From the NCBI RefSeq assembly GCF_900155945.1, contig NZ_FTMN01000013.1, forward strand, positions 1 through 64,000: a stretch of DNA of 64,000 nucleotides. The letters run 5' to 3'. The translations under genes were made by a program, and so were the position numbers. The DNA comes from Marinobacterium stanieri (GTDB taxonomy: Bacteria; Pseudomonadota; Gammaproteobacteria; Pseudomonadales; Balneatricaceae). How positions within the stretch are numbered: position 1 is the first letter of the stretch; each line of letters opens with the position of its first letter. Under the pieces are notes generated by a model. It searched no databases. It had not been told where the DNA came from and worked only from the letters and a program-made list of their open reading frames with translations. This document shows, one piece after another, positions 1 through 64,000 of the stretch.

Positions 1-78
1 CGCAAGTGCCTTGGGTTCAGGCAGCCTGAAGTCGTGTTTCGGGAATACCTTCAGGCTGCATAGGCGAGTGTCGCACTT
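1..78 (+). mobile_element. IS30-family element, 3' end only (cut by window start)
   Basis: The first 63 bases encode the last 20 residues of an IS30 transposase (begins RKCLGFRQPE, ends LQAA then TAG), followed by the terminal inverted repeat gtgtcgcactt at 68-78. The same C-terminus and repeat occur in opposite orientation in the IS30 copy at 30.2-31.2 kb. The 16 bases after this end (79-94) also match the outer flank of that copy at about 14 of 16 positions, so the true IS boundary may lie a little further out. The rest of the element is outside the window. Confidence 0.85.
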
Positions 79-244
79 CGTAGTTGAATCCGCGCGAAGG
101 TATCCTCTTGAAAAGGCTACTTATTCGTGGGCAGTTACACAATCAGGTTTACAGGCTCAGACACAGGATGCGCCATATAAACTATTCTCAGTAGTACCCC
201 GCCTTCTTTCAGAACTCACCTAAGGATTAGAAGAGGTACTGACT

Positions 245-1606
245 ATGTCAGATTACGCTCATATAGCCCAGTCTGTATTGTATTTACAACCAAATCGGAC
301 TGATGACAATGAAGTAATCAACCAGCTGCAAGATAATTGGAATTTGAATGTCGTGCAGCATACTGATATTCAAGAAAAATCTATGTACGAAAGTCTACCG
401 CATGTCGGGCTTCTTCATTTGGAGAAAACTGATGATTTTCATTTGGGGCATTTACGCAATTTTATTGATCAACATCCGGATACACAGTGGGTTGCATTAA
501 CCTCCGAAGAGTGTATCAACAGTCCAGTAGTGCGATGCCTTATTACTGAAAGCTGCTATGACTACTTTACTTTGCCACTTCATGCAGATGCCATTCAAAA
601 TCTTGCTTTCACTTTAGGGCATGCTTTGGGCATGTCGTTCTTGCAACGGCGTTCACGTGAAGACAACGTATGTGATGACTACGAAATGGTAGGTACTAGT
701 CATGGCATGCTTAAGTTATTCAAGGCACTGCGTAGAGTTGCGTTGGTTGATGCACCGGTTTTAATTACTGGAGAAAGTGGCACAGGTAAAGAACTAATTG
801 CCCGTGCCATTCACGAGCGTTCATTTCGCCATGCCAAGCCTTTTATTGCCGTAAATTGCGGCGCTTTGCCTGACGCCTTGGTGCAATCTGAACTTTTTGG
901 TCATGAAAAAGGGGCATTTACTGGTGCTGTCAGTCAGAAAATTGGCCAGATCGAAGCTGCCAATCAAGGTACGCTATTTCTGGACGAGATAGGGGATCTA
1001 CCATTGGATCAACAGGTCAATTTGCTCCGTTTTTTGCAAGAACAAAATATTCGGCGTCTGGGAGCAACCCAAGACACACCTGTCGACATTAGAGTCCTTG
1101 CGGCAACTCACGTAGATTTGGAGCATGCGGTCAAGGACGGGTATTTTCGTGAGGATCTGCTGTATCGGCTTAACGTGTTACAGCTAACTCCCCCACCATT
1201 AAGGGAGCGGCATGAAGACATAGAACTGCTAGCACGTTTCTTTTTCGGACGCTTTCAATCGGAGGGTACCAAAACTGTTAGGGGGTTTAGCCAAAACGCT
1301 TTGCTGGCGTTACAGCGGCATAACTGGCCAGGTAATGTCCGCGAACTAATCAACAGAATACGTCGGGCTATCGTGATGTGCGAAAAACGCATGATTTCAC
1401 CCGCTGATCTAGGGCTTCCCATGCCGTCGGAAAATCCATCTGAATACCCGGGCCAGAGTTTGAAGTCCGCACGTGAAAGTGCTGAAAAAAAAGCGGTGCA
1501 GCAAGCGATCGCACAGGCAGCAGGCAACATAACAAGGGCTGCTAAACAACTACAGGTATCACGCATCACGTTGTACCGATTATTGGATAAATATAGACTC
1601 AACTAA
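245..1606 (+). CDS. sigma-54-dependent transcriptional activator (AAA+, Fis-type HTH)
   Basis: A 453-residue bacterial enhancer-binding protein. The N-terminal ~130 residues look like a degenerate receiver domain of the VpsR type without a clear phospho-acceptor Asp. The AAA+ domain starts near residue 150 with Walker A GESGTGKE (~175), the sigma-54 contact motif GAFTGA (~222), Walker B LFLDEIGD and an arginine-finger region. The last ~40 residues form a Fis-type helix-turn-helix (ITRAAKQLQVSRITLYRLLDK). An agaggta ribosome site precedes the ATG. It lies just upstream of the Fap-like operon, which has a candidate -24/-12 promoter, so it very probably activates that operon. Input signal unknown; c-di-GMP binding, as in VpsR or FleQ, is only a possibility. 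Confidence 0.9.
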   Translation: MSDYAHIAQSVLYLQPNRTDDNEVINQLQDNWNLNVVQHTDIQEKSMYESLPHVGLLHLEKTDDFHLGHLRNFIDQHPDTQWVALTSEECINSPVVRCLITESCYDYFTLPLHADAIQNLAFTLGHALGMSFLQRRSREDNVCDDYEMVGTSHGMLKLFKALRRVALVDAPVLITGESGTGKELIARAIHERSFRHAKPFIAVNCGALPDALVQSELFGHEKGAFTGAVSQKIGQIEAANQGTLFLDEIGDLPLDQQVNLLRFLQEQNIRRLGATQDTPVDIRVLAATHVDLEHAVKDGYFREDLLYRLNVLQLTPPPLRERHEDIELLARFFFGRFQSEGTKTVRGFSQNALLALQRHNWPGNVRELINRIRRAIVMCEKRMISPADLGLPMPSENPSEYPGQSLKSARESAEKKAVQQAIAQAAGNITRAAKQLQVSRITLYRLLDKYRLN

Positions 1607-1613
1607 TGCCCAG

Positions 1614-1631
1614 TGTAACAGGGATGTTACA
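1614..1631. promoter_or_regulatory. palindrome, candidate binding site of the sigma-54 activator
   Basis: Perfect inverted repeat TGTAACA-N4-TGTTACA, eight bases after the activator's stop codon and about 175 bp upstream of the candidate -24/-12 element. This is the usual position of an upstream activating sequence for an enhancer-binding protein. Binding by the neighbouring activator is inferred. Confidence 0.5.
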
Positions 1632-1804
1632 GCTGCACATGTTTCTAACTAATTGTTTTCAAATTACTCCTATCAATATCTCACATAAAGTGTTAAATAC
1701 CTGACACCATCAGAGACCTAGCAATTCCCTCATTTTCTTCATCAAGCTCCCCCTCCCCTCTATACCTGTCAAAAAAGACATATGAAACAGTATGTTCTCA
1801 ACCA

Positions 1805-1820
1805 TGGCGCTATTCATGCA
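1805..1820 (+). promoter_or_regulatory. candidate sigma-54 (-24/-12) promoter
   Basis: TGGCGCTATTCATGCA has the GG-N10-GC core and matches the consensus TGGCAC-N5-TTGCA at all but two of the fixed positions. It sits downstream of the sigma-54 activator gene and upstream of the first Fap-like structural gene, which argues that translation starts downstream of about 1830 and not at the earlier ATG at 1792. Confidence 0.55.
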
Positions 1821-1908
1821 GTGTTTCTGCACAAAAGCATCAAAACGTCGAGGTGCCAACCGACATGAATATCATCCTTTGGGACGAATGTTGGATGGAG
1901 TACCACTC

Positions 1909-2577
1909 ATGCAGACAACCGCTGTTACAGGAATCAAGATCATGGCAGACAAGGCAGGTTTTCACAGAATGATCGTTATACTTCTGGCCGGAATCACGTT
2001 GCCTACTATGGCGGCATCTGAAATAGATCCTCCTTTATCCCCTTACGTTACACAGAGCCAAATTCAAGGTATCGCACTTAGCAACACGCGCGGAGTCGTG
2101 GGGGTAAACTTGTCAGCAGGCGACAGCAACGATCAGATCAATGCGCGTGCTCTATCCCTAAGCACCGGTCCAGGGGTTAGCAGCGCCCGCAACCAAACTC
2201 AGCAGCATGTACACCTTATTTCTGAATCGCCTAACAGCACTATCAGTAAGATCGAGGGCAAAGCATTTTCAAACTCCAGAGGTTTAATTTCAGTAAATCT
2301 TGTCAGCGGTGCCGGCAATGCTCAAACGAACGCTATTGCCATTAGTTTATCCACTAACGGCGTGGCAGTTTCAGAAAACGAATTGAGTATGTCTGTCAGC
2401 GGACAGCCTGTGACTGTCGATGATTCACTCACATCTTCACATAGTCGGGAAACCTCCATCAGCGCAGATGCCTTTGTTGACGCCAAGGGCGTGCTACAGA
2501 TAAATCAGCTGGCCGGTTCAGGTAATGCGACCAGCAATAGTTTTGGTCTCAGTGTTTCACTGGGGTCAACACCGTGA
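1909..2577 (+). CDS. secreted repeat protein, candidate minor subunit of a Fap-like amyloid or surface fibre
   Basis: A secreted protein with a hydrophobic signal segment (MIVILLAGITLPTMAAS). Three copies of a motif follow, each close to [AV]F/LSN-[ST]RG-x4-VN-x2-[AS]G-x2-N-x-Q-x-N-x-[IL]-[ALS]; the third is degenerate. The same motif recurs three times in the next gene. It is N/Q/S/G-rich and cysteine-poor in the mature part, as amyloid subunits such as curlins and FapB/FapC are. The start at 1909 has a ggag ribosome site 8 bases upstream; 1942 (agga, shorter n-region) is equally possible. Its neighbours are a C39 peptidase and an outer-membrane channel. Assignment to a fibre subunit is inference from architecture, not clear homology. 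Confidence 0.65.
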   Translation: MQTTAVTGIKIMADKAGFHRMIVILLAGITLPTMAASEIDPPLSPYVTQSQIQGIALSNTRGVVGVNLSAGDSNDQINARALSLSTGPGVSSARNQTQQHVHLISESPNSTISKIEGKAFSNSRGLISVNLVSGAGNAQTNAIAISLSTNGVAVSENELSMSVSGQPVTVDDSLTSSHSRETSISADAFVDAKGVLQINQLAGSGNATSNSFGLSVSLGSTP

Positions 2578-2625
2578 CCGGGGGAGCTCTACGTCCGGTC
2601 ATTTGTATAACAAAGGAGAAATGTC

Positions 2626-3828
2626 ATGAAACAGGTATTCAAAATCGCTCCATTGGCACTGGCAGTTGCCGCGTTCAGTATGCCTTCTCTTGCCAATGAT
2701 CATGGAAGTGATGGCCATAAGGGTCCTGGTAAGCACAAAGAAGGCGCGAGCTTAAGTAAGAAAGTGCATGTCAGCAAACATGTTGACTACAAGGGAGAAG
2801 TCGATATCGACGGAAGAATACGCGTTGATTCACTTGGCATGGCAATTGTGGATCTTAAGCAGGAAACTATAAAGAATGAAAGCCTGGTCGACAGAGTCGA
2901 TAACAATGCCACTATTGGTGACGAGGTGCTTGGTCGTGCCCGAGGCAATATTGGAGTGAACATTAGTGCAGGCGATAACAACGTACAAAGTAACTCTGCG
3001 GCACTAGCGGCTGCAGACGCTTCATTTGCCTTTGGTTCCGCTGATGCCGAAGTTTTTGTAGATCAAACGTCTACAGAAAACGTGACTTACTTTATCGGAA
3101 CAATGAACAACGCTGGCATAAGCGGGAGTGCCTTAGCTAATGCTCGCGGTAATATCGGCGTCAACGTTGCAGCCGGTGCTGTTAACGTTCAAAGCAACGC
3201 CTTTGGTGGTTCGGTCGCCTCTGGCTCTATGGGCGAAGCAACCTCGTCAGTTAAACAGAGTACAACCAATAACACGACAAATACACTGCCAGAAGAAGCC
3301 TTTGAAGTGGTTACCACCAACTTTAGTGTTGATGGCACTTTGAATGGCAGCTATGAAGGTGGCGGTCTTGGTAGTTATGACACCGTAGGCTCTAGCATTG
3401 ATGGTACAGCTGTACAAACCAGTGCCGTTTACCCAGAAATGTGGATGGACGACGGTGAACACGATAATGGAGACACTTCAGAGCTTGTTGGTCATCTCGA
3501 CTTCGACACCGAAAACCCAAGTGGCGGGGTTTTCGAGTTCGATGTGAATGGCAATGTAATCCCTGACTCTGACCAGGGAAATTTGCAGTTCACTGAAGCA
3601 GGCTTGCAGTCACTAGGCGGCACTCTGTCAGGGTCTGTTGACCATCTCATCAGTAAAGAATACACGCGGCACGAAAACAATGCCTCTATGAGTGGAGGTG
3701 TATTGAATAGTGCACGCGGCAATATTGGTGTGAACGTAACAGCTGGTGCCAATAACCTGCAAAACAATAGTTTGGCACTTAGCCGTCTCAATGTAGCTGG
3801 CGCAGTTGACCCAACTCCGGGAGAATAA
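2626..3828 (+). CDS. secreted repeat protein, candidate major subunit of the Fap-like fibre
   Basis: A 400-residue protein with a clear signal peptide (cleavage near SLAND) and a His/Lys-rich start (DHGSDGHKGPGKHKEG). Three near-perfect copies of ARGNIGVN-x2-AG-x2-N-x-Q-x-N occur near residues 107, 169 and 363, separated by acidic Ser/Thr/Gly-rich linkers; the second and third copies are about 190 residues apart. The spacing of short conserved repeats by variable linkers resembles FapC. An aaggag ribosome site lies 9 bases before the ATG. It follows the related smaller protein and is followed by a strong hairpin before the peptidase gene, which would favour high expression of the subunit. Similar proteins are sometimes labelled adhesin or heme-utilisation protein; the latter has no support here. 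Confidence 0.7.
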   Translation: MKQVFKIAPLALAVAAFSMPSLANDHGSDGHKGPGKHKEGASLSKKVHVSKHVDYKGEVDIDGRIRVDSLGMAIVDLKQETIKNESLVDRVDNNATIGDEVLGRARGNIGVNISAGDNNVQSNSAALAAADASFAFGSADAEVFVDQTSTENVTYFIGTMNNAGISGSALANARGNIGVNVAAGAVNVQSNAFGGSVASGSMGEATSSVKQSTTNNTTNTLPEEAFEVVTTNFSVDGTLNGSYEGGGLGSYDTVGSSIDGTAVQTSAVYPEMWMDDGEHDNGDTSELVGHLDFDTENPSGGVFEFDVNGNVIPDSDQGNLQFTEAGLQSLGGTLSGSVDHLISKEYTRHENNASMSGGVLNSARGNIGVNVTAGANNLQNNSLALSRLNVAGAVDPTPGE

Positions 3829-3868
3829 CCTCGCGCTATGAGTCATCTTTCACCTCAGAACGATCCAT

Positions 3869-3894
3869 CATTGCCCGACTTAGGTCGGGCAATG
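3869..3894 (+). promoter_or_regulatory. intercistronic hairpin (attenuator or mRNA stabiliser)
   Basis: Perfect 11-bp stem cattgcccgac / gtcgggcaatg with loop ttag, between the major repeat-protein gene and the C39 peptidase gene. No T-run follows, so it is not a classical terminator. It could lower downstream transcription or protect the upstream subunit mRNA, as between other fibre subunit and export genes. Confidence 0.6.
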
Positions 3895-3918
3895 ATTACA
3901 ATAATAAAGAGGCGTGCC

Positions 3919-4626
3919 ATGTTCAGATCTCGCACCCTATTCAAAGCATTACCCCCACTGGTCTGTATATTGGTACTTACACTGGGCAGCCCGGCGCAAG
4001 CCGAAAGTTTTGGGGGCATTCTCCCGAGCGGTTCATTTGTCCACAAAGAAATTATCAGTCTGCGCGAGCGACGCTATTCCAGCCTGGTACAACAACAGAC
4101 CGACTTCAGCTGTGGCGCTGCTTCTTTAGCAACCATCTTGCGCTATGCCTACGGCCTAGATGTCACGGAAGCCGACGTGCTTGATGGCTTATTTGCCGTC
4201 AGCGACCCTCAGGTTGTTCAACAACAGGGGTTCTCCTTACTCAACATAAAACACTACGTAGAGCGTGTTGGCTTTCGAGGCCGTGGCTATGTGGTTAACG
4301 CCAAAACGCTGGATGAACTCAAAATACCCACTATAGTGCTGCTGGATCTGAATGGTTATAAACATTTTGTCGTACTCAAGAAATCAGCTGATGGGTTGGT
4401 ATACTTGGCCGATCCTGCACTGGGCAACAAAATCATGCCCAAAGATGAATTCATGAACAATTGGAACGGCATTGTTTTTGCCGTTATCGGCAAAGGTTTT
4501 AACCGTGAATCAACTTTACTGAACCCGCCCCCTCCTTTAACCACACGTGGCCTAATCAATGTTTTCGCACCCATCACTAATGCAGAACTACTGGAGTATG
4601 GATTCGGCCATACCGATCTGCTGTGA
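3919..4626 (+). CDS. C39-family cysteine peptidase (FapD-like)
   Basis: About 235 residues. The signal segment is FKALPPLVCILVLTLGSPAQA. The papain-like C39 fold shows the catalytic Cys in QQTDFSCGAASLATIL, the His in KHFVVLKK and the Asp in LADPALG, so the triad is intact. In Fap systems FapD is the periplasmic C39-like peptidase needed for subunit export, and stand-alone C39 domains otherwise remove GG-type leaders in ABC exporters. No ABC transporter is present, which favours the Fap-like role. The ATG at 3919 has an agagg ribosome site and places the signal peptide at the N-terminus; the longer frame from 3838 would bury it and run through the hairpin. Confidence 0.8.
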   Translation: MFRSRTLFKALPPLVCILVLTLGSPAQAESFGGILPSGSFVHKEIISLRERRYSSLVQQQTDFSCGAASLATILRYAYGLDVTEADVLDGLFAVSDPQVVQQQGFSLLNIKHYVERVGFRGRGYVVNAKTLDELKIPTIVLLDLNGYKHFVVLKKSADGLVYLADPALGNKIMPKDEFMNNWNGIVFAVIGKGFNRESTLLNPPPPLTTRGLINVFAPITNAELLEYGFGHTDLL

Positions 4627-4647
4627 ATACTGCAGGGAGGAATCGTC

Positions 4648-5463
4648 ATGACACAATTATTATGTCATATAGGTTCATTACCAAATTGGGTAATGGCACT
4701 AACTTTATCGGTCACTTTCAGCCTTCCAAGCAACGCAGGAACGATAATGGAGAAAAAAAGCACCTTTGGATTAAAAGGGCAAGAAGTCCCTGATCAGATA
4801 CTAGCATCCATACGTGGGCGTTTTGTAGAAGGACGTCAGGTCGCTTTCTTTGGTGTCGAAATGCGCACCAACTGGATCCAATCCGACAATCATTCTTTGA
4901 ACATGCAGATGAACGTCAACATAGATCTGTCTTCTGGCCGCCACCAACCGATAATAAATATTTACCATAGTCAGGATATCGGCACGGCTACACTTGGAGC
5001 TTTCACTCCAGCACTGGTTGATGTCAGTGACAATGGCGCGCTGAATTCAGTTTCAGGCGTAGTGCAAAATATTCAGGTCGCTGGTGACGGCAATAGTATT
5101 CACAATAATGTTAACTGGGAAGTGCGTGAACAGCAGCTTCTCCCGAGTTCTGTAGGGCTTAGCATGACGCCAGCAACTGCAGGCGGCCACTACGTTGACC
5201 TTTCCGGTCGCCATACTCAAGTGGTCATTGGTAACCAAGGGATTGGCTATCAGATTGATATCCCGGACATTGGTCGCGTTACTCAACAGCTTTCCAGCCA
5301 AAACCTGAAAGGAGGCGCATTACTACAAAGTTCACAAATCCATAGTCACTACAATCAGGTGATGAATCATATTGGCTTGCAGGTCGATCTGAGCCCAGCC
5401 CACAAAAACATGGAGCAGCTGCGTATGCTAAACCGATCACTTGAGCAGTTGCGGGGATTGTAA
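4648..5463 (+). CDS. secreted protein of the Fap-like operon (FapE-like position)
   Basis: 271 residues with a signal segment (ALTLSVTFSLPSNAG). The body is beta-rich with Asn/Gln/Ser/Gly patches. A segment near residues 50-70 reads ASIRGRFVEGRQVAFFGVEM and precedes a region with VQNIQVAGDGNSIHNN, which recalls the repeat motif of the two subunit genes (G-x-N-x2-N-N). It lies between the C39 peptidase and the outer-membrane channel gene, the position of FapE in fapA-F. A gggagg ribosome site precedes the ATG. Function unknown; a minor fibre component or secretion partner is the best guess. Confidence 0.6.
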   Translation: MTQLLCHIGSLPNWVMALTLSVTFSLPSNAGTIMEKKSTFGLKGQEVPDQILASIRGRFVEGRQVAFFGVEMRTNWIQSDNHSLNMQMNVNIDLSSGRHQPIINIYHSQDIGTATLGAFTPALVDVSDNGALNSVSGVVQNIQVAGDGNSIHNNVNWEVREQQLLPSSVGLSMTPATAGGHYVDLSGRHTQVVIGNQGIGYQIDIPDIGRVTQQLSSQNLKGGALLQSSQIHSHYNQVMNHIGLQVDLSPAHKNMEQLRMLNRSLEQLRGL

Positions 5464-5568
5464 GTGTTGAAAAATGTACATTTGACAGATTTTCTAAAGT
5501 TACTGATAGTTGATGTAAGGAAATCAACTGATGACTAATAAAAATAATATACTTACAGGGGATATCAC

Positions 5569-6795
5569 ATGCCTGTCTTTTCACAACGAGATGCTTTTTT
5601 CGTTAGGGCTATTGCTGGATTGGCGTTGCTGGCTACAGCACCTACAGCCAGTGCTGCTGAGGCATTGACCGCCAGTGAAGCAGAACAACTCCGCTTTGAA
5701 ATTCGACAATTGAAATTGCTCAATCAAAGTCATATCCAGAAATTGCAGCAAATGGAAAACCGGCTGAACCAGCTGGAACCAAGTGCTGAACCTAGTTTGA
5801 GTAAATCGAAAAGCTCCACTGTTGCAAGTAACACAGCGCCCACTAAACGTTCTGCCGACCCAACCGCCAGTGTGGAAAATATCCTTCTGGAAGAACACAC
5901 TCTGTTTACCGACAAGTTTACCTTTGAAGTTGGTATGGACTATACCCACTACGACCGCAAACAGTTGGCGCTGGATGGCTTTCTGGCTTTGGATGCGATT
6001 TTCCTGGGTGATATCGCAGTAGACGATATCAATGCCGACATTTTTACTTGGGATTTCAATGGCCGCTATAACATCAATAAGCGCTGGCAGTTGGGTGCCA
6101 GTATTCCTTTTATCTATCGCACAAGCACTTATCAAAAGAACTTTGTAACCGATAGCGATGCTGCGACAGGCGAAGTCCGCACTATCATTGATGGCAGCAC
6201 CGATGGCTATGGCTTAGGTGATATTACGCTGACTTCTGCATACCAGTTATTCGCGGAAACCCAGAGCCGTCCAGATATTGTCTGGAACCTCAGTGTTAAA
6301 GCGCCGACCGGGAAAGACCCGTATGGGGTCGACACTAAAATTGTAGAAGACGACAATGGTAACCGTCTTGAAATTCCTAAACAGCTGCCTACTGGTAGCG
6401 GCATGTGGAGCCTTAGTACGGGCTTGTCGTTCCTCAAAACAACAGACCCGGCCATTCTGTTTGCCAACGTAGGATATACCCATAACTTCAGCAAAAATTT
6501 TGGTGGTGACACTGGTGAAATCCGATTGGGTGACTCATTTAATTACGGCGTCGGCATAGCTTTCGCGATGAATGAACGCATGAGTCTAAGTATGGCTCTA
6601 TCTCATCGTATCAATTTGGAAAGCGAACAAAATAGCAGCAAAATTATTGGCAGTGATGGTAACGCCGCTACCTTTACGACAGGTGTGACCTATGCTCTTA
6701 GCAATCGCTTGTCGATGCTGACCTCAGTAGGCGTTGGCCTGACACCGGACGCATCCGATTTTAGTATTGGGATAAAATTTCCATACCGATTTTAA
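5569..6795 (+). CDS. outer-membrane beta-barrel with N-terminal coiled coil (FapF-like channel)
   Basis: 408 residues. A signal peptide ending in TASA is followed by a coiled coil at residues ~37-68 (EAEQLRFEIRQLKLLNQSHI, then QKLQQMENRLNQLE). A linker leads to a ~280-residue domain of alternating amphipathic strands ending in IGIKFPYRF, a typical outer-membrane C-terminus with final Phe. FapF is a trimeric barrel with a periplasmic coiled-coil plug, and this order (signal, coiled coil, linker, barrel) is the same. It is last in the operon, so it most likely exports the two repeat proteins. Substrate and oligomeric state are inferred. Confidence 0.72.
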   Translation: MPVFSQRDAFFVRAIAGLALLATAPTASAAEALTASEAEQLRFEIRQLKLLNQSHIQKLQQMENRLNQLEPSAEPSLSKSKSSTVASNTAPTKRSADPTASVENILLEEHTLFTDKFTFEVGMDYTHYDRKQLALDGFLALDAIFLGDIAVDDINADIFTWDFNGRYNINKRWQLGASIPFIYRTSTYQKNFVTDSDAATGEVRTIIDGSTDGYGLGDITLTSAYQLFAETQSRPDIVWNLSVKAPTGKDPYGVDTKIVEDDNGNRLEIPKQLPTGSGMWSLSTGLSFLKTTDPAILFANVGYTHNFSKNFGGDTGEIRLGDSFNYGVGIAFAMNERMSLSMALSHRINLESEQNSSKIIGSDGNAATFTTGVTYALSNRLSMLTSVGVGLTPDASDFSIGIKFPYRF

Positions 6796-6799
6796 GCTA

Positions 6800-7693
6800 G
6801 CTAGGTAGCTGTACGCCGCAGACACCGATCCACTCGGCCAACGTGGAGCCCGACAACGCGACGCCGGCACGGGTAAAGATCTGTTCCTGTCGATACAGCG
6901 GCAGGTGATCGGCGTACTTGGCGCCTGGGTCAACGTCTCGCACTGATCACAAACCCACTTGATCCGGATGTGTCGTTCAACGGTGAACACGCCGGGCGTG
7001 TAGTCGAGCTTCTCACTGACGTCTTCGCCGATGCGCTTGAGCTGGCAGCCGCACGCACAAGCAGTATTGTCCGGCTCATGATGGAATTCGGTACGGGCAG
7101 CTCTGGCGGAGCCGCTCAGGTGTGAGCTGGGTCAGATCTGGGGACGACAGTATGCCCTAGTTTGGGTGGTCTGAGGATGCCCGGATCGGCTAATAGCTCA
7201 TCAGGCCCCTCTGTGCTCAACAGGGTTGCCGCCTCAAATCTAGATAATGACACCCGGCAGCGCCGACGCGCTACCAAGAAAATCCCTGTACCAGTGCAGT
7301 CGGCTGCTCGGCTGTTAAGACCTGGTGATCATCACGCCAGGCCTCGACCCAGTGGTACTTGCCCTTGTTGGGGCGCTGTGCGCATAGCCAGATACCCAGG
7401 CTGTCATGCACTAATACCTTTATCCGGTCACCACCCTTGTTGTTAAACAGGTAAGCGCAGTGTGGGCGAGCCTCACCGAACACGTTTATGACCCGAGCCA
7501 GGGCCGTATATCCATGGTTTCGTGGCCAGCCAGACCTCATCGATGCGGCTCATCGCAGCAGACCCTGCAACCAACGCAGACAGCGGCCAGTTCACGACGA
7601 TGCTACTGTTGGCTCGTGGGATCTTGATACTGATAGTGTCCACTATCGCCAGTGGACGACCGGTGGCTCAAGATGGGTCCGTCAGATGCTTAC
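6800..7693 (-). mobile_element. IS66-family remnant (tnpC and tnpB fragments, one end)
   Basis: On the minus strand the sequence encodes pieces of IS66 proteins. A TnpB-like frame (about 7550 to 7271) contains AMSRIDEVWLATKPW, then after a frameshift VFGEARPHCAYLFNNKGGDRIKVL. A TnpC fragment (about 7130 to 6800) contains [25 protein letters not shown] and then, in another frame, [15 protein letters not shown]. The upstream end gtaagcatctgac (7681-7693 read on the minus strand) resembles the GTAAGCG ends of IS66 elements. Frameshifts and large deletions mean it is dead; the far end is lost next to the Fap-like operon. Confidence 0.75.
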
Positions 7694-8082
7694 TGTTATC
7701 CGGATGCATTAGAAAGATCTTAAGGTCAGGTAAGGGGCAAATGCGGAATTTGGTTGCTCTGATAAAATTTGCGGATTTATAGAGTATAGGAATGTCAATG
7801 TCCCCTCGTACTACTACCAGGTTAGGCTATTGTCTACTTGGGGACATTTGATACATTTCTAAGAACCCTATTCCCAGAAGGGGCATCGATACCTTACCTC
7901 AGAAGCACTCTCCGGGATCTGCTCGATAAAGGCGTCTTCTACGTCCATACGGCTCCCGCTTGTACCGATCCCAGATTCCCTTTGCTGGCGCCAGCAAACA
8001 AGTAACCTCTCATAGCTTTCACTGCAAGCCCAACCATGCAAACAGCGGGCCGGGCATGGTAAACAGCGTTGGTGATGAATGC
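7694..8082. other. intergenic stretch without a recognised gene
   Basis: No supported coding frame. It contains a loose inverted repeat, aatgtcccc near 7796 and ggggacatt near 7842, which resembles the segment just upstream of the IS5 transposase at 35.97 kb (attggggacat). It may be the scar of a lost insertion sequence, but this is weak. Confidence 0.4.
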
Positions 8083-9105
8083 TCAATGTGATTCGAACCA
8101 CTCACGAGCACGTTTCTGGGCTTCATGGATTTGTGTTGGCGTCATCATCTTCGACAAGCGATCTCTGCTGTTAACAGCTTTAGAGTCCCCTTGTGACGCT
8201 GCTAAGTTATACCACATATGGGCATCGGTATAACTTTGAATGACACCTTGACCCTCAGAATACATCACCCCGAGGTTGTACTGTGCACTACTGTGGCCTT
8301 GCTCAGCTGCCAGACGAAACCACTTTATTGTCGCAGAATAGTCCTGCTGGACGCCTGTGCCAAAGTAATACATCAACCCGAGGTTGTACTGAGCACCACT
8401 GTGGCCTTGCTCGGCTGCCAGACGATACCACTTATACGCTTTAGCGTTGTCCTGCTGAACGCCCCAGCCTTTGTAGTACGCCACCCCGACTTTGTGCTGA
8501 GCATAACTGTTGCCTTGCGCAGCAGCTAGCCGAAACCACTTGTATGCTTCGGTATCGTCCTGTTGAACGCCAGCGCCACTTTCGTACATCAGTCCGAGGT
8601 TGTTCTGAGCAAGACTATTACCCTGCTCGGCTGCTAACAGATACCACTTGACCGCCTCAGAGTGGTCCTGAGGAACGCCAATGCCATTTTTATGCATCAC
8701 CCCGAGATAAAACTGGGCATGGTCATTCCCCTGTTCGGCTGCCAGGAGATACCATTTTTTTGCCTCAGCGTAGTCCTGCAGAACACCATTACCTTTGTAA
8801 TACATCAGCCCTAAGTTGTACTGAGCATTACTGTGGCCTTGCTCGGCTGCAGTGAGATACCATTTTTTCGCCTCAGCGAAGTCCTGCACCACGCCCATGC
8901 CCTAGTAGTACATCACCCCGAGGGCATACTGAGCACGATTGTTGCCTTGCTCGGCAACCGGCGTAAGTTCTAGCAATGCTGTTTTATAATCTCCCTTTTG
9001 GGCAGCTTCGAATCCTTTATCAAAATCAGCAGAAAGTGCCTGTGGGGAGCCGCATAGAGCTAGAAGAAGAGGGATTATAGTGATTCTGCGGTTGACCATA
9101 TGCAT
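8083..9105 (-). pseudogene. Sel1-repeat protein interrupted by an in-frame amber codon
   Basis: A secreted solenoid protein: signal peptide (IIPLLLALCGSPQALSA), then about seven 36-residue Sel1-like repeats of the form AAEQG[HN]-x2-AQYNLG-x-MY, ending in a short C-terminal helix. The frame is continuous except for a TAG at 8899-8901, between MYY and GMGVVQDF within the second repeat, exactly where a residue such as Lys or Ser would stand. It therefore reads as a 67-residue N-terminal piece and a 271-residue C-terminal piece. Sel1 proteins act in protein-protein contacts, often in envelope or host-interaction roles. It is a pseudogene by one nonsense mutation unless the codon is suppressed. 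Confidence 0.82.
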
Positions 9106-9320
9106 GCCCTAAAGTTAGTACACTGAAAGTGTAATCTTACCGTATTTGGGCCATTGCAGCTTTGGATTTCCCAACCCCAGATAAATCGAAGAAAAATTCT
9201 CGCCCTCCTAGTGATCAACTACGAATGCTGTCGCCCAGTTACTTATCCAAGCCAACCTTCCAAAATATTTTCGTTAGCCCAATTCTTTGTTTTGAGTAAC
9301 GATTCAGAAATAAATAGTAC

Positions 9321-9370
9321 GCCCCAATATGCTGACGCTACACATACAAAATGTCAGCCCATTTTGGGGC
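9321..9370. repeat. imperfect inverted repeat at the 3' end of the recombinase gene
   Basis: gccccaatatgctgac (9321-9336) pairs with gtcagcccattttggggc (9353-9370) around a 16-base loop, and overlaps the stop codon of the recombinase. It could be a terminator without a T-run or part of a recombination site. Confidence 0.4.
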
Positions 9371-10409
9371 CATTAGAGCCGGCGCCGATACGTCCGGGGA
9401 AATCAGGTGCAGTCCGCTCACCGGCAACCTGCCGTACTCGTGACACATCGTCCGGATCTGCCTCGATCATGCTTTCATTGCCTCGACCGTATTTACGCCG
9501 CCCATAATGCTCGGTGGCCGTTCTATCGGTGGCATGTCCCATGATGGCGGCAAGCACATCCAGTGGCACTCTATCTTTTTTTAAGTTCGCAGAGACCTGG
9601 TGCCGTCCAGAGTACAGGCTGGGTTTGCGCTTGCGCGTGGGCCATAGCTTAGAGGTGGTATAGGTCATGCAGGACGTACAGGACTTCTGGTACCGCTCAA
9701 AGTCGGCTTCAGAACTTAATTGCTTAACTGACCTGTAATGTCTTAGAAGGGCAAGCTTCTTTTCTTCCGTTAGTCCCCTCAGGCGAAGGGTTCGGTTTTG
9801 GCCGTTAGCACGACCGTTGCTTGCCTTGCCATTCTTTACGGTCAGCACGATGGTGTCAAGCACTACTCCGGGCTCAGTCTCGTCTGATTCCATCTCCATT
9901 ACGGTACCCCACCATTCAGAGGGCCTCATTCCAGTGGTCTCAGTCGCACTCAGGAAGCATAGAGTAGCCATGGGGACCGATCCCTCTTCGGTGCCAAACT
10001 GTTCCAGGTGTCGTTCATGGGATGCCAGCAGGGCAGTGCTCAGCTCTGTCCACTCATCTGTGCCCAAGGACTTTTTCTTGTTAGCACTGGTGCGTGTCGC
10101 TTCAGAGCATTCATCTGTTTTGATGGCCCTGATCTGATTCGCCAGTGCCTCTTCGCCTTCTACTGACTCCATATACCACGCGAGTGCAGCACGATTCTGA
10201 CGCCATGCAGGTACCGATACCGTTTCTCGGTATGACTCCAGCCAAGTTAGGAGGCGTGTTTGATGCAGGTCCCAGTCACAATTGGTCTCAGTAAGAAAGG
10301 CATTCAAACGACCCACAGCACGATTATGGTAGGCCTGTTCGGTTTTTGATTCGCGAGTTGGTTGGTAGTTGTCAGTTAGTCTGTCAGGAGGTGTGAATTT
10401 AGACACCAT
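9354..10409 (-). CDS. tyrosine-type site-specific recombinase/integrase
   Basis: About 351 residues. The C-terminal half carries the tyrosine recombinase signatures: first catalytic Arg in TETTGMRPSEW, the box II region SGRHQVSANLKK (in place of the usual HxLRH), and MGHATDRTATEHYGRRKYG with the H and the nucleophile Tyr. The N-terminal half looks like a SAM-like core-binding domain. Start at the ATG 10409 with a ggag site upstream; three bases further up a TTG is in frame. The divergent box II makes it an unusual family member. No tRNA or clear attachment site is next to it, so it may resolve or integrate the element or be a relic of an earlier insertion. Confidence 0.8.
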   Translation of the reverse strand: MVSKFTPPDRLTDNYQPTRESKTEQAYHNRAVGRLNAFLTETNCDWDLHQTRLLTWLESYRETVSVPAWRQNRAALAWYMESVEGEEALANQIRAIKTDECSEATRTSANKKKSLGTDEWTELSTALLASHERHLEQFGTEEGSVPMATLCFLSATETTGMRPSEWWGTVMEMESDETEPGVVLDTIVLTVKNGKASNGRANGQNRTLRLRGLTEEKKLALLRHYRSVKQLSSEADFERYQKSCTSCMTYTTSKLWPTRKRKPSLYSGRHQVSANLKKDRVPLDVLAAIMGHATDRTATEHYGRRKYGRGNESMIEADPDDVSRVRQVAGERTAPDFPGRIGAGSNGPKMG

Positions 10410-10473
10410 CAATAAAGGTCTCCAAGGCAGGTATCAAACATATAGCCCCCACGTTACAACCGACATATTCAAA

Positions 10474-10512
10474 GCGTTACTTCCAATAAGGCGCGGGGCG
10501 TTACTTCCAATA
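10474..10512. repeat. pair of 15-bp direct repeats
   Basis: gcgttacttccaata occurs at 10474-10488 and 10498-10512, a period of 24 bp, about 65 bp upstream of the recombinase start. Only two perfect copies are present, with a weaker acgttacaac at 10451. They could be recombinase arm sites or a regulator site. Confidence 0.6.
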
Positions 10513-10774
10513 TGAAAACGCCATGATATGGGCGCCATCTTCCCACTACACCGGTATTGGTTCAAGGCTGATAGTGTTTGCCTAGATACCTAATTCAGTG
10601 CATTAGATCCTTTTTGGTCTTCTTAAAACAGGTCTTGGGAGTACTGCTTGCTGTTGGATCGGTCCATCCAGGTGAATTGATTGAAGTAGGCATGGAAAGT
10701 CTCGCTGAGAGAGGGCCGGCTTAACTGCATCTAATAGCACGGCATAAATGCACTGCATGCCCTGCATTATCAGG

Positions 10775-10840
10775 GTTGGCGCTTTCATGGCTGTGCTGTG
10801 GAGCCTGCATGGCGCTTCTGTGGCGCTTCTGCAGCGCCAC
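10775..10840. promoter_or_regulatory. TGGCGCTT octamer array upstream of dotD
   Basis: TGGCGCTT occurs at 10777-10784, 10810-10817 and 10821-10828; the last two are exactly 11 bp apart. An inverted part-copy (gcgccac) lies at 10834-10840. A 12-base stretch, gttggcgctttc, is identical to one upstream of the gene at 16.87 kb, where two octamers are also 11 bp apart. This suggests cooperative binding of one regulator to both regions. Confidence 0.5.
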
Positions 10841-10960
10841 GGTAACGTTTTGCTGGCACTTATGCGGTGTTATGGAGGTGATTTGAAGGTGCTTTGCTTC
10901 ACTGCAATGGGGTTTTGTGGTGTAATGTTCGTATGGTTAACTAATATGATATATCCGCCT

Positions 10961-11482
10961 ATGAACTCCCCACGCTTACGTCTTGTTTTAGCCAGTGCTG
11001 GGCTTGTGCTTTCAGGGTGTGCTGCAAATACCCCAGAGCCAGCTCCAGTAAGCAGTAACATGCTTTATGACAGTGACCCCGCTTTGCAGCAGCTGGTATC
11101 AGTTGCTCAGGCGGTCCACTCCCGTGATGCAATACATGATTCAGTTCTGACTCAGAAATATCAGATAGAAGAAGAACAGCAACTGTCCGTTCAGGCTTTA
11201 CCTGCCGACATGCGACGAATCATCAGTTTCCCAGGAGGCCAGCAGCTACCTTTGGAAACAGTGCTCAAGCATCTGGCGCAAGCGGGAGGGATGTCATACC
11301 TATCTCCTCAAGGAATAAGACCTTTAAGCAATATCTATGTGTTCTTTGATGACCAATTGAGAACCGTGGGTGAGTATGTAGCAGACGCTGGGCGCCAGGC
11401 AGGATACCGAGCAGATGTGGTGCTGGATCTGACGATAGACCCCCCCTCTGTCCAGATTCAATACAAGGAGCCGCGACTGTGA
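10961..11482 (+). CDS. dotD: DotD/TraH-like outer-membrane lipoprotein of the I-type secretion system
   Basis: About 173 residues. The N-terminus is a lipoprotein signal with lipobox LVLSGC. The C-terminal domain (LPLETVLKHLAQAGGMSYLS to the end) has the secretin N-domain-like fold of DotD/TraH. DotD is part of the outer-membrane core with DotC and DotH. The ATG at 10961 puts the signal peptide at the start; an in-frame ATG at 10946 is possible, and the longer frame from 10748 would run through the octamer array. It overlaps dotC by 4 bases and begins the conserved order dotD-dotC-dotB-icmT (traH-I-J-K in IncI plasmids). Confidence 0.85.
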   Translation: MNSPRLRLVLASAGLVLSGCAANTPEPAPVSSNMLYDSDPALQQLVSVAQAVHSRDAIHDSVLTQKYQIEEEQQLSVQALPADMRRIISFPGGQQLPLETVLKHLAQAGGMSYLSPQGIRPLSNIYVFFDDQLRTVGEYVADAGRQAGYRADVVLDLTIDPPSVQIQYKEPRL

Positions 11483-12375
11483 AGCAGATCTGTTCTGTAT
11501 CAGCGCTGGCGCTGGCTATCGCTGCACCTTCTATGTCTGGGTGTGCCAGTAATGAGCCGAGTTCACAGAACATGGCTGTTCCATCCATTGCTGAAGCCAG
11601 TGCAGCAAAAGCGAATTGGGGAGGGAATGTCTCTCTCAGCAGCGCAATAGCATTAACAACCCAAGAGGGCGCAGGATCTGAATCACTTAATGACCTCATT
11701 GGTGAAGGTACGCGCTACCAGGCACTCAATGATGTAGCAGTGTCATTTGGTACACGGGTCGGTTTGTACGAGCGGCGAAACCAGCTGAATGCAATTCTAA
11801 TGAAGACGCAGCCGCAGCTGGGCCGGATCTATGATTTCTCCCAATACCTTCTGCCTGGCAATGTCTTTCCCCCGGTGATGAGCCAAACACAGGGGATGAT
11901 CCAGAAAAAAGGCCGTAAAGAACTCCAGTCTACCCGGCACAGCTATCACATGCTGACCGAGGCTGTTGTCCTCATCGAGCCCCCTTCCTATTTGAATTAT
12001 CTCGTTCGCCACTACCCAGAACCTTCGCTGCCAACAGGATTCCGTCTACCTCGTACTCCAGTGGAACGGGATAACTGGGCGTTTTGGGTTAAGGAAGGCT
12101 GGACCATCGGACGTAAGCAAGCAGACCTGCAGTTCAATGCAGATCTGGCTCGCCTAAAGCGTGATTTAACGGGTGTGCGTCTATTTCATCAGCTGGTGGC
12201 AACGGGCGTGATTGCGATGCCCAAGATGGCCAAACAGGATTTCGGGGTTGTCGTATCAGAAGATGGGCGATCTCTGAACATCGGGGAGACAGTCGTTTCA
12301 ATTGTGAAACCAGCCGCTTTCAACGCCAGTGCTGAATGGGATGCCATTACTGAACAGGTCCAGGTGGGTGAGTGA
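11479..12375 (+). CDS. dotC: DotC/TraI-like core complex lipoprotein
   Basis: 298 residues with signal segment SALALAIAAPSMSGC; the Cys in SGCAS is the likely lipidation site. Typical DotC features follow: RYQALNDVAVSFGTRVGLYERR near residue 75, YDFSQYLLPGNVFPPV, and a C-terminal stretch with WVKEGWTIGRKQADLQFNA. DotC helps place DotH in the outer membrane. The start overlaps the end of dotD (translational coupling) and the stop overlaps the dotB start. Confidence 0.9.
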   Translation: MKQICSVSALALAIAAPSMSGCASNEPSSQNMAVPSIAEASAAKANWGGNVSLSSAIALTTQEGAGSESLNDLIGEGTRYQALNDVAVSFGTRVGLYERRNQLNAILMKTQPQLGRIYDFSQYLLPGNVFPPVMSQTQGMIQKKGRKELQSTRHSYHMLTEAVVLIEPPSYLNYLVRHYPEPSLPTGFRLPRTPVERDNWAFWVKEGWTIGRKQADLQFNADLARLKRDLTGVRLFHQLVATGVIAMPKMAKQDFGVVVSEDGRSLNIGETVVSIVKPAAFNASAEWDAITEQVQVGE

Positions 12376-13697
12376 TGAGCAGTAGTGAAAATGAACAAAA
12401 AGCTCGTTTTACCGGGACTCAGGTTCCCCTGCAGGATCTACCGTCAATTGTGGGCCCTAACGTGTTTGAAAACCTGCTGACAGTATGTAGGGATCACAAT
12501 GCCTCAGACGTGATTTTCAGGTCCGGAAGCACTGTACGCGCAAGGGTTAACGGTACACTGCAGGCCGTAACCAAGGTGGAGATTGATAAGGAGTCCATCG
12601 AGCGTTTCATTCAGGAATCAGAGTCTCTGGCTACTGTAACTAATATCGGTGCCGGCCATCCTCGATCTCTGGCCTATGTTGTCAGTGGTGAGCGCCGCCG
12701 TGACCGCTATCGTCTGCAGGCTACATCCGTTAATGAAGGTATGGCTGACGATGGTATACGTTTGGTTGCCCGTCCGATCTCTAGCCGACCGCCACGGTTG
12801 GATGATCTCAACCTTCCACCGGACCTTGTTGAAGCGCTGACAACTAACCGCAACAAGGGAATCATCCTTGTGACTGGTGAAACCGGCTCTGGTAAGTCAA
12901 CAGTGCTAGGAGCTGCGCTGGATCAGAAGGCTCGAAATGAAGCCCTGCATATCACTACCGTTGAAGATCCAATTGAATTCAACCTGTTCTATTTGAATGA
13001 CGAGACTCAATCCAGCGTAAGCCAGTCTGGCTTGAATACACACGTTCGATCCTTCCCTGATGCGATTAAAGGTCTGATGCGTGATAACCCAGACGTGATC
13101 ATGGTGGGGGAGTTGCGTGACCAGGATACGATTCGCCTGGCTGCAGAAGCCTCACGAACCGGCCACTTGGTTTACAGCACGCTGCACGTAAACGCAGCTG
13201 CTGCCGTGATAGACCGTATCTGCGTTAGCTTCCCTGACTCAGAGCGCATGGCGATCGCCGCATCAATAATAGACGCGCTTAGAACAGTCCTTAACCAGGA
13301 GCTGGTTCCGAAGCTATGTAGCTGCGCCACGCCCTATGACCGACTCGATAGCATTATCAATGACAGTGGTGTTGATCTTGACGGAATTCGACAGCCGGCA
13401 GGGTGTGATGCTTGCAACCACACGGGCTACAGCGGCCGACAGCCCCTGATGGAGTATGTCGTCTTACGTGATGATGGGCGAGATGCCTTGTTGCGTGAAC
13501 TCATGAATGGCGGGATGGCAGGCGTTACCCACCTCTTAAGCAGCCTGGTTAAGAAGCACGGTTTGACCAAGCTGGAGAGCGCTAAACAAGCGGTCGAGAC
13601 CGGCAAGATTGCCCCCGACGTTTTCAAATCAGTGCTCGTTGAAACACAGGCTATGGACATCATTGCAGGAGGCGCAAATGGCCAGCGCAATGACTGA
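12375..13697 (+). CDS. dotB: DotB/TraJ-like secretion ATPase
   Basis: About 440 residues of the PilT/VirB11 superfamily. Walker A GETGSGKST (~170), an Asp box ITTVEDPIEF, Walker B DVIMVGELRDQDT and a His box GHLVYSTLHVNAA are all present. Near the C-terminus two Cys pairs (CSCATPYD and CDACNHTGYSGR) resemble the zinc-binding motif of PilB-type ATPases. DotB cycles between cytosol and the inner-membrane complex and is needed for substrate transfer. The ATG at 12375 overlaps the dotC stop; a GTG at 12372 is in frame. Confidence 0.93.
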   Translation: MSSSENEQKARFTGTQVPLQDLPSIVGPNVFENLLTVCRDHNASDVIFRSGSTVRARVNGTLQAVTKVEIDKESIERFIQESESLATVTNIGAGHPRSLAYVVSGERRRDRYRLQATSVNEGMADDGIRLVARPISSRPPRLDDLNLPPDLVEALTTNRNKGIILVTGETGSGKSTVLGAALDQKARNEALHITTVEDPIEFNLFYLNDETQSSVSQSGLNTHVRSFPDAIKGLMRDNPDVIMVGELRDQDTIRLAAEASRTGHLVYSTLHVNAAAAVIDRICVSFPDSERMAIAASIIDALRTVLNQELVPKLCSCATPYDRLDSIINDSGVDLDGIRQPAGCDACNHTGYSGRQPLMEYVVLRDDGRDALLRELMNGGMAGVTHLLSSLVKKHGLTKLESAKQAVETGKIAPDVFKSVLVETQAMDIIAGGANGQRND

Positions 13698-13998
13698 ACA
13701 GGAACAGATCGTTGAAGGGCATATATCTCGACTGAAATGGTGGATCACCGCACAGCCTACACGGTTTTTAGGTATGAGCGGGGAGCCATTTGCAGCCATG
13801 GTGCTTATACCCGTTTTCCCGTTCCCTGGCTTCATCAAGTTCGTAATGTTCCTCGTCATGCTGAACATCATTATGAGTTTGATCTTCCGAAAGACCATGG
13901 TGACGTTTTTGATTTGGATAAAGCGTCAGATCACAGATAACAGAATGCGCGTCTATAGCGTGAAAGACAGTAAGGCACGCTTCAATGGATACTACTGA
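13678..13998 (+). CDS. icmT: IcmT/TraK-like small inner-membrane protein
   Basis: 106 residues. An aggagg ribosome site precedes the ATG, and the gene overlaps the end of dotB by 20 bases. Two close hydrophobic helices (residues ~38-67, including FVMFLVMLNIIMSLIF) are followed by a basic C-terminus, and the N-terminus has ISRLKWWITAQPTRFLG. IcmT/TraK has this size and topology and follows DotB in IncI and Legionella loci. The assignment rests on size, topology and position as much as on sequence. Confidence 0.7.
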   Translation: MASAMTEQEQIVEGHISRLKWWITAQPTRFLGMSGEPFAAMVLIPVFPFPGFIKFVMFLVMLNIIMSLIFRKTMVTFLIWIKRQITDNRMRVYSVKDSKARFNGYY

Positions 13999-14008
13999 GG
14001 ACAACAAA

Positions 14009-15175
14009 ATGAGCGACCATAATGCCCACGACTACTTTAAAGGTAAGAGCGTTCAGGAATACCTGGCGGAGATGAATCAGTATCACTTCGAAGGTGAGTT
14101 GATTGTCCCGTTAGTGGCTATCGATGACGGCTACGCTCAATACAACTCTGCTCTCATGGTCATTGAGATGGCTGATGGCGAAGCCAAGTTGAAGATCGTT
14201 GAAGATCGAATGCCTGCCCTGGCTTCACGAGGCCGACACACTGCTGGTATGGCTGGTGGGGCTTTGAATTTGTATGGCCGCGTAGATACAGGTGAGGAAT
14301 ACACTGTTTCCCAGTACCTGGCTAATCCAGAAGATACCCGTACTGATGACTACGCAACAACAACTCTTAACCTGATGCTGGTCCATGCAGCCCTTGATCG
14401 TTTGGGTTTGGCTGGAGAAGAAGTGGCAATTGCAACTGGTCTGCCGCTCAAGCAGTACATGGCCGGTGATGACGAACGTAATACGCGACTGATTGATAAG
14501 AAATGCGCAAACCTGATGAGCCCTTGCTACATCGGTACCGGATCTAAGCCCTCAGCCATTGTGCATTCAGTAAAGGTATACCCGGAAGCTGTTTGCGGGA
14601 TGATCGACTACCTGGTGGACGAATATGGTGATAACCGCGAAGGGGTGGATCCCAATGTTGTTCGTTTGGGGTTGGACATCGGTGGTAACACGACCGATAT
14701 GGCCATCATCCTGCCTGGCAATCAGGTAGGTGCACGTCAAACAATCAAGTATGGGGTGTCACACGTCAAAGATCGTCTTCGACAGCTGATGAATGCCCGA
14801 TTCGACCTTCATCCTGATGAAGCCATGCTGGAAGAAGCCCTTCGGACTGGGTTTGTGCAGTGGTTCGGGGGGGAGAAGGAGAATGTGGAAGCCGAAGTAC
14901 GCGATGCGATTTCAACCGTAATGGACCCAATCCTGGAAGCGGTTAAGGCGTTCATGCGCGATTTCCCGAGCCTGCGCGAGATCATTGGCTTTGGTGGTGG
15001 CATGGCGCTTATGCAGAACAGCATCCGTGAGCGATACAAGAACATCATCATTCTTGATAACCCAGACGGCGCAAATGCACGCGGTGCTTTGAAATACTCT
15101 CTCCTGTCTGACCTGGAAGAGATCATGGAACAAGTAAACAACAGTCGCGCACTGCGTGCGCAGAAGTCAGCGTAA
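14009..15175 (+). CDS. actin-like ATPase of the ParM/StbA type
   Basis: About 388 residues with actin-fold signatures: phosphate-1 loop VAIDDGYAQYNSA (~30), phosphate-2 loop GLDIGGNTTDMAII (~223), and adenosine loop IIGFGGGMALM (~325). ParM-type proteins polymerise to push plasmid copies apart with a DNA-binding adaptor. Here the gene sits directly behind icmT and before a tailed small protein, in one operon with the secretion genes. It may thus be a segregation pair carried in the transfer operon, or an actin-like scaffold for the conjugation machine. The gagg site favours the ATG at 14009 over the in-frame ATG at 13985. Confidence 0.82.
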   Translation: MSDHNAHDYFKGKSVQEYLAEMNQYHFEGELIVPLVAIDDGYAQYNSALMVIEMADGEAKLKIVEDRMPALASRGRHTAGMAGGALNLYGRVDTGEEYTVSQYLANPEDTRTDDYATTTLNLMLVHAALDRLGLAGEEVAIATGLPLKQYMAGDDERNTRLIDKKCANLMSPCYIGTGSKPSAIVHSVKVYPEAVCGMIDYLVDEYGDNREGVDPNVVRLGLDIGGNTTDMAIILPGNQVGARQTIKYGVSHVKDRLRQLMNARFDLHPDEAMLEEALRTGFVQWFGGEKENVEAEVRDAISTVMDPILEAVKAFMRDFPSLREIIGFGGGMALMQNSIRERYKNIIILDNPDGANARGALKYSLLSDLEEIMEQVNNSRALRAQKSA

Positions 15176-15189
15176 GGGGGCCCTGAACA

Positions 15190-15873
15190 ATGGCTCTTCC
15201 GAAGATGTATATCACAGCCCCTACGAATCCAAACCGGCTCGAAAAGGCGGTCTGGAGCCAATATGCGAAAACACCTAGACATCATAAGAGCCTGGGTATG
15301 TTGCGCTTGCTACAGGGTGGCCAAGTGTTGGAAGAGTTGGGCTTGCTCGATGTCGTCATTGGTATTGTGTCTAACGACGAGATCAATGGCGACAAGGAGC
15401 TGATTGCTGCTCTGTTGAGAGGTGCATTGGGCAAAACAAGTAAAACTGCTTCTGCTAGTCAGCTTGAAACAGAGTCCCCGGGAACTGCGCAACCAAATGG
15501 CCAAAAGGCGGCGGAACAATGCAATGCGGAAGCACATGCATCTGAGCCGGCGCTTTTGCCACCTGAGACTGCCGCAGACCAGGCAAGGGATCTGGTCGAA
15601 TCCGAGGAGGGAGCAATGGAGACCGCCTTAGATGGGCTTGATCAATGTGCTTCAGAAGGGGCTTACAAGCATCATCAAGAAGAACCCCAGGAACAAAAGC
15701 AATCGAACAGTGAATTAAAACCAGAGGAGCCGCCAGCATTCTCTGAAACACATGAAGTGACGGATCAAAATGAGCCCGTAAGCAGCAGTGGGGGCGATAC
15801 CTCTGCATCGGGTTCAGGCAGTCAACGTCGAAGAAGGAACCGGTCATCAAGTGTTATGGGAATGATGGGGTGA
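15190..15873 (+). CDS. possible adaptor partner of the actin-like ATPase, disordered with basic tail
   Basis: 227 residues, no recognised family. Residues ~1-80 look folded and helical (RLEKAVWSQYAKTPRHHKSL, then GMLRLLQGGQVLEELGLLDVV), the size of a ribbon-helix-helix or similar ParR-type domain. Residues ~85-205 are low-complexity, rich in Glu, Gln, Ala and Ser. The end is strongly basic then hydrophobic: SQRRRRNRSSSVMGMMG. In ParM systems the adaptor gene follows parM and its C-terminus binds the filament, so an adaptor role is a reasonable guess. A similar SPSVMGM end occurs on the nuclease encoded at 58.7-60.2 kb. The start overlaps nothing; the stop overlaps the next gene's region. Confidence 0.55.
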   Translation: MALPKMYITAPTNPNRLEKAVWSQYAKTPRHHKSLGMLRLLQGGQVLEELGLLDVVIGIVSNDEINGDKELIAALLRGALGKTSKTASASQLETESPGTAQPNGQKAAEQCNAEAHASEPALLPPETAADQARDLVESEEGAMETALDGLDQCASEGAYKHHQEEPQEQKQSNSELKPEEPPAFSETHEVTDQNEPVSSSGGDTSASGSGSQRRRRNRSSSVMGMMG

Positions 15874-15878
15874 AATAT

Positions 15879-16589
15879 ATGAAACGTAACTTAGGTATCG
15901 CTGCCCTGATCGGCACAATCGCTCTGTCGCTTGGGACAGAGGCACAGGCAAGGCTAGTCATCATCCAACATGATCAAGCTGCCATCATCAAAGAGCAGGA
16001 ACGGGAAAAGGCAGAACTGGAGGCAAAGCTGGAGGCTGAGCAGCTGGCACGGATCCAGGAGAAGGAAGAGGAAATAAAGGCTGTAGAAGAGGCGAAGGTA
16101 CGATTCGATGTAAACAGTTACCAGGTTGTGGCTGATCGAACAGAAAAGATCATCAACCACTTCGGTGTTCCACCGACGCAACTGCCGGCACATGGTGGCG
16201 CTGGTTTGGGAAGCAGCCCATTGTGGATCTCGCTAAATGCAATTGTTCCGGATGGATGGCGCGTCTATATGGATAAGAGCATCGATGCCCAAGCCAAGGT
16301 TGCATGGAATGGCCACGGAAAGAACTGGATTGCAGTGTTGTACGAAATCGGCGTGAAGCAGCGCTATGTGTACGACATCGACTGGAACCAGCATTTGGTC
16401 CTGGTGAAGCCCCGTGTGTCTGTTGTAGATCCTCTGCGCGAGGAAATGACTGAGAGGGCACAGGAGGCCAAGAAAACTCACATCATCATTGAAGCCGATA
16501 GTGCAGATCTTCCAGAGGAGGGTGATGGGGTGTTGGTCATAAATGGCCGTGCGGTAAAAGTCAGGCGTGCCAGGTCACTGGAAGATTGA
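15879..16589 (+). CDS. secreted protein with coiled coil and TcpQ/PilL-like C-terminal domain
   Basis: About 236 residues. Signal peptide (IAALIGTIALSLGTEAQA), then a charged coiled coil (~residues 35-75, runs of E/K/A), then a domain with SLNAIVPDGWRVYMDKSIDA and WNGHGKNWIAVLYEIGVKQR followed by a final strand QHLVLVKP. This pattern resembles the TcpQ/PilL C-terminal domain used by pilus and secretin-associated periplasmic proteins. It could link the inner- and outer-membrane parts of the secretion system. A GTG at 15870 is an alternative start; a terminator follows the gene, so it closes the dotD operon. Confidence 0.55.
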   Translation: MKRNLGIAALIGTIALSLGTEAQARLVIIQHDQAAIIKEQEREKAELEAKLEAEQLARIQEKEEEIKAVEEAKVRFDVNSYQVVADRTEKIINHFGVPPTQLPAHGGAGLGSSPLWISLNAIVPDGWRVYMDKSIDAQAKVAWNGHGKNWIAVLYEIGVKQRYVYDIDWNQHLVLVKPRVSVVDPLREEMTERAQEAKKTHIIIEADSADLPEEGDGVLVINGRAVKVRRARSLED

Positions 16590-16605
16590 ACCATGGATAT
16601 GAAAG

Positions 16606-16629
16606 AAACCACCTTCGGGTGGTTTTTTT
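16606..16629 (+). terminator. rho-independent terminator of the dotD operon
   Basis: Stem aaccacc / ggtggtt with loop ttcg, followed by seven T, 16 bases after the last stop codon of the operon. Confidence 0.9.
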
Positions 16630-16662
16630 ATGGGCGGATGCTAGGGAAGGATGGCTGGAACT

Positions 16663-16716
16663 TTCGTGGCTGATACGTGGCTACTTCGTGGCGCTTTGTT
16701 GGCGCTTTCGTGGTTG
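16663..16716. promoter_or_regulatory. GTGGC / TGGCGCTT repeat array
   Basis: Successive units ttcgtggc, acgtggc, ttcgtggcgcttt and ttggcgctttcgtgg. TGGCGCTT lies at 16689-16696 and 16700-16707, exactly 11 bp apart, as in the region before dotD. It is about 160 bp upstream of the next gene and just after the terminator. Confidence 0.5.
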
Positions 16717-16873
16717 TGAAGGAAAATTGCGAATTAGTGGCATATGTTGTTTCCCTTATCTCTATTTGATGGTAATATATGTGTAGGAAGTTGTTTCTGT
16801 CTAGAGGTAAATTTTAGGCCCCGAGGAGTACATAGAGTGCTTCGTTGGGTGAAAGGAATATTGAGGATGAATT

Positions 16874-17563
16874 ATGAAAGCTAGAACAGGGATTTTAACT
16901 CTTGCTGTTGCGCTCTTTGTGGCTTCATTTCTGACTTTGAGTTATGCAGATGGTGAGTACCGTGGATGGGCTACAGATGACACTGTTAACGAGGGACATG
17001 GAAAAATTCTATTGGAGCATGCACCCTATGAAATTTTAGGTTACATAATCCTAAACAAAGAAATCCATCCTGAAAAATATGACCGATTGTATTTTTTGTA
17101 TAAGGCTTCGATCTATTTGTGTGGAATATCAATAGTGATGTTTCTGTACTGGATTCTATCTTTTGCAGGATTAAATATTATATTAATTGCCTTTTGGATG
17201 ATTTTTTCATATGCGGTCTGTGGTGTTTTTTTAAAAATGTCATACACTGGGGCATTTCGCGTATCAGCCGATTCAGAGCTATTTAAAGGGTTCATAGATT
17301 ACCCACTATTTGAACTATCGGGTATTAAATATCACCTGAAATCAGAGTCAGTGAATACAGCGGTAAAGAATATTGATGATGAAATCAATGACGCTAATAA
17401 TCGAATCAAGCTGCTTCACGAGTGCTTTCCTGATCTGAATGAATCAGAATTTCTCGATGTGTACAAAGAAGTTTTTTTGGATAAGAGGAACAGTGCTTTA
17501 ACGCAAGAATATATGTCGTGCTTGGCGGCTGGAATTAAGCCAAAATGGACACCAGAAAATTGA
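16874..17563 (+). CDS. predicted inner-membrane protein, unknown function
   Basis: 229 residues, not recognised. A signal-like first helix (ILTLAVALFVASFLTLSYA) is followed by an extracytoplasmic loop, two or three hydrophobic helices between residues ~75 and 125 (LYLCGISIVMFLYWIL, LNIILIAFWMIFSYAVCGVF), and a helical C-terminal domain with ESVNTAVKNIDDEINDANNR. It stands alone between two terminators and has the octamer array in its promoter region, so it is probably co-regulated with the transfer genes. It is convergent with dotA. An entry-exclusion or mating-related role is possible but only by position. Confidence 0.7.
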   Translation: MKARTGILTLAVALFVASFLTLSYADGEYRGWATDDTVNEGHGKILLEHAPYEILGYIILNKEIHPEKYDRLYFLYKASIYLCGISIVMFLYWILSFAGLNIILIAFWMIFSYAVCGVFLKMSYTGAFRVSADSELFKGFIDYPLFELSGIKYHLKSESVNTAVKNIDDEINDANNRIKLLHECFPDLNESEFLDVYKEVFLDKRNSALTQEYMSCLAAGIKPKWTPEN

Positions 17564-17578
17564 TTATAGTTTATGATT

Positions 17579-17608
17579 AAAAAAGGGAGCTTAATAGCTC
17601 CCTTTTTC
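17579..17608. terminator. bidirectional terminator between the membrane-protein gene and dotA
   Basis: Stem agggagc / gctccct with loop ttaata, flanked by an A-run on the left and a T-run on the right, between two convergent genes. Confidence 0.9.
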
Positions 17609-17622
17609 TATGTTACTAACCT

Positions 17623-19899
17623 TTAGAAATCATTGTTGTTCTTGTCTTTTTTCTGTAGTGAATCAGTACCACCAAGCTTAGATGCACCTGTTAAATGCTG
17701 TTGTGTCTGATGGGACCAGCCTGCTACTACACCTTGTCCACGATTCTCACCGATTGACTCATTTGCCATTGTTTGTTGAGCACCATAATACAAAGGGATT
17801 TGATCTGGGATTTCATAAACCAATGAAATACATCTATTGCAAATAACCCACTGAATAACAATAAATATTATGAAGGTAACGAAAGTGCCCCAAATTGCGA
17901 CAAACGACTCCGCTTGCATCATTGGAACGTAGTACAGGTATCCAGATGCAAAATTCCCCATTTCACGCATAAGAAGTAAAGAGAGGTGCCAAGTCATGAC
18001 CATAATAGAAGGGCGTGCAAGGATCGTGAGTAACGTTATCCAGCCTTGTCGTGCATGATCGTTGGAGAAACCATCGCCACCTGGCAAAGAGTTGGCAGCC
18101 CAGTGCATAGGAGCTGCTAGGAATGCAATCATGACAAGAACAAAATTGCCCATTACTGCCAGTGTCCACATGAAAAACGGCAAAGAAGGCAACCAATACC
18201 CAAGAACAGAGCCTACAGCTACAAGCACCCCTCCCATTGTCATCAAGTGCCCTAGAACAGATGAAATAATTGAATGACCAAATGCCTTAGCTCCCGAAAT
18301 AGTTCCCATGGAGATCCAATCGGCGACTTTTGCCACAATGTTTGCATCGGTTCCTTCTTTAAATCCATCCACAGTGGCTTGCATGAATGTTGATGAAAAT
18401 ATCATTAACCAACCGGTATTCACCATTCTTAAGCCAAGGTGCTGTAGGTTGGTAATAGGATCATAATCTTCAAAATTGAACTGCGATGATACTAAAACGT
18501 CCTTTAGTAGAAATCCTGAAAAATTGGCCAGTGCCTGTTCTACAGAATCATTGGCAGTTAAATCATTAGTTAACTGCTCAAGTGATATATTTACATCTCC
18601 TGGATCTTTCTTAAAATTCTTTTGTAGTCCAGTTGTACTATTTGCAATTGTGAAAGAATCCTTTATAAGAGTTTGCGATTTGTTCCATTGATCTTCAACA
18701 AAACCGCCTTCCATAAGTTTGTAATCTGGTGCGCTAGCACGGGGAATGCTTCTGGAAAGTTTAGCCATAAAGCTTTCTATTCTGGATTTATCCATCCATG
18801 TAAGCCCTGTATAAACCCAGCCATGCTGTGCAGAAAGCGAAAGAGAGTTATTGGTTTCTTCATTGTTTTGCAGTTGATCCCACGCATCAGCAAGCTTTTG
18901 AGAACCAGACTCAAAACCAGCATACAGCTTCGACCTGTAATACTTTTTGATCAAGTCTAGTGAGTGAGAAATTCCATAAGAGTCAATTTCAGCACCAGTA
19001 ATGAAATGACCAGGACTAAAAATTGAGGTCATTTTGTTATAGGTCTCAACAACCGCATAGCGATGAGCATCAAATATTAACTGTCTAACCTCCAGTTGAT
19101 ATGAAGTCATTTCAGAGAATGTTCCAGTGGGATCACCGAGATCTCCAAAATACTTATTACTTCCGATCTCCATTGAAACGCTGCCACAAACAGGTAAACC
19201 TTTGGCGTTTTGGAAGTTGTATTGAAAAGCAACAGCATCATCTTCGGCAGTTATATTTTTATCTACCATGCTGATTTTATAGTAGGAATCAAACTTTGGA
19301 TGTTCAGAATAGTAGTAGTTTGATGCTATAGAGCACGCAACGGGTGCAACCATACTTTCCACAAGCGTATTAATAGCGATCGCATCAGGGCGGAAAGTGC
19401 TTACTGAGCCTGTTGAGTAAATGTGCTTGTTGCCTGCCTCGTTGACCTGATCAGCAAGGAAGGAGGCATTTATAGCGAAGAACATGACCATTACCTGAGC
19501 GAGGCTAAAGCCATTCGCGACAGGTGTTAGGCCAACAAAGGACATAGATCCTCGTGTTACAGCCATAGTGTCGTTGTAGCGCTTGGACATGATCTCGCCG
19601 TCATTACCGCTTGAGATCAACTTTCCCACGATCATAATCAGCAGCAAGTTGCTGAGTACCACCAGTACTCCCAGGTTGAAGACTAAAGACATTGCAGCCA
19701 GTGCACTGTCCATGCCTTCTGGAGGCGCTTCTAGGACGCTGTAATACGTCACCCCGCCAAAGATCGCACGGTAGATTTGTACCGCATAACTCGAATCCAG
19801 TTTGTCTTGTCCTGAATCAGCTGCAAATGATGGCTCAATTGAGCATATCAGCAGGGTCAAGATCAGAAGACATGGCCCTTTGAGTGGCTGCCTAAGCAT
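17623..19899 (-). CDS. dotA: DotA/TraY-like polytopic membrane protein
   Basis: 758 residues. Signal peptide (LLILTLLICSIEPSFAADS), a first membrane pair (LVFNLGVLVVLSNLLLIMIV and MSFVGLTPVANGFSLAQVMV), a large periplasmic domain of ~350 residues, then a cluster of helices near the C-terminus (LGHLMTMGGVLVAVGSVLGY, FFMWTLAVMGNFVLVMIAFL, TFVTFIIFIVIQWVICN) and a polar tail. This layout and the PLGYW/PMHWAA-type turns match DotA/TraY, a large component that Legionella also releases to the medium. The gene is divergent from the secreted-protein cluster at 19.97 kb. Confidence 0.88.
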   Translation of the reverse strand: MLRQPLKGPCLLILTLLICSIEPSFAADSGQDKLDSSYAVQIYRAIFGGVTYYSVLEAPPEGMDSALAAMSLVFNLGVLVVLSNLLLIMIVGKLISSGNDGEIMSKRYNDTMAVTRGSMSFVGLTPVANGFSLAQVMVMFFAINASFLADQVNEAGNKHIYSTGSVSTFRPDAIAINTLVESMVAPVACSIASNYYYSEHPKFDSYYKISMVDKNITAEDDAVAFQYNFQNAKGLPVCGSVSMEIGSNKYFGDLGDPTGTFSEMTSYQLEVRQLIFDAHRYAVVETYNKMTSIFSPGHFITGAEIDSYGISHSLDLIKKYYRSKLYAGFESGSQKLADAWDQLQNNEETNNSLSLSAQHGWVYTGLTWMDKSRIESFMAKLSRSIPRASAPDYKLMEGGFVEDQWNKSQTLIKDSFTIANSTTGLQKNFKKDPGDVNISLEQLTNDLTANDSVEQALANFSGFLLKDVLVSSQFNFEDYDPITNLQHLGLRMVNTGWLMIFSSTFMQATVDGFKEGTDANIVAKVADWISMGTISGAKAFGHSIISSVLGHLMTMGGVLVAVGSVLGYWLPSLPFFMWTLAVMGNFVLVMIAFLAAPMHWAANSLPGGDGFSNDHARQGWITLLTILARPSIMVMTWHLSLLLMREMGNFASGYLYYVPMMQAESFVAIWGTFVTFIIFIVIQWVICNRCISLVYEIPDQIPLYYGAQQTMANESIGENRGQGVVAGWSHQTQQHLTGASKLGGTDSLQKKDKNNNDF

Positions 19900-19933
19900 T
19901 GTCTAACCTTTGATCATTATCTATATATTGTAT

Positions 19934-19945
19934 TAGTATACTATC
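19934..19945. promoter_or_regulatory. palindrome TAGTATACTA in the dotA / 19.97-kb divergent promoter region
   Basis: A perfect 10-bp palindrome in the 71-bp gap between dotA and the divergent gene. The overlapping octamer atactatc (19938-19945) recurs at 60191 upstream of the nuclease operon, and related TAGTAT half-sites occur near 38261 and 61307. Possible common operator or promoter element. Confidence 0.4.
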
Positions 19946-19970
19946 TGATAATTTTGGAGAATACCGAGGC

Positions 19971-20432
19971 ATGCGCGAAATAGAGCAAAACTTCTCCGGC
20001 GATCCGGGCCTGCAGGCAGTCTTTGCCTCTATCAGGGGCTATGAGTCCTGGGTGGAGTCGGACCCCAGCAAGTTGGAGTCTATGGACGACAGTATTCGTG
20101 CAGTGCTGAGGTTCCTTGATAGCCACGGCGCCGGTCTGCCAGAAAGAAGTTCAGATCAAATGAATGACCTTGTTGAGGCACTTTTGGTGGTAATTGCAGC
20201 AACACCCGTGGACCAGGCATTTTCCTATTTGAATGACTTTCAAAAGTACGAACCGTTCTTTCAATGGCTGATCGAGACACTTCATCAGAACCCGCCTTTG
20301 AAGGGGTTTGCAAAGACGCTGCTCGGCCGGGCCTATGTCATCCAGCAACGAGAACTGCAATTGGCATTTCACAGCGATGAGAACTTTCAATCACTGTCTT
20401 TGATTCTGGAGTCGATCATCCATGACGGTTAA
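19971..20432 (+). CDS. small cytoplasmic protein, unknown
   Basis: 153 residues, mainly helical and acidic, without signal peptide or membrane segment; not recognised. A gagg site precedes the ATG. It is first in a plus-strand run of five or six genes and overlaps the next by 11 bases, so it is translated together with a secreted protein. It may be a chaperone for the secreted proteins that follow, by analogy with the small acidic partners of secreted substrates, but this is only inference. Confidence 0.7.
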   Translation: MREIEQNFSGDPGLQAVFASIRGYESWVESDPSKLESMDDSIRAVLRFLDSHGAGLPERSSDQMNDLVEALLVVIAATPVDQAFSYLNDFQKYEPFFQWLIETLHQNPPLKGFAKTLLGRAYVIQQRELQLAFHSDENFQSLSLILESIIHDG

Positions 20433-21102
20433 ACGTTCTGCTAAAGCCGTGGCTGTGGCCATGACTCTTTCGTTAGTCATATCCGGTACCAGTTTCGTAG
20501 CACCTCAACCAGCACGGGCTGAATTACCTGCAGATGTTATGGCGCGGTGCCAGCCGCTCATTTCAGCTGCTAAAGGTGCCTTGAGCAATCGGAAGGCTAA
20601 ATCAGCAGCTGAGGCTACGGGTATTACAGCTGGTAGCTCGCTGTCTGAGGCTGCGTGCGTGGATAGCTTGTTTGACATCAGTTTTGACAGCTTCATGTTG
20701 GTTCCATCCATTTCCTCAATAATTGGTGGAGCCTTTGAGCAGCTTAAGAAGCAGTTCATCAATGCCATCAGGAATGCAGTATGTGACTTTGGAAACAATC
20801 TCAAGGAAGAAACCGATAAATTTCTGACCTGTACTGCAAACGTCTCTGTCAGTCTTTCAGGTGGAGGTGGTTTAGGTAGCTTTGATGCTGAAAGCTGTCT
20901 TGGTACTGGCATAGATGGTTTTGAATACAACATGGATAAAGTCATTGGTAATAGTTCCGGGGGCGGTATCACTTGGGACCAGTCTGTAGATTTTGGAACC
21001 ATGGGTGAAGATGGGGAGTTCAGCGCGGGAAGTGTACTGGAGAACATCCAATCGGAACTTGAAGCTATGAGAAATCCTGAGTCGGGAGGGCCTGGCACAT
21101 GA
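20422..21102 (+). CDS. secreted protein, unknown
   Basis: 226 residues with signal peptide (VAVAMTLSLVISGTSFVAPQPARA). The mature part has five Cys (in RCQPL, EAACVDS, NAVCDFG, FLTCTAN, AESCLG), a hydrophobic helix (FMLVPSISSIIGGAFEQLKK) and a Gly/Ser-rich segment SLSGGGGLGSF. No family recognised. The Cys content fits the DsbC-like isomerase encoded at 60.2 kb. Its place between dotA and the two paralogues suggests a surface or periplasmic component of the transfer system. It overlaps the next gene by 4 bases. Confidence 0.7.
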   Translation: MTVKRSAKAVAVAMTLSLVISGTSFVAPQPARAELPADVMARCQPLISAAKGALSNRKAKSAAEATGITAGSSLSEAACVDSLFDISFDSFMLVPSISSIIGGAFEQLKKQFINAIRNAVCDFGNNLKEETDKFLTCTANVSVSLSGGGGLGSFDAESCLGTGIDGFEYNMDKVIGNSSGGGITWDQSVDFGTMGEDGEFSAGSVLENIQSELEAMRNPESGGPGT

Positions 21103-22214
21103 AACTTGGTCTTCAATCAAGGGCACCAGCAATAGCTGGGTTAGCTTTTATATGCAGTATATCAGGTTATTTTCCGAATAAAGCATATGCGTGTCCAACC
21201 TGTGTTCAAGCTAACTCGTTTGGTGCTGAAGTAGTCAGTAATGCAGCTGAAGGGACAGCTAATTCATTATCTCAAGCTGCAGCAATTGAGGCAGGGTTTG
21301 CGAGCTTGCTTTTGATGATGGAAGAGGTTTTTGGCACTATCCAGGCTTCGCTTAAAGCCATGTCTGCAAATATTACAGGAGAAATAGAGCGTAGCTCTGT
21401 TTTACAAAAAAGGATGTTGGATGAATATAACCGCCAGCATGAAACTCGTGCGCAGGCACAGTATATTACTGAATCAAAACAGTATTATGATGAAACCTAC
21501 GGCGAAGCCACCTTGCCGGTTGATTCATGCCAGAACTACTTCGATGCTTATGAGCTTCAGACAATGCGTGAAATGTCTGAACCAGAGCTTCGAGTATTTT
21601 TGGAAACGTATTACGATGAATTTCGAAATGACCACCCTCTGCCGGAAGAAACTTGGAAATATCATGCAAGAAGCCTTGAGTTTGCTTCTAGCTCGACTAA
21701 GTTCATTAACCAGGATCAGTATAGTGATGGAGAAGTAGAAAATGCAATAGAGTGGGTTAACCAAGTTGTCGAACCTGTTCCAGTGACTATTATTAATGAA
21801 GTGGATGACTATTCCGGGATTAACTCCGATCAGCGAAAGCATTATGCTGAAATTCAATCACTTCATTTAAGACTTGATGCAAGTAAACACGCACTTGTTG
21901 ATCAAATAGTGATGAAATCACCCTTAATGGAAGGGGAGCAATCATTGCAGAGTTTTTTCGCTAAAGAGGTATATTCTTCATTAAATCCCAATTCTTTAGA
22001 AGATATTGCTGGTGCACCGCCGATTAAGGTTATGAAAACTTATTTGAGAGATCTACAAATAGGTAATGCAATTGCATTTTCCAACCTCAAAGAAAACATA
22101 AACCAGGGTCGTATTGAAGCAGTTAGTCTGGCAACTATCAGTGATGAAAAGCGTGAATCTTTGAGATTAAGACTACCTATCATTGAGGCAGGAGCAGGAA
22201 TTAATGATAATTAA
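21099..22214 (+). CDS. secreted coiled-coil protein, paralogue of the next gene
   Basis: 371 residues with signal peptide (IAGLAFICSISGYFPNKAYA) and a mature N-terminus beginning CPTC. A long helical stretch (residues ~45-140) has MLDEYNRQHETRAQAQ and aligns with LLDELNYQEETRTQL of the following protein; a second helical stretch is at ~255-365. No known domain. A gggagg site is upstream. The CxxC at the mature N-terminus may be redox-active or lipid-anchoring. Unknown; likely an exported part of the mating apparatus. Confidence 0.72.
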   Translation: MKLGLQSRAPAIAGLAFICSISGYFPNKAYACPTCVQANSFGAEVVSNAAEGTANSLSQAAAIEAGFASLLLMMEEVFGTIQASLKAMSANITGEIERSSVLQKRMLDEYNRQHETRAQAQYITESKQYYDETYGEATLPVDSCQNYFDAYELQTMREMSEPELRVFLETYYDEFRNDHPLPEETWKYHARSLEFASSSTKFINQDQYSDGEVENAIEWVNQVVEPVPVTIINEVDDYSGINSDQRKHYAEIQSLHLRLDASKHALVDQIVMKSPLMEGEQSLQSFFAKEVYSSLNPNSLEDIAGAPPIKVMKTYLRDLQIGNAIAFSNLKENINQGRIEAVSLATISDEKRESLRLRLPIIEAGAGINDN

Positions 22215-23322
22215 AAGGAGTCTCCCTGTTTCATTGTTTATTACATTTGCATTATTAACTCCGTCAAAGCCCACTTATGCGGGTTGTGCAAGTGCTTACG
22301 CCTGTATTGCATGTACTGCTGCGGCATTGGCTGCTGCTCAAGCTTCTGCTTCAGCTGCTTTCAGTAAAATGCACGCAGCTATTGATTACATGGGCGAGGT
22401 AACGGTCTCTGGTCTCTTTACTACTGAAACGCAGTTGTATTATTACGGTAATGTCACGGCAGCGTCTATTCGTGCAGCTTCATCCAATATAGAGGCTGAG
22501 ATTGCGAATAGCGCTGAGATTGAAAAGCGGTTGCTGGATGAACTTAATTATCAGGAAGAAACTCGAACACAGCTATCCAATGTGATGGAGCAGAAGCGGT
22601 ATCTTGAAAACACATATTCAGGAACCCTTCCAACTACCGTACTTGATACATATGGAACTCAGGTGGAGTTCACGACTGATGATTACATGAAATTCTTGGG
22701 CACCTACGAGAATGAGGTTTTTGGACTATATGAGTTTCCAAGGCAGGGCTTGTTCGATCGGTATGTTAACGAGGATGAGCTTTATGCTGCAGAAGACAAA
22801 TTGTGGTCTGGAGAGATCGAAACAGCTGAAGAAGCCGCACAACTGGTGTATTTGACCCAGCAGATGCTGTTTTCTGGCCATGACAGCCCTTACTACCATG
22901 TGACTGAGTTCGCTTCTTCGGAACGTTTGGCAGAAGGCTTGACCCGTGACCAGCTAAAAAGCGGTGAGAGTGTTGTTTGGGCAAGCCGCATTAAGCCGGC
23001 GCTTGAGCTGTTTGCGATAGACCAAGCTATGCGTATGAAGCCAACGGAAGACCAGGAAAGTGTTATGACCTGGCTTGAAAACCGTGTTGAGCACCCGATC
23101 TACGATCCAGATCAGTTAGTGTCTTCTATTGCTAATGCTGGCCCGAGGGATGTTCAGCTTGCGATAGCAACAGAACAAAAAAAGCGGAATTTGATTTATT
23201 TCCTTGAGTTACGTGTAAACCAGGCGAGTACTCGAATGAAATCCGCTCGCTATGGATTCGAAACAGATAATAATCAGAAATCCTTACGTGCTAAAACAAA
23301 TTTCATTCAAAGTGGTGAATAA
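22204..23322 (+). CDS. secreted coiled-coil protein, paralogue of the previous gene
   Basis: 372 residues from the ATG at 22204, which overlaps the upstream stop by 11 bases and keeps the signal peptide (LPVSLFITFALLTPSKPTYA) short; a start at 22183 would add seven residues. The mature end has CASAYACIACTAAALAAAQA with three Cys, then a helical region and the shared LLDELNYQEETR block. The overall layout is that of the previous protein: Cys-containing N-terminus, helical middle, helical end, so the pair arose by duplication and diverged. Function unknown. Confidence 0.72.
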   Translation: MIIKRSLPVSLFITFALLTPSKPTYAGCASAYACIACTAAALAAAQASASAAFSKMHAAIDYMGEVTVSGLFTTETQLYYYGNVTAASIRAASSNIEAEIANSAEIEKRLLDELNYQEETRTQLSNVMEQKRYLENTYSGTLPTTVLDTYGTQVEFTTDDYMKFLGTYENEVFGLYEFPRQGLFDRYVNEDELYAAEDKLWSGEIETAEEAAQLVYLTQQMLFSGHDSPYYHVTEFASSERLAEGLTRDQLKSGESVVWASRIKPALELFAIDQAMRMKPTEDQESVMTWLENRVEHPIYDPDQLVSSIANAGPRDVQLAIATEQKKRNLIYFLELRVNQASTRMKSARYGFETDNNQKSLRAKTNFIQSGE

Positions 23323-23325
23323 ATA

Positions 23326-23499
23326 ATGAGTACGGTATCGGTTGTAATTAAATCACCATCTCTAATTGACCAATTTGAAGAAATGGTGAAGCAAGTTAAA
23401 AGGGACTTTCCAGATTTAGCGTTTGACGATGAGCCTCGATTATTTTCTGAGGACATGAATGGTATACTGGGGGCAGATACCTCCAAGGGGGGGGGTTGA
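23326..23499 (+). CDS. 57-residue small protein ending at a G9 run
   Basis: ATG four bases after the previous stop. The product starts MSTVSVVIKSPSLIDQFEEM and has a compact alpha/beta-like pattern, ending in SKGGG. The end codons are read through nine consecutive G (23487-23495), and the TGA overlaps the start region of the next gene. A -1 slip on the G-run would fuse it in frame to the 511-residue protein downstream. Unknown function. Confidence 0.5.
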   Translation: MSTVSVVIKSPSLIDQFEEMVKQVKRDFPDLAFDDEPRLFSEDMNGILGADTSKGGG

Positions 23500-23501
23500 A
23501 A

Positions 23502-25037
23502 ATGACTGATAACAATTTGGAACAGCAGGATTCTATGAATTCAGATACCAGTGAACTGGATTTTGAAAACAATTTGGAATTGGATGCCGATAATACAAGC
23601 ACTTCCGAAGACCCGCACTGGAATGCGTTTCTAAAATTAGTCAATGAAGATGAGTTGAGTGATAGCCATACCTACAGTATGGAGCCAGAGGTACGTGACC
23701 AATTACAGGCTCGCATTGATCAAGGTACTAATGATCAGCTGGTTGCACATCACTATGCAGCATTTGTTGAGACCCTAAATCAGTCTGCTTCCTTTGAGAA
23801 TGAATCCTCGGAGGAAGTTGACCTATTAGCTGAACTCGATGACTTCAGCTTCGAGCTTGCAATGGATGAGCCTGAAATGGCTCATCCTGATCTGGCTGAG
23901 CCCGACGATATTTTCGCAGAATCCCCTGTCGCGGACTCAATTCACCAGGATGATGTGTTCTCACTTGATGATTTGGCTACTGACGCCGATTTTGAAAATG
24001 GCCAGAACTCGCCTGACGCCAACAAAGCATCGACCATTAAATCGGATGTTGAAGCTGACGAGCTGTTAGATGATGACCAGGAAGAGAGGCTTGATAACGG
24101 GCTCGATCGGAAGCCGACTCAGCAGCCAGGTAGCCATGATTATCAGCCGACGGTTAATGTAGGTTCATCTCATAATCCCGGCACGGCGTATGTACCGGCA
24201 CGTCAGGAAGGTGCTCGTTTGATGTCGGCAATGCTGGGAACAGCGGCCAACGTTGCAAATGTTGCAACTGCGATTGCTGGGGCGGGGCATAGCGCAGCTT
24301 CTCGTTCAATTAATGCAGGTCGATCCGCTTTTAATGGTTGGCTTGATAAACGTGCCCAGGCACGTCAGGAATCGGTTAATCAGCTAGGTGAAAGTGTTGA
24401 TGACAACATCGCCTCAGCTGAACAAATGTCACCTGAAGAAGGACTTAGTAAACGCGAGTCATTCAGGGAGTCAGTGTTTGGGTCGGCTACTCGCAATATC
24501 AGTAGCATCATTCGTCAAGGTCGTGAAGAAATGAGCTTCATGACTGAGCGTGTTCAGCCCGAGCTTGATATGACCTTTTCGGAGATCGCTCGCGAGGTAC
24601 AGAAAGGACAGGATGCGATCGAAGCAGGTAAAGAGCCTTCTCAGGGCGCCAGCCTGGCTAAACATGTCCTTAATTCCTATTTGATGGCTCAAGGCGATGA
24701 CTACCTATCTTCAAAGTTGGAAGTCATGGAGTACAGCAACCGTCTGCTCGCTGGTCACTTGGATAGCGTTGCCAAAATGGGCAAGAAGCTTGGAATGTCT
24801 CAGGATGAGATCTTTGATTTGGTGGGGGCTGATGTTCAGCAATACAGTGACGAAATGGCGTCTTCCATGGAAACCATTGAATCTGTAATGAAGAACAATA
24901 AGCAGATGTCTCCGGAAGAGCAGGCAGCACTGTCTGAGCAAATGGATAAGATTCGACAAGCTGTCGAGCAGCTTCTCGAAAAGATGCGATCTGTGTTTGG
25001 TGGGCCTTCCCAAAACGCAGGCCCAGCCCCGGCTTAA
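23502..25037 (+). CDS. large acidic helical protein, unknown
   Basis: 511 residues from the ATG at 23502 (a TTG at 23496 is in frame). Residues 1-220 are highly acidic and probably disordered (runs of D/E with N and S). A hydrophobic Ala/Gly segment around residues 245-275 (MLGTAANVANVATAIAGAGH) could insert in a membrane. The rest is helical, ending in a coiled coil and a Pro/Gln tail. No signal peptide. It is last before a strong terminator. Such a layout resembles secreted or membrane-active substrates of conjugation and type IV secretion systems, but no family was recognised. Confidence 0.7.
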   Translation: MTDNNLEQQDSMNSDTSELDFENNLELDADNTSTSEDPHWNAFLKLVNEDELSDSHTYSMEPEVRDQLQARIDQGTNDQLVAHHYAAFVETLNQSASFENESSEEVDLLAELDDFSFELAMDEPEMAHPDLAEPDDIFAESPVADSIHQDDVFSLDDLATDADFENGQNSPDANKASTIKSDVEADELLDDDQEERLDNGLDRKPTQQPGSHDYQPTVNVGSSHNPGTAYVPARQEGARLMSAMLGTAANVANVATAIAGAGHSAASRSINAGRSAFNGWLDKRAQARQESVNQLGESVDDNIASAEQMSPEEGLSKRESFRESVFGSATRNISSIIRQGREEMSFMTERVQPELDMTFSEIAREVQKGQDAIEAGKEPSQGASLAKHVLNSYLMAQGDDYLSSKLEVMEYSNRLLAGHLDSVAKMGKKLGMSQDEIFDLVGADVQQYSDEMASSMETIESVMKNNKQMSPEEQAALSEQMDKIRQAVEQLLEKMRSVFGGPSQNAGPAPA

Positions 25038-25059
25038 GTTCTTGATTTGACCGTTCTAA

Positions 25060-25087
25060 AAGCCCAATCCTTGATTGGGTTTTTTTT
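25060..25087 (+). terminator. rho-independent terminator
   Basis: Stem cccaatc / gattggg with a three-base loop and an eight-T tail, closing the 19.97-25.04 kb gene run. Confidence 0.9.
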
Positions 25088-25114
25088 GCGCTTAGCTGCC
25101 CGTAGGTACCTGTC

Positions 25115-27901
25115 ATGCAGATGATCGAAACGCCCATACTGAATATCAGCTATGGCATTGAATGCCGCCCTCTGATTCTTAAGTCACAAGACCGAGCCTT
25201 AACAGGCTTTGTGTTGGAGCATGTACCTGACGAGGTTGCCGCTACTTTGCCAACTGGAATGTTCGTTCGTATAGGCGAAGGTCGTTTTATGTCGGTGAGT
25301 CAGATAGATATGGCTGGCTGGCAATCCCTTTTTCCGGGCACACAATCGCACTACCAGGAACCTACAGTTGTAAATGCCGGCTACACCGGTAAGAAGATTA
25401 CTGTTCCCGGCATTGTGAGCGACCGCATTAAACAACTCACCGATGAGCAGCTGCAGGTTATTACGGCAGGGCATATAGAATACGTGTCTTCGATTGAGGT
25501 GTGCCGCTATAGCGCCCTGCAGGGGATGCTTGATAAGTCCTATGTCCCACCAGTGCTCGAAACCGCTGCACGTCAGGTCATCGATCGTAATCCTGCGGCA
25601 CTTGATGCTATTGCCTTTCTAAACCGACTGCTGGCGGCATTGAACCGCGATGAGCATCACGAAGTGGATGTTGCCCAGGTCTTCGATTTAATGATTGAGC
25701 GTGACGCCTATGACGATGCTGATCTCTATGATGTTCTTCCAAATGATTTAGCCAGATCAGATCGGGATTTCGTTCGTATCGACCGTTTGACCTGTACGCT
25801 TGCAAGCCTGTTCGTGACAACGGGGCGATTGAAGTTTCTGCCATTTGAATCGATCTCTGATCTATACACCTATGTCTGTCGTGAAGGATATTTAACGCCA
25901 TGTCATCCCGATCAAGGGGTGCTGCTTGATCGATCTCTGGAAGAGTACAGCTGGATCCGCCGCAACCAGGTGGAGTTTGATGAGCTTCAAAAGAGGGTAA
26001 CACCCAATCAAAGCGGTCGTGTTATCACTTACCAAAATCACCGACTATTTGTATCTCCCCATGGTAAGGCTTTTCAATTTATTGACGCTGAGTCACGAAG
26101 GATTTGGCGCGTCGATGAAACTGGTACCCATGAGCAGAAAGTTTCACTGTCTGATTGGATCTACATGGAGAACGCAGATGAGCCTAACGCTGTAAATACA
26201 TTGCTTAACGCCATATCGGATGATGCTACTGATCCGCCTGATGTAGAGGGTGACGCATCGAAACCTGCTAACCCTGATGATCGATATGCGGAATTCATAA
26301 ATGCTGCCAGTGCGTATGAGAAGAGGATTGCGCTCAACCAGGCTATTTCCGATCGTCTTTTTATTGAGCCGGGCTCACTGGCCGTTTTTCACAAACGGTT
26401 ATTAGCAGAACTGCTAGAAGTAGCGGGGGGTACATTCATCCGATCGAAGGGGGCGCGGCCGGGATTCTGGTCTGCTATCACAGTCCTTCACACTGTAATC
26501 GAGAGTAGCCCCGGGGAGAGTTGGAAAGATTTTATACTGGGTGTTCGACAAGGCTTGATGGAAATGGGCCTAACGCAGGGTATCCAATTCGGCAGTGTTA
26601 ATACACTTCTGACCTCAGAAGGGAAGGTTTGGCTCCAAGAGCTAGCTGGAAGCGCTCTGAGTGATCAACAGCGCTTTTTACGTATTATTTATGATGACCA
26701 GCATGAAGGATCTTACCTGCTCTCAGATGGCCTCTTTCGAGCTTTGGGAGGCTACCAGATTCAGAATAAAGGTTTAGGCTGGTCTGGATTTCGTGACGGC
26801 ATGGCCGTTACACCGAGTTTCGAGCGAAGAGAATTACTAGAACGATACCTGCAGGAGCGAGTGAACATCAGTCGTGTGCATCTATTGGTAGACCCCGGAT
26901 CCGGCACTGAAGACTATTGGTATCTTGGTCCTGCAGGCAAACGCTACCTGCTTCCAGGGTATCAAGAGGGCCAAGATCCACGTGAGTGCGTGAGCGCTGC
27001 ACTGCATCGGCCATCCAAGCGCAAGTTTACCTTTCCGTGGTCTTCGGAGCCCTTGAGCTCAATTGGAATCACAGAGTACCAGGCGTTAGACGATGATGAA
27101 CAAGAGCCCATGCTGAGTGCGGCCTTTGTTCAGTTGTTGGAGTGCACGGGTATACAGCCCGCAATGTTTGGTTTCTCCGGGGAATTGGGACTACACGTTG
27201 CCGGTAAAGGGGAGCATATAAATCTCGCTATGTGGAATAGCACTGACCATGTGGTCACAGGGTTGGGTGGCTTGGCTGCTGCCTGGGGGGAGTTGCTGTA
27301 TCGCTCATTGGTTCCTGAATCAGTAGGCACCCTGTATTTCCCTGCAGTCGAACATCCTGCTTTGGCTGAACTCTTAGCATGTATTGGGTATCAATCGGTC
27401 AGATATCGACCGACTCATACGCTTAGTGCAGGAGGCGATGTGTTGGAAAGCGAGCTACTCGGGTTTATTGGTCAAGCTAGTTTGTTTCCCATTCATACAT
27501 TGGACCCTGTTGAGTTTGAAGATCTCTGCAATGAAGTACATGCCACCGGTGTGAATGATTCAGTGAAACTGGAGTGGATCCGAAGTGCCAAGTGCCTCAG
27601 GGATAACTGGCAGTTGATCGATCGCAATGTTGAGTACGCAGGGCTTACAGCATATTTGAAGAACTCCAGGTTACTGTCACTACAAGAGGGAAATGATGCT
27701 CTTTGCAGGGGAGCAAGCTTGTTCTCCAGGGCGTTTGAAGCGTATGTAGAGGACTGCCTTAACGATCATGGGGTGGTGAATGATCTGCTGGTACTTGGCG
27801 CCAAAAACAGTGATCGAATGGGGGTGAAGCTGTATCCAGAAGGGGCTGAAAGATACAGGATTAAAAGGGCATTTGATGAGTTTATCACTTATGTGATGTA
27901 G
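25115..27901 (+). CDS. large protein of unknown function, possible LPD1-like domain
   Basis: 928 residues, cytoplasmic, no Walker motifs and no HUH relaxase motif. Around residues 670-725 the stretch MFGFSGELGLHVAGKGEHIN, followed by LAMWN and GLGGLAAAWGELLYRSL, resembles the LPD1 domain of polyvalent proteins (GLAFGARG ... INL ... AHEWGHALD). The presumed HEW-type active residues are not kept: AAAWGELL stands where AHEWGHAL would be. Polyvalent proteins are carried by plasmids and phages and enter the recipient with DNA. The similarity is by eye only. It lies 27 bp after a terminator and has its own start. Confidence 0.6.
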   Translation: MQMIETPILNISYGIECRPLILKSQDRALTGFVLEHVPDEVAATLPTGMFVRIGEGRFMSVSQIDMAGWQSLFPGTQSHYQEPTVVNAGYTGKKITVPGIVSDRIKQLTDEQLQVITAGHIEYVSSIEVCRYSALQGMLDKSYVPPVLETAARQVIDRNPAALDAIAFLNRLLAALNRDEHHEVDVAQVFDLMIERDAYDDADLYDVLPNDLARSDRDFVRIDRLTCTLASLFVTTGRLKFLPFESISDLYTYVCREGYLTPCHPDQGVLLDRSLEEYSWIRRNQVEFDELQKRVTPNQSGRVITYQNHRLFVSPHGKAFQFIDAESRRIWRVDETGTHEQKVSLSDWIYMENADEPNAVNTLLNAISDDATDPPDVEGDASKPANPDDRYAEFINAASAYEKRIALNQAISDRLFIEPGSLAVFHKRLLAELLEVAGGTFIRSKGARPGFWSAITVLHTVIESSPGESWKDFILGVRQGLMEMGLTQGIQFGSVNTLLTSEGKVWLQELAGSALSDQQRFLRIIYDDQHEGSYLLSDGLFRALGGYQIQNKGLGWSGFRDGMAVTPSFERRELLERYLQERVNISRVHLLVDPGSGTEDYWYLGPAGKRYLLPGYQEGQDPRECVSAALHRPSKRKFTFPWSSEPLSSIGITEYQALDDDEQEPMLSAAFVQLLECTGIQPAMFGFSGELGLHVAGKGEHINLAMWNSTDHVVTGLGGLAAAWGELLYRSLVPESVGTLYFPAVEHPALAELLACIGYQSVRYRPTHTLSAGGDVLESELLGFIGQASLFPIHTLDPVEFEDLCNEVHATGVNDSVKLEWIRSAKCLRDNWQLIDRNVEYAGLTAYLKNSRLLSLQEGNDALCRGASLFSRAFEAYVEDCLNDHGVVNDLLVLGAKNSDRMGVKLYPEGAERYRIKRAFDEFITYVM

Positions 27902-28466
27902 GGTTTATTGCTTCGCACGTTACGGGCATGAGTGGGAATAAGGCAGTCGCTTTTAGCATTCGGCGCTTGTGGTCAAGCTGTGTTGCATTTTTTGATTATA
28001 TACAGTTTGATGAAAGCGACGAGCCGAAGGTGCTTGTTTTGTTCCGACATGTACTAGCTTGTGACTGGCAACAGACTTAAGAATAGCTCATTGTCAGAGA
28101 ACTATGGTTTACCCTTGTAGTATACTTTGTCCGGCAAAGCGCTTAAAGCGCGCGTGTTCAATTTCATGGGAAGAAGTGACTGTGATCTCTCGTTCATAAT
28201 TTCTCTTCCAGTGCTTTTAACTGTTGTCCCTGTCTCAAGATGAGCTATGAGGTTGGATATTGAGGCATACTAGATTGATTTCAGCGGTGAGCTTTATGAT
28301 TAAATATGATCCGGCTTTTGGTTTAACTATGATGAAAGGTGTACAATAGTACACTTACGATATTGCCGATCAATTAAAATCCAGTTCATTATAATGAAAA
28401 TATAAATAGAATTCTTATTTTTATTTACTACAATTAAATCTCTTTTAAATTTTTATCATTTCACAT
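27902..28466. other. intergenic stretch, no gene recognised
   Basis: About 565 bases. The left part has normal composition; from about 28280 it becomes AT-rich, which marks the edge of the island with the LysR gene. A short palindromic patch (aaagcgcttaaagcgcgcg) lies near 28136. Nothing else is supported. Confidence 0.5.
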
Positions 28467-29309
28467 ATGGATATTCTTAACTTAGAAACCTTTATTGAAA
28501 TTGCTAGCTCCGGTAGTTTTGTGCGAGCCGCTGAACGATTGCACGTAACACAAACTACTGTAACAGCACGGATTAAATCACTAGAATCTATGTTAGGTAC
28601 ACGGCTTTTTGTGAGAAATCGTGCTGGTGCAAAATTGACAAATGAGGGCGAAGCTTTCTTACCTCAGGCAAATAATGTATTGCAAGCCTGGAAAGTTGCC
28701 AAGAAAAGTGTCACGTTGTCTTCAGGTAAAATGTCATCCATTACCTTAGGAAGCGAAAATAACTTGTGGAATCCTCTATTGATTAAATGGATACACTGGT
28801 TATCTGAAAATCAGCCAGAATTAGCCATAAATGCAAAAATTTCTGATGCTGAATCTATTGATCAATCACTCAAAGATCAAAAACTAGACGGTGCACTTAT
28901 ACATCTTCCTAATTACTATTCCGGCTTACATATAGAGCAAGTTATGGAGGAAAAGCTTATCCATGTAGAAAACTGCAATAAGCCTCTTCCTAACTTACAT
29001 ATTGACTGGGGAACATCTTTTGATGAAACTAATCGTTTAGTAGCTTCAGTCCGTGAATCTATCCCATATAGCTTTGATCTCGGACCTGCAGCATTAAATT
29101 TCATGTTGAATTTCGGAGGGAATGGTTGGTTTCGTACACGTGTTGTGCAACCCTATCTCAACAACGGAAGGTTACGACGTATACCTAATCAGTCCGAATT
29201 TACTTATCCTATTTATTTAGCATACCAACAAAATTTGGCTGATTTACATCCTGCTGTATTAGATGGCCTAAGGCGCGTTGCAAGGATGGATGCTCCATGG
29301 CTGATTTAA
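28467..29309 (+). CDS. LysR-family transcriptional regulator
   Basis: 280 residues. The N-terminal winged helix-turn-helix is typical (LETFIEIASSGSFVRAAERL, then HVTQTTVTARIKSLESMLGT and RLFVRNRAGAKLTNEGEAFL). The C-terminal effector domain is less conserved and of HdfR-like appearance. The coding sequence is AT-rich with no clear ribosome site, unlike the transfer genes around it. No adjacent metabolic operon reveals a target, so it was probably acquired with the AT-rich island. Confidence 0.88.
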   Translation: MDILNLETFIEIASSGSFVRAAERLHVTQTTVTARIKSLESMLGTRLFVRNRAGAKLTNEGEAFLPQANNVLQAWKVAKKSVTLSSGKMSSITLGSENNLWNPLLIKWIHWLSENQPELAINAKISDAESIDQSLKDQKLDGALIHLPNYYSGLHIEQVMEEKLIHVENCNKPLPNLHIDWGTSFDETNRLVASVRESIPYSFDLGPAALNFMLNFGGNGWFRTRVVQPYLNNGRLRRIPNQSEFTYPIYLAYQQNLADLHPAVLDGLRRVARMDAPWLI

Positions 29310-29311
29310 GG

Positions 29312-29364
29312 TAGAGCCCTCTCAGGATGAAATGAATAAATTCCTATCATCCGAAAAGGCTCTA
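29312..29364. terminator. long hairpin after the LysR gene
   Basis: tagagcc (29312-29318) pairs with ggctcta (29358-29364), with an inner ggatga/tcatcc pair. There is no T-run, so termination is uncertain, but the position directly after the stop codon fits. Confidence 0.45.
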
Positions 29365-29421
29365 TATAGTTGTCTGAATATTTTTAATTTCGATATTTCA
29401 TTCCTATTCCAATAAAATATA

Positions 29422-29682
29422 TCAAGCCCTTCCAAATTCAAAACTCTCCTCAAAATCTTCACCGGCGTTAATAATAATGGACCTATGAAGTTCTTTACAA
29501 TAATTGATAGTCAAGAAAAAGCAACTCTCACATAAATATAACATGTACGTTTCACATTCGTGTTTAGATCTATTACCCCAACTGGCATATAGAATTCCTT
29601 TCTGTGAAGTATTATTACCTCTAGATTCATTACCACAATTGCATATCGTACAAGAAATACCGTCAATTGAACTTTTATTCAT
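29422..29682 (-). CDS. small zinc-ribbon-like protein, unknown
   Basis: 86 residues with Cys in ISCTICNCGN near the N-terminus and YLCESCFF in the middle, the spacing of a two-knuckle zinc site. An aaagg ribosome site lies nine bases before the ATG. AT-rich, like its neighbours. It is downstream of a small membrane-protein gene on the same strand. No family recognised. Confidence 0.5.
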   Translation of the reverse strand: MNKSSIDGISCTICNCGNESRGNNTSQKGILYASWGNRSKHECETYMLYLCESCFFLTINYCKELHRSIIINAGEDFEESFEFGRA

Positions 29683-29835
29683 AGTATTACCTTTATTTTT
29701 TGTGCTAAGAACAAATTTGAAAATTGGAATGGAGTGTTTTATTTGAGTACTAAAATTTATAATGATTTTTAATCAAATTTACACGAGTAAATGATAAATA
29801 GCTATTTTTATATAAATCATCATTGGCAGTAAATG

Positions 29836-30048
29836 CTATCCATATCTATTATTTAATTTTTCGCCCTCCAGATAAATAATATATCCAATTTTAAGGCTAA
29901 TAGCGCTTAGCATAATAAAAGCATGACTTATAACAATATAGGCAATCGGAATTGAACTAGATTCAAATTTGAAAGCGACCACTACGCTGATAGTCATTAT
30001 TATTAATGAAATGAGCATAGTACATTTTCCTGCTGATTCTAAATTCAT
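29836..30048 (-). CDS. small two-helix membrane protein, unknown
   Basis: About 70 residues from the ATG preceded by ggag. Two hydrophobic helices (MLISLIIMTISVVVAF and IAYIVISHAFIMLSAISL) are separated by a short polar turn, with a charged C-terminus. AT-rich; lies at the inner edge of the IS30 copy, and its start is about 110 bp from it. Confidence 0.45.
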   Translation of the reverse strand: MNLESAGKCTMLISLIIMTISVVVAFKFESSSIPIAYIVISHAFIMLSAISLKIGYIIYLEGEKLNNRYG

Positions 30049-30161
30049 TACCATCTCCAAATGAATAGATTAGGTAACTATACATATAATTATAGAAACA
30101 ATATAATGAATATTATTTGAATTTTAAATCAATATATTTGATATTCGCTGATTCAACTCCG

Positions 30162-31212
30162 AAGTGCGACACCCGCCTATGCAGCCTGAAGGTATTCCCG
30201 AAAAACAACTTCAGGCTGTCTGAACCCAAGGCACTTGCGGGGCCTCAGGTTTAAATTTTTCTCTACGCGACGAACATCTTCGTCGGAAATTAATTGCAGA
30301 TCCGTACCTTTCGGAATGAACTGCTGCAACAGACCATTAAAGTTCTCGCTCAGTCCGCGCTCCCTGATGAGTACGGGTGGGCAAAATAAAACTTTGTCTT
30401 CAATGCCTTAGCGATTGCTTGGTGCTCTACAAATTCGCTTCCGTTGTCTGCCGTGATCGTATGCACATGTTCAGCATAGGGCTTGAGCATTGCAATAACT
30501 GCGTCACGAACGTCTGTCGCTCGTTTGGAGCCGACTCTACGTACCAGATACAAGCGACTTTTGCGCTCAGCCAACGTCACCAGAGCACCGGTTCCGTGTT
30601 TACCCAGCACAGTATCAATTTCCCAGTCACCGAAGCGTGTCCGTGCGTCCACAATAGCAGGACGCTCATCGATCGAAAGCGGCTCCGGGATAGCCGACCG
30701 TTTGCTGTTTCTGCCTTTGCGATAGCGTTTATGTCCCTGGCGCAGACACCTGTAAAGCTTGCCGCCACTAACCTTATCGGCAGCAATATGGCGGTAAATC
30801 CATTCATGGCTGACGGGTAGACCAATGAGTTTACCGATACCGCTTATTTGCTCAGGACTCCATAGCCAAGACAGCGTCATTTCAACATACTGTACGACCA
30901 GTTCTGACACGCGACGCTTGTGAGAGCTGGTACGGCGACTCAAGGCCTTCTGATGCGCACTCTCGGGTTCGTACACGCTCTGGTCGCTGTTACGCTTCAA
31001 CTCCCGATAGACAGTGGAACGGTGGATCTTGACCGCTCTGGCGATCGCTGAAGGGGAATAGCCCTGCACAAGAAGGGCCGATATCTGGTATCGTTTCCCC
31101 TCGGTCAACTGCTGATAACTCATGGCGATACATCTTTTACTTTGGCGAGTGAAAGCGTACCACTAATCAGCAGTTGGCCACCCCTCTCCGTTCAACCATG
31201 AGTGTCGCACTT
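30162..31212 (-). mobile_element. IS30-family insertion sequence
   Basis: About 1051 bp bounded by aagtgcgacac (30162-30172) and gtgtcgcactt (31202-31212), an 11-bp perfect terminal match. It contains one transposase gene on the minus strand. No clear target duplication was seen. It lies in inverted orientation relative to the IS30 end at 1-78. Confidence 0.85.
30177..31123 (-). pseudogene. IS30-family transposase with a one-base frameshift
   Basis: The frame starts with the usual IS30 N-terminal HTH (LTEGKRYQISALLVQGYSPS, AIARAVKIHRSTVYRELKRN) and includes DDE-domain signatures (RFGDWEIDTVLG, TADNGSEFVEH). At FAHPYSS the frame breaks: one base is missing in what should be a Trp codon before GAGCGCGGACTG (ERGL). 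In the shifted frame the rest reads ERGLSENFNGLLQQFIPKGT to LQAA and stop at 30177. With the base restored it would be 315 residues. This copy alone cannot make full-length transposase, unless by frameshifting. Confidence 0.88.
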
Positions 31213-31296
31213 ATCTGAATTCCCGCAGTCGCAGCAAAAGGGTGATTCTAAAGATAGCGATGAAGCAGACTCATAACCTGGGAGAAGTGATGAAAG

Positions 31297-31509
31297 ATGC
31301 ACGATGAGCGTTCTGTTGATTTTTTGATGTCGTTACAGCCTGAGCAATTGGACACGATAGTTGCTCAGTTAGAAATCATGGCTACTGCCAAGAAAGCTGA
31401 GAGAGCGAACCGCTTCGCCCCTCCTGCGCCTCCGAGTGATATTGGACGATTGGCTGACAGTCTTGGACTGGATTTATCTGGGATCATGAGAGAGATAAAC
31501 CGCAAATAG
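31297..31509 (+). CDS. small protein, unknown
   Basis: 70 residues, no family recognised. It has an N-terminal helical segment (SLQPEQLDTIVAQLEIMATA), a Pro-rich hinge (FAPPAPPSDIG) and a short C-terminal helix. A gggag site lies upstream of the ATG. It stands directly outside the IS30 copy; it may be a truncated remnant of a larger gene. Confidence 0.4.
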   Translation: MHDERSVDFLMSLQPEQLDTIVAQLEIMATAKKAERANRFAPPAPPSDIGRLADSLGLDLSGIMREINRK

Positions 31510-31921
31510 CCTTGTTTGCTTCTAAGTCGTCCACCTTACCGATCTAAAGCTGTGAGTGTAGGGTGCTACAAATAAAAAGGGCCGATATCAAGTCTTTTGC
31601 GAAAATCACGCGACTCGGCGGTACCGCATCCGGGCAACGCAGTACCCGCTCGATCAGGCGAGCGGGTACTTCACACAGTTGGGGCGCACATCACCAGCGG
31701 ATAGCCTAGCACTTTTTCCAGAATTAAACGCTTGTGCCGCGCAGTGGATGGCGCGTTGGTGCCGACACCATCAACGGATCACTCCACACCGCGCCCACCA
31801 CAATACCTTCGCCTACCTCGTCGGCTGCACGAAGCCACGTCGTGAAAGTTGTCGTGCAGCCCCTTGATCTGCTGCAACAGCGACACTTCGAACAGGCGGA
31901 TTCAATCTCGGCCTTTTTTTG
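31510..31921. other. intergenic stretch with a perfect 12-bp hairpin
   Basis: No supported gene. The hairpin is agtacccgctcg / cgagcgggtact (31641-31670) with a six-base loop; it has no T-run. Short frames on both strands here look like debris next to decayed siderophore genes. Confidence 0.45.
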
Positions 31922-32453
31922 TCAGCACAGCGCTAACAAGGTTGGCAAAAGCGAAGGTGTGATACCGTAGGATTGCGATTTACGCAGCTGCCCGTGAAAG
32001 ATATTGGCAGCCAACGATGCTGCAACCGAGCGAATAACTCCGGCCCGGATACGCTCGGATTCGGGAAGCAGCCTGATCGCTAACGCATTGACAGGCACAT
32101 CCACCCACGTGCCCAGCAGGCTTGTAAGCATGGCCAGCGCAAACAGCAGCGCATAGAGCGTATCGGCAAGATTATAGACAGCCAACAGCGCAAGCGCTGC
32201 TGCGTACAGAATACCTAGTAATATTCCCCAGTTTTTGTAGTTGGCAGCGCCTAACCGCCAGCGATCAACAAGCGTAGCGAGGAGGAACTTGAGCATCGCG
32301 GGCAGGCCCGCCAGTTGCAGCAGGCCGATTTATCACCAGTGGCAGGCCCACAAACAGATAGATGATTGGTGCGGTCAACACCAGGTTGAGCCAGCCGATC
32401 AGCAATTGCTGCGGCCACCATGAGCGCGGTGCGGGTATCGTTACCTGGTTCAT
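31922..32453 (-). pseudogene. remnant of an RhtX/FptX-type siderophore MFS transporter
   Basis: The N-terminus reads WWPQQLLIGWLNLVLTAPII then YLFVGLPLV and the next frame resumes with IGLLQLAGLPAMLKFLLATL, VDRWR. About ten codons and the reading frame are lost between them (near 32330). Downstream the frame ends after IFHGQL in a short unrelated tail, so the C-terminal half of a ~400-residue permease is absent. The sequence pattern fits the RhtX/FptX family that imports ferric pyochelin or rhizobactin; it is divergent from an AraC regulator fragment. Confidence 0.65.
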
Positions 32454-33022
32454 GGGCGTCTTCCCATGTGAAGCCAGACCGGCACCATAGGGAAATCGAC
32501 ACGGCCGAGGGATTGGATATCGTTCAAACCCGCACCGATCATCATTTGGGTGTAGTTGGAACCCAACGCCTGGCGCAGTCACTGGTGCACCTGCATGGTC
32601 GAGATGCAGGGTTGCTGGATATTCAGATAGCCGCTCTCAGCATGTTGGCCGAACAGACCCGCACACTCCTTCCCGCAACACAGGTCAAAAGCCAGCTGCG
32701 TGGCGACGAGCAGGACCGGATACTGCGCGTGCGCGACATCCTGATGCATCAACACGACCGGCAATTGACGGTTGCCTACCTGTGCGCCACAGCTGGCATC
32801 AACGAATTCAAACCCAAGCAAGGCTTCCGGGCCATGTTCGACACCAGCCCGCACCGCATGCTCATGGACATCCGCATGAAGAAAGCCTGGGAACTGCTGG
32901 AGACAGGTCTATATGTCTCAACCGTGGTTTACAAGGTCGGCTACGAACACCTGTCAAGCTTCAGCGCAGCATTCGAGCGCTATTACGGCAGACCACCAGA
33001 ATCCATTGCAAAACGCCCATGA
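32420..33022 (+). pseudogene. truncated AraC/PchR-type regulator
   Basis: The last ~110 residues form an AraC DNA-binding domain (LTVAYLCATAGINEFKPKQG, FRAMFDTSPHRMLMDIRMKK, then VVYKVGYEHLSSFSAAFERY YGRPP across two helix-turn-helices). The effector-binding N-terminal domain is missing and the start overlaps the divergent transporter remnant. PchR regulators are usually next to siderophore uptake genes, so both pieces come from one decayed locus. The frame from 32420 is open, and a DNA-binding fragment could be made. Confidence 0.7.
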
Positions 33023-33199
33023 CCTCAGATCCGTTTTACCCCTGTTCTTTCTACGTTGCCCATCCCGCTTACTGCACGGGCATTTGGCGGAATTTTGTTT
33101 CCAGAAATAGCAGTGGAAGACCGCCACGCAGTTGAGGCATTGGCTCGTATGGGCGATGATGGATAACAGTGGCTGAATGACCGTCAGAGTGTGCACGGA

Positions 33200-33295
33200 A
33201 CGCTGACAGATTAGATTAATCGCTACAATAAACAGCGCCTTCATTGCAATATGGGAAATCTACCACCGGTGTCTCGTATGCCGAAACTGTGAACA
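33200..33295 (+). mobile_element. relic of an IS481-family 3' end
   Basis: acgctgacagatt and the following ~90 bases match the end of the IS481 transposase gene at 35.85-35.95 kb, with several substitutions and a stop in place of Trp. It ends at gtgaaca (33289-33295), the inverse of tgttcac at the left of the complete copy (34955). Confidence 0.75.
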
Positions 33296-33461
33296 GGTCT
33301 TTTGTATTCTCGACCTAAACTGCTGTCGATCTATCATCTTGCTAAGCGAAGCCCGCTACAAGATATTGTAGCATTACGAGCTTAAGAATTTACCCTTTTC
33401 AAGTCCTGAACAAACACCTTTGGACGACTTATAGCACTACAGATTATAGGTGGCATTCATA

Positions 33462-34778
33462 ATGTTATTCACTAGAAAAAAATTGAGAAACCAGATCAAA
33501 ATTCAGTCGGTCGAACTGGAAGCCTTTCAGAATATACAGGCTGATCTTAAGGCGGAAATGATCTATTTCCGTATCGATCTCAACGGAAAATTCATCGAAG
33601 CTAATCAGCGGTTCCTAGAATCTTCCGGTTACAGCGACAACGAATTGTCGCGAATGGATATCAAAACCATCCTAATGCCGAGCTCTCTCGGTAAAGAGCA
33701 TACACAACGCATGCTTCAGTCGATTAGGTCAGGAACTCACTGGCATGGTGCGCTGAATATGCAGACTCGAAACAATGACGAGGCCTGGTTACGCTTGATT
33801 ATTCAACCAGTGGTCGATGCTCAAGTAGGGCAAGTTCGATTGCTATGTTATGGCACCGAGGTAACCCGTACGATTACTCGATCTCGTGAGAAAGAGGATA
33901 TGCTTGCTGCATTACACAGATCTTCGGCCATCATTGAGTTTTCACTTGACGGGACTGTCCTAGATGCCAATGAAAATTTTCTTAGGACAATGGGATACGA
34001 CAAAAAACAGATCTTGGGTCAGCACCACCAGATCTTTTGTTCTGAGGAAGAGGCTGTATCTGATGAGTATAAGGCTTTCTGGCGCAAATTGGGGGCTGGT
34101 GAGTTTTTCGCTGGGCGTTTCCAGCGTTTTGATCGGTCGGGCCGATCGGTCTGGCTTGAAGCTACCTACAATCCTATTCACGATGAAGATGGTAGGTTGT
34201 ACAAAATTGCTAAGCTGGCGTCGGTGATTTCAGAACAAGTCGAACGGGAGATGGCTATTACCGAAACTTCGGATATAGCTTACGAAATCTCAACACAAAC
34301 AGATTCCGACGCCTCAAGTGGTATGGAAGTTATCAGTTCCATACTCGAGTCAATGGAGGGGCTCACGAAAAAAATGGACGCTGCTAATACAGGCATCCTG
34401 AATCTGAGCGAGCAATCATCCCGAGTATCTGAGTTGGTAGATAGTATTCGCGGGATCGCGGACCAGACTAATTTGCTTGCTCTCAATGCCGCCATCGAGG
34501 CAGCTAGGGCAGGAGAGCATGGCCGTGGTTTTGCTGTTGTTGCGGATGAAGTAAGGCAACTGGCGTCCCGAACCAGCGGTGCAACTGAGCAGATTATCGA
34601 GATGGTAGGTAAAAACCATGAATTGACGCAGCAAGCTGTGAGGCACATAGAAGAGAGCCAAGCTGAAGCTCGAGTCGCACTTGAGTACTCCCGTGGTGCG
34701 GGAAATGTAATGGAAAAAATACAGACAGGTGCACGACAAGTAGTTGATGCTGTACGCCAATTTAAAGCAAGGCTTTGA
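33462..34778 (+). CDS. cytoplasmic methyl-accepting chemotaxis protein with two PAS domains
   Basis: About 438 residues, no membrane segment. PAS domain 1 (~residues 30-140, [20 protein letters not shown]) and PAS domain 2 (~150-270, [20 protein letters not shown], with [20 protein letters not shown]) are followed by a shortened signalling domain with the conserved hairpin tip [20 protein letters not shown] and [15 protein letters not shown]. An aggtgg site precedes the ATG at 33462; a GTG at 33450 is in frame. Aer-type and other cytoplasmic receptors of this layout sense oxygen, redox or small ligands. It is intact although surrounded by insertion-sequence relics. No che genes are nearby, so it depends on host CheA/CheW. 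Confidence 0.9.
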
Positions 34779-34814
34779 TTTTATTTGGTTGGTTGATTTT
34801 CAATTTCAACACTC

Positions 34815-34879
34815 AATTGCGACACTCTTCTATGCAGCTTGAAGGTACTCCTAAAATACAATTTCACACTGCGCCCAAG
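34815..34879. mobile_element. degenerate IS30 end relic
   Basis: ttgcgacactcttctatgca and the following bases align with the transposase 3' end of the IS30 copy at 30162 (tgcgacacccgcctatgcag) at most positions, up to the shared cccaag. It has lost the element body. Confidence 0.7.
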
Positions 34880-34954
34880 TTTTAACAGCCCTGAAGCAGC
34901 AGGCGGACTACTCGACTGCCAGTTCTCTTAGCTAGGTGTAGATGCTGAGGAGGT

Positions 34955-35968
34955 TGTTCACGCCAGTTAAGTTCGAGATGCTGGTTATCGCCAAACAAAC
35001 AGCACAGAACAACCGACATGAACAACCCTCACAAGAATGCCCGAACTACGCCTCATATTCGAGCCCTGATCGTTGATCGAGCCCTCCGTAAACAGCAGCC
35101 GGTGCGAGACAATGCCAGCACTTTTGGTATAAGCACGCACACCGTCTACAAGTGGCTTGCTCGTTATCGAGAGGCTGGTGAGGCTGGTCTTGAGTCAGCA
35201 TCCAGCCGTCCCCATGCCTCACCGAGGCAGATGCCAAAACAGTGGATTGAGCTGATTCAGAAGATGCGATTGACGCTCAAGTGGACCGCCAAGCAGATCG
35301 CACAGGCACTGGGTCTGGCTTATTCCACCGTGACAGCTGTACTGCGTCGACTAAAGCTTAATCGCGCCTCACACCTGGAGCCGGTGCAACCTGTGCAGCG
35401 CTACGAGCACCCCGCGCCGGGTGACATGCTGCATATGGATATCAAGAAGCTGCCTCGCTTCGATAGGCCCGGCCACCGTGTAACAAACAACCGTCGCCAG
35501 AACACGCGAGGTGCGGGTTATGAATGCGTCCATATCTGCATTGATGATCACAGCCGCTGGGCGTTTGCCCGGGTGCTACCAGATGAGCAGCAAGGCACCA
35601 CAACGCGCTTTTTGGAAAACGCTCTGGCGGCCTACCGCGGAATAGGTGTGGAGGTAAAACGCCTGATGACCGATAACGGTCCAGCCTATCGCTCACGTCG
35701 GTTCAATGCAGTTTTACAACGGGAAGGGATCAAGCATGTGTACACACGCCCATACACGCCCAGAACGAACGGCAAGGCGGAGCGTTTTATACAAACAATG
35801 ATCCGGGAGTGGGCATATGCGGTGCCCTACGTAAATGACATATCAAGGACTCGGGCGCTGACAGATTGGATCAATCACTACAATAAACAGCGCCCTCATG
35901 GCAGTATCGGAAATCTACCGCCAATGTCTCGAATACCGAAGGAAGCTGTGATCAAGTCTGCTGCATGA
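34955..35968 (+). mobile_element. IS481-family insertion sequence
   Basis: The element begins at tgttcac (34955), which is the reverse of gtgaaca at the end of the relic at 33.2 kb, and contains one transposase gene. Its right end is near the transposase stop and is next to an IS5-family gene. The exact boundary is not defined; in the relic the transposase ends at the TGA inside the repeat, whereas here the frame runs about 15 bases longer. Confidence 0.65.
35018..35968 (+). CDS. IS481-family transposase
   Basis: 316 residues: an N-terminal helix-turn-helix (DNASTFGISTHTVYKWLARY), a linker, then the DDE domain with HMDIKKLPRF (first Asp), RLMTDNGPAYRSRRF (second Asp), and YTPRTNGKAERFIQTMIREW (Glu). 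All three catalytic residues are present, so this copy may be active. Start at ATG 35018, 60 bp inside the left end. Confidence 0.92.
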   Translation: MNNPHKNARTTPHIRALIVDRALRKQQPVRDNASTFGISTHTVYKWLARYREAGEAGLESASSRPHASPRQMPKQWIELIQKMRLTLKWTAKQIAQALGLAYSTVTAVLRRLKLNRASHLEPVQPVQRYEHPAPGDMLHMDIKKLPRFDRPGHRVTNNRRQNTRGAGYECVHICIDDHSRWAFARVLPDEQQGTTTRFLENALAAYRGIGVEVKRLMTDNGPAYRSRRFNAVLQREGIKHVYTRPYTPRTNGKAERFIQTMIREWAYAVPYVNDISRTRALTDWINHYNKQRPHGSIGNLPPMSRIPKEAVIKSAA

Positions 35969-36003
35969 GATAATGTCCGCTGCATACGATTGGGGACATC
36001 GAG

Positions 36004-36894
36004 ATGGATCAGCAACTTACATTCGCGGACAGCGAGTTCAGCAACAAGCGCCGCCAGACCCGTAAGGAGAAGTTCCTTGGCCGGATGGACAAGCTGATCC
36101 CTTGGCCGCGTCTCGAAAACGTCATCGAACCTCATTATCCCAAGCCCGGTAACGGCCTCCGTCCTTACCCGTTGTCTACCATGCTGCGGATTCACTGCAT
36201 GCAACAGTGGTACAACCTCAGTGATCCGGCCATGGAGGATGCGCTGTACGAGATTGCCTCCATGCGCCTGTTTGCCGGTCTGTCATTGGATAAGGCCATC
36301 CAAAATCATTCAACGATTCTGAAGTTCCGCCATCTGCTGGAACAACATGGCCTGGCACGCCAGATCTTCGACGAGGTCAATAAGAACCGCAGTAGCGAGC
36401 GCGATCCTGAGATGCACCAGACGAAGAAGGGAAACCAATGGCACTTCGGGCTAAAAGCCCATATCGGCGTGGATGCCCGCACCGGTATCACGCACAGCTT
36501 CACCACTACGGCAGCCAATGAGCATGACCTAAACCAGGCAGAGCACCTGCTTCATGGTGATGAAGCGTTCATCTTAGCCGATGCGGGTTACCGAGGCGCC
36601 GAAAAGCGGGAAGAGCTGAAAGATGTCAGTGCGGACTGGCACATCGTCGAACAACCCGGGCAGCTGGAGACCCTGAAAAAGCATCCTCGCATCAATAAGG
36701 TCAGAATTCGCACCGAGTATCTGAAGGTCAGCCTGCGTGCCAAGGTTGAGCATCCGTTCCGGATCATCAAGTGCCAGTTCGGCTTTGTGAAAGCCCGTTA
36801 CCGTGGTCTGAAGAAAAATGACGGCAAACTGGCGATGCTGTTCGCGCTGTCAAACCTCGTGCGCGTGGATCAGATGTTGCGAGCACAGGGTTAA
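36004..36894 (+). pseudogene. IS5-family transposase lacking the first catalytic segment
   Basis: 296 residues with the IS5 N-terminus ([20 protein letters not shown]) and the conserved C-terminal block ([53 protein letters not shown]). Between QIFDEVNK and ERDPEMH the family has about 30 residues including VDATII with the first catalytic Asp; here only NRSS remains. The reading frame is kept, so it is an in-frame deletion and the enzyme is predicted to be dead. Ends of the element could not be fixed. Confidence 0.8.
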
Positions 36895-37160
36895 TCCGTC
36901 TGAAGTGCCTGAAAAGGCGCCTCGCCGATGGAAAACGCAGGATAGTGGCGCCTAAATGGGGCCCCAGTTGCTACGGGTGCTGGTTGTAGCAGAAGTGGAG
37001 ACTTAATCACAGGTTCCCTAGAATGAAAAGCCGTTCGCACGCTTCCGTGAACTTAATACATAAATGCTTATGCCCCTATTGTTAAAACCTCAGTTCACTT
37101 TACTCTTTTGATCTGTATGTGTTGCAAAACAGGAGTCAAAATACTGAAAAATTTATTGGT

Positions 37161-38231
37161 CTAAGAAGAAGGCCAGCCACGTTTTTCCAGCAGTTGGTCC
37201 AATGTAAGATTTCGGCTCTTCGCTTCGTCCAAAATCACCTGCACCAGAGGGTGGGAGGGGCCTGTTTCAATAATCGAATCCAGATTCTCCATCAGGATAG
37301 TTGCCCAGATTGTCAGAATCCGCATTTCCTCTCTTTTGCCACTAACCAAGGGGGAAGTGATCGATGCACTACGTCCGATCACAATGCCCATTTTGGACTT
37401 CATGGTGGGGAATATATCCGGAAAAACATCATTCGCCGGCAGCTTCTGTAGAGCCTCATACAACTCAGGAACATGGCGGAACTCTGGCAATGGGGCCATG
37501 TCGGGATACTGCAGCAGTGTGCGTACTATCAAGCACTGGGTTGTATCTTTCAAAACATTGTTGATATTTCGAGGATGCTTCAATTGGTAGCAGCGAGCGG
37601 GGTAAAGCCCGGTGATTGCCTGAAAGTCAATTGTGCTCATCTGCTCATTCAATTGAACTAAATGCTCACCGGTTATACGTGGGAATAGTGAGTTGCTAAC
37701 AGCGGTTTCGGACTCACTTGGCCAGCCTTTGTGATCAATCACTTCTTGCAAGGTAGTGGAGCGGGCTAGGGCTTCTTGCTCCATGACCTTGACCAGTGGG
37801 TGAGCAGCTCCTTGAGATTTGATCTCGTCCATGTGACTGAGAAGCATCGTTAGCCAGATACGAATCTGCTGTGACTCCTCACGGCCTCTCTTAATGCTAT
37901 AGGCGGTTGAAAAGCTTCTCCCGAACCAGACACCAGCGAGTGACTCATTTTTTGGCAATATGAAGCCTTCATCAAGACTATCGAGAACAGCAACGAGATC
38001 CTTGTAATAAGAGTATTTGTAGCCAGGGACTAACTCTGGGTGCTGCTGGAGAGTACGAATCACAAAGCAACGTGTGACATCATCAACGTTAGTCTCTGAT
38101 TCGCCTTCTTTGCAGTATTCCTGAATTTTGCTCAGGTACAAGCCGATCATGTGCTGCAGGTCGAAGGCTGCATAACGCTTATGCAGCTCATCAATATCTC
38201 GGCCTGTTATTCGGCTAACATAGGTCGTCAT
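37161..38231 (-). CDS. protein of two tandem ~175-residue repeats, unknown
   Basis: 356 residues formed by an internal duplication. FVIRTLQQHPELVPGYKYSY pairs with LIVRTLLQYPDMAPLPEFRH, and HPLVKVMEQEALARSTTLQE (then VIDHKGWPS) with HPLVQVILDEAKSRNLTLDQ (then LLEKRGWPS). Both halves start with ITG[RE] and a helical block. No family recognised; cytoplasmic. A perfect palindrome lies just before the gene. It is downstream of dotL on the same strand after a 180-bp gap with a hairpin, so it may be a regulator of the transfer genes that controls itself. That is inference from position only. Confidence 0.75.
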   Translation of the reverse strand: MTTYVSRITGRDIDELHKRYAAFDLQHMIGLYLSKIQEYCKEGESETNVDDVTRCFVIRTLQQHPELVPGYKYSYYKDLVAVLDSLDEGFILPKNESLAGVWFGRSFSTAYSIKRGREESQQIRIWLTMLLSHMDEIKSQGAAHPLVKVMEQEALARSTTLQEVIDHKGWPSESETAVSNSLFPRITGEHLVQLNEQMSTIDFQAITGLYPARCYQLKHPRNINNVLKDTTQCLIVRTLLQYPDMAPLPEFRHVPELYEALQKLPANDVFPDIFPTMKSKMGIVIGRSASITSPLVSGKREEMRILTIWATILMENLDSIIETGPSHPLVQVILDEAKSRNLTLDQLLEKRGWPSS

Positions 38232-38252
38232 ACCTGCGGCTCTGTTCAGTGT

Positions 38253-38267
38253 CGATACTTAGTATCG
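38253..38267. promoter_or_regulatory. palindrome CGATACT-T-AGTATCG, candidate operator
   Basis: Perfect 7-bp inverted repeat with a one-base centre, 22-36 bp upstream of the duplicated-domain gene (minus strand). The half-site AGTAT recurs in other control regions of the window. Confidence 0.5.
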
Positions 38268-38408
38268 TTATTAATCAAATAGATACATGGGCGAAGGCAT
38301 AGGATTGTTAATGCCACCCCTCAAATTGTCGCCAGTATGGTATCAGAATGATGACCGGAATACCGGTATAAATAGACACCCCAAGAGTGCAATCAATGCA
38401 TACGCAGA

Positions 38409-38432
38409 GTTCAGTCAATTGGTTGACTGAAC
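38409..38432. terminator. hairpin overlapping the dotL stop
   Basis: gttcagtcaa / ttgactgaac, a perfect 10-bp stem with loop ttgg. It overlaps the dotL stop codon and has no T-run, so it may stabilise the mRNA 3' end or attenuate transcription into the gene downstream. Confidence 0.5.
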
Positions 38433-40963
38433 ATCTCCACTTGCTCAAACAGCGTTTTTACCCTGGCCTCAATATTGGGCTCTGACTGAGGTTTCGGGGG
38501 TATCAGATAGAAAGCTGTCCTTCGCATGGTATCCACTATACTCTTGGCATCGCTGTGTGCTGATTCCGTTGACTGCCCAAGAAGTGTACCTAAGGCCACA
38601 TAGCGTGCTTCAATCTTAGCCGTTTCTTCGTCGGTCATGCCATAGGCGCCATCAACTTCTTCAAGTGAAGGCTGAGAACCGTCCTGCTGGTAGAAAAACT
38701 CTGCCGCTTCCTCCGTTGCCGGAAGTAAATCATCGGAACTGGCATAGCCATGGTTCGAGTATTGCTCATACTGTTGAGCTGCAGCTTCAGCATGACTGTG
38801 ATCTGAAGGCGGCATAGGCTTAGATGCTTCACCACTTGCATCAGAAAGGCCGCTCAAAAAGTCATCATCATCCAGATCACCCAGGAACTGATCGACACTG
38901 CTAACGCTACTGGTGTCGTGCGTTACCGGCAAGGTATCAGGTGTATCGTCAGCCCCTTCACTGTTTTCACACGCAGTTGCATCAGAAATACCGGTATCCG
39001 ACTCCAGGAGATCATTTTCGGTAGTATCCGATTCCGGGGACGGTAGTGGGGCTGCAGCGCGTAGTTTGTCTTTCTTGTAGAAAGCATTCAGGCAATCAAA
39101 GACATCGGTTGTGACACATCCTGAGGCTGGAGTGGAAAAGGCATTTTTTAGAACACCTGCAGGTTGGAACAAGGTTTCTTGCTGGCGCAGCATTTGAATA
39201 AAGTCGTTGTGCTGCTTTAGACGTACCAATTGCGCTTCGCTTGGCATTGGGCATGCCACCAAGCGAATGAGCTCAAAATCATCTAGGACGCTGTTATCAT
39301 CGATGCCCGGATAGTAAACCTTTAGGGCACGGAGTGATCCACGCATCAGAGAATGGAACTGGCCTTCTACTTGCTCCTGCAGGTCCTGAATCTCGATAGG
39401 AGTACGGCGAGTGAGACGCAGGTCCATATCTGGCACGTACCGGCTGGCATAGGAGCCAACATTCATGATGCGATCGTAGACTGCTACATCAACCTCTCCC
39501 AAGATAGCGCGAAGTTTTTCCCAGGTACCGCCATCCTCCAGGGCACCGAATAGCTTCAGGCGCGCATTCGCCAGCATGGATTCTGCATCTATTTCCCCAG
39601 CACGTTGAGTACCCACGAAGTCCTGAGCCCCGAGCAAGCAGGAGATGTTGATGCCGCGCAACTGGGCCGGCATCAAGGAGAATCCTTCCAGCACGTAAAA
39701 AGAGAATTCATCGAAGTTGTACTTATAAGGAACCGCTCGGTTCCCCATCAGGTTATCCAGAGTTTCTTCCCGTTTACCTTCCATACTGGCGCCCAAGCCT
39801 GCGGAGGAGGCCGAACGTGCAGATACCAGTAGGATTTTACCGAGTGCTTGAACTTCGTCTGGTGACTTCTCCAAGGGGGGCAGAGTGAACGTCAGGCAGC
39901 GTCTTGAGCGAACAGTATCACGCATGTTCACTTCGCCTTGTTTACAGACGTAGATGTGCCTATATGAAATGGCGAAGCTTGTTACAACGCGCATGAAGTA
40001 ATTCACGTAGTACCCGTGCATTCGGGTAACGTTTTCAGGCTGCTGGCTGGGGGGCTTATTGAAGTCATAGCCCAAATTACTAAGGTAGTTTTTTATATGG
40101 TTCAGGGTGAGGGGAGAAAGCTGATCGTGCTGACTCAATTTGAACACGGCCGCCAACGGCAGAGTTTGGCCGATCAGGTCGATATTCAGATCCCAAAGGT
40201 GATTATCACGCCCCTCTACCCAGGCAGGGGACAACGAATCTGCCAAGGAGGAAGCACCGTCCTGGAAGATCTGGTTATCACCACCGCCCTGAGACATCAT
40301 TGATGTCAAAAGCTCTTTTACAGTGGATGCGTTACCTTCACCCCATGGGTTCATCCTGTTTGAGCGTTTGATCGGAGTACGGCCAAACTGGTCTTTGTAA
40401 CCTGATAGGAAACTGATGACGAAGCTATCATCATCGGCACCACCCAAACGGGCGAGGGTAGTGGTCTGTTTCGGGAACATCATGGTTCCCTTGCCGTCAC
40501 CGATCAGAAATCCTGAGCCGGCCAGTATGTAGTTGGCGTTGATAGCCAGGATTGTTTCCGTCTTACCGGAACCTGTAGCGCCCATGATGTAGTCGTGATA
40601 GCGCTGATCACTCCAACTAACCCACGCCTCTTTACCAGACCCACGTTCATTGCCCAAATACACAGCACCTCGGGCGCGGTTGAAAGTCTCACCACCACCC
40701 TTGGGGTCTGACCTATCGATGCAGTTGGCCTCCATCGGAAGGCGTAACGGAACATCTGGTACCCGGTTGGAGAAAAAAGCAGGCAGCAAAATGATAAGCA
40801 TGACCGGCAACATGCCGGGAAATAGCAGAAGCACAAATGCTGACGCCAGGTATAGATACCCTCTGACGCTAGGCGAACGGCACGCATCACTGAACCAACC
40901 TCCTATGGTCCGTCGATCCGCAATGATGCGATTTGGGTTAATGGCTTGCTTCTGCTGGTTCAC
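38411..40963 (-). CDS. dotL: DotL/TrbC-like type IV coupling protein (IcmO)
   Basis: 850 residues. Two membrane helices near residues 30-60 (LYLASAFVLLLFPGMLPVML) are followed by the ATPase with Walker A GATGSGKTE (~130) and YNFDEFSFYVLEGF in the Walker B region. The C-terminal ~250 residues are acidic and Ser/Asp-rich and probably disordered, where DotL binds adaptor proteins in Legionella. The start is a GTG two bases after the upstream stop. It lies in the order dotM, small membrane protein, dotL. DotL selects the substrate and feeds it to the channel. Confidence 0.93.
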   Translation of the reverse strand: MNQQKQAINPNRIIADRRTIGGWFSDACRSPSVRGYLYLASAFVLLLFPGMLPVMLIILLPAFFSNRVPDVPLRLPMEANCIDRSDPKGGGETFNRARGAVYLGNERGSGKEAWVSWSDQRYHDYIMGATGSGKTETILAINANYILAGSGFLIGDGKGTMMFPKQTTTLARLGGADDDSFVISFLSGYKDQFGRTPIKRSNRMNPWGEGNASTVKELLTSMMSQGGGDNQIFQDGASSLADSLSPAWVEGRDNHLWDLNIDLIGQTLPLAAVFKLSQHDQLSPLTLNHIKNYLSNLGYDFNKPPSQQPENVTRMHGYYVNYFMRVVTSFAISYRHIYVCKQGEVNMRDTVRSRRCLTFTLPPLEKSPDEVQALGKILLVSARSASSAGLGASMEGKREETLDNLMGNRAVPYKYNFDEFSFYVLEGFSLMPAQLRGINISCLLGAQDFVGTQRAGEIDAESMLANARLKLFGALEDGGTWEKLRAILGEVDVAVYDRIMNVGSYASRYVPDMDLRLTRRTPIEIQDLQEQVEGQFHSLMRGSLRALKVYYPGIDDNSVLDDFELIRLVACPMPSEAQLVRLKQHNDFIQMLRQQETLFQPAGVLKNAFSTPASGCVTTDVFDCLNAFYKKDKLRAAAPLPSPESDTTENDLLESDTGISDATACENSEGADDTPDTLPVTHDTSSVSSVDQFLGDLDDDDFLSGLSDASGEASKPMPPSDHSHAEAAAQQYEQYSNHGYASSDDLLPATEEAAEFFYQQDGSQPSLEEVDGAYGMTDEETAKIEARYVALGTLLGQSTESAHSDAKSIVDTMRRTAFYLIPPKPQSEPNIEARVKTLFEQVEMFSQPID

Positions 40964-40965
40964 GT

Positions 40966-41373
40966 TTAGTTGCTCGCAAATGGAAAGGCTTGATCAGAAT
41001 TCCCCTGTGTATGGCGGGGGGCGTGAACACCATTACTGCTGTTATCTAAACCAATGGGTGCTGTTGATTGTTGCTGAGCAAGTAATTGATCCCCATTGAA
41101 TGGGACAACTGCTACAGCCCAGAGGCAAACAACAGTGATACAGCCGGTCCAGAGCAAATAAGGTTTGCGTTGGGGCCTGATCGCTTTGTGGTATTGCTTC
41201 ACAATGCGCTTGTAATCGTTCTGCGAGCAGGGAAGACGTTGACTGCCTTGTGTTGTCACAATCGCAGCCTCATCAAATGTAAACCCTTCCGTTGATGCAA
41301 ACACGATAGTGCTGTTCTGGTGGCTGATATGGATGTTGGATCCATTTAGTGTGACTTCAGTCCGTTTAAGCAT
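40966..41373 (-). CDS. small single-pass membrane protein of the coupling operon
   Basis: 135 residues. The N-terminal half is cytoplasmic and looks like a beta-rich domain; one helix (LLWTGCITVVCLWAVAVVPF) is near residues 70-90 and a polar tail follows. No family recognised. It overlaps dotM by 8 bases and is two bases from dotL, so it is made with the coupling complex. Confidence 0.7.
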   Translation of the reverse strand: MLKRTEVTLNGSNIHISHQNSTIVFASTEGFTFDEAAIVTTQGSQRLPCSQNDYKRIVKQYHKAIRPQRKPYLLWTGCITVVCLWAVAVVPFNGDQLLAQQQSTAPIGLDNSSNGVHAPRHTQGNSDQAFPFASN

Positions 41374-42733
41374 GGGTCTTCTCCGCTTCTTGGAAGGCTT
41401 TGTATTCGGCCAGGTCTTTGGCGCATTGTTCGTTCAATCGAGCCAAGTCATCCTCTTCATGGCGTACCACCATGTCTTGGAAGAGCCATCCTTCTTCCTG
41501 GATGTCCAATATCAGCTCGTTCATCACGTTCATAATCTGGGGTTCAACGATCGGGTACTGACATTTCGTTTCAAAATTAAAGTGATCCCGGATCGCACAC
41601 GCTTCAGCACGAGGACGCTCAAGCCCGACCTGATTACAAAGCAAATAAAGGCGACGATTAACCGGTTTCAGAAAGATGAAGTCACGAGAAATCATGTTGC
41701 CGTACACGTCATACACACGAGTAAAAAAGTACGTAAAAACAGTGCCCCAGTAGGCATGTGTTTTGGTGGCGTGCAAAAGGGCCCGGCGAACATGGATGTT
41801 ATCTTTAACGGTTTCCCACAATTCATCGACGCCGGAGAGATCGACTTGGTGGGGGGTGTGCCCTGTGCCTTCAATAAAGCTGTCACCGAACTGGTCGAGT
41901 AACTTTTCGATCGTTTTGCGGTTTGCTCGGGATTTAGTAAGTGCTGCGAGAAATATGATGGCTAAAGCACGTTCTACTACGCCAAGGGCGTGGATATCTA
42001 CTATGCCCTCGTCGTCGTATTGCACCCTAGAGCCGAGTTGGAGGCTCATGGTTTGTTTTAGCTTGGGCAAGTCGATCGTAAGGCGACCATAGTATTGCAT
42101 CAGATTATTCATCTGATCTTTGTGAGTTAAAGACTTGAAGCGGGGAAGTCCAAGCGTTTTGGCATCGTCATCTTCAACATCACTGATTAGGCCTTCAGCA
42201 ATGCAATATGGTAGAGGGTTACGTTGTGTTGCCCATGGACCAAATCGCTGGTCTTGTTTGAGCAGTTTGGCACGGATAGCAGGCTTAATACGTGGATAGC
42301 GGGTAGCCTGAATCTCTGCCAGGCTCTCCAAATCCAGAACCCGGGTAAATGCTTTGACCTTGGCGTATATCAGGTTGGAGGTGCCGCGCCACAGCAAGAG
42401 AGGTACAAATACCACTGAAAGTGCTCGCATGCTTAAGCTGTATAGGTATGAGACATCAGTAAATTGAGCGTTTGCGAAGTCTAATGTCTGGCTTAAGTGA
42501 TATGGCATTCGCAAAATGAAGTCTGCCATGTCTTCAGACATGAACAAGGTCATTGGATAGAGCAGGTACCGGGTGTGTAGTGCAACCTGAGTGGTCCCCC
42601 AAAGAATATATGGAGACCATAGGTACCAGGCTACGGCAGCAAAAATTGAAATAATGACGCCGCTAATGAGTAGGCTGGAAAACAGATCACTTGAGTTGCG
42701 ATTGTAGTCCTGCATTCCTTTCTGGTTGCTCAT
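41366..42733 (-). CDS. dotM: DotM/TrbA-like coupling complex protein (IcmP)
   Basis: 455 residues with two or three N-terminal membrane helices (LLISGVIISIFAAVAWYLW and LYSLSMRALSVVFVPLLLWR). The cytoplasmic domain has the DotM signatures ERALAIIFLAAL and HAYWGTVFTYFFTRVYDVYG. DotM partners DotL in the inner membrane and binds Glu-rich substrates in Legionella. The 4-base overlap with the transglycosylase gene indicates translational coupling. Confidence 0.9.
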   Translation of the reverse strand: MSNQKGMQDYNRNSSDLFSSLLISGVIISIFAAVAWYLWSPYILWGTTQVALHTRYLLYPMTLFMSEDMADFILRMPYHLSQTLDFANAQFTDVSYLYSLSMRALSVVFVPLLLWRGTSNLIYAKVKAFTRVLDLESLAEIQATRYPRIKPAIRAKLLKQDQRFGPWATQRNPLPYCIAEGLISDVEDDDAKTLGLPRFKSLTHKDQMNNLMQYYGRLTIDLPKLKQTMSLQLGSRVQYDDEGIVDIHALGVVERALAIIFLAALTKSRANRKTIEKLLDQFGDSFIEGTGHTPHQVDLSGVDELWETVKDNIHVRRALLHATKTHAYWGTVFTYFFTRVYDVYGNMISRDFIFLKPVNRRLYLLCNQVGLERPRAEACAIRDHFNFETKCQYPIVEPQIMNVMNELILDIQEEGWLFQDMVVRHEEDDLARLNEQCAKDLAEYKAFQEAEKTHA

Positions 42734-43167
42734 TTCACGAAGTACCTTGCTAGTTGTTCATCGGTCAGTATCAACTTTGCATGCTCAATCAGGCGTTTGC
42801 GGTAGCGATCACGATGAGGCGCATTGAAGTTGTGGTAGCAGGCAATGCGCCCAAACCAGTCATAATTACGTTTAATGCAGATCTTGAGCTTACGATTAAG
42901 GATTGCTCCCGCCGCTAGCGCATTGCCTTTGGTGCTAGACACGATGTTGTGCCTCGTGAGCCCAAATTCACTGTGAAGTTCGTCAAAATGCATGGTGTTG
43001 ACTTGGAACGGGCCGCAGTCTGAGTTGTATTTCCGTGGTACACATTCCCCAGTCGTACCGCCCTCAACCTGCAAGATCAGATAGAGCCCCAGAACGGGTG
43101 TTTGAGTAATCTGAGAGACTTCCTCAAGCATTTGGTAAGTAATGGGCTCAACGGGTGGCAGGTCCAT
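42730..43167 (-). CDS. lytic transglycosylase-like protein
   Basis: 145 residues of the SLT/lysozyme fold: the likely catalytic Glu is in LYLILQVEGG (~residue 33), followed by SDCGPFQVN (~58-66), GNALAAGAILNRKL and CYHN. No signal peptide is visible, although peptidoglycan is outside the membrane; export by the secretion system or a non-classical route must be supposed. Conjugation systems use such enzymes to open the cell wall for the channel. It overlaps its neighbours (20 and 4 bases). Confidence 0.8.
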   Translation of the reverse strand: MDLPPVEPITYQMLEEVSQITQTPVLGLYLILQVEGGTTGECVPRKYNSDCGPFQVNTMHFDELHSEFGLTRHNIVSSTKGNALAAGAILNRKLKICIKRNYDWFGRIACYHNFNAPHRDRYRKRLIEHAKLILTDEQLARYFVK

Positions 43168-44101
43168 CGTGTTCCAATATCCAAATTGCTATGAAGACGC
43201 TGGTTAATACGCCAATGATGATGACCACGGCGAAGGAGCTGAACAGGCTGATCAGTGACATGTTTTTAGTGGCCAAAGTGGCCAGATACAGTCCCCATAT
43301 AATGAGTAGAGGCAGGTAAGGGATTCGACTGGCTGTGTCATGCTCCGATGCCTTGATTGCAGGCAGACGGAAAACTTTCAAACCCAGCAGAAGCTTTGGA
43401 TAGCGGCCGCTGCCGGTGCGAGCTGAGATCGTTGGAGAGTAAATGCACCGAAAGGAACGCCAGGTGCCGATTCCAGTAGAGATTAAGACAACCCCAAAAA
43501 CGGTACGTGCAATATCGCTATTAGTCGTTTGGAACAACAATAGCGTTGCTAGGTAAATCAGGGCTGCATTGATCAAAAAATCAAACGAGTTTCGGTATTC
43601 CGCTATAAGCGGAGCAGGTGTTAGCGTGCAGGATCTCAGGCTTTGAAAGTGCTTGAAAGTAACGGTGATCATGAGACTGATGCACACAGTTGCGAAGACT
43701 GATATGGCAGTCGATCCATACCAAAGGACGGGTGATGCCTTGAAAGTATCGACCAAGCGTTGTCCTGACGGTGACAGGGCAAGAGTGATCATGCTTCCAA
43801 TGGTAGTTAGTGTACCCACGAAGTATATCAACATGGATAAGCAGGCATTCAACAGATAAACCTGACGCTCTATCAGCGGCAGTTCAGCTGCCGTGATGTG
43901 ATCACCTTTTTGGCCGTGCTCAATGTCACTTTTTGTCTGATCGACAAGCTGCGTATACGAATCCACCAGGTAGTTTTTACCTTGGGAAACGGCACGGATG
44001 TTTGCCCTAACGGCACGTTCTATAAACGTGAAGGTGGATACTTCCTTCACTATGCCGATCGCAACCTTGCCTTTGCGTTTGGTTGGCTGCTCTTCACTCA
44101 T
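43148..44101 (-). CDS. polytopic membrane protein of the coupling operon, unknown
   Basis: 317 residues. About six hydrophobic segments: LLNACLSMLIYFVGTLTTIG, WYGSTAISVFATVCISLMIT, LINAALIYLATLLLFQ, a short helix near 205, LPLLIIWGLYLATLATKN and FAVVIIIGVLTSVFIAIWIL. The N-terminal ~85 residues are cytoplasmic and charged. Not recognised; the overlaps with both neighbours place it in the transfer operon. Confidence 0.75.
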   Translation of the reverse strand: MSEEQPTKRKGKVAIGIVKEVSTFTFIERAVRANIRAVSQGKNYLVDSYTQLVDQTKSDIEHGQKGDHITAAELPLIERQVYLLNACLSMLIYFVGTLTTIGSMITLALSPSGQRLVDTFKASPVLWYGSTAISVFATVCISLMITVTFKHFQSLRSCTLTPAPLIAEYRNSFDFLINAALIYLATLLLFQTTNSDIARTVFGVVLISTGIGTWRSFRCIYSPTISARTGSGRYPKLLLGLKVFRLPAIKASEHDTASRIPYLPLLIIWGLYLATLATKNMSLISLFSSFAVVIIIGVLTSVFIAIWILEHDGPATR

Positions 44102-44916
44102 CGCATGAAACTCGGTGTTTGAGAGGTCTGATTGGCGTAGCTTAAAGAGCCTGATTCCGCTTTAAGTGAGTCATTCACCAACTGATCCAATTGAATCTGA
44201 TTTTTTCGGTACGCAGCAAAGAGGCCATCCAGAGGAAGTCCATCAGGATGGTTCTGAACGTCTTGAGCTGTTAACTGGCCGATACGCTTTTCTTCAGCAT
44301 TCATGGCGGACAACATCAATTTGGTATGAGATCGCACCAGATTTTCCATCAAGGATGCTTGGTCCTCGCCTGTTTGCTGCTGACCATGAACGGTTAGTAG
44401 CTGTTTGCAGTCATCGAAAATGGTCCGACACAGCTGTTTAGACAACTGAGTAGGGTCGTGCAGCCAGGAAAATTCATTGAGCTTCGCAATGATGAGGGTA
44501 TGGGCCGACGTAAATGCCATTTTGGTCCGAACACCAGGAGAAGGACGAGGCTGGGATAAACCGGCCTGAACCTGGAGGGATTTCATGAGATCACTGACAT
44601 CGGAAAGCCAGTTCAACTTGATGGCACCGTAAACTCTAACGTCATCTGCTGCGAGTGGAATGATCGCAGAACGGATCGTAGCCCGTTGCCACGCCTCTCC
44701 GGGGAGTTCAATGCCGGTGTCAGTCAAAAGGGAATCGATTGCTGATTCAACTTGATTCAGAAGTGACGGCATCTCATCGGGCTTGCCGCCTGCGGCTATG
44801 TGTTCCATCCGGGCCGAAATAACGGGGGAATAGACTTTGACGAGGTGCATCCTCGGGCGGATTGAGGAGGTAACGAATTCCTTAGAGTGCAAGCCGTCTA
44901 AAAGGCTCTGGCTCAT
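44098..44916 (-). CDS. cytoplasmic helical protein of the coupling operon, unknown
   Basis: 272 residues, mainly helical, no signal or membrane segment, no known motif. It overlaps the membrane-protein gene by 4 bases and is 12 bp from the zinc-ribbon gene. A helical stretch (LMENLVRSHTKLMLSAMNAE) is near the C-terminal third. A cytoplasmic adaptor for the coupling complex, in the place that DotN/IcmS/IcmW have in Legionella, is possible but not supported by sequence. Confidence 0.7.
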   Translation of the reverse strand: MSQSLLDGLHSKEFVTSSIRPRMHLVKVYSPVISARMEHIAAGGKPDEMPSLLNQVESAIDSLLTDTGIELPGEAWQRATIRSAIIPLAADDVRVYGAIKLNWLSDVSDLMKSLQVQAGLSQPRPSPGVRTKMAFTSAHTLIIAKLNEFSWLHDPTQLSKQLCRTIFDDCKQLLTVHGQQQTGEDQASLMENLVRSHTKLMLSAMNAEEKRIGQLTAQDVQNHPDGLPLDGLFAAYRKNQIQLDQLVNDSLKAESGSLSYANQTSQTPSFMR

Positions 44917-44928
44917 AACTGCCCTCCA

Positions 44929-45507
44929 TTATTTGTCGGAGTTGAGGCCTTCAGCCAATACAGACATCGTGATGTTGTGCAGATCGCTAATAACTGGGTT
45001 TTCACGGTCGTGAGTACGCGAGAAATCGATCATCTTCTTCACGACATGGTTGAAGATCACCAACGCCGCTTTAACGTCCATGGTCGATTCAGGGTCAACG
45101 CTGATGTAGTAGCAAGTTGAGGCCAGCATCTCATTAGGAGTTGTGACTTCACCAACGGAAAACAGATAGGGATGGTTAGGATATGCCAGGTGCGCTGCTT
45201 GAATAACGCGGGTCATGATGATGGGCAAAAGGCCGGTAGGCAGTGCGGCTTCATCTATGTCGAATTCGGTCACGCCGTACATGACGCCTTCGATGTCGGC
45301 AGCTTCTGCACGTTTCTGGAATGTGCGTGAAACCAACTCGATCATCATACGGTGCTTATCCGAAACGGTATTGCCGCAGGAATGGCACACCAAGTTGCGG
45401 TTACGCAGATCTTCGTTAAGTTCACTACCACACGAGCAGGGGAAGATTAATGCTGGGAAAAAGTTACCCAACATTTCTCTCTCGATGGCATTCACAGAAG
45501 ATGTCAT
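44929..45507 (-). CDS. zinc-ribbon protein, first gene of the coupling operon
   Basis: 192 residues. The N-terminal CSCGSELNEDLRNRNLVC then HSCGNTVSD has four Cys in a CxC...CxxC ribbon. The rest is a compact alpha/beta domain without known family. It follows an operator-rich promoter. DotN (IcmJ), a zinc protein of the Legionella coupling complex, has similar Cys pairs and is also part of the DotL complex, so a DotN-like role is possible; the resemblance is only in size and Cys content. Confidence 0.7.
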   Translation of the reverse strand: MTSSVNAIEREMLGNFFPALIFPCSCGSELNEDLRNRNLVCHSCGNTVSDKHRMMIELVSRTFQKRAEAADIEGVMYGVTEFDIDEAALPTGLLPIIMTRVIQAAHLAYPNHPYLFSVGEVTTPNEMLASTCYYISVDPESTMDVKAALVIFNHVVKKMIDFSRTHDRENPVISDLHNITMSVLAEGLNSDK

Positions 45508-45536
45508 TCACGGCCTCATACTTAAAAAATCGTTTT

Positions 45537-45555
45537 GCATATTAACCTAATATGC
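45537..45555. promoter_or_regulatory. palindrome in the leader of the coupling operon
   Basis: GCATATTA-acc-TAATATGC, a perfect 8-bp inverted repeat, between the candidate transcription start and the first gene of the minus-strand operon. Confidence 0.5.
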
Positions 45556-45570
45556 ACCATGTTGCAGCGC

Positions 45571-45600
45571 ATTATATGTGCTCAAGACTTGAGCAATCAA
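45571..45600 (-). promoter_or_regulatory. sigma-70-type promoter with an operator in the spacer
   Basis: On the minus strand: -35 TTGATT (45595-45600), 18-bp spacer, -10 TATAAT (45571-45576). The spacer contains the perfect palindrome GCTCAAG-T-CTTGAGC (45580-45594), so a repressor bound there would block RNA polymerase. Confidence 0.6.
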
Positions 45601-45618
45601 GTAAGATTTTTGAAATAT

Positions 45619-45649
45619 GGTCGCAGAATTCGACCAATTGACGACCAAT
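45619..45649. promoter_or_regulatory. repeats upstream of the coupling-operon promoter
   Basis: On the minus strand ATTGGTCG occurs twice, 11 bp apart (as cgaccaat at 45631-45638 and 45642-45649), and an inverted ggtcg lies at 45619-45623. Position just upstream of the -35 fits an activator site. Confidence 0.45.
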
Positions 45650-45667
45650 GCCCCCCTGAAAGAACTA

Positions 45668-47845
45668 TCATGAAGGCTTATTATTTGAGGTTTTCGGCGG
45701 GAAGTGCTTGTTTGCACACATTATATACCGTCTATCTGTATGGTGTCGCGTTTTAGAGACATTCTTAAGGTTTCTTTTTCTCATTCTCGTTTTGAAAGGC
45801 TCTCCGCAGGTAGGACAAGGGGTACCATCACCAGCGAGTGGTTCTACCGGTTTTCCACCATCATCTGCTACATAGTTACGGCAGTCATCATCGGTACACA
45901 TCCAGAAAAACATTCCCTTGTTGGCTTTACTCTCACGACGAATCATCACTGATTCGCATGAGGGGGCAGAGCAGGGAACAGCCATTGGGTTGCGTTCAAG
46001 CTTCAGAGCTGTCGCCTTTTCACATTGGGCACTAATCCAGGTCTTCATGTTGTTCATGAAGGCATCAGGTTCTTGGCGCCCCAATCGAATCTTGTTAAAG
46101 CTTATTTCCCACAGCGCTGTAAGATCCGGCGATGTCAGCTCTACAGGTAAAAGAGATCTGACCTGCCGCCCAAGCTTGGTGGGTCTCAACGTTTTATCGG
46201 GGTAGAGAGACAGGAATTTGCGTTTTTGCACCAGTAGATCGACATAGGTGTGTCGCGTGGCACTGGTACCCAGGCTGGCGTTGTCCTTCAGACGTTCCTT
46301 AAGCCGTGGGTCTGAAAGATGGCCAGAGGCATTCTCCATGATTTTCAGTAGTCGAGATTCAGTCATCCGTGCTGGGGCACGTGTTTTTTTGGCCTCAAGC
46401 CGGATACTTTCAATTGTGAGGCTCTGCCCCTTAGTTAGAGTGGGGAGTGGCTGTCGGTCGTCTTCGTCTCCTTGTAGAGGCTGTACCTGTGTCCAGCCGG
46501 CCTGATCAACGGTTACGCCTTTTGTCTGGAATTGCTGCCCTCCGATCGAAATAGCGGCTGTGGATGATGTACTAATGTAGTCCGGATAAAACTGGGCAAT
46601 GAGCCGCTTGGCCACTGCCAGGTATATTTGGCGAGAGGCCGAATCGAAATTGCCCCAGTTAGGGAGTGAGCTTGTCGGGCTATTCGCCGGGTGCTCTGTG
46701 ATTTTTGAACTACAAAAGCTGCTGGGTCGAAGATTTTTATTGGCACCCGCGACCAATGGCGCCAGCTCCTCATCCTTTGCAAGAGCATCAAACAACTGAC
46801 CAATCTTGGTAAGTTGTTCATCCTCATAAAATGTATCGTCCGTGCGGGTGTAGGTCAGATGCCCGGCTTCATACATTTCCTGATACTTGGCAACAACTTC
46901 AGCCGCAGACATATCTGATACACCGCCCATATAGATACACAGGTTTGTCAGGTTAAATGGGGTCGGAGGGTGTCTGGTGTGTGTGTTTGAGCTGATAGCA
47001 GAGACTTTGGCACTCTGGCCTTGTAGTTGCCCCATGATAGTTTGTAGCGCATCGCGATCGGTACAGTGCTTTCCATCCAGCAGCTCTTCGGGAATGACTA
47101 ACTCAGCTGTCAGGCGGGTGCCGTCCGCGGTTACTAAGTCAGCCACCATGTCGTAATAGTGACCTGACTTGAATGCGAGCACTTTGTCTTCGTGATCCAC
47201 ACAAATAGCCAGCAAGGCGCTTTGAACGCGGCCGGCACTGGCTAATACGTTATAACCTGCCTTCCTAGCTAAGCGGGTGTACGCGATAGTCAGATTGATA
47301 CCAATAAGCCAGTCCGACTTCATACGTGCCAGGCCAGACAGCTTGTGTCCCTGATATTTCATCAAGTCATTGGACTCAATACTGGACAGGGCACTTTTCA
47401 TTGCCTCAATTTCTTGTGCACTGCTCCAGAGCCTATAGGTAGGACCAGACCAATTGTTTTCGCTCAGGAAAATTTCGGCAATGATTTGTCCTTCTTGACC
47501 TGCATCGGTTGCGATGACGACTGAATTAGCTTCCGTTAACAAGCTGGACATGGCCGCTCTTATCTTCACCAGGTGTTCCATATCAATTGGTTTGAAACGG
47601 AATGGCTCTGGTAACAGCGGTAACGGCATGTTATTCCAGCCAACGGCCCACTCTGGGCGATAGTCGGCCGTGTCGTACAGGGTATAAGCGTGACCTGCCA
47701 GCCAACCGACAGCCCAGCCATTACCCCGTATCATTTGTGCGCCTTTCTCTTCCCTCGGGCAAGGCACGCCCTGACGGGCGGCCAAAGCCTGTGCAATCAC
47801 TCGGCCCATTTTCGGCTTTTCAGCCATGTAAACTTGCAAACCCAT
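45668..47845 (-). CDS. topB: DNA topoisomerase III (type IA)
   Basis: 725 residues. An N-terminal TOPRIM domain has AEKPKMGRV and ATDAGQEGQIIAEIF. The core has the SAGRVQSALL motif and the catalytic Tyr in LTYTRTDDTFYEDE (~residue 330). Two C-terminal zinc knuckles are visible (CSAPSCESV...CTDDDC and CPTCGEPF...CANKHF). Plasmid topoisomerases such as TraE of RP4 remove DNA links during transfer or replication. It starts directly after the giant protein gene with no gap, so both are in one operon. Confidence 0.94.
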   Translation of the reverse strand: MGLQVYMAEKPKMGRVIAQALAARQGVPCPREEKGAQMIRGNGWAVGWLAGHAYTLYDTADYRPEWAVGWNNMPLPLLPEPFRFKPIDMEHLVKIRAAMSSLLTEANSVVIATDAGQEGQIIAEIFLSENNWSGPTYRLWSSAQEIEAMKSALSSIESNDLMKYQGHKLSGLARMKSDWLIGINLTIAYTRLARKAGYNVLASAGRVQSALLAICVDHEDKVLAFKSGHYYDMVADLVTADGTRLTAELVIPEELLDGKHCTDRDALQTIMGQLQGQSAKVSAISSNTHTRHPPTPFNLTNLCIYMGGVSDMSAAEVVAKYQEMYEAGHLTYTRTDDTFYEDEQLTKIGQLFDALAKDEELAPLVAGANKNLRPSSFCSSKITEHPANSPTSSLPNWGNFDSASRQIYLAVAKRLIAQFYPDYISTSSTAAISIGGQQFQTKGVTVDQAGWTQVQPLQGDEDDRQPLPTLTKGQSLTIESIRLEAKKTRAPARMTESRLLKIMENASGHLSDPRLKERLKDNASLGTSATRHTYVDLLVQKRKFLSLYPDKTLRPTKLGRQVRSLLPVELTSPDLTALWEISFNKIRLGRQEPDAFMNNMKTWISAQCEKATALKLERNPMAVPCSAPSCESVMIRRESKANKGMFFWMCTDDDCRNYVADDGGKPVEPLAGDGTPCPTCGEPFKTRMRKRNLKNVSKTRHHTDRRYIMCANKHFPPKTSNNKPS

Positions 47846-50800
47846 TTACACACCCAAGCTCATTGTTTGTTCCATCTGTTTCTGCCGATCGATAGCTTCA
47901 TTCGCTGCATCGATCTCTTCTTGAGTCAGGACTTGGCTTTCCAGATTACGATTAACCTCAAGCTGGTTCAGAATCTCTTCAAATTCATGAATCACTGACT
48001 TGTCTGCAGGCGGCATAGAGTCTTCGAGTTTGCGTACTTCGATGTTGATCTCAGTTTGCTTGGCCAGCAGCGCATCCAATTCGTCTTGTTTCTGATAGGG
48101 GGCCTTAACAATCTCCAAAGCCGTATCCAGTTCGTGATTGAGAGACGTGAGCTGGTTGTTGACTGTTTCCAATCGCATTGGCATTTCCTGAATCTTCTTG
48201 ATCAGATTGGTCGTAAAGATTTCAGGGCCTTTGGTCAGTGGCGTGCTGCAGCGAACCGGTCCGTTCCACTGGACATGAATTTTGTCGTTTTTGAGTACGG
48301 CAACGACTGGGTACCCTTGAATAGAGCCAAGTTGGGTTTCCCCTATGAAGCCTCCCGCCAGCATTGAATGAATGCGTAAGCCTGCTTGCTTCGGGTTGTC
48401 CATCTTGGAGTCACCCACGATCATTTCGAAGCGTTCTGGAATGCCGGCATCTATCGCCTTGGTAAGCGCAACTTTCTCTTCTTCCCAAGATGGCATGACC
48501 ATATCTCTGATTTGGTTTGCCGTAGAACGTGCGTTGCGGACTTTACTGATATGCCCTCTGCGTTGGAGTTCGGCCTGCTCGACTTGCATATCAATTTCCA
48601 CTTTATCTCGAATAATCGGGTTGCCCGTGGTGATGGCCATGATTTCAGCCAATGTTGGTTCCACGTCTTCATCCATAGAGCGAGCTGCCTTGTCCGGATT
48701 CGACATAGCCTGAGTAATGAACTTCAGCTTGCGAATGACCGTCTCCAGCATGAACAAGTCAAAGCTGTCTTCGGTGGTGTAGTAATGGATGTTTACGTTA
48801 TCGAACAGGTTGCCCTGGCGCTCGAAACGCTTGATACGCTGCTCCAGGTCGGTAGGTCTCCAAGGCACATCCAGCATGTGAAGATCTGACCCACGGGTCT
48901 GAACGTTTGTACCTACACCCGCTTTATCAGTGCTGGCCAGTAGTATCCTGACTTCTCCGTTGCGCACACGCTCAAAAAGAGCTTCCTTCTGAGTCGGATT
49001 CTTCGCGTCATGTATGAAGGCAATTTCATCAGCCGGCACACCTTGAGCAATCAACTTGTTCTTGATGTCGTCATAGAGGTTAAAGCCCTTTTTGGGCGTG
49101 CCTCGGTCAAGGAAAATGAGCTGGGTACGGCGGTCGCTTTCATGCTCTTTCCATTTCCCCAATACATTAGCAATACACTGATTTACCTTGCTGTTCGGAT
49201 CGTCAGGCAGGTCCTCATCAATCAAGCGAAGATCCAGCGAACCCAAGCGACCCGCGTTTGAGATGGATAACAGATTATCTTCCCAAGGCTCTTTGTCTTG
49301 GTTACGAACCAGTTGTGCTCGATGCCCCAGCCAGTCCATGAACTTCTTCATCATGCTGCTTTGCTTGGCCACATGTTTAACATCATTGCGGCCAGGCTTC
49401 GGCAGCTTGAGGTCATCGCCTGTTTTGATGTCGGCAACAGAGCGGAAGATGCGGATCATTTCGGGAACATTGTGGAAGCGGCTCAAGCGTTCCTTGATCT
49501 GGTACCCACCACCCTCTGGCTTAAGCTCAACATGCTCCACTACTTCGCAGAAGTTTGCTGCGAACGCATCGAATTGATACAAGCCTAGATCTCGCAGGGT
49601 TTGAGGTGCAGTAATTCTCAGCATCACCCAGATTTCGGTCACCGAATTGGTGATCGGAGTGCCTGTGGCGAGGTATACACCCTTCTGATCACCGCGTGAC
49701 TGGCGAATAAAATCTGCCTTCATCACCGCATCCTGGGCGCGGCCGGATGTCACGCTATTAACACCTGCGACACCGCTCAGAGACGTTGGAGGTGCATAGT
49801 TTTTCAGGTAGTGGCCTTCATCGTAGAAGAGGCCATCAAAGCCGCATTCAGCAAAGGAAATAACATTCTCGTCATAGTTATCCTTAGCTTTTGCTGTTAC
49901 CTGCTTAAGTTTAGCTTCCAGTTTTTTGATACTTGTTTCCAGGTTACGAATGGCAATTCGATCCTGGCTATTCGTACTGACCAGTGCACCCCTGTATTCA
50001 TCCAGTTCATCTTCAATCTGCTGCTGAATGAACTCATCCTGGAGCGCCATGCTGGCGAACATGTTGTGGGTACAGATAACCATGTCCCACTGGTTCATCC
50101 GAACTTTGTTGGCGAAGACTGCCCTGCCTTCCGCCGTGAAGTCCTCTGGCGTGGCCGTGAGGATTCTGGCGCCAGGGTAGAGGTCACGGGCTTCGTTGGT
50201 GGCTTGCTGCAGCATGTGGTTTGGAATGACAACCAATGGGCGATTGGCGACCCCCAAGCGACGAAGCTCCATTGCTGAAGCAATCATCTCAATGGTTTTA
50301 CCGGCACCGGCTTCATGGGCAATCAGTACGCCTCGGTTGGACGTGATGATGCGTTCAACTACCGCAGGCTGATGATCATGCAGTTTTAGTGGGCGCCCCT
50401 TCAGCACACCGGTCATGCCGGGAAAGGTCAGATAGGATCCATCATATTGAGCTTCACGGAAGGAGTTGAAGGTGCGGTTGTACGCATCCTGCAGACGTGA
50501 AGAATGGAAGGACGAATCCTTAACGAAATCGGCAAACTCACGAATGATTTCGTTCTGACGCGATCGTGCCAGCTGAGTCGCTTCGTGATCGATCGTCCCA
50601 TTAGGGTTATTGACGGTGGGGCGCTTCAGATTCAGTGCAAGGTCCACGAGCTTAGCAAACGTGAACTCTCGGGTGCCGTGCTCCAGTGTATTGGCACTAT
50701 GGCAAATGCTTTTACCCCTGCCAGTTAATCTCAAGTCCCAATGGTTCGTGACAGGAACGTGTGTCAGCTGAATCTCGCCATTTATGTTAAGCGGATTCCC

Positions 50801-53800
50801 CTCAGTTAGGGTGCATGCCACAAAGTCTCGAACGGTTTCTGGCGGAATCCAATTGGCGCCCAAGCGGATGTGGATCTCATCAATCCCAATGGCCTCGGGT
50901 ACCGCTTCATTGAGCGCCTTAACGTTTCGCTCCAGGCTTGGGTCCTGTTTGGCAGCACGCTCAGCGATTTCAAGTTTTTCGTAGATGTTGCCGGACAGGT
51001 AGAGTGCTTTGATCTCCCAACGACCCGTTTCGGGCTGTTTGAAGCAATGTGGCTGCAGCTGCTCTTCTACCTCTGAAACCGTCAGGTTCAGGGTATCGGC
51101 AAGCAATGAGGCATCAACAAAACCTCGGACGTTCATAGAAAACGCAATGCCGTCTTCTATGTTGGTTACGTCACTGGAAGCGCCGACGTTTATTTGAGTC
51201 AGCGGTGTCGTGAATATGTCGGCCTTTGAGTAGGCACCTGTATCCGCGTTGCCTTTCTCAAGCGCCAGCACCAGGTACTGATCTGGATCACGCTTCAGAA
51301 GGTTCTTGTTACCGCGACCGTTGAGGTACCCATGATGCTTTACGAACTCATCGTAGCGAGCGTTGAGCGTTTCTCTTGCGGCTTCGGCTGCAGGGACATC
51401 ATTCTGGTTTTCGGCGTCCAATAACTGCAGGAGGGCGTCTCGAACTGCAATAAGCCTCGGCATTTTGGTTTGAGCAGACTTGGATACCTCGATAGGGCGC
51501 AGTCCATTCGCTTCCAGAATCGCCAGTGTTGTGTCTGTTACGACATAACTACCGATCTTATTGTCAGCAAAACGAGGATCGACCAGTTGGCGTGTTTGAT
51601 CCTCTCGTGCATGACCGGGGTGTTCATGAGGATTCATAGCCCCAGCGGGGACCATATTGAGAAGCGCATCCCAGTCGATGTCTTTATGGCTACCGCTGAC
51701 ACTTAGGCCAGGACCAAATCGGCCTTCTTTCCATGTAACTTCACCCAGAATGCGATCGGGATTACTGGCAAAGTAGCTGTTTATCTCTTTGGTAATGGGT
51801 TCAGCATCTTCATCCGCATTAGGATCGGGATACACCAGAGTTTCGGTGTTCACCCAGGTGGTATCCCCCTGCAGCTCCCCAGGATGCCGTTTCCGGAAGA
51901 ACAAAATGTCAGTTACCACTTCGGCACCTTCAGACTTAAAGGTGTCAGCGGGTAGGCGGAAACCGGCAACGAGGTCAGATGAGGCCGCTACCTGTTTGCG
52001 TATAGAAGCATTCTTTTTGTCCATCGTCCCAGAAGACGTTACGAATGCGACGATGCCGCCAGGCTTGGCCAGTTCTATAGATCGTTTAAGGAAATAGTCA
52101 TGTACCAGGCGTTGGCGCTTATCCTGAGGATCATAGACGGTGAAATCACCATACGGAGGATTACCAACAACCAGATCCTGAGACTGGCGCGGCAATACAA
52201 CATCCTCAAAACCTGAGTTATAGACCCTAGCTTCAGGGTACAGCCAGGATGTGAGGGTCGCTGCAAATGGATCCTTCTCAACGGCGGTTATTTCGGCATG
52301 TTCACGAAGAGCCTTCGGAGCCAGGCCAACAAAGCGTCCATTTCCCACGGAGGGTTCTGTAATGTGGAGACGATGCTTGAGATCATTCATGCCCAGCTTG
52401 TCCAAAGCCGAGTACATGAAGTCTATTACGGTAGTTGAGGTGTAGTACGAATCGACTGTTGAGGCTCTGATGCCATTGGCGGCAGCTGAGTCCACGGCCT
52501 GTAGGGCGCTAAATGCTTTGCTGAGTTCCATTGCGCTGGTATCGGGATACCGGCCACTCAAGACGGTTGTGATTGCAGGCGAACCGGTACCGGAAAGGGC
52601 AGCCAGCATTTGGCGCTGGGCGTCATTTGGTTCGATATCGTCTTTTTTCAGGCCCACGTACACGAGAATAGCTGCAGTGAGGCGATTACGTATTTCCGAG
52701 TCGGACAGGCTCTCAAGAGATTTCAGGGACTCGCTAGGATCAAAGTTTACCTCCCGAAGTGGTGCTATTGGCAGTGTTACAGTATCTGATTCATCAGCGC
52801 GGTATGTGCTTCCTCCAGATATTGTTGCAGCTTCGCTTCCCAGCTCGCCAGCTGTTGGAAGTCGCTTGTTTCCGGCCTTGGGTTCAGTTGTCGGTAATCG
52901 ATCTCGTACACTTCCAGCTTCTTGTCGATCATGATCGCGTTCGTTTTCAACCAGGTTGTCATGTTGCCTTCCCTGTTCAAAGCTGCGATCTGCCCCTGTG
53001 TCAGTTGCCTGTAGATTGTCCGGGCCGTTGGGGCTAGGTTGTGAAAGTCTGTTGGTGCGTTCTCCATCTTGTTGCTCCTTCAAAATTGCATCATCAAGGT
53101 GTTTGGTAAACAGCTGGCGCATGCTGCCAAAGATGGCCAGTTCACGTTGTGTTGCCTGGCCGGACTGAACAACCAGATCTAGTTCTTTGCAAGTTTCCAG
53201 CGGGCGGCCGTGCCCAAATCGATATGCCAGCATCATAGTGGCATCGTGGTCGCTTAGCCTATCAAGTTCCTTTTTAAACTGGGCAGCGGAAATGCTTTCC
53301 CAATCTACGACCGGTGCGTCCTCAACAGCCGTCTGAGTATCTTCAAGCGTGCTATCTGACAATACTGCCCAAGGGGCAGGGTCTGTTGCAGGAGTAGAGG
53401 GTGAATCAGAAACGGGGATACCCGGCAGTTCGTCAGGGGCAGGATCAGCAACAGTAAAAGACTCGGAATTCGAATTGTTCTGCTCATCTTCAGCAACTTC
53501 TGGCTGTGCTTTTTCAATGGCCTCATTGGCCATAGCCATGTGTTCGTTATGTAGCGTATCCCCTAAAGACACATTCAAGTAAAAATTGGTGTTGTAGTAA
53601 TCACTTTGGCGATCAGACTTATCGTAGTTGTACGCTTCAGCCTGGGCCGTTAACCAACGTTCGATTGCTCTGAATTCAGGTATGTAGATATGAGGTGCGT
53701 GATAGCTTGACTCATCAGGGTTGTCTTTACGCCATTGAGCCCATTCTTCTGATACAGCCTGCATCCCCTCGGGCAGACCGGTAACGCGAATAGAGATGCT

Positions 53801-56800
53801 GGATGAAGAACCTTTAGTAATGGATACCTTCACCCCTTTAGGTAATTCACCGGACGATTGTGCAGACTTGATCGTTTCACGCAGGCGTCTATTTATCTCA
53901 GAAACATCGTGGAGCGTGGAGCCATTCTCGCCTGTTTTCAGCAAGCTACCGTAAGGTGGAAGCTTGTCCATTTTGGTTAGGGTTTCGTGCTTCTGAGCAA
54001 CAGCGTTGATCTCGGCGGCCAGGTTATCTACAAGCGACTCATCGTTGATCTGCCCAGTAACAGTAAACTGCTCCGAACTACGAGCGTATCGACCCGTGTC
54101 GGATAGGTACAGATCCATTCTGACTTCGCCACTGTCGCTGATTTCGGCTACCGGTACCAGTAGGGTATAGGGGCCAACATTGCGCAGCGCGATTGCTGAA
54201 CGTTCTTCGTTTGTATCCGGGACGAACCCATCCAGTTTGGCCAAGATCTTTTGGCTTAACTGGTACTCGGGGCTATTTGTGAACGCCTCTTCTTGCTCCC
54301 GTTGCAGCTGGTCGCGAATTCGATCGATCAAATAGCCAGCAGCACTTTCCGAGATAGAAAGGTGCTCGGCAATGGCCTCACAGGACTCGGTGTATGAGCC
54401 AGCGTCACGGTAAATGGATTTGAGCGTATCCGTGAGCTCAATTTCGGAGACCTGGTACTCAAGTTCAGCAAGCTCCTCCCGCCAAACACTCAGTACCCGG
54501 CTATCATTTGTACCCAGGTGCTGTTCATGGGCGCCGGCTAATAGCCCGTGGATTTGAGTCTTGAGTGCAAAAATGCGTTCACTGGTATTCAGCTCGGTAC
54601 AAAGCTGGTTCGCCATGTGTGAAGCTTGATCGGATAGACCATGCTCCAAGGCGTTTTCCAGAATACGAATTCCCACTTTGAAGCCGCGACGCTTCGCTTC
54701 CATCAGCGCACGTTCAACCGTACTGGTTTCAGGTACTCGGCTCAGCATGTCGAAGAACAGCACGTCATTGATGCTTTGCAGGGTATCTTCGGACGCTTTC
54801 CAGGGGTCAATATCGATGACCTCAGAAAGGTATCCATTCAGACGGTTTACCATCTGGAAGAAGCCATTTTCCGAGAGCACAAGGCCGCCCTGCAGGGCTT
54901 TTTCTTGTAGCGCCTTAAATGCGTCCATGACGCCGGCTTCCATGCGGCGAGTCTTCAGCGAGGTGACATTTCCCATTCGTTCTCGCTCACGGTCCAGTTC
55001 AACATACTGGATAGCAAGGTTACGAATCTCATCCATGGAAACACCGGCCTGTTCGGCCTGGCTCACCATTTCGTCAATTGCTTTTGTATCTAACTCTACT
55101 TCCGGGACTTTGCGTTGAGGATGCAGTTGCAAAACTGTCGTTGGCGCTGATTGCCCTTGCTGGTCCTCACTTTGAACAGGACGGCCTTCTGCAGCAGCTG
55201 TAGCATCATCCCATTGATCGCGTGTAATCAATGACTCGCCTTGGTTATAGAGGCTGACTAGGGCTTCAAAGCGAGACACAGTCACGAACATGCTTTCGAT
55301 CCGATGCTCATCATGCACCTTGATCACAGCACGGCCGTCCGCATCAAAATCAACCAAGATGTCAATCTGGTTGAAGATAGAGAACTCACCAGGCTGAGGC
55401 ACCTCCCACTGGTCAGGGCCGGTTTGAACGGAGCCTGCAGGACGATCATGCTCTGCGGGTTCAGCGGGGGCTTCCTGATCATGCTTCACAAGTGAAGCGT
55501 CAACCGAGTCGAATTCTGCTACAGAGCCGTTCTGGGCGCTTGTTTCTGGCTTAGATGGCTTTTGTTCAGATTGCAGCTCATCCAACAGGGTAAGCAAACC
55601 ATCCGTTTCCTCAGTGGTCAGACGCTCATCCATGGCAACCTGGTCGCGGAATCCCGGTTGCAGAGCCATGACAGGGTTGTCCTCAATCCAATCGAAGTAT
55701 GACTGGTACTGAGCACTGGGAGAGTATGCCTCAGTTGCTTCAATGACAGTTTCGCTATCGATACCAGCTGTGTCGTCATGCCCAGGTTGCGGCGTTTGTA
55801 TTGGCGACTCTTCAGGCTCTGAAGTATCAGCTTCACCCTGATCGAATTCAGACTCCAGCGTCACGTCCACTATTTCTTGCTCCGGTGCTTCGACGGAGGA
55901 CGTTTCAGCGGTATCAGTCTCAGAAGGGTCTGCAGTTTTTGAGGCTACTGGATCTGTTGAACGGGATGGTGGCAGCTGTGCCTCATCTACGATTGCATCA
56001 AAATCTAACGAGCTTTCCTCGGTCGCAGTAGCGGGACTCTCGTGAAGCGCAGGTCCCTCAGTGGCCAATTCAGCCTCATGATGTACTTCGCTGGATGATT
56101 CAGGCTCTGCAGACAGTGCCTCCAGTGTTGCTACTCGGTTTTCCAGAATGTCTGCAGGCGTTGCTCTCAGGGCAGCTTGCGGAGAAGCAGCCGTGTAGTC
56201 CGGTAGGGCACGTAGACCCATGGGAGTTTCAACCGCAGGTGCAAATATCCGCTCAGATAGCTTTATGACCAGTTTGCCATCTTGTTCCAGAACCCCACCC
56301 ACTTGGGCGCCAGCAAACACTGCTCGCTCATCTTCAAGCAAAGCATCGTGTTTGGCATGAAAGTCCGGGCTATGAAAGAGCAGGCGCACTTGGCCCGGTG
56401 TATTTAACCGTTCCAGGGTTGCATGCAGGTGTTCATCAAAAGGGGCTGTCGCGATGCGGGAGTTTAATTGGGTACCGTTGTCACGAAACCACCCCAAAAG
56501 GTTTTCACCTGCAGGAGGCAGATTGCCACGGTACTCCATGGCACGGATGCCGGGAGCAACTTCGATATCAACAGCCCGGCGCTGAAGCACATTGAGGAAG
56601 TGGTTTTTGGTGTGAACCACGCTATCCATACGCTGGGTGTTATCCAGCTCAATAAGGGGGAAAGCTGCTTTCAGTGCCTTTAGATCCAGGTGCTCTAACG
56701 GAGCCACCCACACCCCTTGCTGAGACAACTTAAGCCCGGACTGTTCCAACGCCATCTTCTTGAAGGATGCGGCATCGCCGGCACCAAACAATATGAAAAC

Positions 56801-56890
56801 GGTTCTACCGTTGATTTCATGCAAATTTGCAGACAGATTATCGTCTGTAGCCTGATTGTGGGCATCGAACGAAACGAAACTGATTTTCAT
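47846..56890 (-). CDS. giant DNA methyltransferase-helicase fusion (DarB-like polyvalent protein)
   Basis: 3014 residues. Residues ~1-230: unknown domain. ~230-560: acidic, Glu/Ser/Pro-rich, probably disordered. ~600-1150: helical regions. ~1490-1690: N6-adenine methyltransferase with SVGNGRFVGLAPKAL and NPPYGDF (~1580). ~2170-2700: SF2/SNF2-like helicase with AHEAGAGKTIEM (Walker A ~2195), FYDEGHYLKN (DEGH, ~2357), YLATGTPITNSV and the C-terminal motif DLEQRIKRFERQGN (~2687). The end is a coiled coil. The same methylase-helicase order is found in P1 DarB, which enters the recipient and protects DNA from restriction. It lies between topB and a Q/P-rich protein. Confidence 0.9.
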   Translation of the reverse strand: MKISFVSFDAHNQATDDNLSANLHEINGRTVFILFGAGDAASFKKMALEQSGLKLSQQGVWVAPLEHLDLKALKAAFPLIELDNTQRMDSVVHTKNHFLNVLQRRAVDIEVAPGIRAMEYRGNLPPAGENLLGWFRDNGTQLNSRIATAPFDEHLHATLERLNTPGQVRLLFHSPDFHAKHDALLEDERAVFAGAQVGGVLEQDGKLVIKLSERIFAPAVETPMGLRALPDYTAASPQAALRATPADILENRVATLEALSAEPESSSEVHHEAELATEGPALHESPATATEESSLDFDAIVDEAQLPPSRSTDPVASKTADPSETDTAETSSVEAPEQEIVDVTLESEFDQGEADTSEPEESPIQTPQPGHDDTAGIDSETVIEATEAYSPSAQYQSYFDWIEDNPVMALQPGFRDQVAMDERLTTEETDGLLTLLDELQSEQKPSKPETSAQNGSVAEFDSVDASLVKHDQEAPAEPAEHDRPAGSVQTGPDQWEVPQPGEFSIFNQIDILVDFDADGRAVIKVHDEHRIESMFVTVSRFEALVSLYNQGESLITRDQWDDATAAAEGRPVQSEDQQGQSAPTTVLQLHPQRKVPEVELDTKAIDEMVSQAEQAGVSMDEIRNLAIQYVELDRERERMGNVTSLKTRRMEAGVMDAFKALQEKALQGGLVLSENGFFQMVNRLNGYLSEVIDIDPWKASEDTLQSINDVLFFDMLSRVPETSTVERALMEAKRRGFKVGIRILENALEHGLSDQASHMANQLCTELNTSERIFALKTQIHGLLAGAHEQHLGTNDSRVLSVWREELAELEYQVSEIELTDTLKSIYRDAGSYTESCEAIAEHLSISESAAGYLIDRIRDQLQREQEEAFTNSPEYQLSQKILAKLDGFVPDTNEERSAIALRNVGPYTLLVPVAEISDSGEVRMDLYLSDTGRYARSSEQFTVTGQINDESLVDNLAAEINAVAQKHETLTKMDKLPPYGSLLKTGENGSTLHDVSEINRRLRETIKSAQSSGELPKGVKVSITKGSSSSISIRVTGLPEGMQAVSEEWAQWRKDNPDESSYHAPHIYIPEFRAIERWLTAQAEAYNYDKSDRQSDYYNTNFYLNVSLGDTLHNEHMAMANEAIEKAQPEVAEDEQNNSNSESFTVADPAPDELPGIPVSDSPSTPATDPAPWAVLSDSTLEDTQTAVEDAPVVDWESISAAQFKKELDRLSDHDATMMLAYRFGHGRPLETCKELDLVVQSGQATQRELAIFGSMRQLFTKHLDDAILKEQQDGERTNRLSQPSPNGPDNLQATDTGADRSFEQGRQHDNLVENERDHDRQEAGSVRDRLPTTEPKAGNKRLPTAGELGSEAATISGGSTYRADESDTVTLPIAPLREVNFDPSESLKSLESLSDSEIRNRLTAAILVYVGLKKDDIEPNDAQRQMLAALSGTGSPAITTVLSGRYPDTSAMELSKAFSALQAVDSAAANGIRASTVDSYYTSTTVIDFMYSALDKLGMNDLKHRLHITEPSVGNGRFVGLAPKALREHAEITAVEKDPFAATLTSWLYPEARVYNSGFEDVVLPRQSQDLVVGNPPYGDFTVYDPQDKRQRLVHDYFLKRSIELAKPGGIVAFVTSSGTMDKKNASIRKQVAASSDLVAGFRLPADTFKSEGAEVVTDILFFRKRHPGELQGDTTWVNTETLVYPDPNADEDAEPITKEINSYFASNPDRILGEVTWKEGRFGPGLSVSGSHKDIDWDALLNMVPAGAMNPHEHPGHAREDQTRQLVDPRFADNKIGSYVVTDTTLAILEANGLRPIEVSKSAQTKMPRLIAVRDALLQLLDAENQNDVPAAEAARETLNARYDEFVKHHGYLNGRGNKNLLKRDPDQYLVLALEKGNADTGAYSKADIFTTPLTQINVGASSDVTNIEDGIAFSMNVRGFVDASLLADTLNLTVSEVEEQLQPHCFKQPETGRWEIKALYLSGNIYEKLEIAERAAKQDPSLERNVKALNEAVPEAIGIDEIHIRLGANWIPPETVRDFVACTLTEGNPLNINGEIQLTHVPVTNHWDLRLTGRGKSICHSANTLEHGTREFTFAKLVDLALNLKRPTVNNPNGTIDHEATQLARSRQNEIIREFADFVKDSSFHSSRLQDAYNRTFNSFREAQYDGSYLTFPGMTGVLKGRPLKLHDHQPAVVERIITSNRGVLIAHEAGAGKTIEMIASAMELRRLGVANRPLVVIPNHMLQQATNEARDLYPGARILTATPEDFTAEGRAVFANKVRMNQWDMVICTHNMFASMALQDEFIQQQIEDELDEYRGALVSTNSQDRIAIRNLETSIKKLEAKLKQVTAKAKDNYDENVISFAECGFDGLFYDEGHYLKNYAPPTSLSGVAGVNSVTSGRAQDAVMKADFIRQSRGDQKGVYLATGTPITNSVTEIWVMLRITAPQTLRDLGLYQFDAFAANFCEVVEHVELKPEGGGYQIKERLSRFHNVPEMIRIFRSVADIKTGDDLKLPKPGRNDVKHVAKQSSMMKKFMDWLGHRAQLVRNQDKEPWEDNLLSISNAGRLGSLDLRLIDEDLPDDPNSKVNQCIANVLGKWKEHESDRRTQLIFLDRGTPKKGFNLYDDIKNKLIAQGVPADEIAFIHDAKNPTQKEALFERVRNGEVRILLASTDKAGVGTNVQTRGSDLHMLDVPWRPTDLEQRIKRFERQGNLFDNVNIHYYTTEDSFDLFMLETVIRKLKFITQAMSNPDKAARSMDEDVEPTLAEIMAITTGNPIIRDKVEIDMQVEQAELQRRGHISKVRNARSTANQIRDMVMPSWEEEKVALTKAIDAGIPERFEMIVGDSKMDNPKQAGLRIHSMLAGGFIGETQLGSIQGYPVVAVLKNDKIHVQWNGPVRCSTPLTKGPEIFTTNLIKKIQEMPMRLETVNNQLTSLNHELDTALEIVKAPYQKQDELDALLAKQTEINIEVRKLEDSMPPADKSVIHEFEEILNQLEVNRNLESQVLTQEEIDAANEAIDRQKQMEQTMSLGV

Positions 56891-56904
56891 AGCGACCCCT
56901 TTAA

Positions 56905-58608
56905 TCAGCGCGAGATGCCACTGGTTGATTCAGCAAACATGGAGTCCACTTCCGACCCCAAAAGCTCCAAATCAAGACCGGAAGAGTTATTTTGCTGCTG
57001 GGGCACCTGGCCATGTACCGGCTCCTTAGCGAAAGCCTCCATGGCGGTGGTGTTCACTTGGGTGTCGTATTCGGGATAGTTATTGGCAACAACATGTAGC
57101 GTGTTGCTCAATACCTCCTGAACAGCATCGTACTGCTCTGCCGGGAATGACCAGGTGCCGTCTGGTAGCTGATTCAAGGTGGCCACTTGGCTAAGGTTTG
57201 AGGCGAAGTAGTTAGCCATTTCATCGCTCATACGGGGTGGTACCAAAATCACTTGTCCTACATTGCCAGGCTCAAGCGAAAACTGCTGTTTTGCCGGTGG
57301 GGGAGCGATCACCGGGGCAACCCGTTCGGTAGGTTGTGCATGTGACTGGACGGGCTGTTGGTTCGCCGGAGTATGAGGAGCCTGATGACCAGTTGCTCGT
57401 GCCATTGCTCTTCGTTGATCTCTTGACGCAACGGCTTGGCCAGCCACACTTTGTGGCTGCTGTGGCTGCTGTGGCTGCTGTGGCTGCTGTGGCTGCTGTG
57501 CTTGCGATGACTCCGCTGGAGCTGGAGCTGGAGCTGGAGAAGGCTGGCTCATCACACCACCGTTTAAATCTCTATCCTGCTGGGTTTCAATACCAGAAAT
57601 TAGAATTGGATTTGAAGGGATTAATGGCGTTGCACGGGTCACGAACAACCCGTTATCTCCAGTTTTACGCAGCGCCACTACGAAGGTTGTGAACCCTGTT
57701 TTATTGGATTTACCAATGACACCCGTTTCAGGATCGATACTGGAGAGATAGCAGGGTTCCATAGGCAACAAGTTGCCTGATTGGCCCTTCTGCATCTTAT
57801 TGGCTGTGTCTTGTTTGGTCTTCGGGCCAGCCGAAAATCGTATCAAGTTGACTATTTCAACCTGGTACTTTTCTGACTGGACCGCTTTGCCAACGACACC
57901 TGCAATACGTGATAGCATCTCATGCCTTCCCGTTCCGGGAGTGGCATACAGCGCCTTGGTTTCCTCAATGCTGGCAGGGCCATACGTATCCTGGCGCCAT
58001 TGGGGAGCAAAGGTTTCGAGGATCGACTTAGACGGCTCGCCATTATCATCAAATTCAATAATGCGAACACCTGCAAGAGGAGAGCCTCCTTTGGAAGCAG
58101 CTGCGGGGGACAAGCCAGCAAAGAATTTTTCATTAAACTCATCGAGTGAGCTGACGGGGCTTGACCCTCTTATCAAGTCCACTGATAAGGACATCTTTCC
58201 ATCATCATGGATGAACGGCGGATTTACTCGCGCACAACCGACCCAGGTCGATCCCTTACTTGCATCAGGGATCATTGTTGATGGCCAGCGTGTGCTGAGG
58301 GTGTAGGCTGCATTGGAATCGATACGCTGTGCTTTTTGGTCTACATAGCAGTTGCTCAGTAACACTGTCCCGCCAATGGCTACACGGCTCTGAACATCAC
58401 GAATTTGGGGCTGGTTGGCTTGGTTTGCGTTTTGGTAAACCAATGCCTCCACATACTCTTTAGTATCCAATCGATACCCCATCACTCGATCCTGATTTCG
58501 ATCACCAGTATTGGATAATTGGTACCCAGTCACACGGAGCGGAATATTCATGCTCGGCGGCAAACTGTTTTGAACACGAGCAGATTCAAACTGATCAAGA
58601 AGGGACAT
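56905..58608 (-). CDS. protein of unknown function with Q/P-rich linker, next to a lambda-exonuclease-type nuclease
   Basis: About 567 residues; an aaagg site favours the ATG at 58608. Residues ~1-340 look like a folded beta-rich domain (IPLRVTGYQLSNTGDRNQDR, VLLSNCYV). Then come an Ala-Pro and a Gln-Gln-Pro repeat (~360-400) and a smaller C-terminal domain with LEPGNVGQVILVPPRMSDEM. Nucleases of the YqaJ/Exo type are usually encoded beside a single-strand annealing protein (RecT, Beta). This gene is 66 bp downstream of the nuclease, so it is a candidate for that partner, though no Beta/RecT signature was seen. It could equally be a ssDNA-binding or structural protein. Confidence 0.7.
   Translation of the reverse strand: MSLLDQFESARVQNSLPPSMNIPLRVTGYQLSNTGDRNQDRVMGYRLDTKEYVEALVYQNANQANQPQIRDVQSRVAIGGTVLLSNCYVDQKAQRIDSNAAYTLSTRWPSTMIPDASKGSTWVGCARVNPPFIHDDGKMSLSVDLIRGSSPVSSLDEFNEKFFAGLSPAAASKGGSPLAGVRIIEFDDNGEPSKSILETFAPQWRQDTYGPASIEETKALYATPGTGRHEMLSRIAGVVGKAVQSEKYQVEIVNLIRFSAGPKTKQDTANKMQKGQSGNLLPMEPCYLSSIDPETGVIGKSNKTGFTTFVVALRKTGDNGLFVTRATPLIPSNPILISGIETQQDRDLNGGVMSQPSPAPAPAPAESSQAQQPQQPQQPQQPQQPQSVAGQAVASRDQRRAMARATGHQAPHTPANQQPVQSHAQPTERVAPVIAPPPAKQQFSLEPGNVGQVILVPPRMSDEMANYFASNLSQVATLNQLPDGTWSFPAEQYDAVQEVLSNTLHVVANNYPEYDTQVNTTAMEAFAKEPVHGQVPQQQNNSSGLDLELLGSEVDSMFAESTSGISR
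57452..57538. repeat. adjacent coding microsatellites (9-bp and 6-bp units)
   Basis: About five copies of tgtggctgc (57452-57500) encode Gln-Gln-Pro on the minus strand; four copies of gctgga (57515-57538) encode Pro-Ala. Lengths are multiples of three, so copy changes alter the linker without breaking the frame. Confidence 0.85.
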
Positions 58609-58674
58609 TGGCTTTACCTTTATTGGTTTCAATCATTATTGGGCTGCCCATAGGGCGCAATTTGAGACCCAGAC

Positions 58675-60159
58675 CTACATGCCCATTACTGATGGGGATT
58701 TAGGTTGGATATCAGGGTGTTTCGACACATCTGGTGCTTGCTCGGCAAGTAGTGAGCGGGTGTGTTTGGCAATCAGCACTTCTTCCAGGCCTTCTGCCTG
58801 CTGAATGAGCGACTGCTGATAAACTTTCGCATCCTTGTTCGTTTTGACGCGGAAAGAGTAATCCTGTTGGGCGAAGGTCTCGGGGGATTCGCCCAACGAT
58901 TCGAGTGCATGCTTAACTTTATCGATGTCGTACCCTGGATCTTTGATGCACTTGTGAAGCAGGTTGTGCTCTTTGAGCACTTCCAAGGTTGCGGATATAT
59001 TCAGACTGCGAGAGTTCAAAGAGCTAACATCTACCGTCTGGGACAGGCTATCCACGTCGATGGAATAACGGGCCAGCGTTGATACAGCCGAATCCATGTC
59101 GAATTTCTCAACGCCCTTGATGTTCAGCTGGGATGTTTCGACGTTGGCAGGATCCACATGCTGTTTACTTAACACGTCCTTCAACTCGTCATATGCCAGA
59201 CTCTTCTGCTCTTCGGCATACCGAGTCATGGCATTCAAGGAAGCAATCCTACTTTCCAGCACTGAGATCCGTTGAGCCGTTTTGCCGCTTGGTGGCTGTT
59301 GCTCTGATTTCTGCGCTGGTCGCACATCGCCATTAACCAGGTTGGTCATGAAGTCATCGCAAACCTGAACGATTGCATCGCGAATAGGGGTCTGTTTGCC
59401 ATAGAGTTCGACCGACAAGTCGGGTTCTACCTCAATGAAATTCACCCGCATGCCAGGCTTTTCCTGCTTAAGCAGACTCACCATCTGATCAACAACCATG
59501 GCGCGGTTGTCTTTCACCATGCTGGTCCATGCCTTTGCCAACTCGACAGGCACATCCAGTTCGGCAATCACCAGACGATCGGCAGGAAATCCTCGGGCTT
59601 CGCCCAGAATGTCGTAGTGATGGACTTGGGACTTGTAGGTAAACAGCTTGTGGTTATCAGAACCGGTGTTTTCGGCTTCGGTTGCGGACATGGGAACCTT
59701 GGTATCCACAAGAATGCGCTGATCATTGAGGGTCCAGTACATGTCCGTATTGCCGGCCATGCTTTGCGGAGAGTCTTCGCAAGGGGTTTGAAGTGCTTGT
59801 TCGGCAGCAACATCCCGGCTGCCGCCATAGATCTTCAGGATTGCTTCTTTAAGTGGGCTTTCAAGCTTGATGCCCCGCATCATGTGAGGCGGAGGCTTAT
59901 CAGGTGTTAGGCGAAACAGCTTCTCTGCGGCAAGTGTGGCCCCAGTTCTACCAAAGGGAGGAGTGAGACCCTGAGCCTCAAGGAGCAACGTTCCAACTTC
60001 AGATCCCCCTACAGCAATCTGACGTTTCAGATGCCATAAGAGCTGTTTATCACCCACTTGTTCATGTGTTTGCCTCAGCCAGTTTTTAACATTGTCATGC
60101 TTTAGCTGAGCACGCTGAGGAAGAGTGGCGAGGATTTCACGAATCAGATCTGCAGTCAT
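58675..60159 (-). CDS. YqaJ/lambda-exonuclease-type nuclease
   Basis: 494 residues. The N-terminal ~290 residues have the PD-(D/E)xK pattern of YqaJ/RecB-like exonucleases: GGSEVGTLL (51-59), MRGIKLESPLKEAIL with E100, AGNTDMYW with D139, ILVDTKVP with D152 and K154, and YKSQVHHYDIL with Q178. The remaining part is a coiled coil and an extra domain not found in lambda Exo (about 225 residues). It ends in SPSVMGM, similar to the tail of the protein at 15.2 kb. Such nucleases resect double-strand ends for annealing-type recombination. First gene of the operon. Confidence 0.83.
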   Translation of the reverse strand: MTADLIREILATLPQRAQLKHDNVKNWLRQTHEQVGDKQLLWHLKRQIAVGGSEVGTLLLEAQGLTPPFGRTGATLAAEKLFRLTPDKPPPHMMRGIKLESPLKEAILKIYGGSRDVAAEQALQTPCEDSPQSMAGNTDMYWTLNDQRILVDTKVPMSATEAENTGSDNHKLFTYKSQVHHYDILGEARGFPADRLVIAELDVPVELAKAWTSMVKDNRAMVVDQMVSLLKQEKPGMRVNFIEVEPDLSVELYGKQTPIRDAIVQVCDDFMTNLVNGDVRPAQKSEQQPPSGKTAQRISVLESRIASLNAMTRYAEEQKSLAYDELKDVLSKQHVDPANVETSQLNIKGVEKFDMDSAVSTLARYSIDVDSLSQTVDVSSLNSRSLNISATLEVLKEHNLLHKCIKDPGYDIDKVKHALESLGESPETFAQQDYSFRVKTNKDAKVYQQSLIQQAEGLEEVLIAKHTRSLLAEQAPDVSKHPDIQPKSPSVMGM

Positions 60160-60235
60160 TGTCTGTATATCATATAGTGTATATATACGAATACTATCAC
60201 TTTTAATCAGAACTCGGTAAACCCCCGCAGGCTAT
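60160..60235. promoter_or_regulatory. AT-rich promoter region of the nuclease operon
   Basis: Contains gtatatcatatagtgtatatatacgaatactatc-like sequence: overlapping AT palindromes and atactatc at 60191-60198, shared with the dotA divergent region. Expected to drive the minus-strand nuclease-methylase-topB operon; no exact -10/-35 was fixed. Confidence 0.4.
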
Positions 60236-61222
60236 TTAGAGATCCATTTCGTCTTTGATCATCTCAAAGAGCTTAGAATCTGATCCATTCACTGCAGTAA
60301 TCCCCCCCTTTGGACTCTCGAAAAGAGTCACTGGGGTACCGCGATCATTAAGGCGCATATAAAGCTTCTGCGCATCTGCCATCGACAGCGCAACATCATT
60401 TGTCGCAATCAAACTCTCGCGTTCAATGGCCGTTTTGGGGCTCTGCATGAGTCGATCCAGGTATGAAAGACGCTCTGCTTGATCGGGCTGATGGAGCGCA
60501 ATGTGGCTCACGGTTGGATTGCGCGTGACGCTATAGATGGGGATCCAGTGAAAGGTGAATTCACTCTGATGACTCTTTGAGTACTTGTATTCAGAGCGAC
60601 AGTGAGGGCAGTTAGGGTCTGTGAAAACATATACATGGCGTGGTCCATTACCTGTCGTAATAGCGCTGACACCCTTAAGCGCAGCCATATACTCTTCTGG
60701 GTTAAGAGTGCCGTGCTTTTCACTGCTCGCCAGCTTATCCGGAGTCAAACGGTAATCATCAAATATACTGGGCTCCACAGTTGGCGCTTGTACAGCGGAG
60801 CTGATGACTGGTTGAGAGTTTGTTATCAACGAAAATTCCGGCACTTCAGGCGCTTTCATTTCAGTGGCTAAACGGTTGGCAGCATTTACGCCTGGCTCAG
60901 GCTTAACAATAGGCCCCATGATCATGTGCTGACCGTCAGGAAGCATGATGGCAAATGATGCTTTCAAATCTCCTGGAACCATGTAAGTCACCAGTGTGCT
61001 GGCATTCAAGACGGCTGAGACTTGGCTGCTGGGAGATGATGCATAGAAAGCCTCTACCGACATGATGCTGGCTTTCGGGTTCTGAGCCTTCAAAAGAGCC
61101 ACTGCACGATTCTGTGTAGCCTCCGGAACGCCGGCAGCCAGCGTACAGGTTGCCGAGGATGCTAAAGCGCAAGCGGTAACCATCCTTAAAAAATACTTTC
61201 GAACAGCCTGTGTAATGCCCAT
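60236..61222 (-). CDS. DsbC/DsbG-like thiol-disulfide protein (TrbB-like)
   Basis: About 328 residues from the ATG at 61222 (gcagg upstream; GTG at 61237 is in frame). A signal peptide (MVTACALASSATCTLAAGVP) is followed by an N-terminal dimerisation-type region and a thioredoxin fold with the CPHC active site in FTDPNCPHCRSEY and the cis-Pro loop near GTPVTLFES. IncI plasmids carry TrbB, a DsbC-like enzyme needed with TrbA/TrbC. The several Cys-containing secreted proteins of this window are plausible substrates. Divergent from the dotI operon. Confidence 0.85.
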   Translation of the reverse strand: MGITQAVRKYFLRMVTACALASSATCTLAAGVPEATQNRAVALLKAQNPKASIMSVEAFYASSPSSQVSAVLNASTLVTYMVPGDLKASFAIMLPDGQHMIMGPIVKPEPGVNAANRLATEMKAPEVPEFSLITNSQPVISSAVQAPTVEPSIFDDYRLTPDKLASSEKHGTLNPEEYMAALKGVSAITTGNGPRHVYVFTDPNCPHCRSEYKYSKSHQSEFTFHWIPIYSVTRNPTVSHIALHQPDQAERLSYLDRLMQSPKTAIERESLIATNDVALSMADAQKLYMRLNDRGTPVTLFESPKGGITAVNGSDSKLFEMIKDEMDL

Positions 61223-61353
61223 CTTGCCTGCCCCCACGCCAAACCCCCTTTGATTTATATTAGGTACAAAAACAGAAAATCACATATTTCGTATATGTAA
61301 CCAATATAGTATATTTCTCGCACTTTGAGCAATCTAGCTTTCTGGGGGGTTTA

Positions 61354-61656
61354 GTGTCTGAAAAGAGACAAATTGGAGTGATAGAGGATCAGAACGAAAA
61401 GGTCTATCGCCTTTTTGATCTGCGCGTTGAGCTTATAAAGCTGGCGGACAAACCGGGGATCATGTCGGCCTATGAACTGGTTGCGAAAGAGCTGGGGTGT
61501 AGCACCTCAGAGGTTCGCCGCTGGTTTACATCCGAAGATAACAGCTCATTCCGCGCCCCCCCACGAGAAAAAGCGATCTGGGATTACTTGGAGTGTGTTT
61601 CTGGATACCGCCTTGACCGAAATCTTTACCACCCTAAACCCGACTTCTGGGATTAA
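61354..61656 (+). CDS. small helical, possible DNA-binding protein
   Basis: 100 residues with a GTG start. The segment SAYELVAKELGCSTSEVRRWF (first 20: SAYELVAKELGCSTSEVRRW) has the pattern of a helix-turn-helix, so it may be a regulator of the following dotI-H-G operon. C-terminal half is Tyr/Pro/Trp-rich and not recognised. It is first in the plus-strand operon and 14 bp from dotI. Confidence 0.65.
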   Translation: MSEKRQIGVIEDQNEKVYRLFDLRVELIKLADKPGIMSAYELVAKELGCSTSEVRRWFTSEDNSSFRAPPREKAIWDYLECVSGYRLDRNLYHPKPDFWD

Positions 61657-61669
61657 GCAGGCTTAGCGT

Positions 61670-62386
61670 ATGGAACCTGAAAACCAGGAACAGTCCCGAA
61701 AAAAATCAGTTGAGACTGCACGCGCTCAGATGAACAAGTCAGAACAAGACGTCGCAGCATATCGCCAAATTGCTTCTGTACTTTCAGGCGTCATGACTGA
61801 AGACCGCGTAACACGAGAAAAGTCGTTATCGAGATGGCTTTCCTGCTCACTTGCTCTGAACATCATCATGGGGGTTGGCCTCGCCGTAATTGCCCAGCCT
61901 GTTACGGACATCAAAGTCATTCAGAAGCGTGACGACGGTTCCGTTGCTGAGGTGGCTGTTGCTGAAAAGGCGTTCTACGAATTGCGCGACATCAAGAGCT
62001 TCGCCCGTGACCGCGCTATCAGCATCCATACATGGACCTATAACAACTACGTTCAAGCATTTGAAGATGAACGCCCGTACTGGGATCCGCGTGCACTTTC
62101 TGACTACACCGGCCAGCTACTCGACGGTGGGACCTTCCAGCGTGCGCGTGAGTACCGTGCTCGCTATGAGTCTGTAGTTCCTCGTCCAGCAAAAGTCACA
62201 CAACAAATGCTCTATAGCGGGCATTACCGCTTGTATCGAGTTGAAGTCATTGTGAATGAAGAGGTTATAGACATTGAAGGCATCGGCAGTCGTACCTGGA
62301 ACATAACCATGGATATTCAGGAAGTGCCCCCGGAAGAGGGCGGTGGTGGCCTTCGAGTTATGCGTATTGATGAAACGGTGAACTGA
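61670..62386 (+). CDS. dotI: DotI/TraM-like inner-membrane protein (IcmL)
   Basis: 238 residues: a short cytoplasmic N-terminus, one membrane helix near residue 65 (CSLALNIIMGVGLAVIAQPV) and a periplasmic domain of the NTF2-like type (AISIHTWTYNNYVQAFEDER, YWDPRALSDY) that ends in ITMDIQEVPPEEGGGGLRVM. DotI, with DotJ, forms the inner-membrane part of the channel. ATG/TGA overlap with dotH. Confidence 0.9.
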   Translation: MEPENQEQSRKKSVETARAQMNKSEQDVAAYRQIASVLSGVMTEDRVTREKSLSRWLSCSLALNIIMGVGLAVIAQPVTDIKVIQKRDDGSVAEVAVAEKAFYELRDIKSFARDRAISIHTWTYNNYVQAFEDERPYWDPRALSDYTGQLLDGGTFQRAREYRARYESVVPRPAKVTQQMLYSGHYRLYRVEVIVNEEVIDIEGIGSRTWNITMDIQEVPPEEGGGGLRVMRIDETVN

Positions 62387-63450
62387 TGAAAGCCTTCAAG
62401 CTCGCTCGTCTATTCCTGGCTATAACCTTAGCAACAGGCTCCACAGTGGTCTCTGCAGATGAAGCTCCACTGGCAGATACAACCGCAACGGATGTGCCTC
62501 CTCAAGTTCAGGCCGATCCCGTGGCAAAGGCAAAGCCAATTGTGGCTGATGAGTACGATGCAGATCCTGCGCCGGAGGTCGTCGAAGCCATTAAGGGCGC
62601 CTTTAACGATTTGACGCCGAGTGAGAATGCTGAGGTCAATCAGGCGATCAAGGTCTATGAACATGCCGAGCAGTTTAGTCCGAAGCTACGTGCCCTGAAT
62701 GAAACGTTCTCCGTCAAGTTGCACGCACCCCCACACTTTGAATTAAAACTGGTCTCTGGTTATGAGTCTGAGTTGGCGTTTTTCGACATGCAGGGCAAAC
62801 CCTGGCCTGTTGCGAAGGTTACAGCCGGTAACACCAGTCTCATCACAGCCGAAAAAAATCCCGTTATTGAACATGTCGTTGGTGTGAATTCATCTGGCGC
62901 ATCCAAGGCCGGTCGAAGCAACCTCAAAGTGTACTTCGATGGCTTGGATATGGGTGTAAGCGTTCCGGTGGCTGTGAACATCAAGGTTTACCACGACTCC
63001 ATGAAACTAACCCTGCCTTCGATTGCGCCTCGGGCAGCTGGTGAAGCCATTCCTGTTCCTGCAGAGCCTCCATACCCTACGGCGTTGGACGATCCAATTG
63101 CCCGTGCAATTTTGGATAACCCTTATCAGCCAAACCCGGCATACCGGTGCGCTGCTCGATCTGTTCAAGCCCGAACAATTACTGGCAATCCCGCCCCGCC
63201 ACTGGATCTGTATGTATTCAGTTGTGGTGATTCGCTGTACTTCCGTACCCGTCACCTGACTAATCCAGCGCCAGACCCTACAGGGATCGTTTATGGCCCT
63301 GATGGATACAGGGTGTACCGGTTTGATCTAGCGGGTGAAGTGTTTTCCATTCGATCCAAGACCGGACAAGCACTCTTTCTCGAAATAGCAGCGCCCAGTA
63401 ATGAGATCGGCGCTCGTTTTGATGCTTCAGCGAGGATGCCTTATGAGTGA
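62386..63450 (+). CDS. dotH: DotH/TraN-like outer-membrane core protein (IcmK)
   Basis: 354 residues with signal peptide (ARLFLAITLATGSTVVSA), a Pro/Asp/Ala-rich linker, then the core-complex domain (LKLVSGYESELAFFDMQGKP, WPVAK, HVVGVNSSGASKAGRSNLKV) and a C-terminal VirB9-like domain (GIVYGPDGYRVYRFDLAGEV). DotH is the main secretin-like component with DotC/DotD. The 4-base start overlap with dotI and the 8-base overlap with dotG show one transcription unit. Confidence 0.92.
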   Translation: MKAFKLARLFLAITLATGSTVVSADEAPLADTTATDVPPQVQADPVAKAKPIVADEYDADPAPEVVEAIKGAFNDLTPSENAEVNQAIKVYEHAEQFSPKLRALNETFSVKLHAPPHFELKLVSGYESELAFFDMQGKPWPVAKVTAGNTSLITAEKNPVIEHVVGVNSSGASKAGRSNLKVYFDGLDMGVSVPVAVNIKVYHDSMKLTLPSIAPRAAGEAIPVPAEPPYPTALDDPIARAILDNPYQPNPAYRCAARSVQARTITGNPAPPLDLYVFSCGDSLYFRTRHLTNPAPDPTGIVYGPDGYRVYRFDLAGEVFSIRSKTGQALFLEIAAPSNEIGARFDASARMPYE

Positions 63451-64000
63451 TGCCCCGGTTGTTGATACCAGCACACAGAAGAAAAACTTCATATCAGGAC
63501 TTTTCAGCCTGTTTAGTTCTGCAACTCCTCATAGTGGGTTTAATCGCCTGCTTTTGGTGTTTGCTCTGGTTGGCGCCTTTTCTTGGTACTGGTGGATGAG
63601 CGAAGACAAACAGACCGCAAGCTTAGGACGCACAGAAACAAGTGAGTCTGCATCCGAAAGCACCAGCCTGGACACCAACACTCTTGATGCAGGTACGCGC
63701 GCGGAAATTGCCAAGCATGATGCGGAAGCAGCCGGTGAGGCGAGGGAGAAGGGGGAAAACTTCGCCGGTGCACGACCCGCCCCGGAAAAAACTAGCACCA
63801 AGGATGTTCTGGCCGGGATACGTGACCGAGCGAAGCTTAAGACAGATGTCGTTGCGGTTGAAGACGCAGCGCCTGCTGCTCCAGTTGATGTGCCGGTCTT
63901 CAAGTTGGACTTGGAAACTGCCAGCCGCGCATCGAGTCCGCGTGTAGAAGATGCCAAACAAAACACGGTTACGACCCAGCCTAAGCAGGAAAAGGAAAAT
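63443..64000 (+). CDS. dotG: DotG/TraO-like core protein (IcmE), N-terminal part, cut by window end
   Basis: The frame starts at ATG 63443 inside dotH and runs off the window after 186 codons without a stop. One membrane helix (RLLLVFALVGAFSWYWWM) is near residue 45, followed by a low-complexity Glu/Ala/Ser/Lys periplasmic region. DotG has the same layout, a transmembrane anchor, a long variable or repeat region and a C-terminal VirB10-like domain, which would lie beyond the edge. Its position behind dotH supports the name. Confidence 0.85.
   Translation, partial: MSDAPVVDTSTQKKNFISGLFSLFSSATPHSGFNRLLLVFALVGAFSWYWWMSEDKQTASLGRTETSESASESTSLDTNTLDAGTRAEIAKHDAEAAGEAREKGENFAGARPAPEKTSTKDVLAGIRDRAKLKTDVVAVEDAAPAAPVDVPVFKLDLETASRASSPRVEDAKQNTVTTQPKQEKEN

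Follow-up and report, generated by a model that had tools for sequence, protein, structure and literature searches.

A compact gene row in a type IVB transfer region

What does a compact row encoding a nuclease, a Q/P-rich protein, a giant methylase-helicase and a topoisomerase do inside a type IVB transfer region? The question arises from 64,000 nucleotides of the Marinobacterium stanieri contig NZ_FTMN01000013.1, the whole of which we analysed and refer to as the window. The initial annotation had described four large genes with gaps of 66, 14 and 0 bp and read them as one module that modifies, remodels and repairs an incoming element. Open reading frame coordinates and family matches agree with that description, exo, mid, hel and topB forming a co-oriented minus-strand row with exactly these gaps. 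The features discussed below are as follows.

58675..60159, minus strand: exo, lambda-Exo/YqaJ-type PD-(D/E)XK nuclease, 494 aa
56905..58608 (from ATG), minus strand: mid, Q/P-rich, 567 aa; alternative open start, TTG, at 58632
57574..58608, minus strand: conserved and strand-rich N-terminal part of mid, residues 1-345 (alignment; model pLDDT 50.5)
57289..57573, minus strand: P/Q-rich linker of mid, approximately residues 346-440, end set by eye (composition)
56929..57003, minus strand: acidic segment of mid close to its C-terminus, net charge -5 over residues 536-560 (charge count)
47846..56890, minus strand: hel, adenine methylase and SNF2-type SF2 protein, DarB-like polyvalent, 3014 aa
51731..52453, minus strand: methylase region of hel, approximately residues 1480-1720, motif IV NPPYG at 1577-1581
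48812..50389, minus strand: SNF2/SF2 translocase region of hel, approximately residues 2168-2693, AGAGKT and DEGH motifs
45668..47845, minus strand: topB-like type IA topoisomerase, 725 aa
38411..45507, minus strand: seven co-oriented genes downstream of the module (coordinates, Pfam)
41366-42733, minus strand: DotM-like gene, downstream of the module (Pfam)
38411-40963, minus strand: TraG/DotL-like coupling protein gene, downstream of the module (Pfam)
60236..61237, minus strand: thioredoxin-like gene upstream of exo (sub-threshold Thioredoxin_2)
61670..63450, plus strand: DotI/IcmL-like and DotH/IcmK-like genes, oriented away from the module (PF11393, PF12293)

The four-gene module sits inside a type IVB (Dot/Icm-like) transfer region, and the DotM-like and DotL-like genes among the co-oriented downstream genes place it in the transfer gene block. 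No oriT or relaxase was identified. Neptuniibacter, Amphritea and Marinobacterium relatives carry a similar-sized gene at the place of the thioredoxin-like gene, a correspondence of position and size only.

Enzymes of the row

The hel product combines an NPPY-motif adenine methylase and an SNF2-type SF2 domain in one chain, as DarB-like proteins do. It matches PF00176 (E = 1.5e-9), PF00271 (1.6e-7), PF07669 (1.1e-6) and also PF04851 in Pfam, and phrog_10089, 'DarB-like antirestriction', in PHROGs (1075 bits, residues 1262-2966), and its NPPYG motif is intact. The Marinimicrobium counterpart is larger still, at about 5,300 aa over two overlapping loci. As a class, DarB-like proteins are expected to protect DNA against type I restriction and to be delivered with it.

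Judged from its sequence, the topB product is a type IA topoisomerase related to TopB. It matches PF01131 with E = 5.6e-83 and has 13 cysteines, the motif LTYTRTD and the active-site tyrosine expected of a type IA enzyme; a simple pattern of the LTYTRTD type is present in four of eight topoisomerases compared. Its scores lie below the NCBIfam cut-offs for TopB (383 versus 515.75 bits for TIGR01056; 445 versus 597 for NF005829).

In exo, residues G51-G52-S53-E54, E100, D139 and D152-x-K154 are invariant in all seven aligned relatives, and we take E100, D139 and D152-x-K154 to be the PD-(D/E)XK catalytic residues. The window protein has no YqaJ match in Pfam (PF09588) and a weak RecE-like match in PHROGs (phrog_434, 7.8e-6), while five of the seven alignment members match PF09588 at E<=0.1 (best 2.5e-9), as does a further relative from Vibrio (4.7e-4) and not one from Alteromonas. 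An exo profile gave no convincing match among PDB sequences (best E 0.26), and a first genome scan and phage records gave no exo match. Pattern-based scans of viral collections, which diverged relatives can escape, returned no relatives of exo or mid. Nucleases of the lambda-Exo/YqaJ superfamily have 5'-3' exonuclease activity and form a ring trimer.

The Q/P-rich middle protein

The layout of mid, a strand-rich N-terminal part followed by a P/Q-rich linker and an acidic stretch, recalls ssDNA-binding proteins of the SSB type, in which a globular N-terminal part precedes a disordered linker and an acidic C-terminal tail. Proline and glutamine make up 0.30 of residues 346-517 versus 0.12 of the N-terminal part, and the linker is clearly enriched in nine of 11 mid versions. 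The most acidic 25-residue segment of the last 70 residues carries a charge of -5 to -13 across the 11 versions and ends 6-40 residues short of the C-terminus. Values of -9 or lower occur in six of the 11 versus four of 161 control reading frames, the control being the other reading frames of the same elements, which may still include the Alteromonas and Vibrio mid versions. The value of the window protein, -5, is ordinary (49 of the 161 reach -5 or lower), so the acidic tail weighs less as an SSB-like mark than at first supposed.

Family searches of mid in Pfam, PHROGs, NCBIfam and PADLOC gave no match at E<=0.1, PHROG scans of its versions nothing better than 0.048, and comparison with known SSAP families (RecT/Redbeta, ERF, Rad52) and SSB (PF00436) no match. 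Among PDB sequences, the best E was 2.6 for a five-sequence mid profile, with none for a 12-sequence profile; the Pseudomonas version reached 0.066, its match being a hypothetical protein. Structure models reached a pLDDT of 46.0 for the full length and 50.5 for the N-terminal part (three sequences each). In Foldseek, the first model ranked the baculovirus ssDNA-binding protein LEF-3 first to third without significance (E 0.045-0.16, prob <=0.10); with the second model, of the N-terminal part, LEF-3 was absent, the PDB matches were unrelated proteins and viral structures gave no significant match (best E 0.0064). We therefore do not claim an OB fold, despite strand patterns visible by eye. A GxWxxP motif had hinted at a small domain common to the C-terminal part of mid and the N-terminal part of hel, but the comparison did not bear this out (hhalign prob 2%).

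Divergent homologues of mid, a fast-changing protein, are nevertheless detectable. Profile comparison linked three divergent versions and, weakly, a fourth; the Pseudomonas and the Alteromonas/Vibrio versions match the group of the window protein, not each other. For Pseudomonas, comparing five with three N-terminal parts gave a probability of 71-90%, versus 6% in an earlier comparison of two with three full sequences. The betaproteobacterial middle protein (~250 aa) has no detectable relation to mid.

The initial annotation had proposed mid as a possible annealing partner of exo, which it may be, although it matches no known SSAP or SSB family. A search of the genome of the window found no RecT/ERF/Rad52-type gene (PF03837, PF04404, PF04098) at E<=0.01 and placed the single SSB match outside this contig, which leaves the partner role free for mid. 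The Amphritea and Marinobacterium relatives with the module also carry RecT on another contig, so annealing there would not have to depend on mid alone.

Recurrence in other elements

The order exo-mid-hel-topB recurs in Neptuniibacter, Amphritea and Marinobacterium, and in Marinimicrobium with two inserted genes, in keeping with the view that the genes form one unit. All four proteins rank these relatives alike by divergence from the window, Neptuniibacter and Amphritea being closest, then Marinobacterium, then Marinimicrobium. Since gene order is kept while the sequences have strongly diverged, a chance association is unlikely. A scan with hel gave 342 relatives, of which 80 loci were kept, many ending at contig ends; weak exo-like matches were seen in loci L034 and L068 and topB in L064.

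Rare co-occurrence in other elements had been named at the outset as grounds for giving up the idea of one module. We found the opposite: a giant SF2 protein lies within the stretch viewed in all 20 PLSDB plasmids found with an exo relative, many of them near-copies that represent about a dozen lineages by eye. Type IVB genes or MPF_I typing are present in 19 of the 20, and the suggestion that the combination is unusual in a type IVB element is thus reversed for the exo family. In 14 plasmids, exo, a middle protein and the SF2 protein stand in a row with at most one or two small genes between them; exo faces away from mid in four and lies 8-9 kb off in two. In six plasmids dotD directly follows the SF2 gene, and a replication initiation gene lies near the module in two Alteromonas plasmids. 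Two Marinobacter plasmids carry a weak mid homologue directly upstream of the methylase-SNF2 gene, exo having moved away.

The motor and the topoisomerase vary. A Strawberry-notch-type protein takes the place of the methylase-SNF2 protein in 11/20 plasmids, and the five of these proteins that were scanned gave no methylase match. The modifying function assigned to the module may apply to hel in the window, which has the methylase, but methylation is not a core property. Likewise, topB belongs to the four-gene order, but a topoisomerase adjoins the motor, or is separated from it by one gene, in only eight of the 20 plasmids; none was seen beside the module in the other 12, and the topoisomerase step is therefore not universal.

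Discussion

Exonuclease-annealing pairs and DarB-like proteins are already known, separately, and in the literature covered (titles and abstract openings) there was no recognisable description of the exo-mid-hel-topB set. Excerpts of PMC3118119 place the gene for SXT exo, of the lambda-Exo/YqaJ superfamily, in one operon with those for Bet and Ssb, and both of these proteins stimulate the nuclease in vitro. The ssb-bet-exo genes of SXT/R391 thus resemble the row described here in placing such a nuclease in a conjugative element, with ssDNA-binding and annealing proteins as partners; unlike there, the partner here falls outside the Bet and Ssb families, the row continues with a giant SF2 protein and a topoisomerase, and transfer is of type IVB. 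P1 DarB and polyvalent methylase-SWI2/SNF2 proteins share with hel the union of an adenine methylase and an SWI2/SNF2 module in one giant protein (excerpts of PMC5512222 and PMC11109961), whereas hel stands in a conserved row with exo and mid in which the methylase is not universal. The Strawberry-notch SF2 proteins of conjugative elements, described in an excerpt of PMC5512222, fill the hel slot in related plasmids and differ from hel in SF2 family and in the lack of a methylase match in those scanned. A YqaJ-like recombinase gene of the Pseudomonas aeruginosa LESGI-1 islands resembles exo in kind, as a YqaJ-type gene on a mobile element, but is reported to form the border of a defence hotspot (excerpt of PMC12629846). 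The window topoisomerase also has a parallel, as a type IA enzyme on a conjugative element, but differs in scoring below the TopB cut-offs and in abutting a methylase-SNF2 gene. Topoisomerase III (TopB) genes occur on conjugative plasmids.

Relatives of the set are found repeatedly next to the transfer genes of large plasmids, so the four genes are probably a shared toolkit for handling element DNA around transfer. We see about an even chance that they constitute a module with which type IVB conjugative plasmids and elements process DNA, and in which an exonuclease and ssDNA-binding/annealing pair acts with a duplex translocase in recombination or repair around conjugation. This reading draws on the observed gene content, the catalytic motifs, the compact co-oriented layout in a transfer block and the recurrence with diverged sequence. 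Exo would resect the element's duplex ends, be they broken or linear, in the 5' to 3' direction, and mid would coat the exposed strand and aid annealing, by analogy with Bet/Ssb or RecT beside other members of the exo family. The giant SF2 protein may travel along duplex DNA, strip proteins from it and, if it includes a methylase, as hel does, mark the DNA against host restriction; the topoisomerase would remove joint molecules or tangles. Jointly, the module could close the element into a circle again, repair it or recombine it around conjugation, such as when host restriction has cut it, perhaps without need for the host's own start of recombination.

Other readings assign the leading role differently. 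Anti-restriction may come first, by way of a DarB-like polyvalent methylase-translocase that the secretion system perhaps delivers, with the remaining genes as accessories. The strong match of hel to phrog_10089 and its intact NPPYG favour this, as does the view, in the excerpt of PMC5512222, that methylase-SWI2/SNF2 pairs, widespread in phages and conjugative elements, are proposed to act in counter-restriction. Yet we consider it unlikely: Strawberry-notch-type proteins replace hel in over half of the exo plasmids, and excerpts of PMC11109961 call the action of P1 DarB undefined as of 2024 and trace the effect seen with cloned darB to Chi sites in the DNA. A role in vegetative replication (end processing, multimer resolution, fork restart), with the position in the transfer block being historical, would suit a topoisomerase, an exonuclease and a translocase and the nearby initiation gene in Alteromonas, but appears improbable given the type IVB signature of nearly all plasmids, dotD next to the SF2 gene and the co-orientation of the module with DotM-like and DotL-like genes in the window.

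The remaining alternative concerns mid, which, rather than a DNA-binding partner, might be an adaptor or secretion chaperone from which the coupling complex receives the giant SF2 protein. The weak homologue that stays with the SF2 gene, not with exo, in Marinobacter would fit, as would the long P/Q-rich linker and the nearby type IVB genes; against this, a large N-terminal part is alignable across divergent elements, and mid occupies the slot that Bet has beside exo in SXT (excerpt of PMC3118119), and we rate the adaptor role as quite improbable. The DNA-processing reading has a bolder form, which we advance tentatively as a possibility well below even odds: an undescribed recombination-and-protection system of type IVB conjugative plasmids without a recognised relaxase. 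It would unite a lambda-Exo-type nuclease, a new ssDNA-binding/annealing class and a giant duplex translocase that can be exchanged, methylase-SNF2 for Strawberry notch, frequently with a topoisomerase as well, and would rescue and re-circularise element DNA around transfer independently of the host RecA pathway.

New exonuclease-partner pairs are of practical use in genome engineering. The recurrence described here points to the uncharacterised mid family as the partner of exo. Collectively, the nuclease's relatives keep company with giant motors next to type IVB genes in both Gamma- and Betaproteobacteria, which suggests that type IVB conjugation regularly calls for end processing and duplex translocation. 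That one slot can hold either a methylase-SNF2 protein or a motor with no methylase detected offers a naturally occurring comparison, by which one could tell whether DarB-like proteins are conserved for translocation or for methylation.

Layout and identity of the four genes

The four genes lie in succession within a type IVB (Dot/Icm-like) transfer block, and the coordinates and gaps reported for them in the initial annotation were confirmed:

58675-60159, minus strand: exo, first gene, a lambda-Exo/YqaJ-type nuclease
56905-58608, minus strand: mid, second gene, 66 bp after exo, the Q/P-rich middle protein
47846-56890, minus strand: hel, third gene, 14 bp after mid, a DarB-like adenine methylase and SNF2-type SF2 protein
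45668-47845, minus strand: topB-like gene, fourth gene, 0 bp after hel, a type IA topoisomerase

Downstream of the topB-like gene follow seven genes on the same strand, DotM- and DotL/TraG-like ones among them, and DotI- and DotH-like genes occupy the opposite strand. The Hel protein carries Eco57I-type methylase, SNF2-related and Helicase_C domains, keeps the NPPYG, AGAGKT and DEGH motifs, and has a match to the PHROG DarB family that spans residues 1262-2966. The topoisomerase matches PF01131 and scores below the NCBIfam TopB cut-offs; its LTYTRTD motif is a simple pattern, seen in 4 of 8 topoisomerases compared. YqaJ matches (E<=0.1) occur in 5 of the 7 aligned sequences, Exo itself not among them, and all 7 keep the nuclease residues unchanged. 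Searches of Pfam, NCBIfam, PHROGs and PADLOC gave no match for Mid at E<=0.1.

The contig, 119,136 bp long in a genome of 4.68 Mb, begins with the 64 kb of the window. No overlap was found between the contig ends; positions 1-100 return in inverted orientation at 119037-119136 and may represent a repeated mobile element. Related AT-rich sites at 60167-60188 and 61291-61312 flank a thioredoxin-like gene and are possible operators; as the pattern was derived from the latter site, only the former (3 mismatches; 0.03 matches expected) is independent. A 928-aa protein (25115-27901, plus strand) with a C-terminal LPD1 domain is another polyvalent-type protein. Elsewhere on the contig, positions 107792-113901 hold defence genes, LmuB-like (2.9e-161) and a GajA-GajB pair (1.3e-235 and 7.7e-211), and positions 76214-82649 hold a row of four genes, the first encoding a 1241-aa protein with a P-loop recognised by eye, none of which has a PADLOC match.

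Recurrence in plasmids and genomes

A tblastn search of PLSDB (72,556 records) with the window's Exo retrieved 11 records, all included among the 20 found at E<=1e-6 with the Stutzerimonas Exo. The neighbourhoods of all 20 plasmids were viewed; these are not independent, with close copies among four P. aeruginosa, two Alteromonas, two Vibrio nigripulchritudo and three Achromobacter plasmids, and by eye represent about a dozen lineages. A giant SF2 protein is encoded within the viewed stretch of every one. Nine plasmids (Neptuniibacter, four P. aeruginosa, P. mendocina, Stutzerimonas and two Marinobacter) carry the methylase-SNF2 type; they include Rms163 of P. aeruginosa, where the unannotated gene was assigned by position and size. 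In the other 11 (two Variovorax, two Alteromonas, two V. nigripulchritudo, Cupriavidus and four Achromobacter) the annotation is Strawberry-notch type, with no methylase match in the 5 of these proteins scanned against Pfam.

The row of exo, middle protein and SF2 protein is present in 14 of the 20 plasmids; a single small gene separates mid from hel in three of those from P. aeruginosa, and two do so in Rms163. In four others (Alteromonas, Vibrio) exo faces away, and in the two Marinobacter plasmids 8-9 kb, including transfer genes, separate it from the SF2 gene. A topoisomerase gene adjoins the SF2 gene, or lies one small gene off (Vibrio), in 8 plasmids; none was seen in the viewed stretch of the other 12. 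Type IVB genes or MPF_I typing mark 19 of the 20, the exception being the second V. nigripulchritudo plasmid, whose relevant part falls outside the view and whose near-twin has DotA/TraY. MOB-suite types 19 of the 20 as 'non-mobilizable', although type IVB genes are visible in almost every one; a search of the window's genome detected no PF03432 relaxase, and these plasmids possibly carry a relaxase family unrecognised so far.

Among genomes, a scan with the helicase core gave 342 relatives, of which 80 loci were kept. The four-gene arrangement occurs in 3 of these: complete in Amphritea and Marinobacterium (the latter's mid partly reads N), and in Marinimicrobium with exo and mid past the locus limit, found by extension. 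Genes for proteins of 313 and 1599 aa separate mid from hel in Marinimicrobium, whose Hel has about 5,300 aa. In Marinobacter halodurans, exo lies downstream of hel at a distance of about 7 kb, and no topB was found in the locus. Since the other 76 loci, mostly from Firmicutes, show no exo or mid in the portion covered, bar weak exo-like matches in two (L034 and L068), the hel family is far wider than the module. Scans of 369 genomes from the window's class detected exo in one genome and the mid profile in one, in both cases the window's own; among 96 genomes of the relatives set, too, mid was detected in that genome only.

Best local stretches shared with the window in Neptuniibacter, Amphritea, Marinobacterium and Marinimicrobium, respectively, are 45, 47, 36 and 31% identical for Exo, 35, 33, 27 and 23% for Mid, 48, 49, 44 and 39% for Hel, and 50, 49, 36 and 33% for TopB. 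Neptuniibacter and Amphritea are thus nearest for all four proteins, followed by Marinobacterium and then Marinimicrobium, as would be expected if the four travel together.

These results bear out a module, whereas the proposal that it modifies, as well as remodels and repairs, the incoming element proved too strong on modification, given the Strawberry-notch type in 11 plasmids; annealing and action in the recipient are hypothetical. Among the papers listed by literature searches, none was recognised as describing this gene set.

The middle protein family

Versions of Mid were grouped and profile-compared with 67 protein families from the same elements, 3 of them being Mid groups. The group that contains the window's Mid matches those of Alteromonas/Vibrio (probability 87-92%) and of Pseudomonas (71-90%), which show no match to one another (at most about 4.7%). 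Next, at 28%, comes the protein encoded immediately upstream of hel in two Marinobacter plasmids, which we take as a weak fourth version; remaining families reach at most 5.6% and reversed controls at most 0.4%. For the middle protein of the betaproteobacterial plasmids, about 250 aa long, profile comparison gave no relation to Mid; the search finds its four Achromobacter and its Cupriavidus members, and those of Variovorax are placed by position only.

The linker is clearly P/Q-enriched in 9 of 11 homologues with a readable C-terminus. Their most acidic 25-mer within the last 70 residues has a net charge of -5 to -13 and ends 6-40 residues before the C-terminus. Of 161 control ORFs, 300-700 aa long and from the same elements, 49 reach -5 and 4 reach -9, so the acidic tail stands out in 6 of the 11 versions, at -9 or lower, and is ordinary in the window's copy. 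The weak Marinobacter homologues (L003 40-1347 and L106 759-2396) have a P/Q-rich linker and a strongly acidic tail, with exo 8-9 kb away. A globular part followed by a linker and an acidic tail is a common layout in ssDNA-binding proteins. Structural searches with low-confidence models of Mid, however, gave no significant match.

A possible shared mechanism

Read most economically, the exonuclease would work with Mid as a candidate ssDNA-binding or annealing partner, and a duplex translocase, which may also methylate, and a topoisomerase would join this pair. The window's genome yielded no gene of the RecT, ERF or Rad52 type and just one SSB match, located on a different contig, which makes Mid the natural choice of partner; a counterargument is that RecT is encoded on another contig in Amphritea and Marinobacterium. 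A tested parallel is the SXT operon shared by exo, Bet and Ssb, both of which stimulate the exonuclease in vitro (PMC3118119).

For proteins such as Hel, PMC5512222 infers counter-restriction by methylation together with translocation, but PMC11109961 calls the DarB mechanism undefined. The Strawberry-notch-type protein that more than half of the plasmids have in this position speaks for duplex translocation, and not methylation, as the likely shared job of the giant SF2 proteins.
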